Source: Clostridia bacterium (lineage in GTDB: Bacteria > Bacillota > Clostridia > Lachnospirales > Lachnospiraceae). Taken from it: 64,000 nt of DNA. The position numbers were made by a program, and so were the translations under genes. Location of the stretch: NCBI GenBank assembly GCA_910574255.1, contig CAJTAK010000002.1, forward strand, positions 1-64,000, read 5' to 3'. The notes under the pieces are model-generated. The model was not told the DNA's origin, did no database searches, and was given only the letters and a program-made list of their open reading frames with translations. Below are positions 1 to 64,000 of this stretch, one piece after another. Positions within the stretch are counted from its first letter, which is position 1. Each line of letters opens with the position of its first letter.

Positions 1-35
1 GCGTTTTTATCCGATTTAAACTTTCTAACATTCAT
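1..35 (-). CDS. 5' end of an unidentified gene (partial)
   Basis: On the minus strand an ATG at 33-35 is preceded by a GAGGTG ribosome site (plus strand 41-46) at good spacing. Only about 11 codons are inside the window (MNVRKFKSDKN), so the product cannot be named. It diverges from the glucosidase at 264, and the ~230 bp between them would hold both promoters. Confidence 0.5.
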   Translation of the reverse strand, partial: MNVRKFKSDKN

Positions 36-143
36 GCTATCACCTCAGTATTATTTTACTAAGGTATATCTGAAAAGTAAATAGAAAATATTTATGTCGT
101 TTACTATACCTATCGTAAGTAATATTAAATAATCATAAAAACA

Positions 144-1598
<1,455 letters not shown>

Positions 1599-1653
1599 TT
1601 CAGATAGATAAATAAAAATTTATTCCTGGTCAGTCGATTTACGGCTGGCCGGG

Positions 1654-1740
1654 AAAGTCGCAAAGATGCACGAGAGGATCTTTCATGAGTGCCCTTTCGA
1701 ATGAAAGTTTCTCTCACTACATGTGTGTCGAAGCGACTTT
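1654..1740 (+). other. Structured intergenic element (two nested stems)
   Basis: AAAGTCGC (1654-1661) pairs exactly with GCGACTTT (1733-1740). Enclosed are GAGAG (1672-1676) with CTCTC (1711-1715) and CTTTCAT (1680-1686) with ATGAAAG (1701-1707). It lies about 55 nt after the glucosidase stop and just before the second leader hairpin. It has no clear U-tract of its own ('ACTTTACCCTTTAG' follows), so a terminator role is uncertain. Confidence 0.5.
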
Positions 1741-1774
1741 ACCCTTTAGTACTGTTGCATAGCAACTTAAATCA

Positions 1775-1866
1775 GTAATATCCTATTCGTGCACAAATCA
1801 ATTTACAGACGCATGTATTTGCGGCTGGAAATCGATTTATACAAGGATGTACGGATAGGATATTAC
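1775..1866 (+). promoter_or_regulatory. Long covarying hairpin, copy 2, upstream of the membrane-protein gene
   Basis: GTAATATCCTATTC at 1775-1788 pairs with GGATAGGATATTAC ending at 1866 (14 bp counting one G-U pair), continued by GTGCA/TGTAC. The apical stem is CAG-A-CGCA against TGCG-G-CTG. It is homologous to 144-236, and both copies end 15-20 nt before a ribosome site, which fits a leader RNA or a shared regulator target. Confidence 0.6.
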
Positions 1867-1892
1867 GGAACTTAAAATAGGAGGTAAGGAGC

Positions 1893-2396
1893 ATGACAGC
1901 AATGAAAGCAATAAACATAAATACCCAGACAGATTATCACAAATATGATAAATGGTTTACAATCGCAAAGGTACTTTTAACACTGGCTCCGTTTATCGCA
2001 TTAATATACATGCAGGCATTTATAGGCGGAAGCAATCTGTCCGAATTATTGCAGCAGAATCCCGAGATCACCCTTACCTTCCTGGTATCCATGGCCGGGC
2101 CCTTCACAGCCTATCTTCTGATCTTTGCACAAAAGCATCTCTATGAAGAAGATGTCCCCTATATGATGGCACATCTGGCGCTGCTCTTTGCTGTTGAGCT
2201 TCTGCTCCGCAACGGAGTTTATGCCCTCCTTATGGGATGCCTGATGTTCCTGGTATATCGAATGACAGGAATGTCGCCTCTTGAAGCCCTGCGGCTAAAG
2301 TGGAAAGATCACTTCTTTCGGGATCTGTCCGGCTGTATTGTACTGATGGTCTTTGCCATGTTCTGCCTGTTTGTTTCGCTTCGCCTTGGTATGTAA
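1893..2396 (+). CDS. Small integral membrane protein of unknown function
   Basis: 167 residues with hydrophobic segments at about 24-44, 63-80, 90-120 and 142-164, so about four membrane passes. No enzymatic motif is visible and I do not recognise the family. GGAGG at 1880-1884 sets the ATG. It shares its leader element with the glucosidase, so the two are probably controlled together; a role in sugar uptake or envelope function would be guesswork. Confidence 0.75.
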   Translation: MTAMKAININTQTDYHKYDKWFTIAKVLLTLAPFIALIYMQAFIGGSNLSELLQQNPEITLTFLVSMAGPFTAYLLIFAQKHLYEEDVPYMMAHLALLFAVELLLRNGVYALLMGCLMFLVYRMTGMSPLEALRLKWKDHFFRDLSGCIVLMVFAMFCLFVSLRLGM

Positions 2397-2422
2397 TATT
2401 TATTTTCCGGTGATTCCCATGT

Positions 2423-2451
2423 GGCTGCCATAGACTTGTCCTATGGCAGCC
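2423..2451 (+). terminator. Stem-loop after the membrane-protein gene
   Basis: GGCTGCCATAG (2423-2433) pairs perfectly with CTATGGCAGCC (2441-2451) across a 7-nt loop. The following ATATTTCGC is a poor U-tract, so termination may be weak or factor-assisted. Confidence 0.6.
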
Positions 2452-2530
2452 ATATTTCGCTTATAATGCAGTTCAAGCTGCAGCTCTAACCCATTCCATA
2501 GCGCATACTTCCTATTTTCCTAAAGAACAG

Positions 2531-2552
2531 CCGTTACTGTGAACAGTAATGG
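2531..2552. repeat. Short palindrome of the GTTACTGT/ACAGTAAC type
   Basis: CCGTTACTGT, GA, ACAGTAATGG form a 10-bp hairpin with one A-G/G-A type mismatch. Related GTTACTG...CAGTAAC palindromes occur at 24141-24173 and near 58680-58708. Confidence 0.4.
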
Positions 2553-2636
2553 ACACCTAATTTTACGGAATCAGTGGACTTTACCGAAAAAAATATGCTA
2601 TGATATTCACATCAAAGGCAGAGGGAGAATATGATT

Positions 2637-3407
2637 ATGAGCCTTGAAGCATTGGTGAATCAAAATTATAAGCATTTCAGCGAAAGTGACCGGGCAGTGT
2701 GGACATATCTTTCCGCTCACCGGAAAGAATGTGAAGATATGGCAATCAAGAAGATGGCAGATCGATGCTGTGTCTCCCGCTCTGCCGTTATGCGTTTTGC
2801 TCAAAGGCTTGGATTCAAAGGCTTTGCGGAGTTAAAGCTCTATTTGAAAATGGATGGCCAAAAAGCGCCTGCTCACAACGATCTGACACACATCTGCAAA
2901 CTGTATCAAAACGTTATGAACAGCATGTGTGAAAAAAACTGCGATCCCATGTTTCAGGCTTTCGACGCTGCCAAAGAGCGCTATATCTTTGGGGAAGGCA
3001 TGGTGCAGGCTTCCATAAAAAAAGAATTCAAGCGGATCTTTATGAGCGGCGGCCGCATGCTCTACGATGCCCCAAGCGGTCAGGAAATGTACAATCTGGT
3101 TCCCATGATCGGAAGCAGCGATTTCTGTATCCTGGTTTCTGTATCTGGTGAAAATAAAAAGCTGGTAGATATTGCAAGAAAGCTCCACATTGCCGGAGCA
3201 GCTTTAATGTCCATTACAAAAAACCGTGAAAACACCCTTGCCCATTTATGTGATTTCAATCTCTATGTGGATGAGAGCAACTATTTTGAGACCCCCATCC
3301 ATTGGCAGTATGAATCCACTACTTCTTATTTTATTTTAATTGATATCCTCTTTTTTAAATATTTGGATTACCATCAGCGAAAGGAGACTTCCCATGAAAC
3401 TGGATGA
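2637..3407 (+). CDS. RpiR/MurR-family transcriptional regulator (HTH plus SIS)
   Basis: The N-terminal ~75 residues form an RpiR-type helix-turn-helix (MADRCCVSRSAVMRFAQRLG). Residues ~100-240 form a degenerate SIS sugar-phosphate sensing domain (ILVSVSGENKKLVDIARK). I take the second ATG because AGGGAG (2622-2627) is 9 nt from it but only 3 nt from the ATG at 2631. It overlaps the next gene, a second RpiR protein, by 14 nt. These are candidate regulators of the upstream glucosidase gene. Confidence 0.85.
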   Translation: MSLEALVNQNYKHFSESDRAVWTYLSAHRKECEDMAIKKMADRCCVSRSAVMRFAQRLGFKGFAELKLYLKMDGQKAPAHNDLTHICKLYQNVMNSMCEKNCDPMFQAFDAAKERYIFGEGMVQASIKKEFKRIFMSGGRMLYDAPSGQEMYNLVPMIGSSDFCILVSVSGENKKLVDIARKLHIAGAALMSITKNRENTLAHLCDFNLYVDESNYFETPIHWQYESTTSYFILIDILFFKYLDYHQRKETSHETG

Positions 3408-4173
3408 TTTGGTTCAGGAACACTACGAACGCATGAGCGCCAATGACCACCGTATCTGGCAGTATATCTGCCGGCATAAAAAGGAATGCAGAAGCATGAC
3501 CCTCCATGAACTGGCGGATGCCTGTGAAGTCTCCCATACGACTGTGCTGCGTTTTCTGCAGTTAATCGGTATGGATGGCTACAATGATTTCAAGGCATTT
3601 CTCAAATGGGACAGCTTAAACCAGCCTGGATTCAACCGGCAAAGTATTGAAGAAAATTGCTTTAATCTCTCAAGAACCATCTCTTCCATCCAGCAGGCTG
3701 ACTGTCTGGAATTATTTTACCGGATGGAACAGGCCAAGAGGCTTTACGCCTACGGAAGCGGCGCTGTCCAGAAATCCGTTGCCAAGATATTAAAGAATTA
3801 TCTGATTTTGTCCGGAAAGCTGCTGCATGTGATTGAGGGGCAGGAAGAACGGATTATGGCCCTTCGGCAGATGGAAAAGGGAGATGTAGTCTTTCTCTTT
3901 TCCGTGTCCGGAAATAATCCGGTTATGAATGAGTATGCCAGGAAGCTTCGGGATAAGGGGCTGTTTCTGGTTGCCATCTGTCAGGACGGAGCCAATGACC
4001 TGTCCAAGATCTGCCACTTCTATTATCCATTTTTTACTAAAAAGGTGGATGTGGGGCATGACAGCCTGTTCTACTACAGCTCTGCCGGCATGCTTCCCAT
4101 TGCGGAGATACTTACATTGAAATACATGGCCTATCAGTCGGAGCAAAATACCACTTCTCTTCTGTCGGACTGA
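3394..4173 (+). CDS. RpiR/MurR-family transcriptional regulator, paralogue of its neighbour
   Basis: 259 residues: HTH at ~1-75 (ADACEVSHTTVLRFLQLIG) and a SIS-like domain with VVFLFSVSGNNPVMNEYARK. AAAGGAG at 3380-3386 supports the ATG at 3394; longer reading frames starting at 3340 have no such site. The two RpiR genes are translationally overlapped and similar across their length, suggesting tandem duplication with possible heteromer formation or two different phosphosugar inputs. Confidence 0.85.
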   Translation: MKLDDLVQEHYERMSANDHRIWQYICRHKKECRSMTLHELADACEVSHTTVLRFLQLIGMDGYNDFKAFLKWDSLNQPGFNRQSIEENCFNLSRTISSIQQADCLELFYRMEQAKRLYAYGSGAVQKSVAKILKNYLILSGKLLHVIEGQEERIMALRQMEKGDVVFLFSVSGNNPVMNEYARKLRDKGLFLVAICQDGANDLSKICHFYYPFFTKKVDVGHDSLFYYSSAGMLPIAEILTLKYMAYQSEQNTTSLLSD

Positions 4174-4384
4174 CATCTTTTTCTTGTTCCCAATTTTGCG
4201 GCTTCCTTTCAAAGTTTAGAAAATTCACTGAATCGGGACTGTTGGTGACTTCGTCCGATAAGGTATAGAATTCTATGTATTATTGGTTCAATAATTTCGC
4301 AAACATCCGGGACAGCTTATCATAAATTGTGAAACGAAAGCAAAAGAAATGCAATCGTTTTTTCAAAAAGGTGCGTGAATAGAC

Positions 4385-4876
4385 ATGAAATTAATTATCA
4401 CGGATACAGATATTCATCCCCTCCCTAAGGACAGCGATTATGAGATAATAAAGCCGCAGGGAACGGTCATTCATCCTTGTACGGGCTGCTTCGGCTGCTG
4501 GGTCAGAACGCCGGGAAAATGCGTGATCCATGACGGTTATGAAAACACCGGAATCGCTATGGGTAAATGTACGGAGCTTATCCTAATCAGCCGTTGCTGC
4601 TATGGAAGCGTAAGTCCATTTGTAAAGGCTGTGCAGGACAGGGCCATTTCCTACATTCATCCTGATTTCGTGATCCGCAAAGGCGAAATGTACCATAAAC
4701 GCAGATATCCCAATGTTATCTCCCTGTCCGCCTATTTTTATGGGGAACATATTACAGAGGCAGAAAAAGAAACCGCCCGAGGTATTCTGGCCGCAAATGC
4801 GGATAATTATGACGGGCTGGTTAAAAATGTCTGCTTTTACAGAACAGCAGAAGAATTGGAGAACATTGTCTTATGA
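4385..4876 (+). CDS. Flavodoxin-family NAD(P)H-dependent oxidoreductase-like protein
   Basis: 163 residues resembling FMN-reductase/flavodoxin-like proteins, with a cysteine-rich segment HPCTGCFGCWVRTPGKC (about residues 30-46) followed by the flavin-binding strand ILISRCCYGSVSPF. Its stop overlaps the next start as ATGA, so the pair is co-translated. The electron partner is unknown. Confidence 0.75.
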   Translation: MKLIITDTDIHPLPKDSDYEIIKPQGTVIHPCTGCFGCWVRTPGKCVIHDGYENTGIAMGKCTELILISRCCYGSVSPFVKAVQDRAISYIHPDFVIRKGEMYHKRRYPNVISLSAYFYGEHITEAEKETARGILAANADNYDGLVKNVCFYRTAEELENIVL

Positions 4877-5298
4877 GAATTGCACTGATCAATGAAAGTC
4901 CGAAGGCAAAGCAAAGTACCAGCGCTTCTATTCTGACGGATCTCAAAATTGCTCTTTCAGAAAATGCAGAAATTATTCAGGCGGAGCCGGCGTTGAAGGT
5001 CTTGGAAAATTGGTGTGTGAAGGCCGGATTTCTCTGGAGCGGCGGGATTGGCATCGGTGGCGGAGGCGCTCTTGCCCAGATGCCCCATGTGAAAAACGGC
5101 CATGGTCCCAAGGCCCCGGTTGCAAAGGCTCTTCGGGCACTGGCAGACAGCATCCTTCAAAACGAGGCTCAGAAAAATCATTATGTATCCATTGCCTTTC
5201 CCAGATTCTTATATAAACTGGCGGCCCAGATGGGCTGGCGGCAGATGGTGAAACAGAACGGGGGACGGGCAAGGGATTTGGGGAAGCGGTGGGAATAA
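4873..5298 (+). pseudogene. Flavodoxin-like oxidoreductase with its central part missing
   Basis: The start (MRIALINESPKAKQSTSAS) and the end (from EILENWCxKAG-like text through GGIGIGGGGALAQMPHVKNG to the RWE stop) resemble full-length family members of ~230-260 residues as I remember them. At about residue 40 the protein jumps from IIQAEPA to LKVLENW, losing ~70-80 residues that normally include the FMN-contacting strand. The reading frame is kept, so a short product may be made, but flavin binding is doubtful. It could function only as a partner of the preceding protein. Confidence 0.6.
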
Positions 5299-5311
5299 AG
5301 GTCTTATTCTT

Positions 5312-7000
5312 TCATCCTGCCCCAATCAATACCCTTTTCCCACAGAACGCAAAACCGTACTTCCTGATCCGCTCCTTTCCAATGCCCTTTCCTTCCAGTG
5401 CCGCCTCATAATTCTGCTCCTCTATCTGCTTTAAGGCTGCCTGTACCGTGTCGGACAGCTCCTGCTCCTCATCCTCATCCTGCACCTTGAATTCCAGAAT
5501 CATAGCTGCATCTTTTGCATTTTTCGGCTCCAGCATCACATCGTACCGGCCAAAGCCGCTCTCCCGGTTGGAGGTCAGCACATAGCGGTCCGAAAGCTCC
5601 ACCATCAGTCCCAGTACAAAGCCATGGTAAAAACGCTCTGGCTCTGCCCCGGAAGGAAGCTTTCCTGTGTCAAAGCAGCTGAAGGTGGTAAGGGCTACCC
5701 GGTTCATATAGGCATTCATGGCCTTCAGGTCATTTTTCAGCAGAGCCTTTATGAATTCATTATAGCTGCCATCAGAATCGGAAAACCATCCTCGGATCAT
5801 ATTGGCAAACATAATGCCTACTTCCTTATTGGTCAGCACCAGACTGTAATTCCAGCTTCCGTTTTCCTCCGTAAATTCCACTTCAAGAGTTTTCAGGTAG
5901 CCGCTTGCAAGAAGAAGGCTCCAGATGGAATTTCTTTTGCTGTTCAGCTCGCCGTACACAATCTGCTCGTCAATCTCTACCTTAAGGGTTCCGCCTTTCA
6001 GCAGATTTTCGAATTCCTGCTTGATTTCCTTATTTCCTTCCCGAATCAGCTTTCCCACCAGACTGTTTGAACTGGAATTCGCCCAGTAGACACCCAATCT
6101 CTTTGTATCAAGATAATTTAGAATGGACCAAGGATTATAGATATCAGTACGGCTTCCAAAGGTGAAGCCATCATACCATCGCTTTACCTCCTGCTTTCGC
6201 TCCGGGAGTTCAAATTCTTCCAATGCCGCAAAGACCTCTTCCTCCGTAAAACCAAAGCTGTCACTATACTCTTCGGAATTTGTAGTTACCACCTTCAGAT
6301 TATTCAAATCCGAAAAAATAGATTCTCTGCTCACCCTGGTAATCCCTGTCATAACAGCCCGTTCCAGATAGGGGTTTGTCTTAAAGGTGGCATTGAAAAG
6401 ACTTCTGGTAAATGCCGTCAGCTCTTCCCAGTATCCGTCCACGTATGCTTCCTGCATAGGAGTGTCGTATTCGTCCAGCAGAATGATTACATTTTTTCCG
6501 TAATAGCGTGACAGAAAATCCGACATTTTATGAACTGCCCAGGTTGCCGTCACTTCCTCCATGGAATAAGTCACGCTGCGAAAATATGCTTTTTCTTCTT
6601 CTGTCAGCAAATCGCCCTCCAAAAGAAATATATTCTTATTATACAAATCTGTCAATATCTGGAAGATTCTCTGAATCGTGGCTTTGTATCCCTTTTCCTT
6701 CACACTGGCAAAGGACAGACTGATAATCGGATAGGTTCCCTGAAGCTTCTGAAACTTCTCACTTTCCCAGATGGAGAGCCCCTCAAACAGTTCGCTTCTC
6801 TTTGCATAATTTACGGAAAAAAACTGCTCTGTCATACTCATGGCAAGAGTTTTTCCAAATCTCCTTGGCCGTGTAATCAGCGTTACACTGTCCCCGCTCT
6901 CCCACCATTCCCGGATAAATGATGTTTTATCGATATAAAAGTACCCTTCTCTTCGGATAGTCTCGTAGTTCTGGCATCCGATGCTTATGGTTCTTGCCAC
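5312..7000 (-). CDS. AAA-ATPase-like / PD-(D/E)XK nuclease-fold protein
   Basis: 562 residues from a GTG at 6998-7000, with GGAGGGA at 7007-7013 placed 6 nt upstream; longer readings to 7129 lack a ribosome site. The N-terminal half is the AAA_like type (YIDKTSFIREWW, TRPRRFGKTLAMSM as Walker A, VIILLDEYDTPMQ as Walker B). The C-terminus is PD-(D/E)XK_9-like, ending in ELSDRYVLTSNRESGFGRYD and AAMILEFKV. Such proteins are abundant in gut Firmicutes and Bacteroidetes; their role is unsettled (mobile-element or defence related). It ends 14 nt from the convergent flavodoxin gene. Confidence 0.85.
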   Translation of the reverse strand: MARTISIGCQNYETIRREGYFYIDKTSFIREWWESGDSVTLITRPRRFGKTLAMSMTEQFFSVNYAKRSELFEGLSIWESEKFQKLQGTYPIISLSFASVKEKGYKATIQRIFQILTDLYNKNIFLLEGDLLTEEEKAYFRSVTYSMEEVTATWAVHKMSDFLSRYYGKNVIILLDEYDTPMQEAYVDGYWEELTAFTRSLFNATFKTNPYLERAVMTGITRVSRESIFSDLNNLKVVTTNSEEYSDSFGFTEEEVFAALEEFELPERKQEVKRWYDGFTFGSRTDIYNPWSILNYLDTKRLGVYWANSSSNSLVGKLIREGNKEIKQEFENLLKGGTLKVEIDEQIVYGELNSKRNSIWSLLLASGYLKTLEVEFTEENGSWNYSLVLTNKEVGIMFANMIRGWFSDSDGSYNEFIKALLKNDLKAMNAYMNRVALTTFSCFDTGKLPSGAEPERFYHGFVLGLMVELSDRYVLTSNRESGFGRYDVMLEPKNAKDAAMILEFKVQDEDEEQELSDTVQAALKQIEEQNYEAALEGKGIGKERIRKYGFAFCGKRVLIGAG

Positions 7001-7082
7001 AGTCCGTCCCTCCTTTTCCTGCCGCTTTTCCATCTGCCTTAAGTATAGCGGACTTTTAAGCTTTTTACAATTATTACTTGCC

Positions 7083-7129
7083 GGAAAAAGCAATGCCGCA
7101 AAATAAGTCATTATCTTATCCTGCGGCAT
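7083..7129 (-). terminator. Intrinsic terminator after fumarase
   Basis: Read on the minus strand, an arm at 7115-7129 (ATGCCGCAGG then ATAAG) pairs with 7093-7107, followed by GCTTTTTCC. It lies directly after the fumarase beta stop and ends that transcript before the AAA protein gene. Confidence 0.75.
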
Positions 7130-7153
7130 CCTCTATTTTTCACAAATCATTTT

Positions 7154-7711
7154 TTACTTCTTAGAAGCCAGATAAGCTGCCTTCCCATCCTCGTAAAGGT
7201 TCTTCCCTTCACTGTCAATAATCACAACCAGAGGCATATCCTCCACATAGAGCTTCCGAAGCGCCTCCGCCCCCAGATCCTCATAGGCAATCAGCTCACA
7301 CTTCTTAATACACTTTGCCAGAAGCGCCCCCGCTCCGCCGATAGCTCCGAAGTAAACGCCGTGATACTTCTTCATGGCATCCACAACCTCCGGCAGTCTG
7401 GCTCCTTTGCCAATCATGCCTCTGGCACCAACCGACATCATGGTAGGTGCATAAGCATCCATCCGGCCGCTGGTGGTAGGCCCTGCGGAACCAATCACCT
7501 GTCCCGGCTTAGCCGGAGTAGGCCCTACATAGTAAATAGTAGCATCCGTTGGATCAAAGGGAAGCTCCTCGCCCCTTGCCAGGGCCTCACACATTCTTTT
7601 ATGTCCTGCATCTCTGGATGTATAAATCGTTCCGGTCAGATAAACACTGTCTCCGGCATGAAGTGTCTTTGCAACTTCCTCCGTAAGCGGCAATTGAATA
7701 TGTTTCTCCAT
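7154..7711 (-). CDS. fumB: Fumarate hydratase class I, beta subunit
   Basis: 185 residues matching the C-terminal domain of iron-sulfur hydro-lyases of the fumarase A/tartrate dehydratase type, with the characteristic GSAGPTTSGRMDAYAP and IGKG segments. It pairs with the alpha subunit, whose stop lies 1 nt before this start. The two-subunit enzyme reversibly hydrates fumarate to malate. With the reductase operon at 30-40 kb it likely runs malate to fumarate in succinate formation. The name fumB means beta subunit here, not the E. coli isozyme. Confidence 0.9.
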   Translation of the reverse strand: MEKHIQLPLTEEVAKTLHAGDSVYLTGTIYTSRDAGHKRMCEALARGEELPFDPTDATIYYVGPTPAKPGQVIGSAGPTTSGRMDAYAPTMMSVGARGMIGKGARLPEVVDAMKKYHGVYFGAIGGAGALLAKCIKKCELIAYEDLGAEALRKLYVEDMPLVVIIDSEGKNLYEDGKAAYLASKK

Positions 7712-7712
7712 C

Positions 7713-8555
7713 CTAGATCACCTCCGTCTTATGGCGTGTCACATGGCAGTTGATATTCACTGCACAGGGCATACCAGCAATATGGGTAGGCAAAGTCTCA
7801 ATATTAAGAGCCAGTGCCGTTGTCTTTCCGCCAAAGCCCTGGGGTCCAATGCCAAGCTTATTAATCTTTTCCAGCATCTCCGCCTCCAGATCCGCATAAT
7901 AGGGGTCCGGGTTCCTCTCATCCGTGCTGCGCATGAGAGCTTTCTTCGCAAGCAATGCGCACTTATCAAAGGTACCGCCGATTCCCACGCCCACAACCAT
8001 AGGCGGACATGGATTGGGGCCGGCCGTCTCCACAGTCTCCAGAATGAAATCCTTGATTCCCTCAATTCCTGCGGAGGGCTTGAACATACGGATAGCGCTC
8101 ATATTTTCGCTTCCAAAGCCCTTAGGCCCAACTGTCACCTTAATCTGCTCTCCGGGAACAATCTCCGTATAGAGCATAGCCGGTGTATTGTCTCCCGTAT
8201 TTCCACGGCGCACCGGGTCTTTTACCACAGATTTCCGAAGATATCCCTTGTCATAGCCCCGGCGCACACCCTCGTCCACGGCCTCTCTTAAATCGCCGCC
8301 CACGATATGCACATCCTGTCCAATCTCCAGAAATACACAAGCCATTCCGGTATCCTGACAAATGGGAACATTCTCCTGTTCTGCAATCTCAAAGTTTGTA
8401 ATAATCTTATCCAGTACCCCCTGGGCAATCTCCCAGTCCTCGCATGCCCGGCAGCGCCGAATGGCACCCTGAACATCCTCGGGAAGATACTGATTTGCTT
8501 CAATACATAATTTCTCCACAACATCCGTAATCTGCTGTGCCTGAATCTCACGCAT
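7713..8555 (-). CDS. fumA: Fumarate hydratase class I, alpha subunit
   Basis: 280 residues carrying the [4Fe-4S]-binding hydro-lyase domain. The cluster cysteines are in VPICQDTGMACVF, GPNPCPPMVVG and in the C-terminal region. Start chosen at ATG 8553-8555 with AGGAGG at 8565-8570, 9 nt upstream; a TTG at 8561 is less likely. Oxygen-labile class I fumarases are typical of strict anaerobes. It follows a 37-codon ORF that may be cotranscribed. Confidence 0.92.
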   Translation of the reverse strand: MREIQAQQITDVVEKLCIEANQYLPEDVQGAIRRCRACEDWEIAQGVLDKIITNFEIAEQENVPICQDTGMACVFLEIGQDVHIVGGDLREAVDEGVRRGYDKGYLRKSVVKDPVRRGNTGDNTPAMLYTEIVPGEQIKVTVGPKGFGSENMSAIRMFKPSAGIEGIKDFILETVETAGPNPCPPMVVGVGIGGTFDKCALLAKKALMRSTDERNPDPYYADLEAEMLEKINKLGIGPQGFGGKTTALALNIETLPTHIAGMPCAVNINCHVTRHKTEVI

Positions 8556-8593
8556 GAGCAACCACCTCCTGAATTTAATATTTATAATGAAAT

Positions 8594-8707
8594 TTATTTC
8601 ATTCCATTCTGTTTTTTGGCTGACTGCTTCTGCAGTCTTGCTTCCTTTGCCTTTTTCTTTAGCTTGCAGTAAAGCTCAAGGGCCATCTGATTCGCAATCT
8701 GTCCCAT
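8594..8707 (-). CDS. Small basic ORF upstream of fumarase (37 aa)
   Basis: ATG at 8705-8707 is preceded by AAAGGAG with 6 nt spacing. The product MGQIANQMALELYCKLKKKA (first 20 residues) continues as a lysine-rich, helix-forming tail with no hydrophobic segment. It ends 38 nt before the fumarase alpha start. The strong ribosome site and tight spacing support translation; function is unknown. A leader peptide role is an alternative. Confidence 0.5.
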   Translation of the reverse strand: MGQIANQMALELYCKLKKKAKEARLQKQSAKKQNGMK

Positions 8708-8928
8708 CTTTGTCTCCTTTTTGGTGAGAATGAATATGATTACATTTACCTAAATAGTTACATTGATTTTGAAATAGTTTCAAATTCTATATCTGATTTT
8801 AAAATAAATCCGTAATAATTGCAATGCATATTCACTGGTTTATTTTTTAAATTGGTTGTTCTCTTTTAAACTTTTATCTCTGCTCTCTATGGCACATTCC
8901 AATACCCTGCTTTTTTGAACCAACTCTC

Positions 8929-9135
8929 TTATAAAAAAATAATATGGCAGACTACAGGCACTAACAAAATCAGCACGGATCCAATTACCACAGTTACAAT
9001 TACTCCCCAGAATTTTTTCTTTTCCTGCTCCGTCAGTTCTAAATACCATGCCATAGAAATTTTCTCTGTTTTAGTGAATATTGCAATGACACTTAAAAAG
9101 GCCAAGGCTCCTATTCCATATGCATATAGAAACAT
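8929..9135 (-). CDS. Small two-pass membrane protein
   Basis: 68 residues with hydrophobic segments at ~4-21 and ~44-66 separated by a charged loop (LELTEQEKKKF). A GGGGTG site precedes the ATG. It is the last gene of a three-gene minus-strand group with 12 nt to the TfoX-like gene. Family not recognised. Confidence 0.6.
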   Translation of the reverse strand: MFLYAYGIGALAFLSVIAIFTKTEKISMAWYLELTEQEKKKFWGVIVTVVIGSVLILLVPVVCHIIFL

Positions 9136-9147
9136 TTTACACCCCTG

Positions 9148-9405
9148 CTATTTTTTCAAAAAATCGCTGAATTCTTTTAATTCCTTTTTTGTATCCTCTG
9201 AAAGTCTGTTGTATTCCGTATTATGGATTGCTCCCTCCAATGTATATAAATGTACCAGACACACTTTCGGATATTTCTGCTTTAGCTTAAGAAATGCGTT
9301 TTTTGCGCCTGCCTCAATTAGCTCCTCGGAAGATTTAATGCCAACCGATATGAGCTTATTTGCCATCTCTTTGCCAATATTCATCATGGATGTTAATTCT
9401 GACAT
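9148..9405 (-). CDS. TfoX C-terminal-domain protein
   Basis: 85 residues from ATG 9403-9405, with GGAGG immediately upstream. The sequence MMNIGKEMANKLISVGIKSS and LEGAIHNTEYNRLSEDTKKE match the stand-alone TfoX C-terminal domain, a small helix-hairpin-helix-like helical fold. Full TfoX links CRP to competence; these short versions have no proven role. Two nt separate it from the upstream gene's stop. Confidence 0.75.
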   Translation of the reverse strand: MSELTSMMNIGKEMANKLISVGIKSSEELIEAGAKNAFLKLKQKYPKVCLVHLYTLEGAIHNTEYNRLSEDTKKELKEFSDFLKK

Positions 9406-9407
9406 AT

Positions 9408-9866
9408 TTATTCCTCCGTATTCTTCAGCCAGTCCATACCTGGATACGGCTCGCATGTGTGTGCGTACCATTCCACACATTTTGCCGCCAGCTCTCGATC
9501 CCCCATGGTGCATTTCAAAGGGAAAACGGACTGCCCGTCACTTGGCTCAATGGGAGCCTCCTCATCAGAATCCAGCAATTCCGGGTTAAAACAGGCCCAG
9601 GCAGTCTCCGTTTCATCATCCCAAATTTGCAAAAAAATCAAGTCCGAAGAGGATTCCATCATCAAAAAGCCCTCCTCGTTGTCCTCATCCGGGGCCATCA
9701 TCACGCTTAAGTATTTTCCGGTGCGGACTTTTTTCACTATATCCTGAACGCCCAACTGGGAAATGTCGCTGATTTCCTGACCGGGCAATGATCCGCGGCT
9801 GGCCATACGAATCTTGATGCCCTCGGGCATGGGCGGAATTTCACGCTTTCTAATAATTTCTTCCAT
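9408..9866 (-). CDS. Uncharacterised acidic protein
   Basis: 152 residues, rich in Asp and Glu, without membrane segments or signal peptide. AAAGGTGA precedes the ATG at 9864-9866; the frame is open to 10025 but that part lacks a ribosome site. It resembles no family I know; the SUKH/immunity-like look (acidic, Trp-rich) is only an impression. Confidence 0.6.
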   Translation of the reverse strand: MEEIIRKREIPPMPEGIKIRMASRGSLPGQEISDISQLGVQDIVKKVRTGKYLSVMMAPDEDNEEGFLMMESSSDLIFLQIWDDETETAWACFNPELLDSDEEAPIEPSDGQSVFPLKCTMGDRELAAKCVEWYAHTCEPYPGMDWLKNTEE

Positions 9867-10012
9867 AAGAATCACCTTTCCTTTCAAAATCTCAAATTCT
9901 GGCTTATATTTTTTATAATAAAATAATTGCTGATTATTTGCAATGGCAAGCTGCCGCCCATAATCTCTTCTTTTCATAAGTATGATAAGTGACAAATCAA
10001 GGGCAAAAAATG

Positions 10013-10057
10013 TTGACAAATACATCGAGGTTCGATATAATATGCTTCGAACCTCGA
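10013..10057 (+). promoter_or_regulatory. padR promoter with autoregulatory operator
   Basis: TTGACA (10013-10018) and TATAAT (10036-10041) are separated by exactly 17 nt. The inverted repeat TCGAGGTTCGA (10025-10035) and TCGAACCTCGA (10047-10057) brackets the -10 box. A repressor bound there would block RNA polymerase; PadR proteins are dimers that usually control their own operon. Confidence 0.8.
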
Positions 10058-10083
10058 TATATCGAAGTAAGATAGGAGTACTT

Positions 10084-10407
10084 ATGGACAGCCGAATCAG
10101 ACGAATCTATGTACCTATGACAGAAAGCGGATTTTATATCTTATTCTGTCTGCAGCAGTCGCAGCATGGCTATGGAATCAGCCAGCAGGTCAGGCAGATG
10201 ACAGGAGGCGCTTTGACCATCAGCGCAGGTACGATGTACGGAACCCTCTCCAAAATGGAAAAGGACGGACTGATTGCCTTTGTGCGAGAGGAAGAAAAGC
10301 GAAAGCTTTATCAGATTACCGGGCTTGGACAGGAAATCTTAACTCTTGAGCTTCACCGCATCGAACGCCTGTATAAAAACAGTAAAGGAGAGAATGTAAA
10401 TGAATAA
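10084..10407 (+). CDS. PadR-family transcriptional regulator
   Basis: 107 residues: winged helix with FYILFCLQQSQHGYGISQQV and the signature SAGTMYGTLSKMEKDGLI. TAGGAG precedes the ATG at 10084; longer readings would start inside the promoter. It overlaps the DUF2812 gene by 8 nt, a common arrangement in Firmicutes where PadR represses a membrane-protein gene in response to an envelope or drug signal. Confidence 0.9.
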   Translation: MDSRIRRIYVPMTESGFYILFCLQQSQHGYGISQQVRQMTGGALTISAGTMYGTLSKMEKDGLIAFVREEEKRKLYQITGLGQEILTLELHRIERLYKNSKGENVNE

Positions 10408-10954
10408 CCGCAAGACCCTGATACGCTTTTTTACCATTTCCGATTATGAGGAAGAAGAAATCTGGCTTCGCAGTCAGCATCAAAATGGCTGGAAGCTGGT
10501 GAAAATGATTGTGCCATGTTTCTTTATTTTTGAAAGCTGTACCCCTGAGGATGTTGTCTACCGTCTGGATTATAAAAATAATACGGAAAACAGTGATTAT
10601 TTTCAAATCTTCCGGGACTATGGCTGGGAATATATTACACGCTGCACAGGATGGCTCTATTTCCGCAAGCCTGTGTCAGAGACAGATACGGAGCAGGATG
10701 CGGAGATTTTTTCCGATAACAATTCCCGCATTGAAATGGTAAACCACATTGTCAAAACCCGTATGCTTCCGCTGATATGCATTTTTTTCTGCTGTCTGTT
10801 CCCCTGCTTCGTTAACAGCATGGAGTATAGCCATCCTTTTGCGGATATGTTTACCATTCTAATATCCCTTCTGCTGATCATGTATCTTTACTTATTTATC
10901 CATTGCGGATTTAAGCTTCGGAAACTGAAAAATAAATATGGTGGTATGAGATAG
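10400..10954 (+). CDS. DUF2812-domain membrane protein
   Basis: 184 residues. The N-terminal ~95 form the DUF2812 domain (FFTISDYEEEEIWLRSQHQN, WEYITRCTGWLYFRK), followed by two transmembrane helices (~122-141 and ~149-170). It is coupled to padR by overlap, so it is probably the regulated target. Its function is unknown. Confidence 0.85.
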   Translation: MNNRKTLIRFFTISDYEEEEIWLRSQHQNGWKLVKMIVPCFFIFESCTPEDVVYRLDYKNNTENSDYFQIFRDYGWEYITRCTGWLYFRKPVSETDTEQDAEIFSDNNSRIEMVNHIVKTRMLPLICIFFCCLFPCFVNSMEYSHPFADMFTILISLLLIMYLYLFIHCGFKLRKLKNKYGGMR

Positions 10955-10969
10955 GGATTATTTGAATAA

Positions 10970-11021
10970 AAGCTGCCATTACTGACAACGGGGTACACAC
11001 CCTTGTCAGTAATGGCAGCTT
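10970..11021 (+). terminator. Strong hairpin after padR-DUF2812
   Basis: A 19-bp perfect stem (AAGCTGCCATTACTGACAA at 10970-10988 with its complement at 11003-11021) and a 14-nt loop. The stem is much longer than a minimal terminator, and the arm contains TTACTG as in other palindromes of this window, so it may be a repeat used as a bidirectional terminator. Confidence 0.75.
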
Positions 11022-11023
11022 CC

Positions 11024-11215
11024 TTAAAGTCTATCCTCACCAGCAGCATATTTATGGACAAGTACCTTTTCACCTGGAAATGTCTGAAATAATTCCTGCA
11101 TAACTTTGTCAAAATAAAGATTATTTGCCTGGAATTCTTCCCATGTTTCGATTTACCCAAAATACACTTCAGCCCACTGGAAATACTCATGTGCGGTAAA
11201 GTAATAAACAATAAT
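11024..11215 (-). pseudogene. Gene fragment with in-frame stop
   Basis: One minus-strand frame of 64 codons reads like protein (HEYFQWAEVYFG, then WEEFQANNLYFDKVMQELFQ, then TFPGEKVLVHKYAAGEDRL) but is broken by a TAA at 11153-11155 and lacks a start. I do not recognise the parent family. It ends against the hairpin at 11021. Confidence 0.45.
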
Positions 11216-11293
11216 TTAATTGACAGCTACCCATTATTCCGTATTTTTGGGGAAAGCATGAAATAAAGCTGAGATTAGAGCTTGCATTTCATC

Positions 11294-12208
11294 CTAATAC
11301 AATCCATTATATTTAGGCAGTGGATAATCCATTTCATAATTTCGACACAAATCAATAAAGGCTTTAGCTGATGAAGTAAGGAATTTTTCTTTATGATAGA
11401 CAATATGGAACTTTCGTTTGAAACTAAGTCCTTTTACATGGACAGCAACAACAAGTCCACGTTCTACTGGCCCGATCACCATACGATGTGGCAGTACGGC
11501 AATTCCAAGCCCGTTAATAACAGCATTTACTAAAGCCGTGGTACTCATGGCTTCCCAGATAGGGGAAACAGAAAATCCCGCTGCTTCAACTACCCGTTCA
11601 AAGGTTTCACGTGTGCCGCTTCCATGCTCACGAAGAAGGAATTTCTGTTGGCGAAATTCATCAACAGAAAGCAGCTGTCCCGGATAAAAGCCGCTGTTTG
11701 CAGGGCAGATAACAGTCAGACCGTCTTCCATATATTCCTCTGAAACCAAAGTCGATGTATGAGAAATACCCTCAATCAGTATAAAATCCAGTTCATTGTT
11801 CAATATTTTCTGTTCCAAATTCTCTGATGGACTAATGGTTACTTTTACCTCTGTACCGGGATAACGATTATAAAATGCTTTCACATAGCAAGGAAGAAAC
11901 TGTGAACCAATCGTTATGCTTGCCCCGATTCTTATAACGCCAAAAGAATCCCAATTTTTCATTCCTTTTTCCATATCGTCAAACATGGAGGTGATATGGG
12001 CAGAATACTCACAAAATCGTTGCCCCGCTTCTGTGATTTTAAGCCTTTTCCCAATTCTGTCAAATAGAGCCACACCATAATACTGTTCTAGTTCTTTGAT
12101 AGTAAGACTTACTGCGGGCTGTGTCATGTGGAGTTCTTTGGCTGCCTTTGTTGTATTGAAATTATTTATACAAACCGATAAGAAAATTTTCAAGTGCCGT
12201 ATTGTCAT
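11294..12208 (-). CDS. LysR-family transcriptional regulator
   Basis: 304 residues with an N-terminal winged helix (FNTTKAAKELHMTQPAVSLT) and a C-terminal periplasmic-binding-like effector domain. It is transcribed divergently from the two-gene chromate-type transporter at 12316, the usual position for its regulator. The effector is unknown. Confidence 0.9.
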   Translation of the reverse strand: MTIRHLKIFLSVCINNFNTTKAAKELHMTQPAVSLTIKELEQYYGVALFDRIGKRLKITEAGQRFCEYSAHITSMFDDMEKGMKNWDSFGVIRIGASITIGSQFLPCYVKAFYNRYPGTEVKVTISPSENLEQKILNNELDFILIEGISHTSTLVSEEYMEDGLTVICPANSGFYPGQLLSVDEFRQQKFLLREHGSGTRETFERVVEAAGFSVSPIWEAMSTTALVNAVINGLGIAVLPHRMVIGPVERGLVVAVHVKGLSFKRKFHIVYHKEKFLTSSAKAFIDLCRNYEMDYPLPKYNGLY

Positions 12209-12315
12209 ATTTCATCCCATTATTATATGTATTTTCTTATTATACAAATAAAATTATATTATTTTCCTTATCAAAAAGCAAGTGTTATACTTATGTGCAT
12301 AAGGAGGGAAGCACA

Positions 12316-12864
12316 TTGAAGCAAAAAAGATTTTTAAAGCTGTTTTTATCTACCTTTCAGTTAAGTGCCTGTACGTTCGGTGGTGGATTTGTAATTATTC
12401 CTTTAATGCAGAAAAAATTTGTTGATGAGCTACACTGGATAGATAAACAGGAAATGATGGACTTGACAGCAATCGCACAATCCTCACCTGGTGCAATCGC
12501 AGTCAATGCATCTATTCTTGTAGGGTATCATGTAGCAGGAGTGATTGGGGCTTTGATAACGGTATTGGGAACGGTGCTGCCGCCACTCATCATTATTTCT
12601 GTCATTTCCCTTTTCTATACTGCATTTCGTGATAATGTAATTGTCAACATGGCTATGACAGGTATGCTTGCAGGAGTAGCTGCTGTAATTTGCGATGTAG
12701 TAATCACAATGGGAAAAAGTATTTTCCAAAAAAAACGGGTTCTGCCGATTATTGTTTTATTTGCATCTTTTGTTGCTGTCCGTTTCATGAAAGTCAACAT
12801 TATACTGATTATTTTAATCTGTGCCGTAATTGGTGCAGTTGATACTTTGTATCTTGGCAGGTAA
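12316..12864 (+). CDS. chrA1: Chromate transporter family protein, first half
   Basis: 182 residues from TTG 12316 with AAGGAGGG at 12301-12308. It is one half-size CHR domain with the conserved FGGGFVIIPLMQ and SSPGAIAVNASILVGY segments and about five to six helices. Half-size CHR proteins work as pairs with opposite topology. CHR proteins are best known for chromate or sulfate-linked anion efflux; in an anaerobe the physiological substrate is uncertain. Confidence 0.88.
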   Translation: MKQKRFLKLFLSTFQLSACTFGGGFVIIPLMQKKFVDELHWIDKQEMMDLTAIAQSSPGAIAVNASILVGYHVAGVIGALITVLGTVLPPLIIISVISLFYTAFRDNVIVNMAMTGMLAGVAAVICDVVITMGKSIFQKKRVLPIIVLFASFVAVRFMKVNIILIILICAVIGAVDTLYLGR

Positions 12865-12875
12865 GGGAGGCAGAC

Positions 12876-13439
12876 ATGATTTATTTGGAACTGTTATGGA
12901 GTTTCTTCCAAATTGGGTTGTTTAGTATAGGCGGTGGTTATGCTGCCATGCCGCTGATTCAAAATCAAGTTGTTGATGTTCACCCGTGGCTGACTATGAC
13001 CCAATTTGCAGATATTATGGCGATTGCTGAAATGACACCAGGACCGATTGCTGTCAATTCAGCAACCTTTGTAGGGATTCAAGTTGGAGGAATTCTGGGA
13101 GCGATTATAGCCACCGTAGGCTGTATTCTTCCGTCTTGTGTGATTGTAATGACGCTTGCCTATATTTATTACCGTTTTCGTGAATTAAAAACGGTACAGG
13201 GGGTACTTGCAGGTCTTCGCCCTGCTGTTGCAGCCATGATTGCATCTGCTGGTATTACCTTAATAATCATGTCTTTTTACGGGGAAAGAATCCTGCCGGT
13301 TGATTTGAGTGGAATCAACATAATTTCCGTAATTATTTTTGCCGTTGGCTTTTGGGTTTTGAGGAACTGGAAAGTAAATCCCATTTATGTGATGTTGGGG
13401 GCAGGTATAGCCGGAGTATTGCTGTATTCCATTGTTTGA
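12876..13439 (+). CDS. chrA2: Chromate transporter family protein, second half
   Basis: 187 residues with FSIGGGYAAMPLIQ and MTPGPIAVNSATFVGIQ, the second half-size CHR domain. It starts 11 nt after its partner with GGGAGG. The pair would assemble a full transporter in the membrane. The downstream gene follows at 16 nt, so all three are probably one operon under the divergent LysR protein. Confidence 0.88.
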   Translation: MIYLELLWSFFQIGLFSIGGGYAAMPLIQNQVVDVHPWLTMTQFADIMAIAEMTPGPIAVNSATFVGIQVGGILGAIIATVGCILPSCVIVMTLAYIYYRFRELKTVQGVLAGLRPAVAAMIASAGITLIIMSFYGERILPVDLSGINIISVIIFAVGFWVLRNWKVNPIYVMLGAGIAGVLLYSIV

Positions 13440-13455
13440 TGCGAGGAGGTATAGC

Positions 13456-13980
13456 ATGAAGTACATAATGAAAGCAGGAACTTTATACTTCAATGATATC
13501 GTGTCAGCCCAAATAAAAGGTGCTTTTATAGGTTCGGGAAAAAAGATATATTCTGCAAACGGTTCAATACTTATGCATACTGATATAGCAAACTTAGAGG
13601 TTCCACCAAATGAAATGGGAAATGTCCGTTACCGTCAATATATCTTGTTTGACAGTAGTGATAATATATGTGCAGTTGCAAATCCAGACTATGCAGTGGG
13701 TGATGACCCAACTGTAGTTGGCTGGCCCTTATGCCGTATGCCGAGAGTAGACCATGCAAGGGTTATATATGATAAAAACGAATATTTGCTGGTAATGCAA
13801 AACGACCAAAATTATTTATTATCCGACAAGTTCAGCAAAGCAGTTATTCAAATTTTCCACCGGGGATTAGTCGGAGGCTGGAACATAGAAGTTATGAACA
13901 ATTTTGCTCCAGAAATAATATGCGGTATTTTTGTGTTCTGCAAGTATATTGAGCAGGAAAATGAATTTTTAGTAGTATAA
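13456..13980 (+). CDS. Uncharacterised protein, possibly tubby/LURP-one-like beta fold
   Basis: 174 residues from ATG 13456 with GAGGAGG upstream. It contains alternating beta-strand-like segments (RYRQYILFDSSDNICAVANP, EYLLVMQNDQNYLL) and IIxxxGLVGGW-type turns, reminiscent of tubby C-terminal/LURP-one proteins; that is a weak structural guess. No signal peptide or membrane segment. It is the third gene of the chromate-transporter operon. Confidence 0.65.
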   Translation: MKYIMKAGTLYFNDIVSAQIKGAFIGSGKKIYSANGSILMHTDIANLEVPPNEMGNVRYRQYILFDSSDNICAVANPDYAVGDDPTVVGWPLCRMPRVDHARVIYDKNEYLLVMQNDQNYLLSDKFSKAVIQIFHRGLVGGWNIEVMNNFAPEIICGIFVFCKYIEQENEFLVV

Positions 13981-13981
13981 A

Positions 13982-14098
13982 AGAGGCGATATAGTTGCAA
14001 CAGTACATGATAGAAAATCTTTTACCAATCAAGAAGCATTTGAAAATATCGTTACAGATTCTTCCAAGCAGTCTATCCCCTATGCAATGAAGAATTAG
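13982..14098 (+). pseudogene. Possible serine-recombinase fragment
   Basis: A 38-codon frame contains VHDRKSFTNQEAFENIVTDS, which resembles the region of large serine recombinases just before the LDRFAR motif, then stops at TAG 14096-14098. It is too short to be sure; it could be chance. Confidence 0.25.
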
Positions 14099-14139
14099 GT
14101 GAATGGCATCAACTTATGGAAAGTATCCTTTTGTATTGT

Positions 14140-14159
14140 GGGGAGCGCTCCCGCTCCCC
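14140..14159 (-). terminator. GC-rich hairpin after the anti-sigma gene
   Basis: GGGGAGC (14140-14146) pairs with GCTCCCC (14153-14159), directly after the minus-strand stop at 14169. The trailing sequence is A/C-rich rather than a U-run, so termination is unproven. Confidence 0.5.
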
Positions 14160-14168
14160 GGCACGCCG

Positions 14169-15182
14169 CTAATCAGTCAACGGAAAAGTCACCTGCCAAT
14201 TGCCCTTTATGGGTCCGCTGCTGCATGTCCAGAATTCCCCCCACATTTCATAGCTGTCTAAACCATCAGCAGGTATGGGAAAAATATACTCCTGATAATT
14301 ATCTCTTCCATCCTCATCCCGAAAGCTGACACTATACTGATCATAGACAGCTTCCCCATTTTCATTTTTCAAATAAATTCTGCCATGGTTATCTGTCTCA
14401 AGAATATCAGCGTATCGCACCTGTACATGCAGCTCATTATCCAGAATTCCATATCCGGTTAAGGCAACACCCTTTTCCAGAACAACTGCGGATTCCTCAT
14501 CCGGTTCCATAAGCCGTATCTTATCTTCCTCCAAAGAATCCAGATCCATTCCGCCATATCCGCTGATATCAGGATTCGCCTTAAAATTATTTATCACCGG
14601 TAATTCCACTAAGTCTATTGTCTCAAGCTTCAAATCGCTGTGTTTCTTTCCAACCAGGATTTCTCCGACTGAAAACGTAATCTTGTCCCCGGGAATCAGC
14701 ACTTCATTCATCTGCTCAATCTCCAGCATAAATGTGGCCGTTGCAGTTTCCTCATCATATCCAGCGAAAAAGCAGCCTCCCCTTTGGTCATACGGCGTAT
14801 GAATGCTGTAACTGTCAAATAAGTCTGCGGTCTCATCAAGGCGGTTTCCTTTTACGTCCTGCATAGACACTAAGATTGTGGCCTTATGACCCTCAATATT
14901 TGCCGCCGCCACCTCCATCTTAATCCCATTATCCTCACAGGAAATCCTGACAGGTTTTAATTTCTGAGCAGCAGATGGAGAAATCATATATAATAACTCA
15001 TACGCAATTTTATTATCCCCAGCCGCTAAAACCGGCACCGCAGAGCCAAAGCAGACACATATGCATGCAGCAGCTGCCCATTTTTTCCACCTGGCGGGCT
15101 TTCGTGCTTTATAAGTATCAGCCTCTTCTAAATACTTTGGTTGAATTTCTGATATCCCATGATACAAATCCTCTACCGTCAT
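14169..15182 (-). CDS. Anti-sigma factor-like membrane protein (DUF4179 type)
   Basis: 337 residues: a short cytoplasmic N-terminus (~1-34), one transmembrane helix (~35-53, WAAAACICVCFGSAVPVLAA), then a large extracellular beta-rich region. Its start overlaps the sigma-factor stop (ATGA), the classic sigma/anti-sigma coupling. It probably holds the sigma factor at the membrane until an envelope signal. Whether regulated proteolysis is used cannot be told. Confidence 0.8.
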   Translation of the reverse strand: MTVEDLYHGISEIQPKYLEEADTYKARKPARWKKWAAAACICVCFGSAVPVLAAGDNKIAYELLYMISPSAAQKLKPVRISCEDNGIKMEVAAANIEGHKATILVSMQDVKGNRLDETADLFDSYSIHTPYDQRGGCFFAGYDEETATATFMLEIEQMNEVLIPGDKITFSVGEILVGKKHSDLKLETIDLVELPVINNFKANPDISGYGGMDLDSLEEDKIRLMEPDEESAVVLEKGVALTGYGILDNELHVQVRYADILETDNHGRIYLKNENGEAVYDQYSVSFRDEDGRDNYQEYIFPIPADGLDSYEMWGEFWTCSSGPIKGNWQVTFPLTD

Positions 15183-15736
15183 ACGCTTACCCCTTTTCTG
15201 TATAAAAACATTTTCAATTTTTTTCTTAATTTCAGCATCCTTTGTGCCATTTGATTTTCCGTGCAGCCAATTTCTTTTGCCAATTTCTTTACTGCATCAC
15301 CATAATAGTACCTTTTGACAAACAGAACCCGATCCTCTTTCGGAAGCTCTCCCAGCCAATTATTTATCCATTCCGCCAATTGCTGATGAGCAAAATTTTC
15401 TTCCACATCGAAATCAGAGGGAATGCATTCTTCCAGTTCATCAAAAAGCATTTCCATTCCTTTGTATCTCTTTTTCGCATGATTTGCCCTGTATTGGCTG
15501 ATTGCCGTGTCTCTCACAAGCTTTCCGAGAAACGCCTTTAAGGACACCGGAATAACCGGTGGAATCTTATTCCATGATAAATGCCAGATATCATTTACGC
15601 ACTCTTCCGCATCTTCCCGGACAGTAAGGATATTCTTCGCAATGCCGAAACAATAGGAGCCATACTTATTCTGTGCTTCTTTTAGCGCCTTTTCATTGCG
15701 TTCAAGGTACCATTTAATAATCTGTTCATCCTCCAC
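15179..15736 (-). CDS. ECF-type RNA polymerase sigma factor
   Basis: 185 residues with sigma region 2 (ILTVREDAEECVNDIWHLSW) and region 4 (LPKEDRVLFVKRYYYG, KLAKEIGCTENQMAQRMLKL). Region 3 is absent, as usual for ECF factors. It is coupled by overlap to the membrane anti-sigma gene and probably activates its own promoter. Confidence 0.92.
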   Translation of the reverse strand: MEDEQIIKWYLERNEKALKEAQNKYGSYCFGIAKNILTVREDAEECVNDIWHLSWNKIPPVIPVSLKAFLGKLVRDTAISQYRANHAKKRYKGMEMLFDELEECIPSDFDVEENFAHQQLAEWINNWLGELPKEDRVLFVKRYYYGDAVKKLAKEIGCTENQMAQRMLKLRKKLKMFLYRKGVSV

Positions 15737-15930
15737 CTGCAGTCTCCTTTCTCAAAAATTTGAGTTTCTTCACATATATAGCCGCAAAATAGGGAACAAT
15801 ATTGTGGGAATTTTGTTTTTTTGTTCATTTTTTTCACATTATACAGTATCCAGTATGATTCTAAAAGAAAAAGACGGACCAGAATTGTTGACTGTCAGCC
15901 CTTAAATCAAGTATACTGAATATCTTTTCC

Positions 15931-16030
15931 AACTTTCACGTATGAAACTTTGTCTATTCTAAAAGTTTCTAACTTACAAGTCTGAAAATATATTATTTTA
16001 TTAATTTTCTGACTTTCAAGTCCGAAATAA
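15931..16030 (+). promoter_or_regulatory. Three 40-bp-spaced repeats and promoter of the DUF4143 gene
   Basis: AACTTTCACG (15931), AACTTACAAG (15971) and GACTTTCAAG (16011) recur at exactly 40-bp intervals, each followed by T-x-y-GAAA. The core ACTT-nn-AAGT is palindromic. A probable promoter follows: TTGCTT (16031-16036), 16 nt, TATAAT (16053-16058). The rest of the 15737-15930 interval shows only AT-rich promoter-like sequence. Confidence 0.5.
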
Positions 16031-16085
16031 TTGCTTTTTTCGGTTTTTGGGGTATAATAAGGATAAGAGCTTTAGGAGGTGCGCC

Positions 16086-17321
16086 ATGGTTGAACTTATA
16101 AATCGCCCTAAATATTTAAATCAGCTTATCCAAAACAAAGATGTGGATCTGGTCAAAATCGTCACCGGTATCCGCAGATGCGGAAAATCATCCCTGCTGG
16201 ATCTGTTTCACCAGTATCTGTCCGACAATGGAGTGGCTGATTCCAATATCATTCATATGAACCTGGAATCCCTGCGCTATCGGAATCTTTCTGATTACCT
16301 TGCTTTCTATGACTACGTCAGTGAGCGCATTCCGAAAGGACAAAAGACCTATCTGATTTTTGATGAACTTCAAGCTGTGGAGCATTGGGAAAAGGCCGTG
16401 GAATCGTTTCGCCTTGATTTTGATGTAGATATCTACATTACCGGCTCCAATGCCTACTTGCTTTCTACGGAGTTTTCTACGCTGCTGTCCGGCAGATACG
16501 TGGAAATCCGTATGCTGCCGCTGTCCTTTCAGGAATTTTTGACTTTCTACGAATTTGCCCCCTCTGTCACGGCGGAAGAAAAGTTCCAGAGGTATCTCCA
16601 GTTTGGCGGTATGCCGATTTTGAGAGAATATCACTTCAATGAGGCAAGAAGCAATCAGGCGCTGGAGGGTATTTACTCCACCGTTGTACTGCGTGATATT
16701 CTCCAGCGAAACAATCAGGCGGATCAGGGAATCCTGCAAAAAATCGTGCTGTTTCTTTGCTCCAATATTGGCAGCATTACCTCTCCCAACAGCATCGGCA
16801 ATGTTCTGTCCAATGAGGGCGACATTCAAAATGGAAAAGGCAAAAATATCGCAGGAAAAACCATAGATAAATACATTTCCATGCTGCACAGCGCATTTAT
16901 CTTCTACTCTGTTGGAAGATATGATGTAAAAGGCAAGCAATTGTTGAAAACATTAGGAAAGAACTACATCATTGATATGGGATTTCGCAACATGCTCCTG
17001 GGCTATCGAGACGGGGATCGGGGCCATATTATCGAAAACATCGTGTTCCTGGAACTGATTCGGCGTGACTACCGTGTCTCTATTGGAAAGGTGGGAGAAA
17101 CAGAAGTTGACTTTGTGGCCGAAAAACCCAATGACAAGCTGTATATTCAGGTAACAGAAAGCATGCTGTCACCTGAAACCCGTGAACGGGAACTCAGACC
17201 ATTGCGCCTGATACCTGATAATTACGAGAAAATTGTATTGTCCATGGATAGAAGCTATATTAATTCCTATGACGGAATCAAGTCCCTGTACTTGATTGAC
17301 TGGCTGTTATGTGAAACATAA
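16086..17321 (+). CDS. ATP-binding protein, AAA_14/DUF4143 family
   Basis: 411 residues from ATG 16086 with AGGAGGT at 16074-16080. Walker A is GIRRCGKSSLL (~residue 30); Walker B-like YLIFDELQ. The C-terminal DUF4143 part (FLELIRRDYRVSIGKVGETE VDFV split across the nuclease-like core) resembles a PD-(D/E)XK fold. The family is common in Bacteroidetes and Firmicutes; its role is not settled. It stands alone with its own repeat-bearing promoter. Confidence 0.88.
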   Translation: MVELINRPKYLNQLIQNKDVDLVKIVTGIRRCGKSSLLDLFHQYLSDNGVADSNIIHMNLESLRYRNLSDYLAFYDYVSERIPKGQKTYLIFDELQAVEHWEKAVESFRLDFDVDIYITGSNAYLLSTEFSTLLSGRYVEIRMLPLSFQEFLTFYEFAPSVTAEEKFQRYLQFGGMPILREYHFNEARSNQALEGIYSTVVLRDILQRNNQADQGILQKIVLFLCSNIGSITSPNSIGNVLSNEGDIQNGKGKNIAGKTIDKYISMLHSAFIFYSVGRYDVKGKQLLKTLGKNYIIDMGFRNMLLGYRDGDRGHIIENIVFLELIRRDYRVSIGKVGETEVDFVAEKPNDKLYIQVTESMLSPETRERELRPLRLIPDNYEKIVLSMDRSYINSYDGIKSLYLIDWLLCET

Positions 17322-17445
17322 GGACTAAAATCCCTATATCATATCTTGCTCATTTTTATTGATATATTTCTTATCAAAACGTATGATGATATCAGAGATA
17401 GGAAACCATCACCAGGAGAGCTTCTGCCAGACAGTGGGAGACTTT

Positions 17446-17485
17446 AAAATCAAAGGGTAGCGCTATGAGTACCCCTTGATTTTTT
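17446..17485 (+). terminator. Intrinsic terminator
   Basis: AAAATCAAAGGGTA (17446-17459) pairs with TACCCCTTGATTTT (17470-17483) with one mismatch, followed by TTTTTTCTTT. It is 125 nt after the ATPase gene and probably ends that transcript. Confidence 0.75.
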
Positions 17486-17543
17486 CTTTGCAGGAATCAC
17501 TTCCCGATCTTCATCCGTGGAACCGAAATGAAAGGGAATATGA

Positions 17544-17681
17544 AAGCTGATCAATATGATCCCTGATGCAAAAATTTATATTTTCCCTCAGGGCGGACAT
17601 TCCGCCATATTAACAAACGCAGAAGCATTTGCACAGTTAATTCAAGACTTTTTGCGGTCAGACACCCCTGATCACCAATAA
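17544..17681 (+). pseudogene. C-terminal remnant of an alpha/beta hydrolase
   Basis: 45 codons ending at TAA 17679-17681 read IPDAKIYIFPQGGHSAILTN and AEAFAQLIQDFL, typical of the last strand, catalytic histidine (GGHSA) and final helix of alpha/beta hydrolases. No N-terminal part or start exists upstream (stop at 17541). The remaining bases from 17321 to 17860 hold only the terminator and the BlaI operator. Confidence 0.7.
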
Positions 17682-17797
17682 GACGCTTGCCTCCTTATTT
17701 CCTGACACTTCCTGGTTTTCATTATTACCCGCAGCATAAAAAGCAAAAACACAACTTTTTAAAAATTTCTTAAATTTCCCTCCCCATATTGCGCTTT

Positions 17798-17846
17798 CAC
17801 CTACAACATGTTAATATAACCATACACCTACAAAGCGTTAATATAA
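17798..17846 (+). promoter_or_regulatory. Paired BlaI-type operator and promoter
   Basis: Two 22-bp direct copies starting CACCTACAA and ending GTTAATATAA lie at 17798-17819 and 17825-17846, 27 bp apart. The first contains ACATGT. Copy 2 ends 3 nt before the AAGGAGG ribosome site, so a bound regulator would shut both genes. Confidence 0.65.
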
Positions 17847-17859
17847 AAAGGAGGACAAC

Positions 17860-18234
17860 ATGGCACAGCAAATTTCCGAATCCGAACTGATACTCATGAA
17901 AATCATCTGGAAAAATGAGGGATCCTCTTTATACTCTCTCATCATGGAAGAACTGGAAAAAGACAAAAACGAATGGAAGAACAACACCGTACTCACCCTG
18001 CTCTCCCGCCTGGTAGAAAAAAAGTTCCTGAAAATAAAGAAAATAGGCAGGCGGAACGAATATACGGCAACTGTAACAGAGGCAGAATACCAGGCCATGC
18101 AGACTCACAGATTTCTTGACAAAGTCTATGGAGGAAACGTTAAAAATCTGGTATCAACCCTATTGCGGCAGGACATTCTTTCGGCAGACGAATTAAAAGA
18201 GATTGAAACCTTTTGGAGAAACGAAAATGAATGA
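17860..18234 (+). CDS. blaI: BlaI/MecI/CopY-family repressor
   Basis: 124 residues: winged helix ~1-75 (ILMKIIWKNEG, WKNNTVLTLLSRLVEKKFLK) and C-terminal dimerisation helices. The family represses target genes until cleaved by a partner M56 metalloprotease, which here overlaps by 8 nt. No beta-lactamase is adjacent, so the name indicates family only. Confidence 0.9.
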   Translation: MAQQISESELILMKIIWKNEGSSLYSLIMEELEKDKNEWKNNTVLTLLSRLVEKKFLKIKKIGRRNEYTATVTEAEYQAMQTHRFLDKVYGGNVKNLVSTLLRQDILSADELKEIETFWRNENE

Positions 18235-20176
18235 ATTTATGAAAATACTATTGTCACTTTCCCTTTCCGGCACGCTCCTGCTGCTGCTCATATTGGGCTT
18301 CAAACCTCTATATAAAAACAAATTCAGCAGGCGTTGGCAGTATTATATATGGCTCATTGCCGCATTGCGTTTTCTGCTTCCCTTTACACCTGACACTACG
18401 ATTGTGGGAAGCCTGTTTGAAAGCTTCGGCACAGCTCCCATAACAAGCCAAACTTCCACAGCTCCCCATATGCCCGCCTCCGCTTCCGATTTTGAAAATA
18501 CGGAAAACATGGAAACAGAACCCCTGCTGCCAAGCAAGGATAAAACCGGCACTGTCATTGGTAAGCCATTTCATATATACGCCTGCCTGTTTTTTATCTG
18601 GTTTACATTGGCACTCATTCTCTTTGTCCGCAAGGTAACCATATACCGGAGCTTCATAAAATACGGCAGAGCCGGCAATAACGAAATATCAGATATTAAC
18701 ATCTTAAACCTGTTGTCTGACTGCAAAGAAAAACTGCATATCAAAGCAAGCGTAGAGCTATGCCAAAATTCAGGGATCACTTCCCCCATGATGGCTGGTT
18801 TCTTTCATCCCTGCATTATTTTGCCTGCCAGCGAAATAAATGATAAAGAGCTCTCTTACATCTTTATGCATGAGCTCACCCACTACAAGCAGAAAGATAT
18901 GTTATACAAATGGCTGATTCAGCTTGTGGTCTGTATCCACTGGTTCAATCCCTTTGTATATCTGCTGGAAAAGGAAGTGAACAAAGCCTGTGAATTATCA
19001 TGTGATGAAAAAGTCATATCCATCCTTGATGGCAAAGCAAGACGTGAATACGGAGACACGCTGATTTCTTTTATGAAATTAAGCAATGCTCAAAAAAATT
19101 CCTGCCCCTCCCTCACCCTGACCGAGGGCGGGGAACAATTAAAAGAAAGGCTGGGTGCTATTATGAATTTCAAGAAAAAATCAAAAATCATTGCCGCTGT
19201 TACTGCTTTGTTTTCCGTTGGAGCCTGTATCTGTTTTTTTATAATCGGTGCCTATGCCGCACCTCCTGCCGAAAACAAGAAATCCACATGGAAAGACGGA
19301 GAAATACAAAATGACATTTTAAAAGAAGACGGCGTTTATTACATCTTCTGCGACGGTGCAGGAGAAGATGACAAGCCCCTTTCTTCTGTTTCTGCCGGAA
19401 GCGTTAAGTTTGTATTGGTACGAAAAGGTAGTTATACCTCTATTGGACCATTTAACAATATGGAAACGCTTATGGAAGATGTTGCAAAACAGTGCGAATC
19501 TATGAAATCTCTTACGGATAAAGAAAAGGAACTTGTAATAAAAACCGCAGCAGGCATCGGCGGCACCTCCGATCCCTCCCCCTCATATGCAAAGCTGATG
19601 ACATACAAAACGGAAAACTATTTGGAGCAAAGTGTAGCCGACTTCAACAACGCACTGGCGTCAACGCCTGATGAATTAGCGGATCTCCTTGCTGCACAAG
19701 CCCATGTAATAAGCACCATAACTTCCTATGATGAAAACTACGACTTTTTCACAACAACCCTGAATTTCTCAACCGATGAATTATACTGCCAGCATATGGA
19801 CGAAGAGGTTGCATTTTGTACAGGAATATCAAAAATGAGCAGACCCTTAAAAGAGCTGAACGAGGGGGAAATCATGTATGAATTTAATTGCTTTGTTGAT
19901 TTCAATGTAGTTTACTCCGTCAATGCACCGGAGCTTGTATCGGTAGCCCAAAGGGATTACACCTTACTGGCTTTCAGGGAAGAAATGCAAAACTACCTGG
20001 ACAGCCTAAGCGAAGCTGAAATCATGGCCGGTGCCGCAGACGGCAAGCTGAAAACAGCTCTTACGGACAAAGGAGACAAGCTTGCGGACAGCCTGTCCAC
20101 GGAACATATGACATTGTCCTGTGAAATCACTCTCATTGAAGCCATGGATGCGGGAGATATCTATACGATTGAATAA
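18227..20176 (+). CDS. blaR1: M56-family (BlaR1-like) membrane metallopeptidase sensor
   Basis: 649 residues from ATG 18227 with GGAGA upstream. Four helices flank the cytoplasmic zinc protease with HELTH at 215-219. After a helix near ~315-340 (SVGACICFFIIGAYA) comes a ~300-residue extracellular domain. That domain lacks a penicillin-binding SxxK-type active site that I can see, so the ligand is probably not a beta-lactam. Signal binding would activate cleavage of the BlaI repressor. Confidence 0.85.
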   Translation: MNEFMKILLSLSLSGTLLLLLILGFKPLYKNKFSRRWQYYIWLIAALRFLLPFTPDTTIVGSLFESFGTAPITSQTSTAPHMPASASDFENTENMETEPLLPSKDKTGTVIGKPFHIYACLFFIWFTLALILFVRKVTIYRSFIKYGRAGNNEISDINILNLLSDCKEKLHIKASVELCQNSGITSPMMAGFFHPCIILPASEINDKELSYIFMHELTHYKQKDMLYKWLIQLVVCIHWFNPFVYLLEKEVNKACELSCDEKVISILDGKARREYGDTLISFMKLSNAQKNSCPSLTLTEGGEQLKERLGAIMNFKKKSKIIAAVTALFSVGACICFFIIGAYAAPPAENKKSTWKDGEIQNDILKEDGVYYIFCDGAGEDDKPLSSVSAGSVKFVLVRKGSYTSIGPFNNMETLMEDVAKQCESMKSLTDKEKELVIKTAAGIGGTSDPSPSYAKLMTYKTENYLEQSVADFNNALASTPDELADLLAAQAHVISTITSYDENYDFFTTTLNFSTDELYCQHMDEEVAFCTGISKMSRPLKELNEGEIMYEFNCFVDFNVVYSVNAPELVSVAQRDYTLLAFREEMQNYLDSLSEAEIMAGAADGKLKTALTDKGDKLADSLSTEHMTLSCEITLIEAMDAGDIYTIE

Positions 20177-20180
20177 AATA

Positions 20181-20338
20181 GTTACAATTCACACGTATGT
20201 CAGATTTTGTAACGTTTTTCGTTCATAGGGGTGCGAATTGTAACAGGGACTGCCCATTTTAAGTCGCTTTCAGCAAGAGTTATCCTAAGGGGTACCAAGC
20301 AAGGCTTGGTGGATTCCTTAGGAACTAGGGCAGTCCCT
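20181..20338. repeat. Nested inverted-repeat element
   Basis: Hairpin 1: GTTACAATTC (20181-20190) with GAATTGTAAC (20235-20244). Hairpin 2: AGGGACTGCCC (20245-20255) with GGGCAGTCCCT (20328-20338), enclosing TCCTAAGG (20283-20290)/CCTTAGGA (20316-20323) and ACCAAGC (20294-20300)/GCTTGGT (20304-20310). It lies between two convergent genes and may terminate both; its size suggests a MITE-like or structured repeat. Confidence 0.65.
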
Positions 20339-20368
20339 CTGACCCCATAACTGTGCTGGCTGGGGGTG

Positions 20369-21016
20369 CTATAAATCTCGTTCAATAGAATTTATATGTT
20401 GAATATATTTTTCAAAATTTATATCCTCGTCCCCCACAACATAAAAGGAAAAAGAATGTCCTTTTGTACAGATGACACAGGCAATCATAGTATAACCATC
20501 CGTTGTTATGCTTTTGCATATATGTGTAAGAAAGCTTTTTGGATGGTATTTAGAAAAATGTTTGCATTCTTCTGCTTCCTGTAAATTAAAAGCCTGCAAA
20601 ACTATGGAAGATACCGTTTCTGCACTTGCTTTTTCCCCTGTTTCCGGTCTTGTAAAATTAAAAGTTGATATGTAGATATTAACTGCTTCCCCATCATCAA
20701 AAATTACTTGTCCGCTTTCCTTATCCACTGTCATCTTCCATTTTTGCGGAAGCTGAATATACCATCCATCAAAATTATAACTTGTATATGCCATGCCGTC
20801 TGCATTTCCTCCAACACTGATTTGTTGACCTAAGTATCGCACACCTTCCATCATTTTATATTTGGCTTCATCCATTTCATAATAATTTCCCCAATATTTT
20901 TTTGCATCTTCCTCACTGCATAACCATTATGGAAAAGGATTCTCCATATAAATCCTGCTTTCTATACTTTTAGCCGTTATATAATCTCCAATAAACCAGA
21001 CCTGTCCGACCCTCAA
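20369..21016 (-). pseudogene. Disrupted gene for an unknown (probably exported) protein
   Basis: The frame is open from 20926 down to 20369 (product includes WGNYYEMDEAKYKMMEGVRY and FDGWYIQLPQKWKMTVDKES). Protein-like sequence continues in the same frame upstream (VWFIGDYITAKSIESRIYME) across a TAA at 20927-20929. An in-frame ATG at 20873-20875 could give a 168-residue product but has no ribosome site. The central part resembles PsbP/MOG1-like stress proteins only loosely; I do not name it. Confidence 0.55.
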
Positions 21017-21046
21017 CACTCTGCAGCATATTAGTCACATTTGTAA

Positions 21047-22015
21047 TTAAGATAAGTTTTTTATCCTGTCAACAATCTCTTCTATCACCGCAACCTCTGT
21101 CTCCAGCTCTTCTGCGATCACGGAGATACTTTTTCCACGCTCCAGCTTTTGGCGGACCATTTTGGTAAGCAGATCAGCTTCGCCTTTCCGGTAGCCGTTC
21201 TGTTCACCTTTGAGATAGCCGGCCTGTTCGCCTTTGAGATAACCGGCTTCCTCCCCCTCTTCATAGATACTCCTCATATGGCTTTTTTCATCATATTCCG
21301 TCAACAGCATATGCAGCACCTCCGTCTGATTTTTCCTCAAAAGCTCTTCCAGAATTCCTCTTTGGATGCAATGGTCTATGGCTTTGGTTATGGCAGCTTT
21401 AAGAGGCATATTCCGATCCAGATTGTCATTCACTTCCGCTATAAACTCCGAGTATTCCCATAACCGCCTGCACTTTTCCATAAGCTTTTGGTTGCACCCC
21501 CGGTTGATATTGAAAAGGATTGCCTTACATTCCAGACAGCCGGAGCCCCGCCCTGTCTCAAAGGCATCCGAGAGAAACAGTTCCCCCCGCTCCGCCTGCT
21601 CCTGCTTCCCGTTGTAAAAAATAATATACTCCGGCGTGGGCAGTTTGATTAGCTTTGAGCCGTATAGATTTCGTTTGTGTTGGGCAACCAGTCCCTCATA
21701 CTGACGGGAAAAGTACAGAAGACCCCTTAAGGGCATATTGGGGGAATAAGTGCTTTGATGCTCGTAAAGATTTAACTGGTTTGCAATGATAAAGGACAGA
21801 TCATTTTTCATCTTCATATAGATCACATCATCCAGGGTGACAATCTCCAGCTCATCCGCATCGCAATAAGCACTTCCATTTACCGCATTGTACAGTTCCA
21901 GCAAATCCTTTTTGTCCTGAAACAAAAACCGAAACAGGTGAGCCTTATACTTCCGGTTTACACGCAGCCTCCAAAAGAGAAAATGCTTCTGATTCCATTT
22001 TAAGTTTTTCGCCAT
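21047..22015 (-). CDS. Rpn-family nuclease/transposase-like protein
   Basis: 322 residues of the PD-(D/E)XK-fold Rpn/YhgA-like group: ELEIVTLDDVIYMKMKNDLSF and PTPEYIIFYNGKQEQ are typical, with a variable coiled C-terminus. Residues ~250-275 hold a tandem octapeptide (GYLKGEQA, GYLKGEQN, GYRKGEAD), mirrored by 24-bp DNA repeats near 21185-21260. Family members promote DNA breakage or recombination; biological roles are debated. Confidence 0.82.
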   Translation of the reverse strand: MAKNLKWNQKHFLFWRLRVNRKYKAHLFRFLFQDKKDLLELYNAVNGSAYCDADELEIVTLDDVIYMKMKNDLSFIIANQLNLYEHQSTYSPNMPLRGLLYFSRQYEGLVAQHKRNLYGSKLIKLPTPEYIIFYNGKQEQAERGELFLSDAFETGRGSGCLECKAILFNINRGCNQKLMEKCRRLWEYSEFIAEVNDNLDRNMPLKAAITKAIDHCIQRGILEELLRKNQTEVLHMLLTEYDEKSHMRSIYEEGEEAGYLKGEQAGYLKGEQNGYRKGEADLLTKMVRQKLERGKSISVIAEELETEVAVIEEIVDRIKNLS

Positions 22016-22100
22016 AAATTACTCTCCTCCATTATACTTGATTGTTTTCTTTTTCTCAATCACCTGTGTCTGAAATTTTTCGGGATTCCCGATTGAATAG

Positions 22101-22200
22101 TCAAATACCCCACAGCAAGCTGCGGGGTATTTGACCCTTGCGGCAGTCGCCAAATGGACATGCCAACATGTCCTCTTGGCTCGTTACCCGCAGGAATAAA
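22101..22200 (+). repeat. Dispersed palindromic repeat, copy A
   Basis: CAAATACCCC pairs with GGGGTATTTG; then TGCGG, GCCAA and GGACATG pair in nested fashion with CATGTCC, TTGGC and CCGCA (with small changes in this copy). The same ~70-bp core occurs at 22481-22612 and partly at 26863-26914. Confidence 0.75.
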
Positions 22201-22480
22201 AAGATAATATTGAAAAAAGATGATAGTTTGATTATACTGCAAAATTTGGAATTATCAACCATTTTTATACATTTTTAAGTTTATAAGATTTATCCTGAAT
22301 TATACTGCGAAAAAATGGAAGAAGAATTTACATATTTCGCATCAAAATTAAAAATGAGGCAGCAAATGATAATGTACGATAGAACCACCATCATTACACT
22401 ATTTCGAAACCCAAAGGCTTCATCAGGAAAATGTGCAATTTTCATATTGACTTGAAGCACACTTCATAGTTTATTCTAAG

Positions 22481-22612
22481 TCAAATACCCCGTAGCAAGC
22501 CGACGGGGCATCAAGCTTGTAACGCAGCAAGCTGCGGGGTATTTGACCCTTGCGGCAGTCGCCAAATGGACATGCCAGCATGTCCGCTTGGCTCGTTGCC
22601 CACAGAAATAAA
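22481..22612 (+). repeat. Dispersed palindromic repeat, copy B
   Basis: Same core as copy A with an extra ~30-bp partial duplication of the CAAATACCCC/GGGGTATTTG arm. The nested stem TGCGG-GCCAA-GGACATG / CATGTCC-TTGGC-CC(C/A)CA is clear. It ends just before the MerR ribosome site. The remaining bases of 22201-22480 are AT-rich and show nothing else. Confidence 0.75.
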
Positions 22613-22625
22613 TGAGGTGAGTTGT

Positions 22626-23045
22626 ATGTATTCAGCAAAAGAAGCTGCAGAAATAACAGGACTTTCTACTGCAGCTCTAAGATATTACGAAAGAGAAAAA
22701 TTATTGCCGCAGATACGCAGAAGCAGTCAAAAATACAGGCAATATACAGAGGAAGATATTGAGTGGATAAAGATGATACAGTGTATGCGTATGGCAAATA
22801 TACCTATCCAATCAATTAAGCAATACGTTTCATTACTGATACAAGGCGGTACAACCCTTGAACAGCGATACAGGATGGTACAAGCACATATGGAAAATAT
22901 AAAAAAACAAATAGCTGATTTACAAAACGCATTCGCTTTGACACAAAGCAAATTATCCTTTTATGAAAAACTTTTAAAAGATCCTATGCACCAAAATATA
23001 ACCTATATTGACGAATGGAACCTGTTTCAACACGGAGGGTTATAG
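22626..23045 (+). CDS. MerR-family transcriptional regulator
   Basis: 139 residues from ATG 22626 with GAGGTGAG upstream. MerR winged helix: SAKEAAEITGLSTAALRYYE and IEWIKMIQCMRMANIPIQSI, then the dimerising coil. No effector cysteines like those of metal-sensing MerR proteins are seen. It probably controls the following tautomerase/phosphatase genes. Confidence 0.9.
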   Translation: MYSAKEAAEITGLSTAALRYYEREKLLPQIRRSSQKYRQYTEEDIEWIKMIQCMRMANIPIQSIKQYVSLLIQGGTTLEQRYRMVQAHMENIKKQIADLQNAFALTQSKLSFYEKLLKDPMHQNITYIDEWNLFQHGGL

Positions 23046-23107
23046 AGAGCCGTCCCGTCCTGCTGCTGCACCGTTCAAGCTCCGCTTTGGCAAAAAGGAG
23101 AAAGAAA

Positions 23108-23323
23108 ATGCCCTATATTACAGTTGAGAGTGGAAATTTATCAGATGCCCAAAAGGAAGAATTGATAAAAAGATTGACAGAGGTATCTTCTGAAATTATG
23201 AACGTTCCACAAGAATTTTTTGTAACTACAATCAAGGAAGTGTCCGATAAAAATTTTGGTATCGGCGGTAAAACCATCGATATAATTAAGGCAGAATATA
23301 TGCGGCCGCATACATTAAGCTAA
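23108..23323 (+). CDS. 4-oxalocrotonate tautomerase-family protein
   Basis: 71 residues from ATG 23108 with AAAGGAG upstream. After Met removal the N-terminal residue is the catalytic proline (MPYITVESG), and the length and KRLTEVSSEIMNVPQEFF pattern fit small tautomerases. Substrate unknown. It lies between MerR and a phosphatase gene in the same direction. Confidence 0.85.
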   Translation: MPYITVESGNLSDAQKEELIKRLTEVSSEIMNVPQEFFVTTIKEVSDKNFGIGGKTIDIIKAEYMRPHTLS

Positions 23324-23343
23324 TACCACAGGAGGAAGCGGTT

Positions 23344-24012
23344 GTGATTACCTTTTATATCATCCGTCACGGAGAAACCTTACTGAATAGCTTGAACAGA
23401 GCACAAGGCTGGAGCGATTCCCCCCTTACCGACAAAGGGAAAAAGACTGCAACAGAATTAGGCATAAAGCTCAAAAATATTGCTTTTGGTGCAGTGTACA
23501 CGAGCGATATGTTAAGAGCCTGGCAAACAGCAAAATTGATTCTATCCGCAAGCGGAAATGACAGTATTAAAATACAAAAAGACGAACGCCTGCGGGAATG
23601 GTGCTTAGGTTCAATGGACGCTGAACACAAATCAATTTTTATCCAAAAGGTAACTGATTGGCTGGGAGGCGCCGCATCATTTGCGGAATTAAACAGGCGG
23701 CTCCCTGATGTTGCCAGGGCAATTTATGAACACGACACAACAGGCATGGCAGAGCCTTTTGCAGATATCTCAAATCGTTTAAGGAGTGTATTCGCAGACA
23801 TAGCCCATAATACGTCATTGAACGAAAACAGCAATATACTGATAATTACGCACGCCTTTGCCATTAAAACCTTATTTTACCTATTTGCACCCGAAAAACT
23901 ATGTACTATGGATAAATTAAAAAATACAGCTATTTCAAAATTCATATATGACGGAAAATCATTTATTTTTGAAGAATCAGACCTATCTGCAGATTTTCAT
24001 ACTTTTCGATAA
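23344..24012 (+). CDS. Histidine phosphatase superfamily protein
   Basis: 222 residues from GTG 23344 with AGGAGG upstream. The catalytic RHGE is at residues 8-11 (YIIRHGETLLNSLNRAQGW), and the second histidine is in ILIITHAF (~residue 170). This is a phosphoglycerate-mutase-like cytosolic phosphatase; the substrate is not predictable. Confidence 0.88.
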   Translation: MITFYIIRHGETLLNSLNRAQGWSDSPLTDKGKKTATELGIKLKNIAFGAVYTSDMLRAWQTAKLILSASGNDSIKIQKDERLREWCLGSMDAEHKSIFIQKVTDWLGGAASFAELNRRLPDVARAIYEHDTTGMAEPFADISNRLRSVFADIAHNTSLNENSNILIITHAFAIKTLFYLFAPEKLCTMDKLKNTAISKFIYDGKSFIFEESDLSADFHTFR

Positions 24013-24140
24013 ATATTTACTTGGCAGTTGAAAGTTTTCACCACCAAAAAACCCTGGAATCCCACTGTTCTTCCAAATCTTCCTGCATCCATAAATCACC
24101 ATTTTCATTTAAACAGGCAAAGGGGCAGAGTGTAAAAGCT

Positions 24141-24173
24141 GTTACTGTGAACACCATGAGTGCCAACAGTAAC
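24141..24173. repeat. GTTACTG...CAGTAAC palindrome
   Basis: GTTACTG (24141-24147) pairs with CAGTAAC (24167-24173). The left 15 nt, GTTACTGTGAACACC, recur exactly on the other strand at 58694-58708. A minus-strand frame of 77 codons spans it (24038-24271) with a signal-peptide-like segment, but the hairpin explains much of that text. Otherwise 24012-24319 shows nothing clear. Confidence 0.5.
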
Positions 24174-24319
24174 GAAAAGCTCTGTCGTTGTATTTTTACT
24201 ATGAAAGATCCTTTTCTGCGCAGCAGAAAACTAAGTTCAGGGATGCCCCATGCACCACTGCCGATTTTCATTTATGGTGGTGCGCCAATGGGGTGCATGT
24301 GGGTTTAGAAAAAAGAAGA

Positions 24320-24348
24320 TTGACATGTAAGTGTTGTATGTGTATAAT
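24320..24348 (+). promoter_or_regulatory. Promoter of the GntR-ABC operon
   Basis: TTGACA (24320-24325) and TATAAT (24343-24348) with a 17-nt spacer, a near-consensus sigma-A promoter 40 nt before the GntR start. Confidence 0.8.
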
Positions 24349-24386
24349 GTGCTTATATAAACATCACATTAAAGGAGGCAAGGTAT

Positions 24387-24764
24387 TTGAAGATTGTAAT
24401 ATCCAACACATCCGATGCCCCCCTTTACCAGCAAATCAAAGACCAGATAAAAGACGCTATCTTAAAAGAGGAACTAACAGAGGGCGATGCACTTCCATCC
24501 ATACGTGCCTTTGCAAATGATTTAAAAGTCAGTGTCCTGACAATACGACGGGTTTATGATGAATTGGAACAAGAGGGATTTATAACAAGTCAAGTCGGTA
24601 TCGGCACGTTTGTTTCTACAAGCAACATTGAATTGCTGCGGGATTCCAAGCGGCGGCTTGTGGAGAAGAAAATGCTTGATATGATTCTGACAGCAAAATC
24701 CCTGGGCATCAGCAAAGAGGATTTAAATGCCATGATGGAGATTTTATACGAGGAGGAAAACTGA
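24387..24764 (+). CDS. GntR-family (YtrA-like) transcriptional regulator
   Basis: 125 residues from TTG 24387 with AAGGAGG at the right distance. The HTH PLYQQIKDQIKDAILKEEL and LPSIRAFANDLKVSVLTIRR is typical, with only a short C-terminal helix as in YtrA members that control ABC exporters. It directly precedes an ABC ATPase gene with no gap. Confidence 0.9.
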   Translation: MKIVISNTSDAPLYQQIKDQIKDAILKEELTEGDALPSIRAFANDLKVSVLTIRRVYDELEQEGFITSQVGIGTFVSTSNIELLRDSKRRLVEKKMLDMILTAKSLGISKEDLNAMMEILYEEEN

Positions 24765-25634
24765 ATGGATCCTATTTTAGAAGTATCCGGGCTAAATAAA
24801 CGATATGGCGATTTCGCCTTAAAAGATATTTCTTTCTGCCTGCCGGAGGGATGCATCACGGGATTTGTGGGAATCAATGGGGCCGGAAAGACAACAACGC
24901 TCCGAAGCATCTTTGGACTTACAAATAAGGTCTCCGGAAGCATAAAATTTTTCGGCACAGATATGGACGGGAATGAAAATAAGGTAAAAGACCGCATGGG
25001 AATTGTGCTTGACGAGGGCTGCTTTTATGATGAATTAACACTTTCAGAAATGAAAAATGTGATTGCCCCTGCCTACAAGAATTGGTGCGAACAGGATTTT
25101 ACAGAGTACTTAGAACGGTTTTCGCTGAATCCAAAGCAGAAAATCAATACCCTGTCAAAAGGAATGCGTATGAAATATGCCCTGGCACTGGCTCTTTCCC
25201 ACAAAGCGGAGCTGCTTATTATGGACGAGCCCACAAACGGGCTTGACCCATTAGTCCGAAGCCAGCTTTTGAACATATTAAAGGACTATATGGCCAAAGG
25301 CGGAAAAGGTGTATTTTTCTCTACGCATATTACATCGGATTTGGAAAAGATTGCTGATATGCTGATTATGATTGATGACGGCCAGATTGTCTTTCAAGAG
25401 GAAAAAGACCAACTGCTTGACAGCTACCGAATCATAAAAGGCAGTACGGAAAAACTGAATCCGGATACAAGAAAATATTTTTTAACCATAGAGGAAAATG
25501 CATTCGGTTTTACGGGAATAACAAAACAGACTTCTGACGTTGTGGAGCATATGCAGGATGTTCTTATAGAACGCCCCACAATCGAGGACATCATGCTTGC
25601 GAATGCGGAAAGGAGAAAAAAGAATGTTGTTTAG
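24765..25634 (+). CDS. ABC transporter ATP-binding protein (YtrB-like)
   Basis: 289 residues: Walker A VGINGAGKTTT (~35-45), signature LSKGMRMK (~129), Walker B LLIMDEPTNGLDP. It pairs with the permease that overlaps its 3' end by 11 nt. GntR-ABC cassettes of this type respond to envelope-acting compounds or export unknown substrates. Confidence 0.92.
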   Translation: MDPILEVSGLNKRYGDFALKDISFCLPEGCITGFVGINGAGKTTTLRSIFGLTNKVSGSIKFFGTDMDGNENKVKDRMGIVLDEGCFYDELTLSEMKNVIAPAYKNWCEQDFTEYLERFSLNPKQKINTLSKGMRMKYALALALSHKAELLIMDEPTNGLDPLVRSQLLNILKDYMAKGGKGVFFSTHITSDLEKIADMLIMIDDGQIVFQEEKDQLLDSYRIIKGSTEKLNPDTRKYFLTIEENAFGFTGITKQTSDVVEHMQDVLIERPTIEDIMLANAERRKKNVV

Positions 25635-26265
25635 CTTAGTGAAAAAAGATTTTTTAATTGTGAAGAAATATGTTGGCATCATGCTTGTCGCATCATTTTT
25701 GATTCCGCCAGTTATGCTTTGGCGGACACCGGAAGCGGCAGGGGCAATGGGATTTACACTTGCTGTTATTTTCAGCATTTTCATGTTGACCCAGTATGTT
25801 TCTTTAAAAGAGTACCAGTATCCAAAAGCAACTACCCTGCTCTGTGCATTGCCCTATCCCCGCAAAATGATTGTGCTTTCAAAATACTGTTTTTGTCTGA
25901 TTATTTATGCGGCATGCTGCCTGATTTTTGGAATTGACACACTTATTTTTCCAGGACTGGGCATATTTGATATAAGAATGGCGGCTATCATTTTTTTGGT
26001 AATCACCATATTATTATCCTTTTATTTTCCGGCTTTGTATAAATTGGGATATGAAAAAGCGAAATTCCTCTTTGTCATAGTTATTATGGCATCCCCTATT
26101 TTGTCTGCTTTCCTGTTTAAACCGGAAAATGCCGTAAGGTTTGAATTCTTAAATACGCTCTCTACAACAAAGATACTTATTACCGGCATTATCGTCAGCC
26201 TTGCCGCTTTTTCCATATCTGCCATTCTGTCAATTAGGTTTTTTGAAAAGCGTGATTTAACATAG
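25624..26265 (+). CDS. ABC-2-type permease
   Basis: 213 residues with six predicted helices, starting MLFSLVKKDFLIVKKYVG. It overlaps the ATPase gene. TTLLCALPYPRKMIVLSKY is the cytosolic loop typical of ABC-2 permeases of this group. Confidence 0.85.
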   Translation: MLFSLVKKDFLIVKKYVGIMLVASFLIPPVMLWRTPEAAGAMGFTLAVIFSIFMLTQYVSLKEYQYPKATTLLCALPYPRKMIVLSKYCFCLIIYAACCLIFGIDTLIFPGLGIFDIRMAAIIFLVITILLSFYFPALYKLGYEKAKFLFVIVIMASPILSAFLFKPENAVRFEFLNTLSTTKILITGIIVSLAAFSISAILSIRFFEKRDLT

Positions 26266-26275
26266 GAGGTTTCAC

Positions 26276-26662
26276 ATGGAGCGTGATGTAATCGTCTTAT
26301 ATATAATAGCAGGCGTGTCATTTTCATTTGCCTTATTCAACTGTATTCTCTTTGCAATAAAACATGGAAAGACCATGAAAACAAAAGGAACCATTGTTTC
26401 AATAAAATCAACAAATCCCACAAACGAGAACTGGCGTAATGCCAAATTTGCCAAGGTTTCCTATCTGGCAGGCGGCAGAAACATTGTATCAAAGAACCGC
26501 ATTCAAGTTCCTTTCGCATCCAGGATAGGAACGCCCCTTACCATTCGTTATGACCGAAATCAGCCGGAGAAAATATACGGTTATTCAATGAAACGAATCA
26601 TTGCAGGATTTTTAATCGGCACAGGCAGCGTGATGATAGCCGTATTTATGCAAATCCATTAA
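26276..26662 (+). CDS. DUF3592-like membrane protein
   Basis: 128 residues: one helix at ~5-28, a beta domain of the DUF3592 kind (KTKGTIVSIKS, KVSYLAGGRNIVSKN, LTIRYDRNQPEKIYGYSM), and a second helix near the end. AGGAGG precedes the start. It follows the permease by 10 nt and is likely in the same operon. Confidence 0.75.
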   Translation: MERDVIVLYIIAGVSFSFALFNCILFAIKHGKTMKTKGTIVSIKSTNPTNENWRNAKFAKVSYLAGGRNIVSKNRIQVPFASRIGTPLTIRYDRNQPEKIYGYSMKRIIAGFLIGTGSVMIAVFMQIH

Positions 26663-26712
26663 AGAAAGGGCTTCCCCACGCCCGATTCAAGTCCGCCCTC
26701 TTTAAGCATGTT

Positions 26713-26948
26713 CTAGGGATCGTTAATGGTACCGCCCTGAATTAAGTTCAGCTCCATTTTTACATTCTCAGGAGCTTTATCGAAATAAACCGAAACCCCT
26801 GTAAACGCATTTGATTCCGGCTCCTCCAGCGTAATATTGTGCTCCAAACGATCAGCCTCCAAGTCAAATGGACATGCCAGCATGTCCGCTTGGCTCGTTG
26901 CCCGCAGAAATCAAGATTTACAAATGCGTTGTCCGCATGGATAAACAC
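26713..26948 (-). pseudogene. Gene fragment interrupted by the dispersed repeat
   Basis: Minus-strand VFIHADNAFVNLD (26910-26948) and LEADRLEHNITLEEPESNAF...GGTINDP-stop (26713-26862) are parts of one protein. They are separated by ~48 bp of the palindromic repeat (copy C), which also shifts the frame. No start is visible upstream of 26966. The family is unknown. Confidence 0.6.
26863..26914 (+). repeat. Dispersed palindromic repeat, copy C
   Basis: Contains GGACATG-ccag-CATGTCC, then GCTTGGC and CCCGCAG, identical to the 3' half of copy B. It sits inside an otherwise continuous coding fragment, which suggests it inserted there. Confidence 0.7.
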
Positions 26949-26979
26949 ATCTCTGCCGAAATGAGATTAACTTTAACTG

Positions 26980-27207
26980 TTATTTATCTTTTTTGTCAAA
27001 TATTCCCCATATTGCTATCACAAGTCCGATAATCGCAATTACAATGAAGCAATAAACCGCAGGCATAAGTCCATATTGCGTTATGTTCCAAAATGAGGAA
27101 AATTGACCATTTACAGTCCACTCATTAGCCATACTCCCTGCCAATACTATAGACAAAGAAAGCACACCTGCAAGAAACATCATTGACCCTAAAATTACTT
27201 TTTTCAT
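26980..27207 (-). CDS. Small membrane protein
   Basis: 75 residues from ATG 27205-27207 with GGAGG 4-5 nt farther upstream. Helices at ~3-25 and ~45-68, with a short lysine-rich tail. Family not recognised. Confidence 0.6.
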   Translation of the reverse strand: MKKVILGSMMFLAGVLSLSIVLAGSMANEWTVNGQFSSFWNITQYGLMPAVYCFIVIAIIGLVIAIWGIFDKKDK

Positions 27208-27380
27208 CTTTACCTCCACATATGAAACCATTCACAATTTCGACATTTCAAAATCGATTGGCCGTAAACCTCTTAAACATTGTAAATCCTCCTGATGTTG
27301 CTTATCCGTCACTGCCAATCTTCCCACCTGTTTTCCCTTCCGTTTTCGTATCTCCATACTACCATAAGCCTCCTGGTTTT

Positions 27381-27419
27381 ACAAGCCGGGAGCCAGTGCG
27401 TTTCTGGTACCCGGCTTGT
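27381..27419. terminator. Palindromic stem-loop
   Basis: ACAAGCCGGG (27381-27390) pairs with CCCGGCTTGT (27410-27419), plus CCAG/CTGG inside. It lies between two divergent genes, so it may be a leftover terminator of a deleted gene; the segment 27208-27380 shows no other feature. Confidence 0.55.
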
Positions 27420-27476
27420 TTCCATTGTGGGAACAAATGCCCTGTTTGCGAATTAGGTGAATGCCCTAAAATGAGA

Positions 27477-27505
27477 TTGAGCACAGGCTGGCTTTGTGCT
27501 ATACT
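27477..27505 (+). promoter_or_regulatory. Promoter of the gene at 27555
   Basis: TTGAGC (27477-27482), 17 nt, TATACT (27500-27505). Transcription would start about 45 nt before the GTG start. Confidence 0.6.
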
Positions 27506-27554
27506 TTAAACGGTTCAATTGGATAAATCAGAATTGGCAGAGGAGGAAAAGACC

Positions 27555-28001
27555 GTGATAGAGCTAAATGCGTTTAAAAAGCTAATGGAGGAAAATGATG
27601 ACCGCCTGCCTCTTTTGACACTTGACGAATTTTTTGAGGGAAATACGGAGGAAGATTCCATTGCACCAAATGACTGTGACTTTGGACGCCCTTCCATTGC
27701 TGAAATATGGGAACTGATGCGGGAACTTGAGAAAAGGCCAGATATCGCATGGATTCGTATTGAACTGCACAATGACACGGAAATTACAGAGTATGATGGA
27801 AAAGAGAGATTGGTTCTTGCGGGAGAATCGCCTATAATATGTACCTCCCTTTCAGCACCAGAATTGGAAACACTTGCAAGATGCAAATGGCTGTGCTCGG
27901 GAGGGGCAGAGGAATGGGATGCATCTGCGATGGATTCCCTGTTTTCCTGCAGACCGCCTGTTCCTGATGGTTTTCATTGTTTTGCTATTGTGTGGGATTG
28001 A
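27555..28001 (+). CDS. Uncharacterised acidic protein
   Basis: 148 residues from GTG 27555 with GAGGAGG upstream; the frame is open from 27519 but the earlier TTG lacks a site. Soluble, acidic, no known motif; DIAWIRIELHNDTEITEYDG is the most strand-like part. Might be an immunity-type protein, but that is not supported beyond composition. Confidence 0.6.
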   Translation: MIELNAFKKLMEENDDRLPLLTLDEFFEGNTEEDSIAPNDCDFGRPSIAEIWELMRELEKRPDIAWIRIELHNDTEITEYDGKERLVLAGESPIICTSLSAPELETLARCKWLCSGGAEEWDASAMDSLFSCRPPVPDGFHCFAIVWD

Positions 28002-28008
28002 TAAATAC

Positions 28009-28259
28009 TCAGCAAAAATTCCACTTAGCCGGATAATCTGTCAAATCTGTTATTTGCCCCTCACGAATTCTTTGAACCAGCAACTTTGCATCCTCCTCAG
28101 TTTTACAGTATAATCGTATCCCTTTGTTACTTCCGGCAAGCATCAAATTTACATTATACTGAACCCCCTGGGATTTCTGGAACAAAATACCCTTGATACA
28201 CGAACATCCATTATCTCTTCATCTATCTTTACACGAACCTCTACAGAAACATCCCGCAT
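28009..28259 (-). pseudogene. Frameshifted small gene
   Basis: From ATG 28257-28259 (GGAGG 6 nt upstream) the frame reads MRDVSVEVRVKIDEEIMDVR, then protein sequence resumes in another frame near 28185 (KGILFQKSQGVQYNVNLMLA ... KTEEDAKLLVQRIREG ... stop 28009). A single-base change would restore ~83 residues. A programmed shift is not suggested by any slippery sequence. Confidence 0.55.
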
Positions 28260-28419
28260 AAGTTCCTCCCCCTCCATATCCTCATTTATATATTTCCATT
28301 CTCTGCAATATATACGCTACAGTCAAATTCTATTAAAAATACAGCCCCCAAAAAAATATTATCCTCCCCCTCAGCCTATCACACAAAATACCAGGAAAGC
28401 CTTTCACCCACACCCCACA

Positions 28420-28671
28420 GGGGCCGCCGCAAAACAAGCCAGCAGACTTTTCCGATATCCAGTGTCCGGCTGTTCACGGACATGGTGTCTGATATGGACG
28501 GACAATGCCAAAACAAACCGCTCAAAAAAATCAAAATTCATTGTCCGTACAAAGCAGACGCCGTGTATGTGAACCGTCCGAACCGTTGTGATAAGGAGGG
28601 ACCCACAAGGTGGGAGGATTCCTTATTGCTGGGATATGGAAATGGCTGCCGGCTTGTTTTGCGACGGCCCC
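28420..28671 (-). other. Large structured 3' element after the exchanger gene, copy 1
   Basis: GGGGCCG (28420-28426) and GCAAAACAAGCC (28429-28440) pair with GGCTTGTTTTGC (28651-28662) and CGGCCCC (28665-28671). Inside are TTTCC/GGAAA with ATATCC/GGATAT, GTCCG/CGGAC, ACGGACAATG/CATTGTCCGT, and an AAGGA...TCCTT arm. GAACCGTCCGAAC (28571-28583) recurs in copy 2 at 40932-41032. It begins 16 nt after the minus-strand stop at 28687, so it would form the 3' end of that mRNA. Confidence 0.7.
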
Positions 28672-28686
28672 GTCCGTCCCCCCTTG

Positions 28687-29850
28687 CTACAAAAAGATCC
28701 CAATAAACTGACTGGCAAGCACCACCATAACAAGGGCAATGGGATAAGTAGCCGCATAAGCCGACGCCACATCATCCGTCTCCGTCACACGAATCAGCGT
28801 CCCAAGAGCCGGCGTACTAGTCATCCCGCCACAGATAGACCCAAGGGTATTAAAAATACTAAGCCTCAGCACTTTCGCCGCAAACACATACCCAAGCAGC
28901 ATAGGAATCAGCGTCATCAGCGCCCCATAGAAGAACAAAAGCGCCCCCTGCTCCTTTAAGATCTCCACAAACCCCGAACCGGCCTGGGACCCTGCCCCAA
29001 GCAGAAACAGCGCAAGGCCAAACTCCCGAAGACACTCCAAAACATGCTTCTCCACCTTAACACTTAAGCGGCCAATATGCCCAAAATGCCCCAAAATCAG
29101 CCCGGCAATCAAAGGCCCGCCGGAAGTCCCAAGGGCAAACACCGCACCTCCGGGCAAAGGAATCTCAATCTTCGCCAGAATAATCCCAAAAGCAATCGCC
29201 AAAGAAAACGGGAAAAATCCCATACTATCCGCATAAAACAGCTCTTCCTTCTTCGTCTTATGATACTCCTCTTCCTCCACATTCGCCGCAGCCTCATACT
29301 TGGCACGCTCCTTTGCCATATCAACCTTCAAAAGCTTTGGCACAAGCTGAACAAAAAGAACCACCCCAATAACGCCGAAAGGATAAGCAATCCCATATCC
29401 AACGGAAGCCGCCTCAGACCCCGTAGCCTCCAGAGCCGCCGCAAGCCCCGGCGTACTGGTAAGAGCTCCGGTCATCATCCCAAGGCTGATATCCACCGGC
29501 ACCCCAAAAACCGTAATCACAAACACACAAGTCAGAGCTCCGGCAGCAATCACAATAATCCCCAGCAAAATATAAGACGTGGCATTCAGCTTAAAATTCC
29601 GGAAAAACTTCGGTCCCGCAATGAATCCAACCGAAGTCACAAAGCAAATCAGCCCCAAGTTCTGCACCAAAGAAGGAATCTCCACTCCTAAATGACCGAA
29701 GACCAGGGCCACCAGCAAAATACCGGCGGTCCCCAGCTCCAGTCCGCAAATCTTAATACTGCCAATCAGATAACCGATAACGGCAATAAGAAATACCATC
29801 ATCAGCGTATTCGAAAATATATTCTCCTGAAACCAAGTAACCAGTCCCAT
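28687..29850 (-). CDS. AAEx-family (aspartate:alanine exchanger-type) dicarboxylate/amino-acid transporter
   Basis: 387 residues from ATG 29848-29850 with AAGGGGAG upstream. Two repeated Asp-Al_Ex domains (~5-170 and ~215-385), each with ~5 helices; the conserved GALTSTPGLAAAL and GGMTSTPALGTL repeat motifs are present. The central TrkA_C domains are reduced to a charged ~40-residue loop. AspT exchanges aspartate for alanine and SucE exports succinate within this family. The position at the end of the fumarate-reductase operon favours succinate export or aspartate/succinate exchange. Confidence 0.88.
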   Translation of the reverse strand: MGLVTWFQENIFSNTLMMVFLIAVIGYLIGSIKICGLELGTAGILLVALVFGHLGVEIPSLVQNLGLICFVTSVGFIAGPKFFRNFKLNATSYILLGIIVIAAGALTCVFVITVFGVPVDISLGMMTGALTSTPGLAAALEATGSEAASVGYGIAYPFGVIGVVLFVQLVPKLLKVDMAKERAKYEAAANVEEEEYHKTKKEELFYADSMGFFPFSLAIAFGIILAKIEIPLPGGAVFALGTSGGPLIAGLILGHFGHIGRLSVKVEKHVLECLREFGLALFLLGAGSQAGSGFVEILKEQGALLFFYGALMTLIPMLLGYVFAAKVLRLSIFNTLGSICGGMTSTPALGTLIRVTETDDVASAYAATYPIALVMVVLASQFIGIFL

Positions 29851-29879
29851 TACACACTCCCCTTCCAATTATCTCAATA

Positions 29880-29932
29880 GACAGCAAGCCAGACGCCCAT
29901 GTCACTGCACGGACATCTGGCCCTTGTCTCAT
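29880..29932 (-). terminator. Intercistronic stem-loop
   Basis: AGACA/TGTCT, GCCAGA/TCTGGC and ATGTC/GACAT nest in the gap between frdA and the exchanger gene. No U-run follows, so it may tune rather than end transcription. Confidence 0.4.
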
Positions 29933-29963
29933 AAGTAAAGTCTCACATCACGCCGCCCATATT

Positions 29964-31568
29964 TTATTTCGGCATACCAAAAGTATACTTAGGCAGAAGC
30001 AGCGGAGAAACCTCTCCCGTATGCAGATCCGCTTTCTCAAGCTCTCCTGCGTAAGCCTGAATGTGATCAAGGTTCATAGTTCCAAGAGTTACCTCTTTAC
30101 ACTTCGCCGCCGCAGCCTTACCCGCATTTCGGCCAAACACAATAATATCCAGCAGAGAATTACCCATGAGACGATTTCTTCCATGAATACCTCCCACAGC
30201 CTCACCTGCCACCAGAAGATTGGGAATCGCCTTGGTAAAGCCCTCACCGCCGATCTCCAGGCCGCCGTTCTGATAATGAAGCGTCGGATAAATGAGAATC
30301 GGCTGCTTTCTCATATCAATGCCATAATTCAAATACATCCTGAGCATAGCCGGAATCCGCTTCTCAATGGTTCCCTCGCCGTGAATCATCTCAATCATGG
30401 GCGTATCCAGCCAAATACCAAATCCGGTAGGTGTGGGCACACCCTTACCTCTCTCCTTGCACTCCCGAATAATAGAAGCCGCAGACACATCACGAGTTTC
30501 CAGAGGATGCATAAACGCCTCACCCTCCGCATTGATCAGCATAGCTCCCAGAGAACGCACTTTCTCCGTTACCAGAGCACCGAAGATCTGTGCCGGATAA
30601 GCAACGCCCGTAGGATGATACTGAATGGTATCCTGGTACAGCAAAGGAGCTCCTGCACGATAACCCATCACCAGACCATCTGCAGTTGCACCATAGTGGT
30701 TGGATGTGGGGAAATTCTGATAATGAAGCCGTCCCGCACCGCCGGTAGCAATAATCACCGTTTTCGCCTTTGCCACCTTGTACTCGCCCGTCTCCATATT
30801 TTGAAGCACGGCACCGGCCACCTGTCCCCTGTCATCCTTAATCAGCTCTACCGCCGCCGTAAAGTCCGCAATGGGAATCTGACGGTTCCACACCTCGTCA
30901 CGAAGCACTCGCATAATCTCCGCACCGGAATAATCCTTGCAGGCATGCATACGCTTTCTGGAGGTTCCGCCGCCGTGGGTGGTTACCATTCTGCCGTCCT
31001 TATCCTTGTCAAACATCACGCCCAGCTCGTTGAGCCATTTAATCGCATCGGGAGCCTCCATAACCAGACGGCGTAAGAGCTCCGGCCTTGCGGCAAAATG
31101 TCCGCCTCCAAAGGCATCCAGATAATGTCGCTCCGGAGAATCGTTCTCCTTATCTGCCGCCTGGATTCCGCCCTCGGCCATCATGGTATTGGCATCACCG
31201 ATACGAAGCTTTGTCACCATCATGACATTGGCTCCTGCCTCATGAGCCTCAATGGCTGCGGAGGAACCTGCGCCGCCGCCGCCGATAACCAGAACATCCA
31301 CGTCATAAGCCGCATGATTCAAGTCAATGGGCACATCCTTGATCCGGCTGTTGGAGTGTAACAGAGTTCCCAATTCAAAGGGCACTTTCTCACCCTTGTT
31401 GGGTCCTACTTTTAACTCCTGAAAGCCCTCCTGGCGATAATCAGGATGAAATTTGCGGAGAAGCTCATCTTTTTCCTCGGCCGTCATTCTTCTGGGCTCC
31501 ATGCCGATTCGCCCGGCTCTGGTAGCCTCTACCTTTTTAATGGATTCCAACATTTCTGCTGTAAACAT
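29964..31568 (-). CDS. frdA: Soluble fumarate reductase, flavoprotein subunit (TfrA/FrdA-like)
   Basis: 534 residues from ATG 31566-31568 with AGGAGG upstream. FAD loop GGGGAGSSAAIEAHEAG (~96-112). The usual covalent-flavin histidine motif (S/R-H-T) is IGDANTMMAEGG here, so FAD is probably non-covalent as in thiol:fumarate reductase and L-aspartate oxidase. Catalytic-domain landmarks include GGGTSRKRMHACKDYSG, QYHPTGVAYP and NRLMGNSLLDIIVFGR. It reduces fumarate to succinate in the cytosol; no membrane anchor subunits are encoded nearby. 13 nt follow frdB. Confidence 0.9.
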   Translation of the reverse strand: MFTAEMLESIKKVEATRAGRIGMEPRRMTAEEKDELLRKFHPDYRQEGFQELKVGPNKGEKVPFELGTLLHSNSRIKDVPIDLNHAAYDVDVLVIGGGGAGSSAAIEAHEAGANVMMVTKLRIGDANTMMAEGGIQAADKENDSPERHYLDAFGGGHFAARPELLRRLVMEAPDAIKWLNELGVMFDKDKDGRMVTTHGGGTSRKRMHACKDYSGAEIMRVLRDEVWNRQIPIADFTAAVELIKDDRGQVAGAVLQNMETGEYKVAKAKTVIIATGGAGRLHYQNFPTSNHYGATADGLVMGYRAGAPLLYQDTIQYHPTGVAYPAQIFGALVTEKVRSLGAMLINAEGEAFMHPLETRDVSAASIIRECKERGKGVPTPTGFGIWLDTPMIEMIHGEGTIEKRIPAMLRMYLNYGIDMRKQPILIYPTLHYQNGGLEIGGEGFTKAIPNLLVAGEAVGGIHGRNRLMGNSLLDIIVFGRNAGKAAAAKCKEVTLGTMNLDHIQAYAGELEKADLHTGEVSPLLLPKYTFGMPK

Positions 31569-31581
31569 ATGTGCTCCCCTC

Positions 31582-32256
31582 CTATTTCTCAATATCCCTG
31601 TTGTTGTAGAGTTCTTTCATTTCCTCAATGGGCTTTTGCATAACCTGCTCAATAAGGCTGTCAAACTCACCGCTGTTAATAGCCTCCACACGCTCGGCCA
31701 GGTGCTCGGACTTGGGAGCAATGTATTTTCCGGTAAGACGTCTTGCAAGCACGCCCACCATGGGGTGAGAAATACCTGCCGGACAGCGTGAGGTACAGAT
31801 GCCGCAGCCGATACAGTCAAAAGATTCCTCCGCACACTTCTCAAAATCGCCCCTCTGTGCGTATGCAATATACTGCATAACACTTAAGCTCTGGGGACAG
31901 CCCTTGGTACAGGCATTACAGCCGATACAGCTGTAGATCTCCGGATAAAGCTCCATCATAATCTTCTGCTTTGCCTCTACCTCATTGATATCATAATTTC
32001 TCTTATCCGTGGGGAAGAACGGCAGGGTTGCCACATACATTCCCTCCTGTACCTGGGTCTGGCATGCCAGACAGGTTTTCAGCTCGTTATTTCCCTTGAT
32101 TCTGTAAATGGTGGCACAGGCACCGCAGAATCCATGACGACAGCCGCAGCCCCGAACTAATTTATAGCCTGCATATTCCATTGCGGTCATAATGGTTAAT
32201 TCGGCCGGTACGGAATACTGTTTTCCAAAAAAATATACGTTTACCATTTCCTGCAT
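31582..32256 (-). CDS. frdB: Fumarate reductase iron-sulfur subunit
   Basis: 224 residues. A [2Fe-2S] domain (CGCRHGFCGACATI with LKTCLACQ) is followed by two CxxCxxCxxxCP motifs (CIGCNACTKGCP, CIGCGICTSRCP). Unlike methanogen TfrB it lacks a cysteine-rich CCG domain; HdrB elsewhere in the operon carries that function. It would wire an electron donor to FrdA. Start ATG 32256; the ribosome site (AGGA) is weak, and the preceding 182-nt gap is highly structured. Confidence 0.9.
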   Translation of the reverse strand: MQEMVNVYFFGKQYSVPAELTIMTAMEYAGYKLVRGCGCRHGFCGACATIYRIKGNNELKTCLACQTQVQEGMYVATLPFFPTDKRNYDINEVEAKQKIMMELYPEIYSCIGCNACTKGCPQSLSVMQYIAYAQRGDFEKCAEESFDCIGCGICTSRCPAGISHPMVGVLARRLTGKYIAPKSEHLAERVEAINSGEFDSLIEQVMQKPIEEMKELYNNRDIEK

Positions 32257-32340
32257 TTTATTTTTACCAGTCCTTTCTGTTTATTATCTAAATGCTGCCT
32301 TGTAGAGCACACCTCAATTTCGCTTCCGCTCCATTTCGGT

Positions 32341-32422
32341 TGGGGCATTCGCCCCATACAGACAAAAGCTAAATCATTGCCTTACATGCAAGCATGACGG
32401 CCATGCTTTACCTTTTGTCTGT
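32341..32422 (-). promoter_or_regulatory. Structured intercistronic region flxA-frdB
   Basis: TGGGGC/GCCCCA hairpin at 32341-32356; ACAGACAAAAG (32358-32368) pairs with CTTTTGTCTGT (32412-32422), enclosing GCATG (32392-32396)/CATGC (32402-32406). Possible mRNA processing or stability element that sets the frdAB to flx ratio. Confidence 0.5.
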
Positions 32423-32438
32423 GCGCTGCTCATTGCTG

Positions 32439-33293
32439 TCAATACTCCGGCGGCAGTTCATCTATCTCATCAAACCTGAATACCGGCCCATCCTTGCACA
32501 CATATTTAGATCCAATATTGCATCGTCCGCATTTTCCGATTCCGCACTTCATGCGAAGCTCCAGTGTGGTGTAAATCTGCTCCTTGGTAAAGCCCATCTC
32601 CGTAAGCCCCGCCAGTACGAATTTGATCATAATGGGCGGTCCGCAGACAAGAACTTTTTTGTCGGTGGTAAATCCAATCTCCTTTAAGTAGGAGGGAACA
32701 AAGCCCACATGGCCGTCCCAGCCCTCCTGCTCCCGGTCGATAGTCAGATATACATCCACGCCATCAGTCTTGCACCAAACCTGCTGAATCTCCTCTAACT
32801 GCACCAGATCGTCTGCAGAACGGGAGCCGTAGAGAATCTCCACCGTCCCGTAATTCTCCCGGTTATCCAGTACGTAGTTGATCACGGAGCGAAGAGGTGC
32901 AAGGCCGATTCCTCCGGCGATAAACAGAAGATTTTCTCCCTTAAGAGCCGTCTCCACCGGAAATGCATTTCCGTAGGGTCCTCTTACGGTAATCTCATCC
33001 CCCGGATTCATCCCGTGAAGCACATCCGTAAGACTTCCGCACCGCTTGATGGAAAATTCCTGAAATTCCTTGTTGGTTGGGGAGGAAGTAATGGAAAACA
33101 TAGCCTCTCCCACGCCAGGTACGGACACCATGGCACACTGGCCCGGCATATGCTCGAAAAGCTTCTTCCCGTCCCGTCCTACTACACGGAATGTCTTAAC
33201 ATCCGGGGTTTCGGTACGGATATCTGTAATAACGCCAATCATTGGAATCAGCATGTCACTTTTATGATTTCCTCCGCAGGTACACTCGCCCAT
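32439..33293 (-). CDS. flxA: FlxA-like NAD(P)H/FAD oxidoreductase
   Basis: 284 residues of the ferredoxin-reductase fold: FAD-binding barrel ~10-105, NAD-binding domain with IAGGIGLAPLRSVINY and VLVCGPPIMIKF. A C-terminal [2Fe-2S]-type motif CGIGKCGRCNIGSKYVC is typical of dihydroorotate-dehydrogenase electron-transfer and sulfhydrogenase gamma subunits. In FlxABCD-HdrABC it is the NADH entry point. It overlaps flxB by 1 nt. Confidence 0.9.
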   Translation of the reverse strand: MGECTCGGNHKSDMLIPMIGVITDIRTETPDVKTFRVVGRDGKKLFEHMPGQCAMVSVPGVGEAMFSITSSPTNKEFQEFSIKRCGSLTDVLHGMNPGDEITVRGPYGNAFPVETALKGENLLFIAGGIGLAPLRSVINYVLDNRENYGTVEILYGSRSADDLVQLEEIQQVWCKTDGVDVYLTIDREQEGWDGHVGFVPSYLKEIGFTTDKKVLVCGPPIMIKFVLAGLTEMGFTKEQIYTTLELRMKCGIGKCGRCNIGSKYVCKDGPVFRFDEIDELPPEY

Positions 33294-34315
33294 TACGCTT
33301 CACCTCCCAGTTTCTTAATCACCTTTACAATATTTAAAGAAGCCGGACATTTGCTCACACAGCGGCCGCAGCCCACGCAGGAGAACATGCCGTCGTTATT
33401 GGCCGGATAGTACACAAGCTTGTGCATAAAACGCTGGCGGAACCGCTGCATCTGACTGGTACGCATATTGCCGTGGGCCATCATGGTAAAGTCAGAGTAC
33501 ATGCAGGAATCCCAGCAGCGGTAACGCTGCACGCCGCTTCCCGTATTAAAGTCCTTGATATCGTAGCACTGACAGGTGGGGCACACAAAGGTACAGGTGC
33601 CGCAGGCCAGACAGGGCTGATACATTTCCTCCCACAGGGGAGAGTCAAACAGCTCCATGGTCTTTTCCGGGGTAAACCGGGAAAGGTCAAGATGGGAATA
33701 GGGAAGCTTTTCGATAATGGCCCGAATCTGCTTCTTCTCTTCCTCCACAGCCCCATCGTCCCCATCCGTAAATAGTGTCTTTACGCTATCGGTCAGAGCC
33801 TCGCCCTTTTCCGTCAAAGCTTTCCAGTAGAGCTCCTCACCTGCAAACCAGGTCGCCACATCCGCTGCCGGATTGGCCGCATCAATGCCGAACACCTTAC
33901 AAAAACAGGTCTCCTCCGGCTCATGGCAGGCAATGGCTACCACGGTGCCGTGCTCCCGGCGTGCCGCATAAAAGCTGTCCACCGGGTCATTTAAAAATAC
34001 ATTGTCCAGAACCTTTAAGCCCTGCACGTCACAGGCCCGCATGCCAAATACCACAAAAGGCTCATCCGTAAGCTTCGCCGGATCGATGGAAAGCTTTCCG
34101 TCCTCATTTTTACAGCTATATAAAGTCTCGCTCTGAGGGAAGAAACAGTCCTTGCCGGATTTCACGGTTTTCAGGGTATCCAGATCCACCTGCACCTCTT
34201 CGGTCCAGAGACCATAGTTGGTCTGATCGGCTTTCCGAATAGGAAGAAACAAATCCTGTGCCCCGGCCATTGCCGCAAATAATTCCGGCAGACGGTCTTT
34301 CTTTATCTGATACAT
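33293..34315 (-). CDS. flxB: FlxB-like 4Fe-4S dicluster protein
   Basis: 340 residues. An N-terminal domain like hydrogenase/sulfite-reductase A subunits (VVFGMRACDVQGLKVLDNVF) precedes two ferredoxin motifs, CLACGTCTFVCPTC and CVGCGRCVSKCP. It passes electrons between FlxA and the Hdr module. The start directly abuts the flxC stop. The B/C assignment follows gene order of the known flxABCD cluster. Confidence 0.82.
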   Translation of the reverse strand: MYQIKKDRLPELFAAMAGAQDLFLPIRKADQTNYGLWTEEVQVDLDTLKTVKSGKDCFFPQSETLYSCKNEDGKLSIDPAKLTDEPFVVFGMRACDVQGLKVLDNVFLNDPVDSFYAARREHGTVVAIACHEPEETCFCKVFGIDAANPAADVATWFAGEELYWKALTEKGEALTDSVKTLFTDGDDGAVEEEKKQIRAIIEKLPYSHLDLSRFTPEKTMELFDSPLWEEMYQPCLACGTCTFVCPTCQCYDIKDFNTGSGVQRYRCWDSCMYSDFTMMAHGNMRTSQMQRFRQRFMHKLVYYPANNDGMFSCVGCGRCVSKCPASLNIVKVIKKLGGEA

Positions 34316-35296
34316 TTAGTGCTTCCCTCCTCTCTCGGTGACAACACTCGGCTCCACGTCCTCGAACGTATAATCAGTAAGAGGTGCACGGCTGTCCGTA
34401 TCCTCCCCTGCCTGATAGGGTCCGTAGAACTCGTTGATATCCTTGATAAACTTCCGATTCAGGAGGTGAAGCGGAATTCCCTGGGGACATACCCGGCTGC
34501 ACTCGCCGCAGTCCGTGCACCGGCCCGCCACATGGAACGCCCGGATCACATGGAACATCTGCTCCTCAAAGGTATCCACATTGGCTTTCTGGGCCGAGTC
34601 AAACTTATTGCTGTCAAAGACACATTTTAAGCAGCTGCAGGCCGGACAGGCGTTCCGGCAGGCATTGCAGCGGATACACTTGGAAAGCTCATTCTGCCAG
34701 AATGCAAAACGCTCCTTTGGCGTCATGGCTTCCAGCTTCTCCACCATCTCAAAACGGTTGCCTTTGGGTCCGGCTTCCTCCCCCTCCTGGGCACCAATCA
34801 GTTCGTCGTACACCTGATGGGTCTTACCCTTGCAGACGGTACAGCGTTCCAACAGTGCGTCGTCAAAGGGGAATTCCTTTTCCCCGTAAATGGTCTGAAT
34901 CTTCAACATATCTCCATCCTGGGAAATGGACTCAATTCCCTTGATGCCTGCATTTTTAATCTTATCAATATCTAAAGTTCCCTTGCAGCCCACGCCGATG
35001 ATGTAGGTCTTTTCCCGGTTTACCCGGTGCTCCTTAATGAGCTGATTGAAGCTGTAGGTATCACAGGGCTTCAAGAATACCAGGGTATTTCCCTCCATTT
35101 TCCCTGCCTGGATCATATATTTGCTTAAGTTAGCTCCGCAGAAGCCGTCGTACACGAAGTCCGCTAATTCCTCCGGGCTGTTAAAGTAGGCAGGCTCCGG
35201 ATTGTAGCCCAGATCTCCCTGCCTCCATCCAAGAACACGTACCACGGTTCCGTCGGTAAGGAGTTCCTTTGCTCTCTCTACTAATCTTTCTTGCAT
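34316..35296 (-). CDS. flxC: FlxC-like 4Fe-4S protein
   Basis: 326 residues. An N-terminal FrhB/FdhB-like part (FLKPCDTYSFNQLIKEH, IIGVGCKGTLDIDK, CTVCKGKTHQVYDELIG) is followed by CIRCNACRNACPAC and CTDCGECSRVCP. It overlaps flxD by 16 nt, so translation is coupled. Confidence 0.82.
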   Translation of the reverse strand: MQERLVERAKELLTDGTVVRVLGWRQGDLGYNPEPAYFNSPEELADFVYDGFCGANLSKYMIQAGKMEGNTLVFLKPCDTYSFNQLIKEHRVNREKTYIIGVGCKGTLDIDKIKNAGIKGIESISQDGDMLKIQTIYGEKEFPFDDALLERCTVCKGKTHQVYDELIGAQEGEEAGPKGNRFEMVEKLEAMTPKERFAFWQNELSKCIRCNACRNACPACSCLKCVFDSNKFDSAQKANVDTFEEQMFHVIRAFHVAGRCTDCGECSRVCPQGIPLHLLNRKFIKDINEFYGPYQAGEDTDSRAPLTDYTFEDVEPSVVTERGGKH

Positions 35297-35727
35297 CGCA
35301 AATCCCCCAATCTCACATTTTCGCCCAGGGAATGAATCTTGGCTACAAACTCATTCATGGTGGTGGAGAACTTCACGCCCTCTGCTGCGGACACCCATTC
35401 CACACGGGTCCGGCCGTTTTCCACGCCAAGGTAATCCAGCATGGAGAACAGCAGGGTCATTCTTCTTCTCGCATAATAGTTGCCGGTTGTATAGTGGCAG
35501 TCTCCCGGATGGCAGCCGCACAGGATCACGCCGTCGGCTCCACGCTGAAACGCCCTTAAAATAAACATGGGATTTACACGGCAGGAGCAGGGCACACGGA
35601 TGATCTTCACGTCCGCCGGATAAGCAAGCCTGCTGCTGCCGGCCAGATCGGCTCCCGCATAACTGCACCAGTTACAGCAGAAAGCTACGATCTTAGGCCG
35701 AAATTCTTGTCTTTTTTCTACTTGCAT
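35281..35727 (-). CDS. flxD: FlxD/MvhD-like iron-sulfur subunit
   Basis: 148 residues from ATG 35725-35727 with GGAGGTGG upstream. The hydrogenase iron-sulfur subunit (MvhD) signature is complete: FCCNWCSYAGADLAG, RVPCSCRVNP and VILCGCHPGDCHY. MvhD binds a [2Fe-2S] centre that hands electrons to HdrA. It overlaps the hdrA stop by 10 nt. Confidence 0.92.
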   Translation of the reverse strand: MQVEKRQEFRPKIVAFCCNWCSYAGADLAGSSRLAYPADVKIIRVPCSCRVNPMFILRAFQRGADGVILCGCHPGDCHYTTGNYYARRRMTLLFSMLDYLGVENGRTRVEWVSAAEGVKFSTTMNEFVAKIHSLGENVRLGDLRCKKD

Positions 35728-37703
35728 ATCGCATCCACCTCCGCAAGAATTTGTCGATTCGAGAAGCCCTGTAGATCCATAGCTCCCGACGGGCAGGCAA
35801 CGGTACATGCACCGCAGCCCTGGCAGAGTGCACTGTTGACATTGGCCACTCTTCTCGTCTCACGGATGCCGTGATCATTAACCTCTCTCTCCTCATAGGA
35901 AATGGCTCCGTAGGGGCATACCTTTTCACAGGAGGAGCAGCCGTTACAGAGAAGCTCGTCGGACTTGGCCACACAGGGGTTGGTTACCAGGTGATCCTTG
36001 GCCAGAAGCCCTACTACCTTTACGGCGGCAGCACCGGCCTGGGCCACGGTCTCCGGAATGTCTTTCGGTCCCTGGCAGACACCGGAGAGGAAAATCCCCG
36101 CCGTGGGAGATTCCACCGGACGCAGCTTTGCGTGGGACTCGGTTAAGAAGTTGTTGGTATCAATGCTTGCGGTGAGCATGGTGGCAATTTTGCGCACATC
36201 CGGGTTGGGCTCAATGGCCGTAGCCAGAACTACCATATCCGTCTCCATGAGAATCCGCTTATTGTCGATTAAGTCAACACCCTGAACCAGAAGCTTGTCG
36301 CCTTTCTCCGCAACCTTCCCTACCTGGCCCTTAATGTAATTTACACCGTATTCCTCTACGGCTCTCCGGTAGAACTCGTCAAAGTTCTTACCAGGGGTAC
36401 GAACGTCTATGTAGAATACCGTAACCTCCACATCCGGATACTTGTCACGGATGAGCATGGCGTGCTTTGCCGTGTACATACAGCAGATCTTGGAGCAATA
36501 GCTCTTTCCTCTCTTGTCCGCACAACGGGAGCCTACGCACTGGATAAATACCATGGATTTGGGCGGCTTATGATCAGACATACGCTCTAAGTGTCCCTTA
36601 GTTGGGCCTGCCGCATTCATAATACGCTCCAGTTCCAGGGAGGTAATCACATCGGGACTGGTACTGTAGGAATACTCATCAAACTTGTCAAGCTTGATGG
36701 TATCAAAGCCTGTGGCAACCACAATGGCTCCGTAATTCTGGGTTACAATCTCATCTTTCTGCTCATAGTCAATGGCTCCTGCCTGACACACCTTGGAGCA
36801 GACACCGCATTTTCCAGTCTTAAACTTGATGCAGTTCTCACGATCAATCACCGGTACATTGGGGATTGCCTGGGCAAACGGGGTGTAGATGGCACTTCTG
36901 GTATTAAGCCCTCTGTTGAACTCGTTGGGTGTCTTTTTAGAGGGACATTTCTCCTGGCAGACTCCGCAGCCGGTACACTTGCTCATATCAACGCTTCTGG
37001 CCTTTTTGCGGATATCCACCTGGAAGTCTCCCACAAAGCCGGATACCTTTTCCACCTCGCTGTAGGTGTAAATGGTGATCTTCTCATGGGCCGCAGCTTC
37101 CACCATCTTCGGTGTCAGAATACAGGCCGAGCAGTCCAGTGTGGGGAATGTCTTGTCAAGCTGGGACATTCTTCCGCCAATACTTGGGGTCTTCTCTACG
37201 ATGTCTACCTCGTAGCCTGCGTCTGCGATATCCAGAGCCGTCTGAATGCCGGCGATTCCGCCGCCGATGACTAAGGCTCTCTTTACCACTCTGCTGGTGC
37301 CTGACTGTAAGGGGGCGTTTAAGGTTACCTTTGCGATTGCCGCCCTTGCCAGAATCACCGCTTTTTCTGTTGCTTCTTCTATATCTTTATGAATCCAGGA
37401 ACAATGCTCACGAATATTGGCGATCTCTACCATGTAGGGATTGATGCCTGCACGCTCTGCCGCCTGACGGAATGTATTTTCATGCATTCTCGGGGAGCAG
37501 GAGCAGACTACAATGCCTGTCAGGTTTTTCTCTTTGATTGCCTCACGGATCTTGAGCTGTCCGGCTTCGGAGCACATATACTGGTAGTCCTCTGCGTGGA
37601 CAACCCCCGGCTCTTTTGCCGCCGCTTCCACCACCCGGGCAACGTCAACGGTTGCCGCAATGTTGGTGCCGCAATGGCAGACAAATACTCCTATTCTTTG
37701 CAC
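35718..37703 (-). CDS. hdrA: Heterodisulfide reductase-like flavoprotein HdrA
   Basis: 661 residues from GTG 37701-37703 with GGAGG 8 nt upstream. The N-terminal cysteine domain VFVCHCGTN, the FAD Rossmann loop GGGIAGIQTAL (~147), internal CTGCGVCQEKCP, and C-terminal CNGCSSCEKVCP and CQGCGACTVACP ferredoxin clusters are all present. HdrA holds the bifurcating FAD in methanogen and clostridial Hdr complexes. All cysteine sets look intact, so a bifurcating role is plausible but not shown. Confidence 0.93.
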   Translation of the reverse strand: MQRIGVFVCHCGTNIAATVDVARVVEAAAKEPGVVHAEDYQYMCSEAGQLKIREAIKEKNLTGIVVCSCSPRMHENTFRQAAERAGINPYMVEIANIREHCSWIHKDIEEATEKAVILARAAIAKVTLNAPLQSGTSRVVKRALVIGGGIAGIQTALDIADAGYEVDIVEKTPSIGGRMSQLDKTFPTLDCSACILTPKMVEAAAHEKITIYTYSEVEKVSGFVGDFQVDIRKKARSVDMSKCTGCGVCQEKCPSKKTPNEFNRGLNTRSAIYTPFAQAIPNVPVIDRENCIKFKTGKCGVCSKVCQAGAIDYEQKDEIVTQNYGAIVVATGFDTIKLDKFDEYSYSTSPDVITSLELERIMNAAGPTKGHLERMSDHKPPKSMVFIQCVGSRCADKRGKSYCSKICCMYTAKHAMLIRDKYPDVEVTVFYIDVRTPGKNFDEFYRRAVEEYGVNYIKGQVGKVAEKGDKLLVQGVDLIDNKRILMETDMVVLATAIEPNPDVRKIATMLTASIDTNNFLTESHAKLRPVESPTAGIFLSGVCQGPKDIPETVAQAGAAAVKVVGLLAKDHLVTNPCVAKSDELLCNGCSSCEKVCPYGAISYEEREVNDHGIRETRRVANVNSALCQGCGACTVACPSGAMDLQGFSNRQILAEVDAICK

Positions 37704-37753
37704 GTGATTCACCTCCAACCTTTCATATTTGTTCAGTACCCTCACAAATATGA

Positions 37754-37842
37754 GCAAAAATCCATTTAAAATCCCTGCGGGATGGGATTTTTGCCTGCTT
37801 GCGATAGGTCCTCATACGGACTTTGCAGTATAGGCAAAGTCC
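37754..37842 (-). promoter_or_regulatory. Structured intercistronic region hdrC-hdrA
   Basis: GCAAAAATCC near 37754 pairs with GGATTTTTGC ending at 37794, with ATCCC/GGGAT inside, and GGACTTTGC (37818-37826) pairs with GCAAAGTCC (37834-37842). It occupies nearly the whole gap and may be a processing or partial-termination site. Confidence 0.5.
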
Positions 37843-37865
37843 TGTCCTAAAGTTATCTGTATCCA

Positions 37866-38258
37866 CTATTTGCTGTACTTCCGAAATGCACTTGCAAGGA
37901 GCTGCTGTGGAAGCTCTTCGTCGAGAAGCTCCGGCACCTCACCCGGTGTCAGGTAATTGCCGCCTCTCTCTCGAATCACCATAAGGCGTACCGCCTCAAT
38001 CAGCTTCGCCGGCTTCACGTCTCTGGGACAACGCTCCACGCAGGCAAAGCAGGACAGGCATTTCCAGATGCTCTTTGACTCCAGAAGTGCTTTTACGTCT
38101 GCGTTCTGCACGTAGGAGACAAACTGATGGGGACGGATGTCCATTTCCTCATAGGCCGGGCAGGAGGCGGAGCATTTTCCGCATTTCATACATTTCTTTG
38201 TGTCAACACCGCTGATCTCTTTTAAGAGTTCAGCCTGTTCTTGTTCTGTTCTATGCAT
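37866..38258 (-). CDS. hdrC: Heterodisulfide reductase-like subunit HdrC
   Basis: 130 residues from ATG 38256-38258 with GGGGGAGG upstream. Two cluster motifs CMKCGKCSASCP and CLSCFACVERCP; these [4Fe-4S] centres connect HdrA to HdrB. 13 nt after hdrB. Confidence 0.9.
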   Translation of the reverse strand: MHRTEQEQAELLKEISGVDTKKCMKCGKCSASCPAYEEMDIRPHQFVSYVQNADVKALLESKSIWKCLSCFACVERCPRDVKPAKLIEAVRLMVIRERGGNYLTPGEVPELLDEELPQQLLASAFRKYSK

Positions 38259-38271
38259 GTCTTCCTCCCCC

Positions 38272-39060
38272 TTATTCCTTAATGAGACCCAAGGCTTCCG
38301 CAAGAAGCTCCGTAATATAGTGAACGGGTACTTTCTTTGCACCGCCACTGTTCTTCAAGTTGTAAAGGCACAGGGGACAGGCGGTAATGAGTTCCTCTGC
38401 TCCCTTGTCTACAGCGGATTCCATTACATGATCAACCAGACTGCCGGCCAGTGCTTTCTCTTTCAGGGATATGTAACCGCCGCAACACTCGTTTCGGTAG
38501 GGGTAAACCACCGGCTCCGCACCCAGGGCCCGAATGAAGTCTTCTATAATGGTGGGATTTTCCGGATCATCAAATGCCATGACGCCGCTGGGGCGAAGCA
38601 GCATACATCCGTAGTAAGCACCAATCTTTCTGCCCGTCAGGGGACTCGCCACCTTTTCCTTTAATGTATCAAAGCCCACATGGTCTCTTAAGACCTCAAG
38701 GAAATGAAGTACTTTCGTCTCTCCCTCATAGGGGGTGTCAAGCTTTAAATAGTTGTTGGCTCTGGTCCGGATATCCTCCACATTCTGCATATCATCATTC
38801 ACACGCTTGATGACGTGATGACAGGCGGAACACAGGGTTACCAGATCCCGGCCCTTTTCTTTTGCGTCGTTTAACGCACGCACCGCAGACAGCTTTGTGG
38901 CAATCTCGTCGGAAGCCTGGGGATAGACGGCACCGCAGCACTGCCACTCCTCAATCTCCTCCAGAGTAAAGCCAAGTGCCTCTGCTGACATTCTGGCATA
39001 TCGATCCAGGTCCTGGGCCTTGTTTTTCAAGGTACAGCCCGGATAATAGCTGTATACCAT
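38272..39060 (-). CDS. hdrB: Heterodisulfide reductase-like catalytic subunit HdrB
   Basis: 262 residues with two CCG-type cysteine motifs: YYPGCTL/QCCGAVYP/LCSACHH and YYGCML/ECCGGYI/CPLC. In HdrB each set holds a noncubane [4Fe-4S] cluster that cleaves heterodisulfides; in sulfate reducers the partner is DsrC. No dsrC-like gene is present here, so the acceptor is unknown. AAGGAGG precedes the ATG. Confidence 0.92.
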   Translation of the reverse strand: MVYSYYPGCTLKNKAQDLDRYARMSAEALGFTLEEIEEWQCCGAVYPQASDEIATKLSAVRALNDAKEKGRDLVTLCSACHHVIKRVNDDMQNVEDIRTRANNYLKLDTPYEGETKVLHFLEVLRDHVGFDTLKEKVASPLTGRKIGAYYGCMLLRPSGVMAFDDPENPTIIEDFIRALGAEPVVYPYRNECCGGYISLKEKALAGSLVDHVMESAVDKGAEELITACPLCLYNLKNSGGAKKVPVHYITELLAEALGLIKE

Positions 39061-39184
39061 TTGGCAAACCTCCTTCTTTTTTGATATACCGCAGCAGTTC
39101 AGGCAAAGGAAACTGCCGCAATGTGTTTCAAAGTAAATCTTTTAAAGTGAAATACAGTGAAATTTCAAATATACTTTACATGCT

Positions 39185-39240
39185 ACGATTCACAGCTTCC
39201 CACCAGCAGACTGTCTGCTGATTTTTGACTGTGAATCGTG
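39185..39240. repeat. Inverted repeat between the dehydrogenase gene and hdrB
   Basis: ACGATTCACAG (39185-39195) pairs with CTGTGAATCGT (39229-39239), with CAGCAG/CTGCTG inside. No U-run on either strand. A second small stem (CAGCAGTT/AACTGCCG) lies at 39090-39119 next to the hdrB ribosome site. No clear promoter was found in the rest of 39061-39387. Confidence 0.5.
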
Positions 39241-39387
39241 ATTTTCCGCCTATAAAATCATTACCATCTGCTCCGACCGGCATGAATCTCAAAAAACAAC
39301 CGGCATGTAAGCAGCAGTTGAAAATCCACTTTTAAAATTGTAACATATTTCTCTTAAGAAGTCATTTTCAATATGGTCTGATTTTTT

Positions 39388-40344
39388 CTAATTTTTGCTG
39401 CAGACATCCTTGATAAATGCTTTCAAAGTGTCTGCGGAGTGAACCATCCGCTTCTCTTCTTCTTCTGTCATGCTGATTTTCAGAACCTTGCCGATACCGT
39501 CACTGTTTACCACGCAGGGCAGGCTGATGCAGGAATCTGCCATCTCGCCATAATCCTCTCCCAATACATGAGCCACAGGAAGTACGGTGTTCTGATCCTT
39601 AATGATGGACTCTACAATACGTAAGGTTGACATAGCGATTCCGTCAAAGGTAGCGCCCTTTAAGGAAATAACATCTGCGCCGCCGGAGCGTGCCTTCTGT
39701 GCAATCTCCTCCTTTTCCTTTGCCCGCACCTCAGGGTCCTGAGAAAGGAAGTGATCCACCGGCTCCCCTGCCACGTTCACGCCGCTCCAGATAGGTACCT
39801 GTGCATCTCCATGCTCACCCAAAATATAGCCCTGGATATCACGAATGTCCACATGACAGCGCTCACTGATAAGATAACGGAAACGGGCCGTATCCAGAGA
39901 GGTACCCGTACCAATTACACGGCCGGTGGGCAGTCCGGTTTCTTTCTGAATCAAGTAAGTGTTTACATCCACCGGGTTCGCAACTACGATAATCAGCGGA
40001 TTCTTGGCATACTCCATAATATTTCTGGCAATGCTCTTGGCTACGCCGGTATTGACCTTTGCCAGATCAAGACGTGTCTGACCGGGTTTTCTTGGAACGC
40101 CTGCCGTCACGATAATAGCCTTTGCGTCGGCACATTCCTCATAGCCGCCCTGACGCACACGTACCTGGCTGTAGAATGCGGTACCGTGGGAAATGTCCAG
40201 AGCCGCACCCTTGGCTCGGTCCTCATCTACGTCAATGATGACAATCTCGCTTACCTGGGTTTTCAGCATCAAGGTGTAACAAATCGTTTCTCCTACCTTA
40301 CCTGCGCCAACTACAACGATCTTGTTTGCTGTTTCCTGACTCAT
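39388..40344 (-). CDS. mdh: L-lactate/malate dehydrogenase family enzyme, malate-type specificity residue
   Basis: 318 residues. NAD loop GAGKVGE, catalytic H178 in GEHGDAQVP, D151 and R154 in SLDTARFR. The overall sequence is LDH-like, but the substrate-loop residue equivalent to LDH Gln102 is Arg85 (AGVPRKPGQTR). Arg there selects oxaloacetate/malate in engineered LDH and natural MDH. Together with fumarase and fumarate reductase this supports malate dehydrogenase. A Rex-type operator overlaps its promoter. Routine annotation would call it L-lactate dehydrogenase. Confidence 0.8.
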   Translation of the reverse strand: MSQETANKIVVVGAGKVGETICYTLMLKTQVSEIVIIDVDEDRAKGAALDISHGTAFYSQVRVRQGGYEECADAKAIIVTAGVPRKPGQTRLDLAKVNTGVAKSIARNIMEYAKNPLIIVVANPVDVNTYLIQKETGLPTGRVIGTGTSLDTARFRYLISERCHVDIRDIQGYILGEHGDAQVPIWSGVNVAGEPVDHFLSQDPEVRAKEKEEIAQKARSGGADVISLKGATFDGIAMSTLRIVESIIKDQNTVLPVAHVLGEDYGEMADSCISLPCVVNSDGIGKVLKISMTEEEEKRMVHSADTLKAFIKDVCSKN

Positions 40345-40528
40345 ACTTTTACCTCTCTCTTTCCTTTGATTCTGTTACGGTCCGCCCCTCAATGTCATGC
40401 ATGATCTTCTGACCCTGGTATCATGTCATTTGTTAAACGCAAAAAGCTTACAAAGGCTTTGGCGGGAACAGTAACGAATTACTTCCACGTTTCGGGTCTG
40501 ATTGATAATTTTATATCAATTGGGTTCA

Positions 40529-40557
40529 TTATAGCACGTTGTTAAACAATTAACAAC
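40529..40557 (-). promoter_or_regulatory. mdh promoter overlapped by a Rex-type operator
   Basis: On the minus strand: -35 TTGTTA (40552-40557), 17 nt, -10 TATAAT (40529-40534). TTGTTAATTGTTTAACAA (40540-40557) is a perfect inverted repeat of the TTGTTAAnnnnTTAACAA type known for Rex, which leaves DNA when NADH/NAD+ is high. A partial second site, TTGTTAAATTCTTAAC, is at 40716-40731. Confidence 0.8.
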
Positions 40558-40931
40558 CCCTGGAGCGGATTATTTTGAAGTTTTTTTAAAACCAAAATAC
40601 CACATGATTCCAAGGGAATCATCTTTTCTTTTTATTTATTTTCGATGTTTTTCTAATTTTTTCTATTTTTCGAGTTTTTTAACCGTTTTTGAAAATGGAT
40701 GGGATTCGGGATGGATTGTTAAATTCTTAACTCTTCGGGTGAAAATGTGACCTTTTATTGTGAATCCATATCACGAACTTAAGCTTAAAAATTTAGTAAC
40801 GGCTCCGAACAAGAACCACTGCCCTGACCAGTGCGTCCCTCGTGCCGGGCTGATAATCCTCCTGAGCGTAAATTCATGATATTGAACATGAATTTCTATG
40901 ATAGAAAAATGGGGGATTCTGATGTAGAAAA

Positions 40932-41032
40932 GGCCGCCTAAAATAAGCCAAAACCCTTTTCGATATCCGATGGACTCGAACCGTCCGAACACAAGATAGG
41001 AAAACGGCTGATGGCTTATTTTGCAGCAGCCT
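40932..41032 (-). other. Structured 3' element after the Rpn gene, copy 2
   Basis: AAAATAAGCC (40940-40949) pairs with GGCTTATTTT (41013-41022); TTTTC/GAAAA and TATC/GATA form an inner stem; GAACCGTCCGAAC (40978-40990) matches copy 1 exactly. Against copy 1 the closing stem has a T-A in place of C-G. It starts 19 nt after the minus-strand stop at 41051. The remainder of 40345-40931 is AT-rich with the Rex sites as its only clear feature. Confidence 0.65.
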
Positions 41033-41050
41033 TTTTATTGGATTATTTTA

Positions 41051-42196
41051 TCAGGCCTGTTGTCCTTCCAATTCCCGAATCCGGCGCAGGGCCTCTTCAA
41101 GCTGTTCTGATTTCTGACGTTCACGCTCTTCCAGTCTGTCAGCCCGGCTTTTCTGTTGATTCAATTCCTCTCTCTTCTTCTCCAGCTCTTCTCTCTTCTG
41201 TTCCAGTTCTTCTTTCTTCTGTTCCAATTCTTCTTTTGTATGCTCCACTTCTTCTCTTTTCTGCTCCAGCTCATCCTTCGTATACTCTATTTCTTCTCTT
41301 TTCTGCTCCAGCTCCTCCTGCATCTCATCAATCATTAACTGCACCGTATTCCGGTCCAGTTCCCGAAGCTCTTTTGAAAAAAGTCCCATGATTTCCTCCA
41401 TATTCCGGCACATCTCATATGCCTCTTCATACATGGGCTTAAATTGCGGATAGGCTTTGATTAGCTTCTCAATCTCCCCTGGTGCGTCCGCACTGAAAAA
41501 CATAAGCCATGCATCCAGTTTCCCTGTAATACCTTTATTTTGCTGTGTTTCCTTAAAAATGTCAATAGGGATGAATACATATTTCTGCAGAAGTTCTATC
41601 TCGATTCCCGTGTCCGACTTCTGCTCAAAGCGGTGTATGTAGGTATGGGGATATTTGTGAAATTCCTGTTGACTTGTTTCAAACAGGATGATAGTATAAA
41701 CGGATTTTATATCACGGTAACTGAATTTTTTGCGCTTCTTACTCCGCACACGTTTGTACTGGCGTAGCAAAAGATCCGCTGAATAGCAGGCGCTGCGCTC
41801 GCCGGGAAATTTGTAGCCTATCTTCTGTACCTCCACATTCGCCAGGCTTTTATCCTTAAGTTCCACCACAATGTCCGTAATCAGCAGAGAGCTTTCGTCC
41901 GCAATGCGGGTAGAATCGTTGGGAAGCACCGTATGAATCTTCACCTGGGTTCTCAGAATCAGCGATAAGAATTCATTCAGCCGCTCCGGTGCGCTTTCCG
42001 GGTTCATAACCTCCTTAAAAAATGCGTCGTATAGCATTCTCGGCCCCTTTGCCCCCGTACAAATATCCAGAAATTCCTCCTGCTGCTCTTTTGTCCAGGA
42101 AGCAAATAATTCGGAAAGCCTCTTTTTTCCATGTATTTCCGTCAGCACCTCCTTCCGTTCCCGAATCATGGGAAAATATTGTTTTAAATCTTCCAT
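41051..42196 (-). CDS. Rpn-family nuclease/transposase-like protein with long coiled coil
   Basis: 381 residues from ATG 42194-42196, AAAGGAG upstream. Residues ~15-300 are the Rpn/PD-(D/E)XK-like core (LYDAFFKEVMNPESAPERLN, ITDIVVELKDKSLANVEVQK). The last ~110 residues are a near-perfect heptad coil of EELEQKREE repeats. The frame stays open upstream through a 51-bp tandem array to 42442, which could add MSKEHGQIKETPYGYPC repeats, but the ribosome site favours 42196. Confidence 0.82.
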   Translation of the reverse strand: MEDLKQYFPMIRERKEVLTEIHGKKRLSELFASWTKEQQEEFLDICTGAKGPRMLYDAFFKEVMNPESAPERLNEFLSLILRTQVKIHTVLPNDSTRIADESSLLITDIVVELKDKSLANVEVQKIGYKFPGERSACYSADLLLRQYKRVRSKKRKKFSYRDIKSVYTIILFETSQQEFHKYPHTYIHRFEQKSDTGIEIELLQKYVFIPIDIFKETQQNKGITGKLDAWLMFFSADAPGEIEKLIKAYPQFKPMYEEAYEMCRNMEEIMGLFSKELRELDRNTVQLMIDEMQEELEQKREEIEYTKDELEQKREEVEHTKEELEQKKEELEQKREELEKKREELNQQKSRADRLEERERQKSEQLEEALRRIRELEGQQA

Positions 42197-42210
42197 AAAC
42201 CTGCTCCTTT

Positions 42211-42530
42211 CCTTAACTTGTCCATGTTCTTTGGACATACAGGTATACCCGTAGGGTATTTCCTTAATTTGTCCATGTTCTTTGGACATACAGGGATACC
42301 CGTAGGGTGTTTCCTTAATTTGTCCATGCTCTTTGGACATACAGGGATACCCGTAGGGTATTTCCTTAATTTGTCCATGTTTTTTGGACATACAGGGATA
42401 CCCGTAGGGTGTTTCCTTAATCTGCATATGCTTTTTGTGCATAAAGGGATACCTGTAGGATGTTTACCTTAATCTGTGCATTTTTTACACGTAAAGGGAT
42501 GCTCATAGAATATCTCCTTAATCTGCACAC
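42211..42530 (-). repeat. 51-bp tandem repeat array
   Basis: Units begin (plus strand CCTTAA) at 42211, 42262, 42313, 42364 and 42415, exactly 51 bp apart, then decay at 42467 and 42516. Each holds two small hairpins, TGTCCA/TGGACA and ACCC/GGGT. Outer units keep the hairpin with different bases (TGCA, GTG/CAC). Single related units lie near 44335-44390 and 46079-46130, upstream of other minus-strand genes. 42531-42818 shows nothing else certain. Confidence 0.85.
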
Positions 42531-42818
42531 ATATTTTTATTTTCTATCCCCACACTTACCCTTACACAAATTTGCTGAAAATCTCTCCGAACTGGAGATC
42601 TTGACAAAAGATATTCAGTAACAGACGATTGTCACTGGAAAAATATTCCTGTCCACAAACACATGCTAACACAAATTCCATAATTTTACAAGCAAAATAT
42701 TGAACTTCCCTGAAGTCATCCAAAGAATGCAAAGAATCTCTCCAAAAATATAATTAAGGGACTGCCGCTTTAACTATTCTTCCACTCAAAGCACCAGCCC
42801 CTAAGCTTTTCTTATTAG

Positions 42819-44318
42819 CTATTTTCTCGCAGGAAGCTCCACCTGCTCCGCCCCGATTTCCTCAAGAAAGCTCCTGTCATGCTCCACCAAAAGCATCGTC
42901 GGCCGGTAGGTCCGAATCAGCTCTGCCAACTGCATTCTGGAAAAAATATCAATGTAGTTTAAAGGTTCATCCCAGATGTACAGATGCGCCTTTGCCAGAA
43001 GGCTTGCCGCAAGTGCCACTTTCTTTTTCTGACCCTCGCTGTAACAGCTCATATCCTTTTCAAACTGCACCCTTGGAAAGTCCAGTTTGCGGAGAAGGGC
43101 CAAAAAGAGATGCTCCGGCAGTTCCCGTTCTCTGGCATAGTCCAAAAGCCCGCCGGAAAGCCGGCTCACATCCTGGGGCACATAGGAAATCACCAGATTC
43201 GAAGCTATAAAAAGCTCTCCTCTGCTTTCTATTTCTTCTCCCAGGATTTTTTTCAAAACGCTGCTCTTTCCGCAACCATTTCGACCCTTGAATGCCAGCT
43301 GCATACTGTTTTTCAATTCAAAGCTTACGCCTTGGCATACCGGCTTTTCTCCATAAAACAGGGACAAATCCTCTGCCTTGATCAAACGCTCCTTATGGTA
43401 AGTCAGCGGAAACAGCTTCAGTTCCTCGGCAGTCTCCAGGTTGTTTAAAAGACCTTCCTTTTCCCGAATAGCCTTTTCCATGCGATGCTGGGTATTTTGG
43501 GAGCGTTTCATCATTTTGGCCGCCTTGTGGCCGATAAAGCCCCGGTCGGGACGTAAGCCCCCGGTGCGTGTTCCAAGCTTTGTTTTTTCTACTGCATTGG
43601 ACCATTCTTCCGCTTGGCATGCAGCCTCCTTCAGATGAGAAATATCTTTTTGCAGCCTCTCATTTTGTGCCAGAGCATGGGCATCTCTTTTGGCTTTCTG
43701 CTCCTGCCAGGAAGTGAAATTTCCCTGCATCACGGTTATGGTCTGCCGCTCCAGCACCAATACGTGATCTACACACTGATCAAGGAACCATTTATCATGG
43801 GAAACCAGAAGGAAGCCCTTCTTTTTTCTCAGATATTCCGCTGTTTTTTCCCTCCCCTCCATGTCCAGATGGTTCGTAGGCTCGTCGATCAGCAGAAATC
43901 TGTTTTCTCCCGAAAAGAGCAGGGCCAGAAGAATCTTTGTCTGTTCCCCTCCGCTTAAGGTGCAAAAGCTGCGGTTCAGAACCTCCGAGTCCACAGAAAG
44001 CTCACCCAACTCCCGACATACTTTCCACAGCTCGTAATTCGGATTCAATTCCTCCAATAATTCCATCGTAGTCTGTGATGGGTGGGCGTTTTCCGGCAAG
44101 GTATATGGAAAATATACACACTCCATAGGTCCTGTAATCGAGCCGGAGTATTCGAAGACTCCGGTCAAGAGTTTAAGAAGTGTAGTCTTCCCTTTTCCGT
44201 TTCTTCCAATCAAGCCGCATCTCCAGTCTGTATCTATCTGCAGGTTTACATGTTCAAATATATTGTCATAGCTGCCTTCATAATAGAAGGTTAAATCATT
44301 TACTTTTATCTGTGCCAT
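42819..44318 (-). CDS. ABC-F family ATPase (Lsa/Msr-like ribosomal protection type)
   Basis: 499 residues, two ABC domains without membrane segments: Walker A GRNGKGKTTLL and GRNGCGKSSVL, signatures LSGGEQTK and YSEGQKKK, Walker B LLIDEPTNHLD and LYIWDEPLNYID, with a long charged linker between. Length and architecture match antibiotic-resistance ABC-F proteins that act on the ribosome. Start MAQIKVND at 44318. A strong hairpin-terminator ~120 nt upstream suggests attenuation. Which drug class it protects from cannot be read from sequence. Confidence 0.85.
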   Translation of the reverse strand: MAQIKVNDLTFYYEGSYDNIFEHVNLQIDTDWRCGLIGRNGKGKTTLLKLLTGVFEYSGSITGPMECVYFPYTLPENAHPSQTTMELLEELNPNYELWKVCRELGELSVDSEVLNRSFCTLSGGEQTKILLALLFSGENRFLLIDEPTNHLDMEGREKTAEYLRKKKGFLLVSHDKWFLDQCVDHVLVLERQTITVMQGNFTSWQEQKAKRDAHALAQNERLQKDISHLKEAACQAEEWSNAVEKTKLGTRTGGLRPDRGFIGHKAAKMMKRSQNTQHRMEKAIREKEGLLNNLETAEELKLFPLTYHKERLIKAEDLSLFYGEKPVCQGVSFELKNSMQLAFKGRNGCGKSSVLKKILGEEIESRGELFIASNLVISYVPQDVSRLSGGLLDYARERELPEHLFLALLRKLDFPRVQFEKDMSCYSEGQKKKVALAASLLAKAHLYIWDEPLNYIDIFSRMQLAELIRTYRPTMLLVEHDRSFLEEIGAEQVELPARK

Positions 44319-44334
44319 GCAGATCACATCCTTT

Positions 44335-44390
44335 CCTAATTTGCACATGCTTTTGTGCATAAAAGTATACCTGAAAGGTATACCTATTAA
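44335..44390 (-). repeat. Single copy related to the 51-bp unit
   Basis: TGCAC/GTGCA hairpin followed by GGTATACC-type palindromes and the TAATTTG start, the same order as in the 42.2-kb array but with compensating stem bases. It lies just before the ABC-F ribosome site. Confidence 0.6.
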
Positions 44391-44439
44391 AATGCTGATG
44401 TTCCATAGAAGCACCGGCTATTGGAATGCCAAATCAAGC

Positions 44440-44473
44440 AAAAGAAAAAGCACGAAGAACTGATTCTTCGTGC
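44440..44473 (-). terminator. Leader terminator/attenuator before the ABC-F gene
   Basis: GCACGAAGAA (44450-44459) pairs with TTCTTCGTGC (44464-44473); on the minus strand TTTTTCTTTT follows. The nearest upstream minus gene ends ~540 nt away, so this is better placed as an attenuator of the ABC-F gene than as that gene's terminator. Confidence 0.65.
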
Positions 44474-44747
44474 CGCAAATACGCTCCCTCCCGGCAGTAC
44501 GCATTTCCAAAGGCGTATATAAAAACTTATATATGACCTTCTGGCGCTGCCAAGATTATGCATCCATCTGCTATTTTTTATACACTGAAAGAATTCCATT
44601 TCTGCCGGGCATCCTAAGAGCAGCCGCCTTCGCCGCTGTGCTCCTACTCGCTGTTCACTTACCATTGTTTAGCAGAAATAAATAATCATCCTTTCAGCTC
44701 CTTTTCCTGTTCATGAGATCTTATTGAACATTAGCCATTCAATAAGT

Positions 44748-44900
44748 GTACCTTGTGGAACAAAATCCGCCAGTCTCGAAGCGTCCTGCATTCATAGGGT
44801 ACATCTAGAGTATACTTTCTTGAACGAAGTCCGCTGCCCCTCAAAGGAATATACATTCATGTTCCTGCAAGGGTATACCCTCTTAGACAAATCCTGTCCA
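44748..44900. repeat. Degenerate ~63-bp repeats
   Basis: Three loose copies start GTACCTTGTGGAAC (44748), TATACTTTCTTGAAC (44811) and TATACCCTCTTAGAC (44874), each followed by a TCCGC or TCCTG segment. They resemble decayed relatives of the ACTTCGTCC element seen at 58456 and 61923. Nothing else is visible between 44474 and 45011. Confidence 0.4.
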
Positions 44901-45011
44901 TCTCACAAGATATATATTGTAGCTTCTTTAAAATAACAAAAAACAAAACCTGTTGTCAAGTATCTCATATAATTAAAAACATCTTTTCTCCTCGCAATGC
45001 CATGATGCCGA

Positions 45012-45611
45012 TTAAATCCGCTCCTTTAACCCACATACTCCCCGTGTCTCCATAACCAAAAACGAAAGAATCCGGTAAAGAGGCCGATACAGAACAGCAC
45101 AAAGCACCACATTCCCGGCACAGTGAAGGAGGTCAAAATAAAGTCCGGCTCCCCAATAGGCAATTCCTGCCCCCACGCCCCCTGTAACAAAATAGGGGAT
45201 TGCACACAGGAAGCCAAAGCACAGCCCGAAAATCCCCGAAATCATACTCCACAAAATCACAGAATCACTTTTGATGAACAGAACAATCAAAGCAAAAATA
45301 CTCCAGATATAAAGATAACTGATCCACCACATGCCAAATCCATAAAAAAGCCCCTCTAACAGAACAAATGCATAAATAATGGCAAATACCCGTTTCCCAT
45401 AGGTCCGTGTATACAAAATAATCAGAAGCGTTACGATCTCAATATTGGGCAAAAACTGCATCCCCACCTGCCCGGCAAACAGAACCGCAGTCAGCATGGA
45501 CGATACAACCAGCATTTTTGTATTCATCTGCATTCTTGCATTCGTTGGTATTTTTGTATTCATTGGCACTTTTGCATTCGTTGGCATTTTTGCGTTCATC
45601 GGCACCTTCAC
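45012..45611 (-). CDS. ECF transporter S component, probably for cobalamin or a precursor
   Basis: 199 residues with about five to six helices. The helical part starts near MLVVSSMLTAVLFAGQVGMQ. Residues ~2-31 are a hexapeptide repeat (VPMNAK, MPTNAK, VPMNTK, IPTNAR, MQMNTK), mirrored by 18-bp DNA repeats, which makes the start uncertain (GTG 45611 or a later ATG). It follows a DUF4430 gene under a cobalamin riboswitch; shared EcfAAT energising subunits are not in the window. Confidence 0.82.
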   Translation of the reverse strand: MKVPMNAKMPTNAKVPMNTKIPTNARMQMNTKMLVVSSMLTAVLFAGQVGMQFLPNIEIVTLLIILYTRTYGKRVFAIIYAFVLLEGLFYGFGMWWISYLYIWSIFALIVLFIKSDSVILWSMISGIFGLCFGFLCAIPYFVTGGVGAGIAYWGAGLYFDLLHCAGNVVLCAVLYRPLYRILSFLVMETRGVCGLKERI

Positions 45612-45612
45612 C

Positions 45613-46017
45613 TCAATATCCTTCGGTAAGCGTCAGCTCAAACACATCTCCATCCTCAATGGGTGTCTGGGTGGCAGAGGTATTCACCGTCTCGCCTCCC
45701 TTTGTCAGACACCACCACTGCTGCCTGGATTCCTCCGCCTTTTCACCGTCCACAGTAGTGATAAAAAGACCATAAGGCCCTTCCTCGCCCTCTGCCAGAC
45801 CCTCAGCCTCCAGAACAGCTCCTAAAAATTTCTCATCCGTTGTGTATGTAAATTCCTTCTCACCGGAATCTCCATGAATCACCTTCACCGTAATTTCCTT
45901 TTCCCCAGCCACTCCCTTGGGGGCAAATCTCTGATATCCCAGCGCTGCCAAAAGGCACAGCACCGCCAGAAGCACTGCGGTAATTAAAATTGCTTTTTTA
46001 TCCTTTTTCATTTCCAT
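45613..46017 (-). CDS. DUF4430 (transcobalamin-like) membrane-anchored protein
   Basis: 134 residues: N-terminal anchor helix ~9-28, then an extracellular DUF4430 domain (FLGAVLEAEGLAEGEEGPYG, QQWWCLTKGGETVN, PIEDGDVFELTLTEGY). DUF4430 resembles the C-terminal domain of transcobalamin. The riboswitch just upstream supports a role in capturing corrinoid for the ECF transporter encoded 1 nt downstream. Confidence 0.85.
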   Translation of the reverse strand: MEMKKDKKAILITAVLLAVLCLLAALGYQRFAPKGVAGEKEITVKVIHGDSGEKEFTYTTDEKFLGAVLEAEGLAEGEEGPYGLFITTVDGEKAEESRQQWWCLTKGGETVNTSATQTPIEDGDVFELTLTEGY

Positions 46018-46078
46018 CCTCCTGATAGCAAAATCAAATAAGGCGCACTTGTTATTGCACCATGTAAGAGCCTTAACT

Positions 46079-46133
46079 ACCTTAATTCACACATGTTCTT
46101 TGTGCATGCAGGGATGCCTGCAGGGTATGACTA
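46079..46133 (-). repeat. Single copy related to the 51-bp unit
   Basis: TTAATTCACACATG...TGTGCATG then GGGATGCCTGCAGGGTAT, the same two-hairpin order as the 42.2-kb array. It lies between the riboswitch terminator and the DUF4430 gene. Confidence 0.5.
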
Positions 46134-46174
46134 CATAAACATAAAAAAACAGACCTGCAAATGACAGACCTGCA

Positions 46175-46223
46175 CAAAAAACTTCGTCCGGAATGCCTGG
46201 CCTTGCAAGGAAGCTTCATTCCG
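46175..46223 (-). terminator. Riboswitch expression-platform terminator
   Basis: On the minus strand GGAATG (46217-46222 side) pairs with CATTCC (46190-46195 side), followed by GGACGAAG and TTTTTT. Directly 3' of the cobalamin aptamer, so ligand binding would end transcription. Confidence 0.75.
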
Positions 46224-46340
46224 CCTGCCTTTGGTAACCTGGCTTTAGAGGACAGCACATGTCCTGCTCACAGTGACCGCATCGCTTAGGATTCCCACCT
46301 AATTCCCCTCGGACAAGCTCGAATATGCTGTTATCTTAGC
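46224..46340 (-). promoter_or_regulatory. Cobalamin (adenosylcobalamin-type) riboswitch
   Basis: The minus strand has the conserved core in order: GGGGAATTAGGTGGGAATCC, then GCGATGCGGTCACTGTGA, then GCCAGGTTACC (the B12-box region). These match the GGTG-GAATCC, CGGTCACTGT and AGCCAGG-TACC landmarks of cobalamin riboswitches. It controls the DUF4430/ECF S-component genes. Confidence 0.9.
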
Positions 46341-46531
46341 ATTGGAAATAGATTCTGTCAAGCCGTATACCGATAACCGGAGGATCATCCCAATTGCCGC
46401 CAGGTTTCCCATCACGCTACTTTTTTAACCAACATTTCCCCCAACTCCATTGTAATCCGTCTGAAATTCATCCATACTATAACCAGACACAAAACCTTAT
46501 AAAAAGAAAAACGAAAGGAATAAAGCTTGCC

Positions 46532-47653
46532 ATGAAAGAACTGAACATCGGCCGCATACTGATTGAGAACCGGCGCAAACGAGGCATTACCCAGGAGGAT
46601 TTGGCCGAATACATGGGCGTATCCAAGGCCTCCGTCTCCAAATGGGAGACAGCCACCACCTACCCCGACATCACCCTGCTCCCCCGCCTGGCAACCTTTT
46701 TCAACATTACCATTGACGAGCTTATTGGCTACGAGCCCCAGATGACCCGGGCGGATATCCGCAGGCTGTACCGGCAGATTTCCCTGGATTTTTCCACCCG
46801 TCCCTTTGAAGAGGTTCTGGCCCGCTGCCGGGAGATCGCAGAAAAATACTTCTCCTGTACCCCGCTGCTGTTTCAGCTTGGCTGCCTCTATGCGAATCAC
46901 TGTATGCTCGCAAAAACCCCGGAGGAACGAAATGCTGTCCTTGAGGAAGCCCATGCGCTGTTTCTTCGGGTAAAGCAGGAAAGCGATGAGGTAACACTCT
47001 CCTCCCAAGCCCTTGCCATGGAAGCCTTCTGCCTGCTTCAGCTAGGAAGAGGTGCGGAAGTAATTGAGCTGCTTGCACCCTCCCTAGAGCCCCGGATAGC
47101 ACCGGATGCACTGCTGTCCTCCGCCTATCTGATAACCGGAAATAAGGAGGAGGCACGCCGCACCCTCCAGGCAGGCATTTACCAGAGCGTCCTGGAGCTT
47201 TTAAACCTCCTGCTCCCCTATTTGTCCTTGTGTGAAGCAGATTCCGATGCTTTCGAGAAAACCTGTGACCGCTCCCTTGCCATTGCCGAAGCCTTTGAGC
47301 TTAAAGAGCTGCACCCCAGCGTCCTGCTGACCCTCTATCTGACCCTTGCCCAGGAAGCCATGCGGTGCAAGGACAAGGAACAGGCCCTTACCATGCTGAA
47401 GCGCTATACGAATCTGGCGGTGTCAGATATCTATCCCCTTAAGCTTCACGGAGATTCCTATTTTGATCTTCTGGAGGACTGGGTGGAAGAAATGCTTCCA
47501 CTGGGAAGCGATCTCCCCAGAGCGGAGGCCATGGTGCGAAAAAGCATCCGGGAATCCGTCTCCGAAAACCCGGTATTTGCCCCTCTCTTTGAGAACCAGG
47601 CATTTCAATCACTGCTTTTGAAGCTGAAGAATAACGAGGAGGTTCCCACATGA
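46532..47653 (+). CDS. XRE-family regulator with helical-repeat C-terminus
   Basis: 373 residues from ATG 46532. HTH_3 domain ~5-60 (ITQEDLAEYMGVSKASVSKW). The rest is helical, TPR-like (LFQLGCLYANHCMLAKTPEE, ALAMEAFCLLQLGRGAEVIE), the usual peptide- or protein-sensing part. It overlaps the following ABC ATPase gene by 4 nt, so it likely controls and is co-made with that exporter. Confidence 0.88.
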   Translation: MKELNIGRILIENRRKRGITQEDLAEYMGVSKASVSKWETATTYPDITLLPRLATFFNITIDELIGYEPQMTRADIRRLYRQISLDFSTRPFEEVLARCREIAEKYFSCTPLLFQLGCLYANHCMLAKTPEERNAVLEEAHALFLRVKQESDEVTLSSQALAMEAFCLLQLGRGAEVIELLAPSLEPRIAPDALLSSAYLITGNKEEARRTLQAGIYQSVLELLNLLLPYLSLCEADSDAFEKTCDRSLAIAEAFELKELHPSVLLTLYLTLAQEAMRCKDKEQALTMLKRYTNLAVSDIYPLKLHGDSYFDLLEDWVEEMLPLGSDLPRAEAMVRKSIRESVSENPVFAPLFENQAFQSLLLKLKNNEEVPT

Positions 47654-48558
47654 ATGCGATCACCATGCAGCAGGTATCCAAAGCCTACACACCAAAAAAA
47701 CGGGCCGTGGATTCCCTGAACATTACCCTGGAAAAAGGCGAGGTCTTCGGCTTTTTAGGACCCAACGGCGCAGGAAAAACCACCACCGTCAAGCTGTTGA
47801 ACGGTATGCTGCTGCCAACAGAAGGAAATTTAAGCGTCTTTGGCCTGGACCCCGGGAAGAATCCGGAGCAGCTTCACGCCCTGGCCGGTGTGGTCACGGA
47901 GCATGCCCAGATGTACCAGCATCTGACCGGGCTTGAAAATCTCGTATTTTACGGAACCCTTTTCGGCCTGGGAGCAGGAGAAAGCCGGAAGCGGGCTTTG
48001 CATCTTCTGGAACAATTGGAATTATCGGAGGCAGGAGATCAGAAGCTTGCCGCCTACTCCACCGGTATGCGCCAGAGGCTTTCTCTGGCCCGGGCCCTTA
48101 TCCATCGGCCCCAGATCTTATTTCTCGATGAGCCTACCTCCGGCCTTGACCCGGAAAGCGCCCAGAATGTCCATACCATGATACGCCGCCTTGCAAAGGA
48201 CCAGGGCATCACCGTATTTCTCTGTACCCATCAGCTCCGCTATGCCCAGGAGATCTGTACACGCTATGGGCTGATGGATGAGGGGCGGCTCATTGCAGAA
48301 GGAACCCTGAAAAGCCTTTGCACCTCCGTGTGTCCCGGGATTACCTTGAAGCTGAAAGCCAGAAATATTCCCTCCCACCTTCCCTTGCGTGAAACAAAGG
48401 CCATGACCTATGAGGCAGATATCCGGTCCGAGGAAGAGATTCCCTCTCTGGTGCGGCAGATTGTGGAGGCAGGCGGGGAAGTTTATCACGTTTCGGCCCA
48501 GCTTCCCACCCTGGAAGACATTTATTTTACCTTAACAAGAAAGGAGGCTGCAAAATGA
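47650..48558 (+). CDS. ABC transporter ATP-binding protein
   Basis: 302 residues: Walker A LGPNGAGKTTT, signature YSTGMRQRLSLA, Walker B ILFLDEPTSGLDP, plus a C-terminal ~80-residue regulatory extension. It overlaps its permease gene by 4 nt. The type fits drug, peptide or sodium (NatA-like) exporters. Confidence 0.92.
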   Translation: MNAITMQQVSKAYTPKKRAVDSLNITLEKGEVFGFLGPNGAGKTTTVKLLNGMLLPTEGNLSVFGLDPGKNPEQLHALAGVVTEHAQMYQHLTGLENLVFYGTLFGLGAGESRKRALHLLEQLELSEAGDQKLAAYSTGMRQRLSLARALIHRPQILFLDEPTSGLDPESAQNVHTMIRRLAKDQGITVFLCTHQLRYAQEICTRYGLMDEGRLIAEGTLKSLCTSVCPGITLKLKARNIPSHLPLRETKAMTYEADIRSEEEIPSLVRQIVEAGGEVYHVSAQLPTLEDIYFTLTRKEAAK

Positions 48559-49343
48559 CACAGCCAATGACTGCCATTATCAAAAAGGATATACAAAGCA
48601 TCACTGCAAACAGAAGGATGTTTTCTACTCTGCTTATCGTGCCCATTATGCTGTCCGTATTTATTCCCACGGTATTTATTCTGGTATTTCACTTTGTGCC
48701 GCAGGAAAGCAATGATTTGGAACAGCTCTTAAGGCTCCTTCCGGCTGCCTTTGAGGGCGGAGATTTATCACGAAATGTTATCTATCTTTTGCTGAACTTT
48801 ATCCTGCCGGTATTTTTTCTCATTATCCCCATTATGGCGGCTACGGTTATGTCAGCCACTTCCTTTGTGGGGGAGAAGGAAAAAAAGACCCTGGAAACCC
48901 TTTTGTATTGTCCCCTGTCCCTAAAACAGATTTTCCGTTCTAAGGTACTGGCCTCATTTCTGCTCAGTATGCTTGTGTCCGGCATCTCCTTTGTGGTAAT
49001 GCTTGCCGTGCTGGAGACGGAAGCAATGCTTATCACCGGCGGCTTTGTGCTGCCCGATGTGAAATGGGCGCTGATTCTCCTTCTGGTATCGCCGGCTATC
49101 TCCCTTATTGCTATTACGCTGATTGTACGAGGATCTGCCAAATCCCAGAGCATGGAGGATGCTCAGCAGCATGCCCTGTTCCTGCTGCTCCCCGTTCTTG
49201 GGCTTCTAATCAGCCAGTTTACCGGCGTTCTGTTTGTCAGCGCCTTTCTGCTCCTTGGATTAGGGCTTGTCTGCGCTTTGCTTGCGGCCTGGCTTTTACA
49301 AAGATCTGTGAAAGGGTTTCGGTATGAGACGCTTTTGAAATAG
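48555..49343 (+). CDS. ABC-2-type permease (NatB-like)
   Basis: 262 residues with six helices. GEKEKKTLETLLYCPLSLKQ is the conserved cytosolic segment of ABC-2 permeases. Third gene of the XRE-ABC operon. Confidence 0.88.
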   Translation: MTQPMTAIIKKDIQSITANRRMFSTLLIVPIMLSVFIPTVFILVFHFVPQESNDLEQLLRLLPAAFEGGDLSRNVIYLLLNFILPVFFLIIPIMAATVMSATSFVGEKEKKTLETLLYCPLSLKQIFRSKVLASFLLSMLVSGISFVVMLAVLETEAMLITGGFVLPDVKWALILLLVSPAISLIAITLIVRGSAKSQSMEDAQQHALFLLLPVLGLLISQFTGVLFVSAFLLLGLGLVCALLAAWLLQRSVKGFRYETLLK

Positions 49344-49474
49344 AAATAAGCAAGGCAGGAAAACCGCCTAAAGTGTTGCCACCCCTTTGAATTTGAATTA
49401 TAAATGCAACCATAAATCATGTTTCCGGAAAACTATCTGGATGATTTTGAAAAACAGTATCTCGGAGCATACAT

Positions 49475-49500
49475 GCAAAAAGCCCGGTTTTCACCGGGCA
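49475..49500 (-). terminator. Terminator of the dipeptide/nickel-type ABC operon
   Basis: GCCCGGT (49482-49488) pairs with ACCGGGC (49493-49499); on the minus strand CTTTTTGC follows, just after the last stop at 49509. Confidence 0.75.
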
Positions 49501-49508
49501 GTTGCCAT

Positions 49509-50276
49509 TTATGGCAATGGCAAAATTGCCTGTAAAAGACTTCTGGTATAAGATTCCTTAGGATCCCTCACTATTTCTTCTGAAATTCCCTGTTCCACAC
49601 ATACCCCGTCCTTCATAACCAAAAGCCGATCGCAAAAGCCTGCGGCAAGAGCCAGATCATGTGTCACAAAAAGTATCGTCAAAGCCAGTTCCTGTTTCAG
49701 GCTCTTCAACAGTCTCATCACCTGTGCCTGCACGGAAACGTCTAGAGCGCTGGTAATTTCATCACAGAGCAAAATCTTTGGTTCAGCCGCCAATGCCCTT
49801 GCGATAGCCATTCTCTGGCACTGTCCTCCGCTTATCTGACCCGGATACTTCTCTGCCTGTTCCGGGGTTAGTCCCACCATCCGGATTAACGCTTCTCTTC
49901 TCTCATCCAAAGCCGCCCCGCTCATTCCTCCTATCTGCCTCAGCACGTCATCTATGGCTGTCTTCAATATCATCCGGGGATTAAAGGAACGGACCGCATC
50001 CTGAAAAATCATCTGCATGCTGCCGCATATTGTTTCTGTCCTCTCCCCGGTTATATCCCTGCCTTCCAGAAGAATCCCCCCCTTGTCAGCCTTTTCCAGA
50101 CAGGCAATCTGCCGCAGAAGAGTACTCTTGCCGCTCCCGCTCTCTCCTATAATTCCCACCGCCTCACCAGGAGCAGCATAAAAGCTTATATCATTTACTG
50201 CATAAATCCTTTTTCCGTTTTTCACATAGGTTTTTTCCAGATTCCGGACCTCCAGAATAAATTTTCTTTCCTTCAT
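49509..50276 (-). CDS. Dipeptide/nickel-type ABC importer ATPase (DppF/NikE-like)
   Basis: 255 residues from ATG 50274-50276, overlapping the previous stop. Walker A GESGSGKSTLL, signature ISGGQCQRMAIA, Walker B ILLCDEITSALD. One of two ATPases of the importer. Confidence 0.9.
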   Translation of the reverse strand: MKERKFILEVRNLEKTYVKNGKRIYAVNDISFYAAPGEAVGIIGESGSGKSTLLRQIACLEKADKGGILLEGRDITGERTETICGSMQMIFQDAVRSFNPRMILKTAIDDVLRQIGGMSGAALDERREALIRMVGLTPEQAEKYPGQISGGQCQRMAIARALAAEPKILLCDEITSALDVSVQAQVMRLLKSLKQELALTILFVTHDLALAAGFCDRLLVMKDGVCVEQGISEEIVRDPKESYTRSLLQAILPLP

Positions 50277-51058
50277 ATTCTCTCTCCAAGAACCGGAACC
50301 GCCTCTATCAATCTTTTTGTATAAGGATGACTTGGCTCTGTCAGCACTTTCTTTGTTTCCCCACATTCTACCATCTCCCCCCGAAACATGATCCCTATCC
50401 TGTCCGCCATTTGGGCCGCCACTCCCAAATTATGGGTAACCAGAATCATTGCACACCCTGTAAGCCTGCGCATATGCAATAATTCTTCAATCGCCTGCTT
50501 CTGCATTCTGACATCCAGAGCGCTTGTGGGCTCATCCGCCAGCAAAAGGCGGGGGCCTAAAAGAACTGCAGCAGCAATAGCAATACGCTGGTTCATTCCC
50601 CCGCTCATTTCATAGGGACATGAATTTAAAATTTCTTCCCCGTCCGGAAGCCCAAGCTTCTCAAAACATTCCATGATTTCCTTATAGGAATCTTTTCCAT
50701 GAAACCTGTTATGGCTTTTCAACATCTGTGCAAACTGTTTTTTATAACTCCGAATTGGATTGAACGCTGCTCCCGAATTCTGGAATATCATTGTAATCTC
50801 TGTCCCCATAAGGGCATTCCTCTCCCTTTGAGACATTGCTGTCAAATTTTTGCCCGCATAACATATTTTTCCTTCCGTCACCGTAATTCCCGTACCCGGA
50901 AGACCGAGAATCCCATTCAGAAGACTGGTTTTCCCGCTCCCGCTTTCCCCCGCCAAAGCCAGAATCTCTCCCTCAAATATCTTCAGGCTAATGTCCTTCA
51001 CAACTTCACTTTGATAAGAAAGGCTTACATGCTCCAATTCCAATAAACAATCATCCAT
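50273..51058 (-). CDS. Dipeptide/nickel-type ABC importer ATPase (DppD/NikD-like)
   Basis: 261 residues from ATG 51056-51058, overlapping the permease stop by 8 nt. Walker A GESGSGKTSLL, signature MSGGMNQRIAIA, Walker B LLLADEPTSALD. The short C-terminus ends without the longer oligopeptide-transporter FeS extension. Confidence 0.9.
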   Translation of the reverse strand: MDDCLLELEHVSLSYQSEVVKDISLKIFEGEILALAGESGSGKTSLLNGILGLPGTGITVTEGKICYAGKNLTAMSQRERNALMGTEITMIFQNSGAAFNPIRSYKKQFAQMLKSHNRFHGKDSYKEIMECFEKLGLPDGEEILNSCPYEMSGGMNQRIAIAAAVLLGPRLLLADEPTSALDVRMQKQAIEELLHMRRLTGCAMILVTHNLGVAAQMADRIGIMFRGEMVECGETKKVLTEPSHPYTKRLIEAVPVLGERI

Positions 51059-51890
51059 CTTTTCTTCCAGTATCGGCCAAATCCCGAATCGCATCTCCCA
51101 AACAATTAAATATAACAACAGTTAAGACAACAGCCCCTGCCGGAGCAAGAACAGCCCAGGGCGCAAGCTGCATATACCCTCTGGCTTCATTAATCATAGA
51201 CCCCCACTCCGCCTTAGGCGGAATCACCCCCACTCCCAGAAAGGAAAGTCCGGCAATCCCTATCATCGTATTCCCTATCTGGGTTGCTGCCGTCACCAGC
51301 AGCGGACCGGCAATATTGGGAAAAATATGACGCAGCAGCAGTTTTCCTCCACTACAGCCCGAAAATCTGGCTGCCGCCACATAAGCCTCCTTTTTCACTC
51401 TCAGAACCGCACTTCTCGCCAGTCTTGCATATAGCGTCCAACTTGTAATTCCAAGGGCAAGCAGCGCATTTCTCAAACCGCCCCCAAGGAGTCCGGCTAC
51501 CGCAATAGCCAAAACCATCTGGGGAAAGGCAAGCATCACATCTGCTACCCGCATAATGATCTCATCTACCAGCCCTTCATAGTAGCCGCAGAGCATTCCA
51601 AGCAGCGTTCCAAGCACAAAGGAAATTCCTACCAGAGTAATTGCAGAAAACACGGATACCGGTGCACCGGATAATACCCTGGACAAAACACAGCGCCCAA
51701 GCTCATCTGTCCCTAGGGGAAACTCCTTACAAGGAGCTTTTTTCATAAAACCTGCATTTGTCCTGGCAGGATCATTAGGGGAAAGCAACGGCGCAAATGC
51801 GCTGGTTAGCAGCAGAAGCGCAGCAAGAATCAAAAACAGATACACCTGAGTTTCCGCCCTTTTGCCAAAAAGGAATCGCTTCTTCATCAT
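51051..51890 (-). CDS. Dipeptide/nickel-type ABC permease (DppC/NikC-like)
   Basis: 279 residues, about six helices, N-terminal OppC-like segment, and the EAA-type loop RFSGCSGGKLLLRHIFPNIA. LGTDELGRCVLSRVLSG is the typical family signature. Overlaps the DppB-like gene by 4 nt. Confidence 0.92.
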   Translation of the reverse strand: MMKKRFLFGKRAETQVYLFLILAALLLLTSAFAPLLSPNDPARTNAGFMKKAPCKEFPLGTDELGRCVLSRVLSGAPVSVFSAITLVGISFVLGTLLGMLCGYYEGLVDEIIMRVADVMLAFPQMVLAIAVAGLLGGGLRNALLALGITSWTLYARLARSAVLRVKKEAYVAAARFSGCSGGKLLLRHIFPNIAGPLLVTAATQIGNTMIGIAGLSFLGVGVIPPKAEWGSMINEARGYMQLAPWAVLAPAGAVVLTVVIFNCLGDAIRDLADTGRKDG

Positions 51891-52834
51891 CTCCCCTCCT
51901 CTTTTTCCCAGATTCTGGGATCAAACTTATGATAACACAGATCCGTAATTAAATTCACCAATACAAAAATCAAGGCCATCATCAGTACAAAACCTTGAAT
52001 CACAGGATAATCTCTGGCTGTGATTGCATCCATCATTAATTTACCTGCCCCCGGCCAGAGAAAAATACTCTCCACCACTACACTTCCGGCCATCATAGTT
52101 CCCATAGCCATTCCTGTTATAGTGATAATGGAAATCATAGAATTGTGCAACACATTCCCAAAAAGGACAAAGAATTCTTTTACCCCCCTGGCTCTGGCTC
52201 CCTGAACGTAAGGCTGCTGAAGCTGTTCCAAAACCTCTGCCCGTATCTGCCGGGTAAACTGGCTAAACATGGGAATTGCCAGAGTGGCAGCCGGAAGGAA
52301 AAGTCCTTTAAGGGACTGATTTGCAATAATCGGAAATATCTTTGTACGTACACAGAAAAAATACATCAAAAGAACCGAAATGAGAAAATTCGGCAGGGAA
52401 TTGCCGAGAAAAGTTAAAAGTCCCACAATTCGATCTACGGCATGGTTCTGACGTACAGCACAGCAAATCCCCAAAGGAATCGAAAAAAACAGGGCCGAGC
52501 CCAGGCTTGCAAGTGCCAGAACCGCCGTGTTCTTTAATCCTTTCGCCAGCTTGGTGCTAACGGGAAGTCCATCCTTAAAGGAACTCCCCAGATCTCCCTT
52601 CAGCGCTTTCCCCAGCCAACTCCCGTATTGTACCAAAAACGGACGATTTAATCCCATCTCATCCCGGGCCTGTTCCAATACCTCATCCGTCACGGCAACA
52701 CCTCCGGCGGTCAGTTTTCTCTGAGCCGGATCGCCGGGAGCTATATACATCAATATAAATACCAGAAAGGTCACGCCAAAAAGGATCAAAATTAACTCTG
52801 CCAGTCTTTTTCCTATGTAGCTTCGTATCTTCAT
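51887..52834 (-). CDS. Dipeptide/nickel-type ABC permease (DppB/NikB-like)
   Basis: 315 residues, six helices; VTFLVFILMYIAPGDPAQ and the EAA-type YVQGARARGVKEFFVLFGNV loop are characteristic. Confidence 0.92.
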   Translation of the reverse strand: MKIRSYIGKRLAELILILFGVTFLVFILMYIAPGDPAQRKLTAGGVAVTDEVLEQARDEMGLNRPFLVQYGSWLGKALKGDLGSSFKDGLPVSTKLAKGLKNTAVLALASLGSALFFSIPLGICCAVRQNHAVDRIVGLLTFLGNSLPNFLISVLLMYFFCVRTKIFPIIANQSLKGLFLPAATLAIPMFSQFTRQIRAEVLEQLQQPYVQGARARGVKEFFVLFGNVLHNSMISIITITGMAMGTMMAGSVVVESIFLWPGAGKLMMDAITARDYPVIQGFVLMMALIFVLVNLITDLCYHKFDPRIWEKEEGR

Positions 52835-52857
52835 CTTCCATCACCAAACCCCAGCCA

Positions 52858-52877
52858 GGGGAGCCCAAAGGCTCCCC
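52858..52877 (-). terminator. Hairpin between binding-protein and permease genes
   Basis: GGGGAGCC/GGCTCCCC with a 4-nt loop and no U-run. Such hairpins after a binding-protein gene protect its mRNA and lower permease expression. Confidence 0.65.
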
Positions 52878-52897
52878 CTACCCATGCTGCTGTTATT

Positions 52898-54475
52898 TTA
52901 ATTCTTTTCGGAATCCGCATCAATTCCATAAAAATCATAGGGCAGGTTCTCCGCAAAGCCTGTAACCCCTGACAGAGTAACGGTAACCTTATTAAATAAT
53001 CCCACATAGCCGAAAGCATTATCATCTATGGCTATCTGTACAATCTGATTTGCCAGTTCCGCACGTTTCTTTGTGTCCACTTCATATTTCAGCTCATCAA
53101 TCAGCTTCTCACATTCCGGATCGTCAAATCCGCCCACATCATAGTAGGATCCGTCACGAAGGGTACTGTCTATAAAGTAATAAGGATCTCCGGCCTTATC
53201 GGCAATCATGCAATACAAGGCTATATCAAAATCCGCAGTAGCAATGTAAGTGGCATCCGGATCTTCCTCACAGGTCAGATAGGAATTTATGCCAATCTCC
53301 TTTAACTGCTCCTGAATTAAAAGGGCAAGCGTATCCAGAGAACGTGAAGCATAATATGCAATATTCAGATTCAGTTCCTGTCCGTTTTTTTCATAAAATC
53401 CCTGTGCGTTTTTAGTATACCCTGCCTCTTCCAGACAGGCCGCTGCCTTTTCGGTGTCCACAGCCGGGACACTGACTTTTCCGTAGGCGCTTCCGGTTCC
53501 AAACGGCCCCGCCGCAGGACTGACCGTCCCCTGAAGATAGGAAGCAATTGCCTCCTTATCCACTGTCAGATTCACGGCCCTGCGAACCGCATCCTCCATT
53601 CTGTCTTCATTCAAAATATAGAACTGCAGACGGGACGCAGGCAGTACGGTTAGATTATAGTTCTCCGGCTCCGCCTGATAAATCTCCATCGCAGAGGCGG
53701 TCACAAAATCATAGCAGTCAATCTCTCCATTTTGGAGCGCCATCTGTTTTGTATCATCCTCCGGCATATAATAAAACACGGCACCGTCCAGCTTTGCACT
53801 TCCATTCCAATAGTTTTCGTTGCGGGCCACTCTGACTGTACCATTCGGCTCAAACTCTGTTACGATAAAGGGGCCTGTACAAACCGGGCTACTGTCTATA
53901 TCCGCAGAATTGTCCAAATCCATAATTGCCAGCTCCGGACTGGTTAAATCATTAACCATGGTCGGATAAACATCCGGTGTGGTGATTGTCAAAGTCTTCT
54001 CATCCACAGCCTTCATCTCATATTCCCCAAGATAAGCAAAACGCTCATTTTTTTCTGCGGCTCTCTCAAGATTACGCACCACCATATCGGCAGTAACTGC
54101 CTCTCCGTTTGAAAAAGCAATTCCGTCTTTCAATGTTATTGTCCATGTATTGCCATCATTTTCCGCTTTCTCTGCCAGCCAGGGTTCAACCTCATAGCTG
54201 CCATTCAGTTTGAAAAGCTCCTCTGTCACGCCGTATACATTCGTATACCAGCCATTATAATCCAAATGGGCATCCATGGATGCAATAGTAAAGCTTACTC
54301 CTGCATTTAGGATCGTCTCTTGGGAAGACGTATTTTCATTTTCCTCATTTACTGCCCCTTGCACTGATTCTGCAGGCGCTGTCTCATCCGGCTCTGTCTT
54401 TGAACCGCTGCAGGCGGTTAAAGCAATCATAAGTACCGCCAAAACCAATGAAACTAACTTCTTTGTCTTTTTCAT
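52898..54475 (-). CDS. Solute-binding lipoprotein, family 5 (peptide/nickel/opine type)
   Basis: 525 residues from ATG 54473-54475. A lipoprotein signal peptide with lipobox LTAC near residue 20 is followed by an acidic linker and the SBP_bac_5 fold (VTEELFKLNGSYEVEPWLAE, WTITLKDGIAFSNGEAVTAD). The ligand is unknown; family members bind peptides, nickel chelates, opines or metallophores. Confidence 0.9.
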   Translation of the reverse strand: MKKTKKLVSLVLAVLMIALTACSGSKTEPDETAPAESVQGAVNEENENTSSQETILNAGVSFTIASMDAHLDYNGWYTNVYGVTEELFKLNGSYEVEPWLAEKAENDGNTWTITLKDGIAFSNGEAVTADMVVRNLERAAEKNERFAYLGEYEMKAVDEKTLTITTPDVYPTMVNDLTSPELAIMDLDNSADIDSSPVCTGPFIVTEFEPNGTVRVARNENYWNGSAKLDGAVFYYMPEDDTKQMALQNGEIDCYDFVTASAMEIYQAEPENYNLTVLPASRLQFYILNEDRMEDAVRRAVNLTVDKEAIASYLQGTVSPAAGPFGTGSAYGKVSVPAVDTEKAAACLEEAGYTKNAQGFYEKNGQELNLNIAYYASRSLDTLALLIQEQLKEIGINSYLTCEEDPDATYIATADFDIALYCMIADKAGDPYYFIDSTLRDGSYYDVGGFDDPECEKLIDELKYEVDTKKRAELANQIVQIAIDDNAFGYVGLFNKVTVTLSGVTGFAENLPYDFYGIDADSEKN

Positions 54476-54632
54476 TCCTCTCGCCTTTTCCTTATATTTT
54501 TGAACCTTCCTGCTGTTCATATTTCCAAGTCAGGATTATAGCACATGTGCAAAAAAGCATACAAGCCCCATGGAGGGATGCAAAATTGCACTCTGAAACA
54601 CTAACGGAAACAGCCTCATTTTGTTGCGTAAA

Positions 54633-55562
54633 TCATACCATCCCATATGCAATCATCGGCATCCCCTTCTCAATTCCAAGGGATACGGTCTCATAGAGAA
54701 CTACTCCATCAACCTCAGCATTAACATGTGCCAGCATATCTCCATATATATCCCTTATTTCTCCAAGTTTTTCTCCCGCATAAAAGCCTTCTCCCGCATT
54801 TTTAAAAGGATGCCAGCAGCCTGACACAGGAGAATCAAGATAAAATCCTTTCTCTATCAAAATGGGGTTCCTATTTTCCGCATCTATTCCGTCGCATAGG
54901 ATTTTAACAAAGCGAAGAACATTCTCCACATCATTAATATCCTCCTTCACCATGTGCTCATTCCACAATCCGCATCCCCCTCTTTCAAGAATGACCGCCG
55001 GAACTCCGCATTGTCCTGCATATCCGTAAAAGCCATCCACAGAAGAAGATTTTACAATATATTGCATATCCATATGCTGCGCAATTTCCTTTGAAACATC
55101 ACTAACACCCTTTGAGGCCGTCCCCTGAAAATAAACATGCGGCACAAGGCTCTCACAAAATCCTCCCGAATGCAAATCAATAAGGTAATCACTTATACTT
55201 ATAATCTCTTTTTCAAGGTATGCAGCAAGCCGTTCGGAGGGGCTGCCGTTTATATTTCCCGGGAATAACCTATTAAGATTTTTACCGTCAGCCGGAACAA
55301 TGTCGGCGCTTCTCTTAATAAGCCCCTCGTAATTACAGGCATGCAAAAGAATGACCCTGCCATGAATCAATTGAGCGTTCAGTTTCTCGGCCAGCAGGGT
55401 GGATGCCTGCACGCCAACATACTCACGGCTGTGTATCCCCGCTGAGATAGTGATAGTTTTTCCCTCTTTGGCGCCGCAGATTACAGTTGCAGGAATGATA
55501 AGCTCCGTATTCGGAATATGTAATGCAATTCGTTCTTTCGTGTTTTTTTTATACGCAATCAT
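54633..55562 (-). CDS. Succinylglutamate desuccinylase/aspartoacylase-family (M14-like) zinc hydrolase
   Basis: 309 residues. Zinc ligands are expected in GIHSREYVG (H, E) and YLIDLHSGGF (H); FPGNINGSPSERLA supplies the substrate arginine region, and a C-terminal beta domain follows. Such enzymes cleave N-acyl groups from amino acids. It lies between a methyltransferase gene and the importer genes, so its substrate is probably the imported compound. Confidence 0.82.
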   Translation of the reverse strand: MIAYKKNTKERIALHIPNTELIIPATVICGAKEGKTITISAGIHSREYVGVQASTLLAEKLNAQLIHGRVILLHACNYEGLIKRSADIVPADGKNLNRLFPGNINGSPSERLAAYLEKEIISISDYLIDLHSGGFCESLVPHVYFQGTASKGVSDVSKEIAQHMDMQYIVKSSSVDGFYGYAGQCGVPAVILERGGCGLWNEHMVKEDINDVENVLRFVKILCDGIDAENRNPILIEKGFYLDSPVSGCWHPFKNAGEGFYAGEKLGEIRDIYGDMLAHVNAEVDGVVLYETVSLGIEKGMPMIAYGMV

Positions 55563-55611
55563 AGAATATCCTCTAAAATCTCCGAAAACTAATTACTTTC
55601 ACAGGTTTCAT

Positions 55612-56364
55612 TTATTTTTGGGCATTAATCATAAACATGGGGGTTGATGCAAAATTGATTTTTTCTACCTCGTCCCAGGTACGCCTCCACACCTCCGCAT
55701 CAACGGAAATCTTTGAAAATCCAACATTTCTGAGCATCTGCATATCCGCTTGCGGACGCTGGCAATGGCTTAACACAAGTCCCCGTGATATTTCCTCCAT
55801 AACAGCGGACTCCTCATAGCTTTCAAAGTCAAACACTCCGTTTTCTGCCACAGCTTTGCGATCACGCTGAAACTCAATATTCTTTTCCTCCTCAAAAAGA
55901 TAGTTATACCATCCGGCATCAAAATTAAGCAGAATTCCGCCCTTTTTCAGAACTCTGTGCCAATCACCATACGCTTCTTCCGGACGTTCCAGATTCCAGG
56001 TCAAATTACGGGATACAACGGCATCAAAAGTATTGTCGGCAAATTCCAGCTTATGTGCGTCCATTCGCTGAAAAACTATCCTGTTGGCAAGATATCCTGC
56101 ATTTTCTTTTGCTTTGTCAAGCATTGCCTGAGTGTAATCCACAGCCGTGACATCATGTCCAAGCATTGCCAAACCAATTGCAAAAAATCCGGGACCTGTT
56201 CCTATATCAAGTATTTTAAGTCTTTTATTCTTAGGAAGCTGTCCGGAAATAACATCCATCCATCTGGATTTATTATCATGATATAATTCATGAACAACAA
56301 TATCCGAGTAACTGTCTGCCCGCCGGGCCCAATACTGCTCAATTTCATTAATTGCAACCGCCAT
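55612..56364 (-). CDS. Class I SAM-dependent methyltransferase
   Basis: 250 residues. SAM motif I ILDIGTGPGFFAIGLAMLG, motif II VTAVDYTQAML, and FDAVVSRNLTWNLERPEEAY. First gene of the minus-strand operon with the deacylase and ABC importer. The acceptor is unknown. Confidence 0.88.
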   Translation of the reverse strand: MAVAINEIEQYWARRADSYSDIVVHELYHDNKSRWMDVISGQLPKNKRLKILDIGTGPGFFAIGLAMLGHDVTAVDYTQAMLDKAKENAGYLANRIVFQRMDAHKLEFADNTFDAVVSRNLTWNLERPEEAYGDWHRVLKKGGILLNFDAGWYNYLFEEEKNIEFQRDRKAVAENGVFDFESYEESAVMEEISRGLVLSHCQRPQADMQMLRNVGFSKISVDAEVWRRTWDEVEKINFASTPMFMINAQK

Positions 56365-56502
56365 AATTTACCCCTTTCTAATCTAAACAATTATAAATTT
56401 AGCATTCCAATATTTCTCCCACAAGCCCCCATGGGGGATTTTTTATCAATTTTCTATTATGAAAAATGCTCCTTGGTACGCTTTACCTTATACCAAAAAG
56501 AA

Positions 56503-56537
56503 CTGTGCCGCAATAATACGTATTATCTACGGCACAG
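56503..56537 (-). terminator. Hairpin upstream of the methyltransferase gene
   Basis: CTGTGCCG (56503-56510) pairs with CGGCACAG (56530-56537); on the minus strand TTCTTTTTGG follows. It is ~140 nt before the methyltransferase start, so it could be an attenuator. CCCCC-at-GGGGG with T-run at 56426-56445 is a second, plus-strand-oriented hairpin. Confidence 0.5.
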
Positions 56538-56727
56538 CTCCCTTTCGTTATTTTATAGATTTATAGTCCATTTCAGCACTTTACAAATTTTTTTCATTTT
56601 AAGCAATAAAAAAACATACAATCTACTCTATTTGTTGTATAGTATAAGCGCTAACAAATCTTTATGCGGGTTCACAAATTTCCTGCTGAAATTTGAAGAG
56701 GAATATATCAGCAGGAGGAAAGAAACG

Positions 56728-57000
56728 GTGAAAGAACGAAAAAATCTATACCGTAGCATGATCGTATATCTGTCAAACAACTCTTACCTGAATGATGAGC
56801 CTGGGACCACTATTTATACTGCAACAGAAATGATTGAGAAATTCCAGATCGGAATACCAAACCAGATTACGGTGATCAGCAAGATATGCGAGTATGCCCT
56901 GGATGAGCTGGAACCCTTAAAATATATCTGCAGTGTCACCATGGGAAACCGGAGATTTGAAAGTGAGCTGACAGGTGCACAAAAAAGTTTTTGGAAATGA
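56728..57000 (+). CDS. Uncharacterised small protein
   Basis: 90 residues from GTG 56728 with AGGAGG upstream; the frame is open from 56290 but that part is low-complexity noncoding. Contains KICEYALDELEPLKYICSVT. It may have been truncated by the adjacent IS remnant. Family not recognised. Confidence 0.5.
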   Translation: MKERKNLYRSMIVYLSNNSYLNDEPGTTIYTATEMIEKFQIGIPNQITVISKICEYALDELEPLKYICSVTMGNRRFESELTGAQKSFWK

Positions 57001-57014
57001 TAGGAATAGAAGAA

Positions 57015-57718
57015 AATGAGATACGACAGTGACGAATCCTGGGAGTTGATGGAGATACTGGAGAAAGTGCCGGTTCCAAGATGTGCAAGGGGAGTGAGAT
57101 ACCCCTTTACACATTTTTGAAAATAGAGAAGATACCGTCCCACGATACTCTTTCAAGGGTCCTGTGCTATACAGATTTTAGAGTGCTTTCAAGTTCCCTG
57201 GGGAATGGCTGAAGGAAAATTTTCCGGAAGTGTATGAGAAATACCAGGATAAAAAAGCCCTCTATATAGATGGGAAAGCAGTGAGGGGAGCTAGCGAGAG
57301 TTCGAAAGGGGAGAAGCCAGTCTATCATCTGAATGCAATGTATGAGGGAAGGGCGATCGGAGTAGGGCTAAAACGGGTCGGGGAAAAAGAAAATGAGATA
57401 TCCGTCCTGCCGGATTATCTGAAACAAGAAGACATAACGTTAGAAGCCATGCAGAAGTTCAGGGCAGCCCATTGGAATATCGAGATGCAACACTGGTCAT
57501 TGGATATACAGCTGAAGGAGGACCAACAGACCGCAAGAAAAGATGATGCAGTAACGAATGACTCTATACTGAGACGATTCTGCATGGTATTAATAAAACA
57601 GGATACAGAATTTTCTGCAAAGCCAATGAAAAGATTTTTGATGGCAAATGAACATGACCCAAACAGGATTGAGAAGCTGCTCTTTAAAAATGCAGCACAG
57701 GAAGAAGTGGGACTTTAA
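57015..57718 (+). mobile_element. Degenerate ISAs1-family transposase
   Basis: Pieces in order: ELMEILEKVPVPRCARGVRY (57051-57110), then in another frame KIEKIPSHDTLSRVLCYTDF, then an open frame 57230-57718 with LYIDGKAVRGA and HWNIEMQHWSLDIQLKEDQQ. The DDE core between DITLEA and MQKFRAAHW is deleted and there is an early stop and frameshift, so it is inactive. No clear terminal repeats were found. Confidence 0.8.
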
Positions 57719-57801
57719 TGGGATGACTTTGCGATGGCCCTATTGATGAACAGAAAGTATAAGAAATCGCTTTCATTTTGAAGAGAACAGATATATAATA
57801 A

Positions 57802-57939
57802 AATATCGACAAACCAGATTTGATATATAGCAGAAAAGGGGAATTAGTGAATTTTTGCAGAGAAAATGGGATTCCTGTTTCGGGTGGAAAAATAGAAATA
57901 ACAGATAGAATTGCTTATTTTCTTCGTTTTTGTTTTAAA
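57802..57939 (+). pseudogene. SAP-domain protein remnant
   Basis: SRKGELVNFCRENGIPVSGG and KIEITDRIAYFLRF match the helix-extended-helix SAP DNA-binding motif of small Firmicute proteins. The upstream part is missing (stop at 57799) and the frame runs into the convergent MreB-like gene. Confidence 0.55.
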
Positions 57940-58405
57940 CCTCATCCGGAACAATCCCCAAAATGGTATGAAAATTTTTCAAAGCTTTCTCGTTCCCCTG
58001 CCCAAGCTTTTGGGCAAGCTCCTCCACGGTCATTTCAGAAATATAAACCTTCCCTGCTCCTGCCTGGAACAACGATTCCTCCAGAGCCTTTCTTTCCACC
58101 TCTGTCATGCCTTCCGGCGCAGACACTGCAATTGCCGGCTTATGAAAAAGCTTTCTCTCTCCTGCTTTGTGCAGAAAATAAAGAAACAGCTTTACCGTCG
58201 CTCCATATTCCGCAACCATCCCTCTGCGAAGGGGAGAAACAATCTTGACAGAATCCTCCGGATTCTTTGCCATACGCTCTGCCTCATTTCCAAAAGCCAA
58301 TATCTTTCCGCTTGTCTCATCCAATGCCATCAAGGACTTTTCTTTCAGCACAACGCCCCTGCCTTCTATATAAATCACAATATCCGCAGGTTCATAATAA
58401 TTCAT
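57935..58405 (-). CDS. Half-length MreB/Mbl-like protein
   Basis: 156 residues from ATG 58403-58405 with AGGAGGG upstream. VVLKEKSLMALDETSGKILA, VKIVSPLRRGMVAEYGATVK and IAVSAPEGMTEVERKALEES match the N-terminal half of MreB/Mbl (usually ~335-345). The phosphate-1 loop DxGT is replaced by YEPADIVIYI and the ATPase C-terminal domain is absent. It ends in a novel helical tail. It may be a non-filamentous regulator rather than a decayed gene, because the frame and ribosome site are intact. Confidence 0.75.
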   Translation of the reverse strand: MNYYEPADIVIYIEGRGVVLKEKSLMALDETSGKILAFGNEAERMAKNPEDSVKIVSPLRRGMVAEYGATVKLFLYFLHKAGERKLFHKPAIAVSAPEGMTEVERKALEESLFQAGAGKVYISEMTVEELAQKLGQGNEKALKNFHTILGIVPDEV

Positions 58406-58455
58406 TCCCTTTCCCTCCTGTTCAGCATCCGATACCCTACGGGTACCCCATTCAT

Positions 58456-58497
58456 ACATATCCCTTCGGGGTGGGCGACTTCGTCCAATAAAGTATC
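58456..58497 (+). repeat. Double tetraloop-hairpin repeat
   Basis: TCCCTTCGGGG then GGCGACTTCGTCC then AATAAAGTAT. Near-identical text occurs at 61923-61966 and in part at 4240-4270. Confidence 0.6.
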
Positions 58498-58512
58498 ATT
58501 CATTTAGCCCAA

Positions 58513-58590
58513 AAGCTTGTGAAGGGAACTACCCCTCACCGGGGCGGCCCTCCCCCTGCACCGTTCCTTTTCCTAAGCTTCACTTAAAGA
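58513..58590 (-). other. Hairpin upstream of the MreB-like gene
   Basis: On the minus strand AAGCTT/AAGCTT closes AAGGAAC/GTTCCCTT and GGGG/CCCC arms, followed by TTTGGGC. It may terminate the MATE transcript. The palindrome ACCGTTCAC...GGTGTTCACAGTAAC at 58679-58708 lies between it and the MATE stop. Confidence 0.45.
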
Positions 58591-58709
58591 CACTGCTCTC
58601 TGTCTCAAGTGTATCACAGAAAGCCATTCTTTGCCACAGATTTTTCCTCTGCCTGCTGCACTCCGAACTCAATCATTACCGTTCACACCCATGGTGTTCA
58701 CAGTAACAC

Positions 58710-60038
58710 TCAATACCCATACCTCTTCTTCTCCACACGCAAAAAGATCACCGTCACACCCAGAGCCAGCACCTCCGCAGCCACCATAGAAAGCCAGATT
58801 CCGTCCACCTTCCAGATCAGCGGAAAAATAAGAACTGCCGAAACCTGGAACACCATAGTACGAAGGAAGGAAATGACTGCCGAAACCAGCCCATTGTTCA
58901 AGGCCGTGAAAAAGGAGGAACCAAAAATCACATACCCAGAAAACAAAAAGGAAAAGGCAAACAGTGAAAAAGCCCGTACCGTCAGCGTAAGCAACCCCTC
59001 ATCATAACCGGTAAACACGTAGGAAAGCGGCCTGGCAAGCAGGTAAGAGGCCCCGAACATCGCCGCCGCAAAAGCCCCAAGCAGCACCATGCTTTTCTTC
59101 AGCAGTCCTTTCAGCTCCAAAGCATTCTGCGCCCCATAGTGATACCCGATAATAGGCGCCGTCCCTACGGAATAACCAATGAAAACCGCTTGAAATACCA
59201 GGCTCACATACATCAGCACCCCATAGGCCGCAACACCGTCCTCGCCAATATATTTCAAAAGCTGCAGATTATAAAGCATATTCACCAGGGACATGGAAAT
59301 ATTGTTCAAAAGCTCCGAGGAACCGTTGGTGCAGACCTTTACAAGGGCCCTCCCGCCAAACCTTGTCCTGCCAAGCCTAAGAAGGCTGTTGTTGGGCCGG
59401 GCAAAATAAATAAGCGGAATCACGCCGCCCACAAGCTGGCTGAGCGCCGTGGCCGCAGCCGCACCCGGAAGGCCCCAGCGGAGCACTGCCACAAACAGCG
59501 CATCCAGAACAATATTGGTACACCCTGCCGCAATGGTCACATAAAGCCCCAGTGTAGATTTCTCCGCCGTGGCAAACAGGCATTGAAACTCATATTGAAG
59601 AATATAAGCCGGAATTGCCAGCAGAATAATTCGTCCATAAGTAAGACTGTCCTCAAGAAGCTGTCCCTCCGCTCCCAGAAGAGTTGCCAAAGGCCTGAGT
59701 AAAATAAGCCCCAGAACCGCCAGTACAATCCCCAGGATTCCGGACACATAGACAATCAGAGAAAACAGGCTCCTTGCCTTTTCCTCCTTTCCCTGTCCCA
59801 GGGTCATCGCAATCAGCGCACCGCCGCCGGTTCCGAACATAAAGCCCACACAGCCCAGCATCATCAGAAAGGGCATAATGAAATTGACCGCCGTAAAGGG
59901 TGTCTTTCCAACATAATTGGATACGAAAAATCCGTCTACCACACCGTAAATGGAGGTAAAAACCAGGGTAATCATAGAAGGCAGGGTAAACCGCAGTAAT
60001 TTTTTATAGTTAAAGTGATCGGATAATAAAATTCTCAT
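58710..60038 (-). CDS. MATE-family efflux transporter
   Basis: 442 residues in two six-helix halves (YKKLLRFTLPSMITLVFTSI, GDGFF-type VDGFFVSNYVGKTPFTAVNF). Sodium- or proton-coupled export of cationic compounds is the family role. It lies 24 nt after a MarR regulator gene, an arrangement typical of drug-inducible efflux. Confidence 0.92.
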   Translation of the reverse strand: MRILLSDHFNYKKLLRFTLPSMITLVFTSIYGVVDGFFVSNYVGKTPFTAVNFIMPFLMMLGCVGFMFGTGGGALIAMTLGQGKEEKARSLFSLIVYVSGILGIVLAVLGLILLRPLATLLGAEGQLLEDSLTYGRIILLAIPAYILQYEFQCLFATAEKSTLGLYVTIAAGCTNIVLDALFVAVLRWGLPGAAAATALSQLVGGVIPLIYFARPNNSLLRLGRTRFGGRALVKVCTNGSSELLNNISMSLVNMLYNLQLLKYIGEDGVAAYGVLMYVSLVFQAVFIGYSVGTAPIIGYHYGAQNALELKGLLKKSMVLLGAFAAAMFGASYLLARPLSYVFTGYDEGLLTLTVRAFSLFAFSFLFSGYVIFGSSFFTALNNGLVSAVISFLRTMVFQVSAVLIFPLIWKVDGIWLSMVAAEVLALGVTVIFLRVEKKRYGY

Positions 60039-60062
60039 AATACTTCCTCATCTGTCCAATTT

Positions 60063-60506
60063 TTACTTATCTATCTCCTTTGCTTTCTCCTGAATCCCCG
60101 CTAAAAAACGCTCTGTAAGCTCCAGATATTTTTCCACATCCTCCTTGGGCCAGGAGGCAAGTATTCCGTTCTCCGCCTCAATAACACGAATGGCCGTAGC
60201 CTTTGCCAAATCCTTCCCTTTCCCGGTAAGGCAGACATTCTTCTCTCTGGCGCCTGCAGATTCCAGGTAAACAATTCCTTCCGTCTCCAATTTGCGAAGT
60301 GCGGAGTTAATCGTCTGTTTGCTAATCCCAGACCGTCGGCAGATCTCCTGCAGCGGACAGCTCTCTCCATAGTCACAGATGGTATAGAGAATGCTCATGG
60401 CACTGTCCGACTGTCCGAATTTTAAGGCTATATCATGGTAGACCGCCTCAATCTCCCCAAGAAGATGATTGAAGCGCTTCATAGCTTTTGAACTGTATGC
60501 TTTCAT
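60063..60506 (-). CDS. MarR-family transcriptional regulator
   Basis: 147 residues: winged helix with CPLQEICRRSGISKQTINSA and LRKLETEGIVYLESAGAREK, flanked by dimerisation helices. It is cotranscribed with the MATE gene and preceded by a promoter whose spacer is an operator palindrome. Confidence 0.92.
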   Translation of the reverse strand: MKAYSSKAMKRFNHLLGEIEAVYHDIALKFGQSDSAMSILYTICDYGESCPLQEICRRSGISKQTINSALRKLETEGIVYLESAGAREKNVCLTGKGKDLAKATAIRVIEAENGILASWPKEDVEKYLELTERFLAGIQEKAKEIDK

Positions 60507-60708
60507 AAAAATTTATCCTTTCTTTCGTTTCACTTAGGTGCAAAGCAGCAAGGAAACAGCTTATTTTTTACAAAAATTCCATTCTGGATCCGGCAATGCA
60601 AACAGTGGCAGAAAAGCGGCCGTTCCCAATCCAATGAATGTCATGATGTTGGTTCCCAATACGCCCTCTTGAAATTGGATGCGATTTACAAATTTCAAGA
60701 TTCATATA

Positions 60709-60764
60709 GTACGATTTCATACCATTGCAATAGGTAGTATAGTACGAAATCATACCATTGTCAA
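60709..60764 (-). promoter_or_regulatory. marR-MATE promoter and twin operator
   Basis: Minus strand: -35 TTGACA (60759-60764), 17 nt, -10 TATACT (60736-60741). GTACGAAATCATAC (60742-60755) fills the spacer, and a second palindrome GTACGATTTCATAC (60709-60722) follows 33 bp downstream. Both lie in direct repeats starting ATAGTACGA. Other parts of 60507-60994 show nothing definite. Confidence 0.8.
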
Positions 60765-60994
60765 GTGAAGATTGTATGAATTGTTAACAGTAAAATATAT
60801 TACCAATGTTTCTTCTTGCATTTCCACAATAGTCATTCTATAATTTAATCATATAGCACACCCGCACTATTATAACTTTATCTTATAAAATCACCCCACA
60901 GGATACCTCATGGCAGATAAGGGCATATATCCTCCTGTCCATGGAAAGCAGTTCTGCACATACACACAAAATCACAGAAACCGGAGCAATGTCT

Positions 60995-61921
60995 ATGAAT
61001 CAAAACTTGTCCCTCTACCGCATTTTTTATGCCACAGCCCTTGCCGGAAATATTTCCAAGGCGGCTGACGAGCTGTTCATCAGTCAGCCGGCCATCAGCC
61101 AGTCAATCAAAAAATTGGAACAGTCCCTGGACACGGCGCTCTTTGTCCGCAATTCCCGGGGCGTACAGCTCACAGAGGAAGGAGAGCTGCTTTTTGCGCA
61201 TGTGAAATCCGCTTTTCAGACCTTAGAGGCCGGGGAGCATCAGCTCCGCCTGCGCCGGGAGCTTGGAGTGGGACATCTGCGCATCGGCGTAAGCTCCACC
61301 CTCTGTAAATATGTACTTCTGCCCTATCTTACGGATTTTGTAAAGCTTCACCCTCACGTCCAGGTAACCATTGCCTGTCAGTCCACCAATCATACGCTTC
61401 AAATGCTAGAACGTGAGGATCTGGACCTGGGACTTACGGGCAGGCCCGATCATCTGCATGGCATGGAATTCTGCCCGGTCCGCCGGATTCAGGATGTCTT
61501 TGTTGCCTCCCGGGAATATCTGGAGCATATGCTCTTTTTTCTGGGACAAAACGCAAAGGAACGCCTTCCTGACCTTTCCGCTTCCGATTCCGCCCTTTTG
61601 CTGAAATCCGGGATTTTGATGCTGCTTGATAAGGAAAATCTGACCCGGCAGTATTTGGATCAATACTTTAAGGAGCGGCAGCTCTTTCCTGAGAATATAC
61701 TGGAAGCTACCTCAATGGATCTTCTGATTGATTTTGCGAAAATTGGTCTGGGAATTGCCTGTGTGATTCGGGAGTTTGTGGAGACTGATTTGAAGGAGGA
61801 AGCCCTTCTGGAGCTGCCGGCGCCATTTCCCATCGCTTCCCGGGAGATTGGGTTTGTGTTTTCTTCTAAGCAGGGAAATCTGGAATTAATTGAAGAGCTG
61901 ATAAACCAAAAAAGGGAATAA
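60995..61921 (+). CDS. LysR-family transcriptional regulator
   Basis: 308 residues; the ATG at 60995 is 8 nt from GGAG, better than starts at 60941 or 60989. HTH GNISKAADELFISQPAISQS and a LysR substrate domain (LGVGHLRIGVSSTLCKYVLL). No divergent partner is visible; the DUF2284 gene downstream is a possible target. Confidence 0.9.
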   Translation: MNQNLSLYRIFYATALAGNISKAADELFISQPAISQSIKKLEQSLDTALFVRNSRGVQLTEEGELLFAHVKSAFQTLEAGEHQLRLRRELGVGHLRIGVSSTLCKYVLLPYLTDFVKLHPHVQVTIACQSTNHTLQMLEREDLDLGLTGRPDHLHGMEFCPVRRIQDVFVASREYLEHMLFFLGQNAKERLPDLSASDSALLLKSGILMLLDKENLTRQYLDQYFKERQLFPENILEATSMDLLIDFAKIGLGIACVIREFVETDLKEEALLELPAPFPIASREIGFVFSSKQGNLELIEELINQKRE

Positions 61922-61922
61922 T

Positions 61923-61966
61923 TCATGCCCCTTCGGGGCGGGCGGACTTCGTCCGTTAAGGTATGG
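61923..61966 (+). repeat. Double tetraloop-hairpin repeat
   Basis: GCCCCTTCGGGGC, then GGACTTCGTCC, then GTTAAGGTAT, right after the LysR stop. Same family as 58456-58497. Probably also acts as a terminator. Confidence 0.6.
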
Positions 61967-62031
61967 TAAAAGTGTGAAAAGGGGTGTATACTGGGTAGGA
62001 TAAAACAAGAAAAGAAAGCAGGGGAATCACA

Positions 62032-62574
62032 ATGGATGGAAAAGAATTCATCAAACTGGCACTGGATCTTGGCTTTGCGGATGCGGCCATAATCAATACG
62101 GAGGAACTGGTATTTGTTCCTAACTTCCGCACTCTCTGCGAAGAAAATCTATGCGGAAAATACGGCGTCAACTACGCCTGCCCACCGGACTGCGGAACGG
62201 TTGAGCAGATGCGCAAAAAGGTTCTTGCCTGGCGGCAGGCACTGGTGCTGCAGACCATGTGGGATATTGAAGACCCCCTGGACAACGCACAGATCAAACC
62301 GGTGAAAGCACGACACAACCAACTGACCCGGCAGCTTATTGACAGCATCAAGGAACCGGGGCTGATGATCGGGGCAAGCGGCTGCAGTCTCTGCAATCCC
62401 TGTGCTATCACAGAGGGAAAGCCCTGCCGTTTTCCAAAGCTGCAATACTCCTGCATGTCCGCCTACTGCATTTTTGTAAAGGAAATGACAGAGCGCTGCC
62501 ACATGGACTATGACTGTGCTCCTGGAATTACAACCTTTTTCAGCATGTACTGCTTTGATGAGCGGATGCCATAA
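62032..62574 (+). CDS. DUF2284-family metal-binding protein
   Basis: 180 residues with many cysteines in the DUF2284 pattern: CGKYGVNYACPPDCG, CSLCNPCAITEGKPCRFP and CHMDYDC. The set suggests iron-sulfur or other metal binding. Function is not established. GGGG precedes the start. Confidence 0.85.
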   Translation: MDGKEFIKLALDLGFADAAIINTEELVFVPNFRTLCEENLCGKYGVNYACPPDCGTVEQMRKKVLAWRQALVLQTMWDIEDPLDNAQIKPVKARHNQLTRQLIDSIKEPGLMIGASGCSLCNPCAITEGKPCRFPKLQYSCMSAYCIFVKEMTERCHMDYDCAPGITTFFSMYCFDERMP

Positions 62575-62803
62575 TCTCCTTGCCTATCAATAGTATAGCG
62601 GCCAGATTATATCCCCTTTCGCCTGCCTCTATGTCCATTTCATAAAGCTCTGCACTTACCAATCGCTCTTGGGCGATCATATCTTCCCATGGCTGTCCGC
62701 CTCCGGCATAGTTTACAGTTATCTGCCGGGCAGGGCAGCTTTCCTGCTCTCCATCTGCTTCACCCAGGCTGTCACAGCAAATAATTATTTTCCCGATTGG
62801 CAA
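62540..62803 (-). CDS. Possible small protein overlapping neighbours
   Basis: 87 codons from a TTG without a ribosome site; the text (GGGQPWEDMIAQERLVSAEL, ERGYNLAAILLIGKEI) looks like protein. It overlaps the YciI gene by 32 nt and the convergent DUF2284 gene by 35 nt. It may be the detached 3' part of a longer gene. Confidence 0.35.
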   Translation of the reverse strand: MPIGKIIICCDSLGEADGEQESCPARQITVNYAGGGQPWEDMIAQERLVSAELYEMDIEAGERGYNLAAILLIGKEIMASAHQSSTC

Positions 62804-63071
62804 TCTGCAAGCCGACTAATTTATAGGCGGCATATCCTCCCACAACCAACGGCTCCGCCTTGCAGATTTCTTCCGCTTCTTCACGGCTTTTAGTTTTTAG
62901 AATATACATCCCCGCCATTCCCGGATATCCTTTAAAGACGCCGCAGATTTCCAGCTTTCCTTCATCATCCAGCCTTCTTATATTCTCAACGTGTTCCATA
63001 ACTACCTTTTTCGTCATCTTATTATAAGTCTTGCTTTTCTCAATCAACATCATATACATGAGCTTTTCCAT
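62772..63071 (-). CDS. YciI-like protein
   Basis: 99 residues from ATG 63069-63071 with AGGAG upstream. MYMMLIEKSKTYN, HVENIRRLDDEGKLEICGVF and AEEICKAEPLVVGGYAAYKL follow the dimeric ferredoxin-like YCII domain. Overlaps the DUF6194 gene by 32 nt. Catalytic role unknown. Confidence 0.82.
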   Translation of the reverse strand: MEKLMYMMLIEKSKTYNKMTKKVVMEHVENIRRLDDEGKLEICGVFKGYPGMAGMYILKTKSREEAEEICKAEPLVVGGYAAYKLVGLQIANRENNYLL

Positions 63072-63522
63072 AGGTCATTCTCCTTTTTTCAAATTTTTCT
63101 TTAGCATATGCATAAGCTTCCTGTATCATCCCTTTGAATGCCTCAAAGGTCTTATCAGAGGGATTTAAGACACATACCCAGCCCATCCAGGCATAAACAG
63201 GGTGAGGGATAATGGTATCTAAGACAGTAAAATCAAAATCCATATTTACAGTCTCTCCTGCCAAGGGACGTTTGGGAATATACCCAAATCGCTCAATAAA
63301 CGTCTCCTTTCTTAATCCCACATTTACACGATATACATGTTCACGATTCAGTATTGAGCCTTTGTCATTATCACCATCCTTTTCCTTCACGGTTAAAACA
63401 TATACGCCCCGCTTCAAAGCCCCGTTCGGGTTATAAAAAATACCCTTTTCTCCCCAACTCTTTACCAGTACGGTATCCTTTAAGCTCCGCAGACAGTAAG
63501 AAAGAATCTCATCCGATGTCAT
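63040..63522 (-). CDS. DUF6194-family protein
   Basis: 160 residues. VKSWGEKGIFYNPNGALKRG and PHPVYAWMGWVCVLNPSDKT are typical of this small-molecule-binding-like family. Translation overlap with YciI suggests a shared operon. Function unknown. Confidence 0.78.
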   Translation of the reverse strand: MTSDEILSYCLRSLKDTVLVKSWGEKGIFYNPNGALKRGVYVLTVKEKDGDNDKGSILNREHVYRVNVGLRKETFIERFGYIPKRPLAGETVNMDFDFTVLDTIIPHPVYAWMGWVCVLNPSDKTFEAFKGMIQEAYAYAKEKFEKRRMTYGKAHVYDVD

Positions 63523-63678
63523 ATCTTTTCCTCCGGTTTTTATTCAACAATTTACACCCATACCAGACTTTACCAAGTTTTTATTTACTAAGGCGTGAAT
63601 TGCAATATATTTGTTGATAGCGTATCCCCTTTCCCTCTATGATATAATTGCATTTATCGTATAAATAGCTTATCATAG

Positions 63679-63703
63679 AATAGTGACAAGACATGTCACT
63701 ATT
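63679..63703. promoter_or_regulatory. 9-bp palindrome upstream of the DeoR/WYL-type gene
   Basis: AATAGTGAC (63679-63687) and GTCACTATT (63695-63703) form a perfect inverted repeat with a 7-nt centre. It lies ~140 nt before the regulator start and may be its operator. A half-copy of the GGACATGCC repeat is at 63761-63775. The rest of 63523-63839 shows no gene. Confidence 0.5.
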
Positions 63704-63839
63704 TAAAGAAAAATATTAAGGTTGAAAGAAAATCCTTCACCCTTAATTTGATGGTCAGACGGACATGCCTGCATAAGATGAACCCATTACGGACGAAAAG
63801 TCAGCCCGGGCCATGTCCTCCTGACCCATGGAGGAAAAT

Positions 63840-64000
63840 ATGTCAAAAGCAGAACGGCTTATTGAAATGATGATAACAATAAACGCAAAAAAGGATTTCA
63901 CAGTGGGCGAACTGGCAAGGGAATTTTCCGTGTCAAAGCGTACAATCCTCCGGGATCTGCAGGAATTGGAGCAGGCCGGATTTCCCCTTTATTCGGAAGT
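63840..64000 (+). CDS. DeoR/WYL-type transcriptional regulator (partial, 5' end)
   Basis: ATG 63840 with GAGG upstream. The first ~53 residues include KDFTVGELAREFSVSKRTIL and RDLQELEQAGFPLYSE, an HTH_11 winged helix typical of YafY/WYL or DeoR regulators. The gene runs off the window end. Confidence 0.8.
   Translation, partial: MSKAERLIEMMITINAKKDFTVGELAREFSVSKRTILRDLQELEQAGFPLYSE

Follow-up and report, generated by a model that had tools for sequence, protein, structure and literature searches.

A soluble Flx-Hdr and fumarate reductase operon in Clostridia as a candidate for NADH-driven, possibly electron-bifurcating fumarate reduction

Related systems and composition of the operon

In Desulfovibrio, FlxABCD-HdrABC was reportedly described by Ramos in 2015, with the same seven subunit names as the operon analyzed here, which adds FrdAB; in sulfate reducers, DsrC is thought to be the acceptor of Flx-Hdr. 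The closest arrangement is the 'succinate operon' of Pseudoclostridium thermosuccinogenes, which seems to be also the subject of a preprint posted in 2019 by Koendjbiharie and van Kranenburg. According to the parts of the published account devoted to it (PMC7282089), this operon contains genes for fumarate hydratase, the seven Flx-Hdr subunits, two fumarate reductase subunits and a hypothetical protein that is a possible succinate transporter; the genes changed expression jointly and a link to ferredoxin was argued from H2 inhibition, while not all subunits rose significantly in expression and RNF went down about 2-fold. The modules, their listed order and the proposed ferredoxin link are thus shared with the present operon. 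The differences are that fumarase comes first in P. thermosuccinogenes, whereas here a malate dehydrogenase gene of the lactate dehydrogenase (LDH) clade comes first, fumarase is encoded elsewhere and a Rex-type operator can be recognized.

In methanogens, the thiol:fumarate reductase TfrAB links the same kinds of parts: TfrA is the nearest NCBIfam profile for the FrdA of this operon, and FrdB-like and HdrB-like parts are common to both systems. In TfrB the two parts are joined in one protein, whereas here they are separate, HdrA, HdrC and FlxABCD are added, and scores fall far below the cut-offs. A putative Tfr-type fumarate reductase also occurs beside Flx-Hdr in tubeworm symbionts and Thioflavicoccus, where tfrAB is interspersed with flxABCD-hdrABC in clusters for the reductive tricarboxylic acid (rTCA) cycle and a complex was suggested, as stated in the relevant section of PMC6315080; those are Gammaproteobacteria with an autotrophic rTCA cycle and korABCD, whereas the present operon appears to belong to a fermentative succinate branch. 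Similarly, the acetogen methylene-THF reductase MetFV-HdrABC-MvhD places an Hdr/MvhD module on a dedicated, but different, terminal reductase (PMC8578096, in its part on this enzyme). The idea explored below is therefore already in print for P. thermosuccinogenes, and what is added here is its spread, the Rex sites and the case of Blautia luti; part of the spread may have been reported already by Ramos 2015, Meyer 2014, Miura 2008 or the 2019 preprint. Among the papers listed in a literature search, the phrase 'bifurcating fumarate reductase' did not occur.

The operon lies on the minus strand of the window (the whole analyzed stretch of 64,000 nucleotides from a genome of Lachnospiraceae). 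It begins with mdh (39388..40344, 318 aa), which is followed by hdrB (38272..39060, 262 aa, two CCG domains), hdrC (37866..38264, 132 aa, a 4Fe-4S dicluster protein), hdrA (35718..37709, 663 aa, an FAD and Fe-S protein), flxD (35281..35727, 148 aa, MvhD/FlpD family), flxC (34316..35296, 326 aa, a 4Fe-4S dicluster protein like the F420-formate dehydrogenase beta subunits of Hdr complexes), flxB (33293..34315, 340 aa, a sulfhydrogenase-beta/AsrA-like 4Fe-4S dicluster protein), flxA (32439..33293, 284 aa, an NAD(P)H/FAD/[2Fe-2S] diaphorase subunit), frdB (31582..32256, 224 aa), frdA (29964..31568, 534 aa) and an exchanger gene (28687..29850, 387 aa). The preliminary description of this DNA had named the genes from hdrB to the exchanger on one strand, and all of them were found in that order; its interval extended to 40344, and its gene list omitted mdh, which occupies that end. 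Its picture of overlapping or short junctions fits six of them, with gaps of 7 bp (hdrB-hdrC), 0 (flxC-flxB) and 13 (frdB-frdA) and overlaps of 10 (hdrA/flxD), 16 (flxD/flxC) and 1 (flxB/flxA) by gene coordinates, and fails for four gaps of more than 100 bp: mdh-hdrB (327), hdrC-hdrA (156), flxA-frdB (182) and frdA-exchanger (113). Two of these larger gaps contain promoter-like sites and one other a hairpin, so that a single transcript from mdh to the exchanger is likely rather than certain. No known RNA family was matched in the window by Rfam.

Flx-Hdr, fumarate reductase and flanking enzymes

The sequence features of a FlxABCD-HdrABC module were present, including the cluster-ligand cysteines of HdrA, the two CCG domains of HdrB, the dicluster protein HdrC, the MvhD-family FlxD, the diaphorase FlxA and the clustered FlxB/FlxC. 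Solved Hdr complexes contain similar counterparts of HdrA, HdrB and FlxD, and the cluster ligands examined are kept in these three proteins. Over 642 aligned positions, HdrA shares 49% identity with its counterpart in 5odc; it retains 28 of the 31 cysteines of 5odc_A, with complete CxxC motifs that include the C-terminal ferredoxin-type motifs, and it scores 790.6 bits against the NCBIfam HdrA2 model, below the cut-off of 1100. In HdrB, both noncubane cluster sites and all ten cluster cysteines are conserved, and a weak match to the TfrB profile (38.5 bits) covers the C-terminal CCG part. When the Hdr, FlxA, FlxB, FlxC, FrdA and FrdB proteins were compared with the curated NCBIfam models, none of them reached the cut-off of the model nearest to it. 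None of the sequence features examined tells a bifurcating complex from a non-bifurcating one.

FrdA retains the residues of a fumarate site: H318, T334, E335, R338, R359, H431 and R466 all align with the seven fumarate-site positions that we take from E. coli FrdA, and they are invariant in alignments of 14 and 26 sequences. The histidine that carries covalent FAD in E. coli FrdA is replaced by Asn127, which is invariant among the relatives aligned. FrdB has a [2Fe-2S] motif and two complete CxxCxxCxxxC [4Fe-4S] motifs; one of the latter, C148-C151-C154-C158, is complete in alignments of 11 and 31 sequences, and C151 stands where the quinone-linked E. coli FrdB has Val. The FrdAB of this operon is thus without both the covalent-FAD histidine and the [3Fe-4S] motif that mark the E. 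coli FrdABCD type, and because of the changes at Asn127 and C151, descent from a quinone-linked enzyme that has merely lost its anchor is unlikely. As the preliminary description had remarked, the operon holds no membrane anchor gene, and a profile search limited to the Sdh_cyt family (PF01127) found no match in the whole genome. In addition, an N-terminal extension of FrdA (about 85 aa) and a C-terminal tail of FrdB are conserved; the extension had no convincing relative among solved structures (best E 1.4), and FrdA did not match Succ_DH_flav_C. Its best NCBIfam profile, TfrA, gave 330 bits against a cut-off of 718. FrdB contains no CCG domain, HdrB being a separate protein.

Arg rather than Gln at position 102 (LDH numbering) confers malate dehydrogenase specificity, and the mdh product has Arg at this position. 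The same holds for all 62 mdh homologues examined at the operon and for all 14 LDH-clade copies (three contigs being counted twice among the latter); among structures named L-lactate dehydrogenase, 3wsv and 4lmr have Gln and 1y6j has Arg. The protein exceeds two L-lactate dehydrogenase cut-offs (356.2 versus 339 and 344.2 versus 303.55) and also one malate dehydrogenase subfamily cut-off (295.2 versus 283). A fermentative LDH nevertheless appears the less likely assignment because of the specificity Arg and because malate dehydrogenases of the ordinary clade occupy the same place at the operon in other genera, and the first gene is predicted to be an NAD-dependent malate dehydrogenase by function and a member of the LDH clade by descent. 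Class I fumarase is encoded about 20 kb from the operon in the same window, on the minus strand, by an alpha gene (7713..8561) and a beta gene (7154..7711), the latter assigned by its similarity to a relative's gene typed as Fumerase_C (L043:1402-1956); in many relatives this fumarase lies near frdA or the exchanger gene. The exchanger gene itself is close to frdA in many relatives. Its product belongs to the AspT/YidE family, with two Asp-Al_Ex stretches (250.8 bits), and scores below the aspartate-alanine antiporter cut-off (170.8 versus 546.95); SucE of C. glutamicum appears as a succinate exporter of the AAEx family in the list given in PMC7419537, and the exchanger may be regarded as a candidate succinate exporter. 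The presence of mdh and fumarase genes at its flanks suggests that the operon serves a branch leading from oxaloacetate to succinate.

Distribution in relatives and predicted regulation

In a sample of 391 genomes of the class, FrdA was found in 54, FlxD in 59 and both in 53, which means that 53 of the 54 genomes with FrdA also had FlxD (Fisher p 1.7e-57, a value that overstates the association since the genomes are akin). A sample of 250 genomes of the family gave a similar picture (FrdA in 23, FlxD in 27, both in 23). Both samples were drawn automatically. For the class sample, the FlxD list has one entry per genome, weaker second FlpD matches in G668, G582, G609, G696 and G614 being omitted, and for G735 the FrdA fragment on the same contig as FlxD was used. 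In 48 of the 53 class genomes with both, FlxD lies upstream of FrdA on the same strand, at a distance of 3552-3755 bp, so the possibility, allowed for in the preliminary description, that the adjacency is confined to one genome is excluded. Of the others, four have the genes on different contigs and one (G804, locus L162) carries the same set reordered, with the whole gene set retained.

A total of 113 frdA loci were fetched, 29 of them truncated at a contig edge, and the nine-gene core (hdrBCA, flxDCBA and frdBA) was present on one strand in all 84 untruncated loci. Within the stretch fetched, mdh was found in 60 of these 84, fumarase in 71, the exchanger in 49 and fumC in 10. A gene was scored as present if a protein more than 45% identical to the reference occurred anywhere in the stretch; the count covers presence and strand, gene order having been read by eye in separate tables of loci, and hdrA, which reads as two pieces in L041 and L088, was counted as present there. 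The loci derive from two genome fetches and one scan, the 80 from the scan being the best 80 of at least 560 confirmed, and some contigs appear twice (5 pairs of loci share the same upstream sequence). Carriers among the matches listed include B. luti, B. schinkii, B. glucerasea, Mordavella massiliensis and Porcincola intestinalis. Class-wide co-occurrence and conserved loci rule out that the adjacency of frdBA is a local accident.

Upstream of the operon, a promoter-like site on the minus strand (40528..40556; TTGTTA, a 17-nt spacer and TATAAT, 10/12, with TG before the second hexamer) lies about 180 bp from the mdh ATG; such sites are frequent (22 in the region versus 13.7 expected). A predicted 18-bp palindromic operator of the type bound by the NADH sensor Rex (40539..40556) covers its -35 hexamer together with some of the spacer and matches TTGTTAANNNNTTAACAA perfectly, and a second Rex-like palindrome (40716..40733) has 2 mismatches, with a similar site upstream of mdh in the same-genus loci L074-L077. 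The TTGTTAA form used in the search is presumably that of the clostridial Rex operator; the general consensus TTGTGAANNNNTTCACAA, quoted in a passage of PMC6391272, differs from it at 2 of 14 fixed positions. The perfect site occurs once in the window and in none of 100 shuffles. Sites with up to 3 mismatches number 9 in the window versus 4.95 expected, and 9 of 100 shuffles reach 9, so that within the window only the perfect site was counted as evidence. Among relatives, a Rex-like site with at most 2 mismatches was present in 42 of 74 unique upstream regions and absent from 32. For this count, 5 of the 84 loci with less than 200 bp upstream were dropped (L121 among them has the site), and removal of identical regions reduced 79 to 74, close same-genus relatives being kept; duplicates were kept in the control of 254 regions. 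The operon is probably induced upon build-up of NADH.

Proposed electron flow, rival explanations and significance

These features support a soluble, quinone-free and NADH-driven fumarate reductase, and the Flx-Hdr module very probably supplies FrdAB with electrons from NADH. The preliminary description had suggested FrdAB as the high-potential acceptor; conserved adjacency upholds the part that makes it the dedicated acceptor of Flx-Hdr, and the mdh and fumarase neighbours together with the Rex-type operator give independent support to an NADH-disposing fumarate branch. In the proposed scheme, which as a whole, ferredoxin reduction included, we consider rather likely, a fermentation branch from PEP carboxykinase (PEPCK) through malate and fumarate to succinate would end at Flx-Hdr-Frd, with malate dehydrogenase and fumarase feeding fumarate, the exchanger removing succinate and Rex derepressing the operon at high NADH. 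Hydride would pass from NADH to FlxA, and FlxB/FlxC and then FlxD would relay the electrons to the FAD in HdrA. HdrA would split the pair: one electron would reach FrdB and FrdA by way of HdrC and HdrB and serve to reduce fumarate at +33 mV, and the other would be handed on to ferredoxin by the HdrA ferredoxin domains. The balance of two turns would be 2 NADH + fumarate + 2 Fd(ox) -> 2 NAD+ + succinate + 2 Fd(red), and Rnf could turn the reduced ferredoxin into an ion gradient. On balance, and with slight preference, the operon may be viewed as encoding a nine-subunit soluble FlxABCD-HdrABC-FrdAB complex acting as an electron-bifurcating NADH:fumarate/ferredoxin reductase, in which HdrB and FrdB together would form a split TfrB. 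Energetics calculated from literature E0' values (about -68 kJ for NADH to fumarate versus +15 to +35 kJ for NADH to ferredoxin) allow ferredoxin reduction by bifurcation. The genome itself holds PEPCK, fumarase and RnfC by profile search. Enrichment of Rnf in Frd-bearing genomes was tested as a support for bifurcation and is absent, as RnfC over the cut-off was found in 20 of 23 versus 194 of 227 others in the family sample (split by eye), the 3 remaining Frd-bearing genomes having weak RnfC matches only.

It is possible, if rather unlikely, that no bifurcation takes place and that Flx-Hdr-Frd simply acts as a soluble NADH:fumarate oxidoreductase passing both NADH electrons to fumarate. No ferredoxin reduction was obtained with the purified MetFV-HdrABC-MvhD complex of Moorella (Mock 2014, as cited in the part of PMC8578096 on this enzyme), and an energy model in the 2026 paper on B. 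luti assumes a plain NADH-dependent fumarate reductase (PMC12773636; its main text has no word beginning with 'hdr' or 'heterodisulfide'). Such a simple route, however, would seem to have no need of an HdrA/FlxD module, the likeness of HdrA to its 5odc counterpart extends to the CxxC and C-terminal ferredoxin-type motifs, and the drop of about 0.35 V offers ample energy for ferredoxin. The fumarate reductase activity reported in B. luti extract (PMC12773636) was not accepted as proof of the present enzyme, because the genome of B. luti MSK.16.34 (G541) also encodes another FrdA-like protein (32% identity) next to an SdhB-like one (Fer2_3) and shows a weak match to Sdh_cyt that stays under the cut-off.

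The conserved noncubane sites of HdrB are also compatible with disulfide chemistry, which counts against the bifurcating scheme and would suit a thiol cycle that divides the reaction of methanogen thiol:fumarate reductase into two separate steps: HdrABC would first reduce a small disulfide, using the clusters of HdrB, and the resulting dithiol would then feed FrdAB. The full set of HdrB cluster cysteines, the rank of TfrA as best profile for FrdA and the weak TfrB match of HdrB agree with such a cycle, but FrdB is without the HdrB-like part of TfrB, the FrdA score stays far under the TfrA cut-off and no operon gene is a candidate for a thiol-making enzyme, which leaves this explanation improbable. 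Least probable is that the two enzymes work apart, with Flx-Hdr serving another acceptor, FrdAB being fed by ferredoxin or flavodoxin, and the operon being shared since both dispose of NADH. Rex-type sites could account for joint regulation of that kind, and FlxD occurs without this FrdA in ten sampled genomes, for example beside a molybdopterin enzyme in L058; where typed, Flx-Hdr loci without Frd adjoin other redox enzymes, and two in the class sample (L166 and L173) have an MTHFR gene. Against such a separation stand the near-complete co-occurrence, the almost constant spacing and the retention of the set through the rearrangement in G804. Moreover, close Flx-Hdr relatives without Frd were found among the sampled genomes only at contig ends (L060 and L167), the other Frd-less modules being divergent, with 55-56% identity for hdrA in L058, L059 and L061 and lower values in the class sample.

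If bifurcating fumarate reduction by Flx-Hdr-Frd holds true, the role of the Hdr module in these fermenters would be explained, and the named carrier strains make the question testable now. Many gut Clostridia would then perform a Rex-controlled fumarate 'respiration' that needs neither quinone nor cytochrome nor membrane anchor, and ferredoxin-derived energy, uncounted so far in organisms such as B. luti, would be added to succinate formation, which would thus be an energy-conserving step missed by current models.

Operon architecture and predicted functions

Gene calls and domain matches place mdh, hdrB, hdrC, hdrA, flxD, flxC, flxB, flxA, frdB, frdA and exch (an AspT/YidE-family exchanger) in one minus-strand operon running from 40344 down to 28687. 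This confirms the operon observed in the preliminary description, whose named genes are all present; mdh had been omitted despite falling within the range assigned to the operon. HdrB keeps ten of ten cluster cysteines; of the 31 cysteines in 5odc_A, 28 are conserved in HdrA, and FlxD matches MvhD of the same solved Hdr complex. Of the proteins submitted to NCBIfam (Hdr, Flx, FrdA and FrdB), none reached the curated cut-off of its nearest model; the naming is accordingly based on Pfam domains, cluster motifs, gene neighbours and relatives of solved structure.

When FrdA was aligned to E. coli K-12 FrdA, with invariance read from 14- and 26-sequence alignments, its residues H318, T334, E335, R338, R359, H431 and R466 were found to correspond to those of the fumarate site, and all seven were invariant in both alignments. 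Asn127, likewise invariant, replaces the E. coli covalent-FAD His; loss of covalent FAD favours fumarate reduction over succinate oxidation. Neither a Pfam match nor a solved relative was obtained for the conserved N-terminal extension of FrdA (about 85 residues), and Succ_DH_flav_C had no match in FrdA. In FrdB the second [4Fe-4S] motif is complete, with Val standing for one Cys there in the E. coli protein; a [3Fe-4S] cluster, which in membrane enzymes is the one adjoining the quinone, is therefore not expected.

The first gene, mdh, scores higher than the cut-offs of two L-lactate dehydrogenase models and one malate dehydrogenase subfamily model. It carries Arg at the position where the solved dehydrogenases 3wsv and 4lmr carry Gln, and a change from Gln to Arg there switches specificity from lactate to malate. 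The same Arg occurs in 1y6j, the best solved relative, which is named L-lactate dehydrogenase, as well as in 14/14 LDH-clade copies from the fetched loci and 48/48 MDH-clade copies examined. In the window genus an LDH-clade gene occupies the slot that, in other genera where an mdh precedes hdrB, is held by an ordinary MDH-clade gene (35-39% identical).

The host genome (5.04 Mb, 78 contigs, completeness 96%, contamination 5%) has one FlpD match, one FrdA-like match (E <= 1e-10), an ATP-type PEP carboxykinase and RnfC above cut-off, and its search gave no match to Sdh_cyt. A class I fumarase lies in the window at 7154-8561. The exchanger, a candidate succinate exporter, is an Asp-Al_Ex family member by domain match, and SucE, the succinate exporter of C. 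glutamicum, is entered as AAEx family in PMC7419537. The frdA-exch gap contains a hairpin of 16 pairs with a weak T tail (29886-29923, minus strand), which may lower read-through into the exchanger. The exchanger and fumarase genes are about 20 kb apart in the window (8562-28686, a stretch including a chromate transporter and an AAA_14/DUF4143 protein), and they are neighbours in a same-genus locus (L073/L081); their separation varies between close relatives. Elsewhere on the minus strand are a PF12784 PD-(D/E)XK transposase-family protein (41051-42442), with a repeated 17-residue unit at its N-terminus and a Glu/Lys-rich C-terminus, and a peptide-type ABC transporter permease and binding protein (51887-56364) with an AstE/AspA-type protein (54633-55562), which adjoins a methyltransferase (55612-56364).

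Distribution and a Rex-type site

Among 250 genomes sampled from the family, this FrdA was found in 23 and FlxD in 27, and all 23 FrdA-bearing genomes also carry FlxD (Fisher p 9e-29), which bears out the frdBA-flx/hdr association to be checked across Lachnospiraceae. The class sample (391 genomes) had FrdA in 54, FlxD in 59 and both in 53 (p 1.7e-57, uncorrected for relatedness); the sole FrdA genome without FlxD has a listed completeness of 75% (G615). In 48 of these 53 genomes the two genes share a strand, flxD being upstream and separated from frdA by 3552-3755 bp; in four they are on different contigs, and one (G804) is reordered as fumA-alpha, fumA-beta, frdB, frdA, hdrB, hdrC, hdrA, flxD, flxC, flxB, flxA. 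The nine-gene core (hdrBCA, flxDCBA, frdBA) was on one strand in 84 of 113 fetched frdA loci, which came from two genome fetches and the best 80 of 560 scan matches, some contigs appearing twice; in each of the remaining 29 the first core gene is <=163 bp from the upstream sequence edge. Within the fetched stretch of the 84 core loci, neighbours included mdh (60/84), a fumarase of either class (71/84) and the exchanger (49/84). In one relative (L038 of G028, 2899-14245), frdB, frdA and exch share 95-97% identity with the window copies, against 72-88% for the hdr and flx genes, and mdh, unlike that of the window, is an ordinary-clade gene; this operon looks to have had its 3' half exchanged through recombination or transfer.

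Rex is a repressor responding to NADH, and the TTGTTAA form is presumably the clostridial Rex operator. A perfect 18-bp palindrome, TTGTTAANNNNTTAACAA, at 40539-40556 spans the -35 hexamer of the top-scoring minus-strand promoter-like site before mdh, and no perfect palindrome occurred in 100 window shuffles. Among the relatives, 74 unique upstream regions were scanned: 42 had the site at <=2 mismatches, 20 at <=1 and six at none, and 32 had no Rex-like site at <=2 mismatches. In shuffled upstream regions (twenty rounds), the mean count was 0.85 when two mismatches were allowed and 0 when one was, and control regions upstream of other genes gave 3/254 and 1/254, respectively. One-mismatch sites precede the operon in B. 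luti (L147) and B. schinkii (L146). Because Rex responds to NADH, this putative operator is in keeping with a role of the operon in NADH disposal. The general Rex consensus is given as TTGTGAANNNNTTCACAA (PMC6391272).

Possible electron bifurcation and Flx-Hdr modules without Frd

Electrons would pass from HdrA through HdrC and HdrB to FrdB, a path suggested by anatomy. From printed potentials, NADH (-320 mV) to fumarate (+33 mV) releases about 68 kJ per mol, and ferredoxin at -400 to -500 mV costs 15 to 35 kJ per electron pair; ferredoxin reduction by bifurcation is therefore allowed by the energetics, leaving about 33 to 53 kJ to spare. It should not be assumed, because no ferredoxin reduction was seen with the MetFV-HdrABC-MvhD complex purified from Moorella, as told in PMC8578096. 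In addition, Rnf was not commoner with Frd (20/23 Frd-bearing genomes vs 194/227 others). The earlier proposal of NADH-driven, possibly bifurcating fumarate reduction with FrdAB as acceptor is partly supported: the conserved gene set favours FrdAB as the dedicated acceptor of the Flx-Hdr module, the mdh and fumarase neighbours and the Rex-type site point to an NADH-disposing fumarate branch, and bifurcation may be an added step.

FlxD without FrdA was found in ten sampled genomes, four from the family and six from the class. In G178 (family) Frd-type genes run to the contig end, and G577 (class) is truncated by its own contig end. G036, G065 and G234 carry a divergent Flx-Hdr of similar layout (hdrA 55-56% identical to that of the window). 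Genes typed upstream in G036 (L058) are a molybdopterin oxidoreductase with an AhtL-like first domain, a Fer4_11 subunit and a polyprenyl synthetase; those typed downstream are UbiA in G234 (L061) and UbiE in G065 (L059). These three loci possibly encode a menaquinone-linked or hydroxytransferase-type system. The module lies beside MTHFR, an MTHFR C-terminal-type protein and formate-THF ligase in G609 (L173), and MTHFR adjoins it in G696 (L166); for G582 and G614, a similar layout was judged from gene length and position. In G568 (L163, about 4258-11517), HdrA-FlxD is beside an [FeFe] hydrogenase and glycine cleavage H protein, a further combination involving the Hdr module. Another redox enzyme therefore lies beside the module in those uncut exceptions whose neighbours were typed, and we infer that each Flx-Hdr module has its own dedicated partner reductase.

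Relation to published systems

A 'succinate operon' of P. thermosuccinogenes, comprising fumarase, Flx-Hdr, fumarate reductase and a possible transporter, is described in PMC7282089, which reports its increase of about 4-fold at low CO2 (not significant for every subunit) and a decrease of RNF of about 2-fold, and proposes ferredoxin reduction by the complex, citing a 2019 preprint. Similarly, tfrAB is interspersed with flxABCD-hdrABC in symbionts (PMC6315080). In B. luti, succinate, malate dehydrogenase and viologen-linked fumarate reductase were measured and frdAB transcription was high (PMC12773636); 'hdr' is absent from the main text of that paper. The B. luti strain among the genomes analysed here (MSK.16.34) has a further FrdA-like gene, adjacent to one resembling SdhB, so this activity is not assignable to the operon alone. 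Beyond these three papers, no title on this operon type was found in the literature searched, and its spread may already appear in the 2019 preprint or Ramos 2015. This kind of system has been proposed before, and the window operon is a further member, to which evidence on the spread, control and neighbours of the Flx-Hdr-Frd operon is added here.
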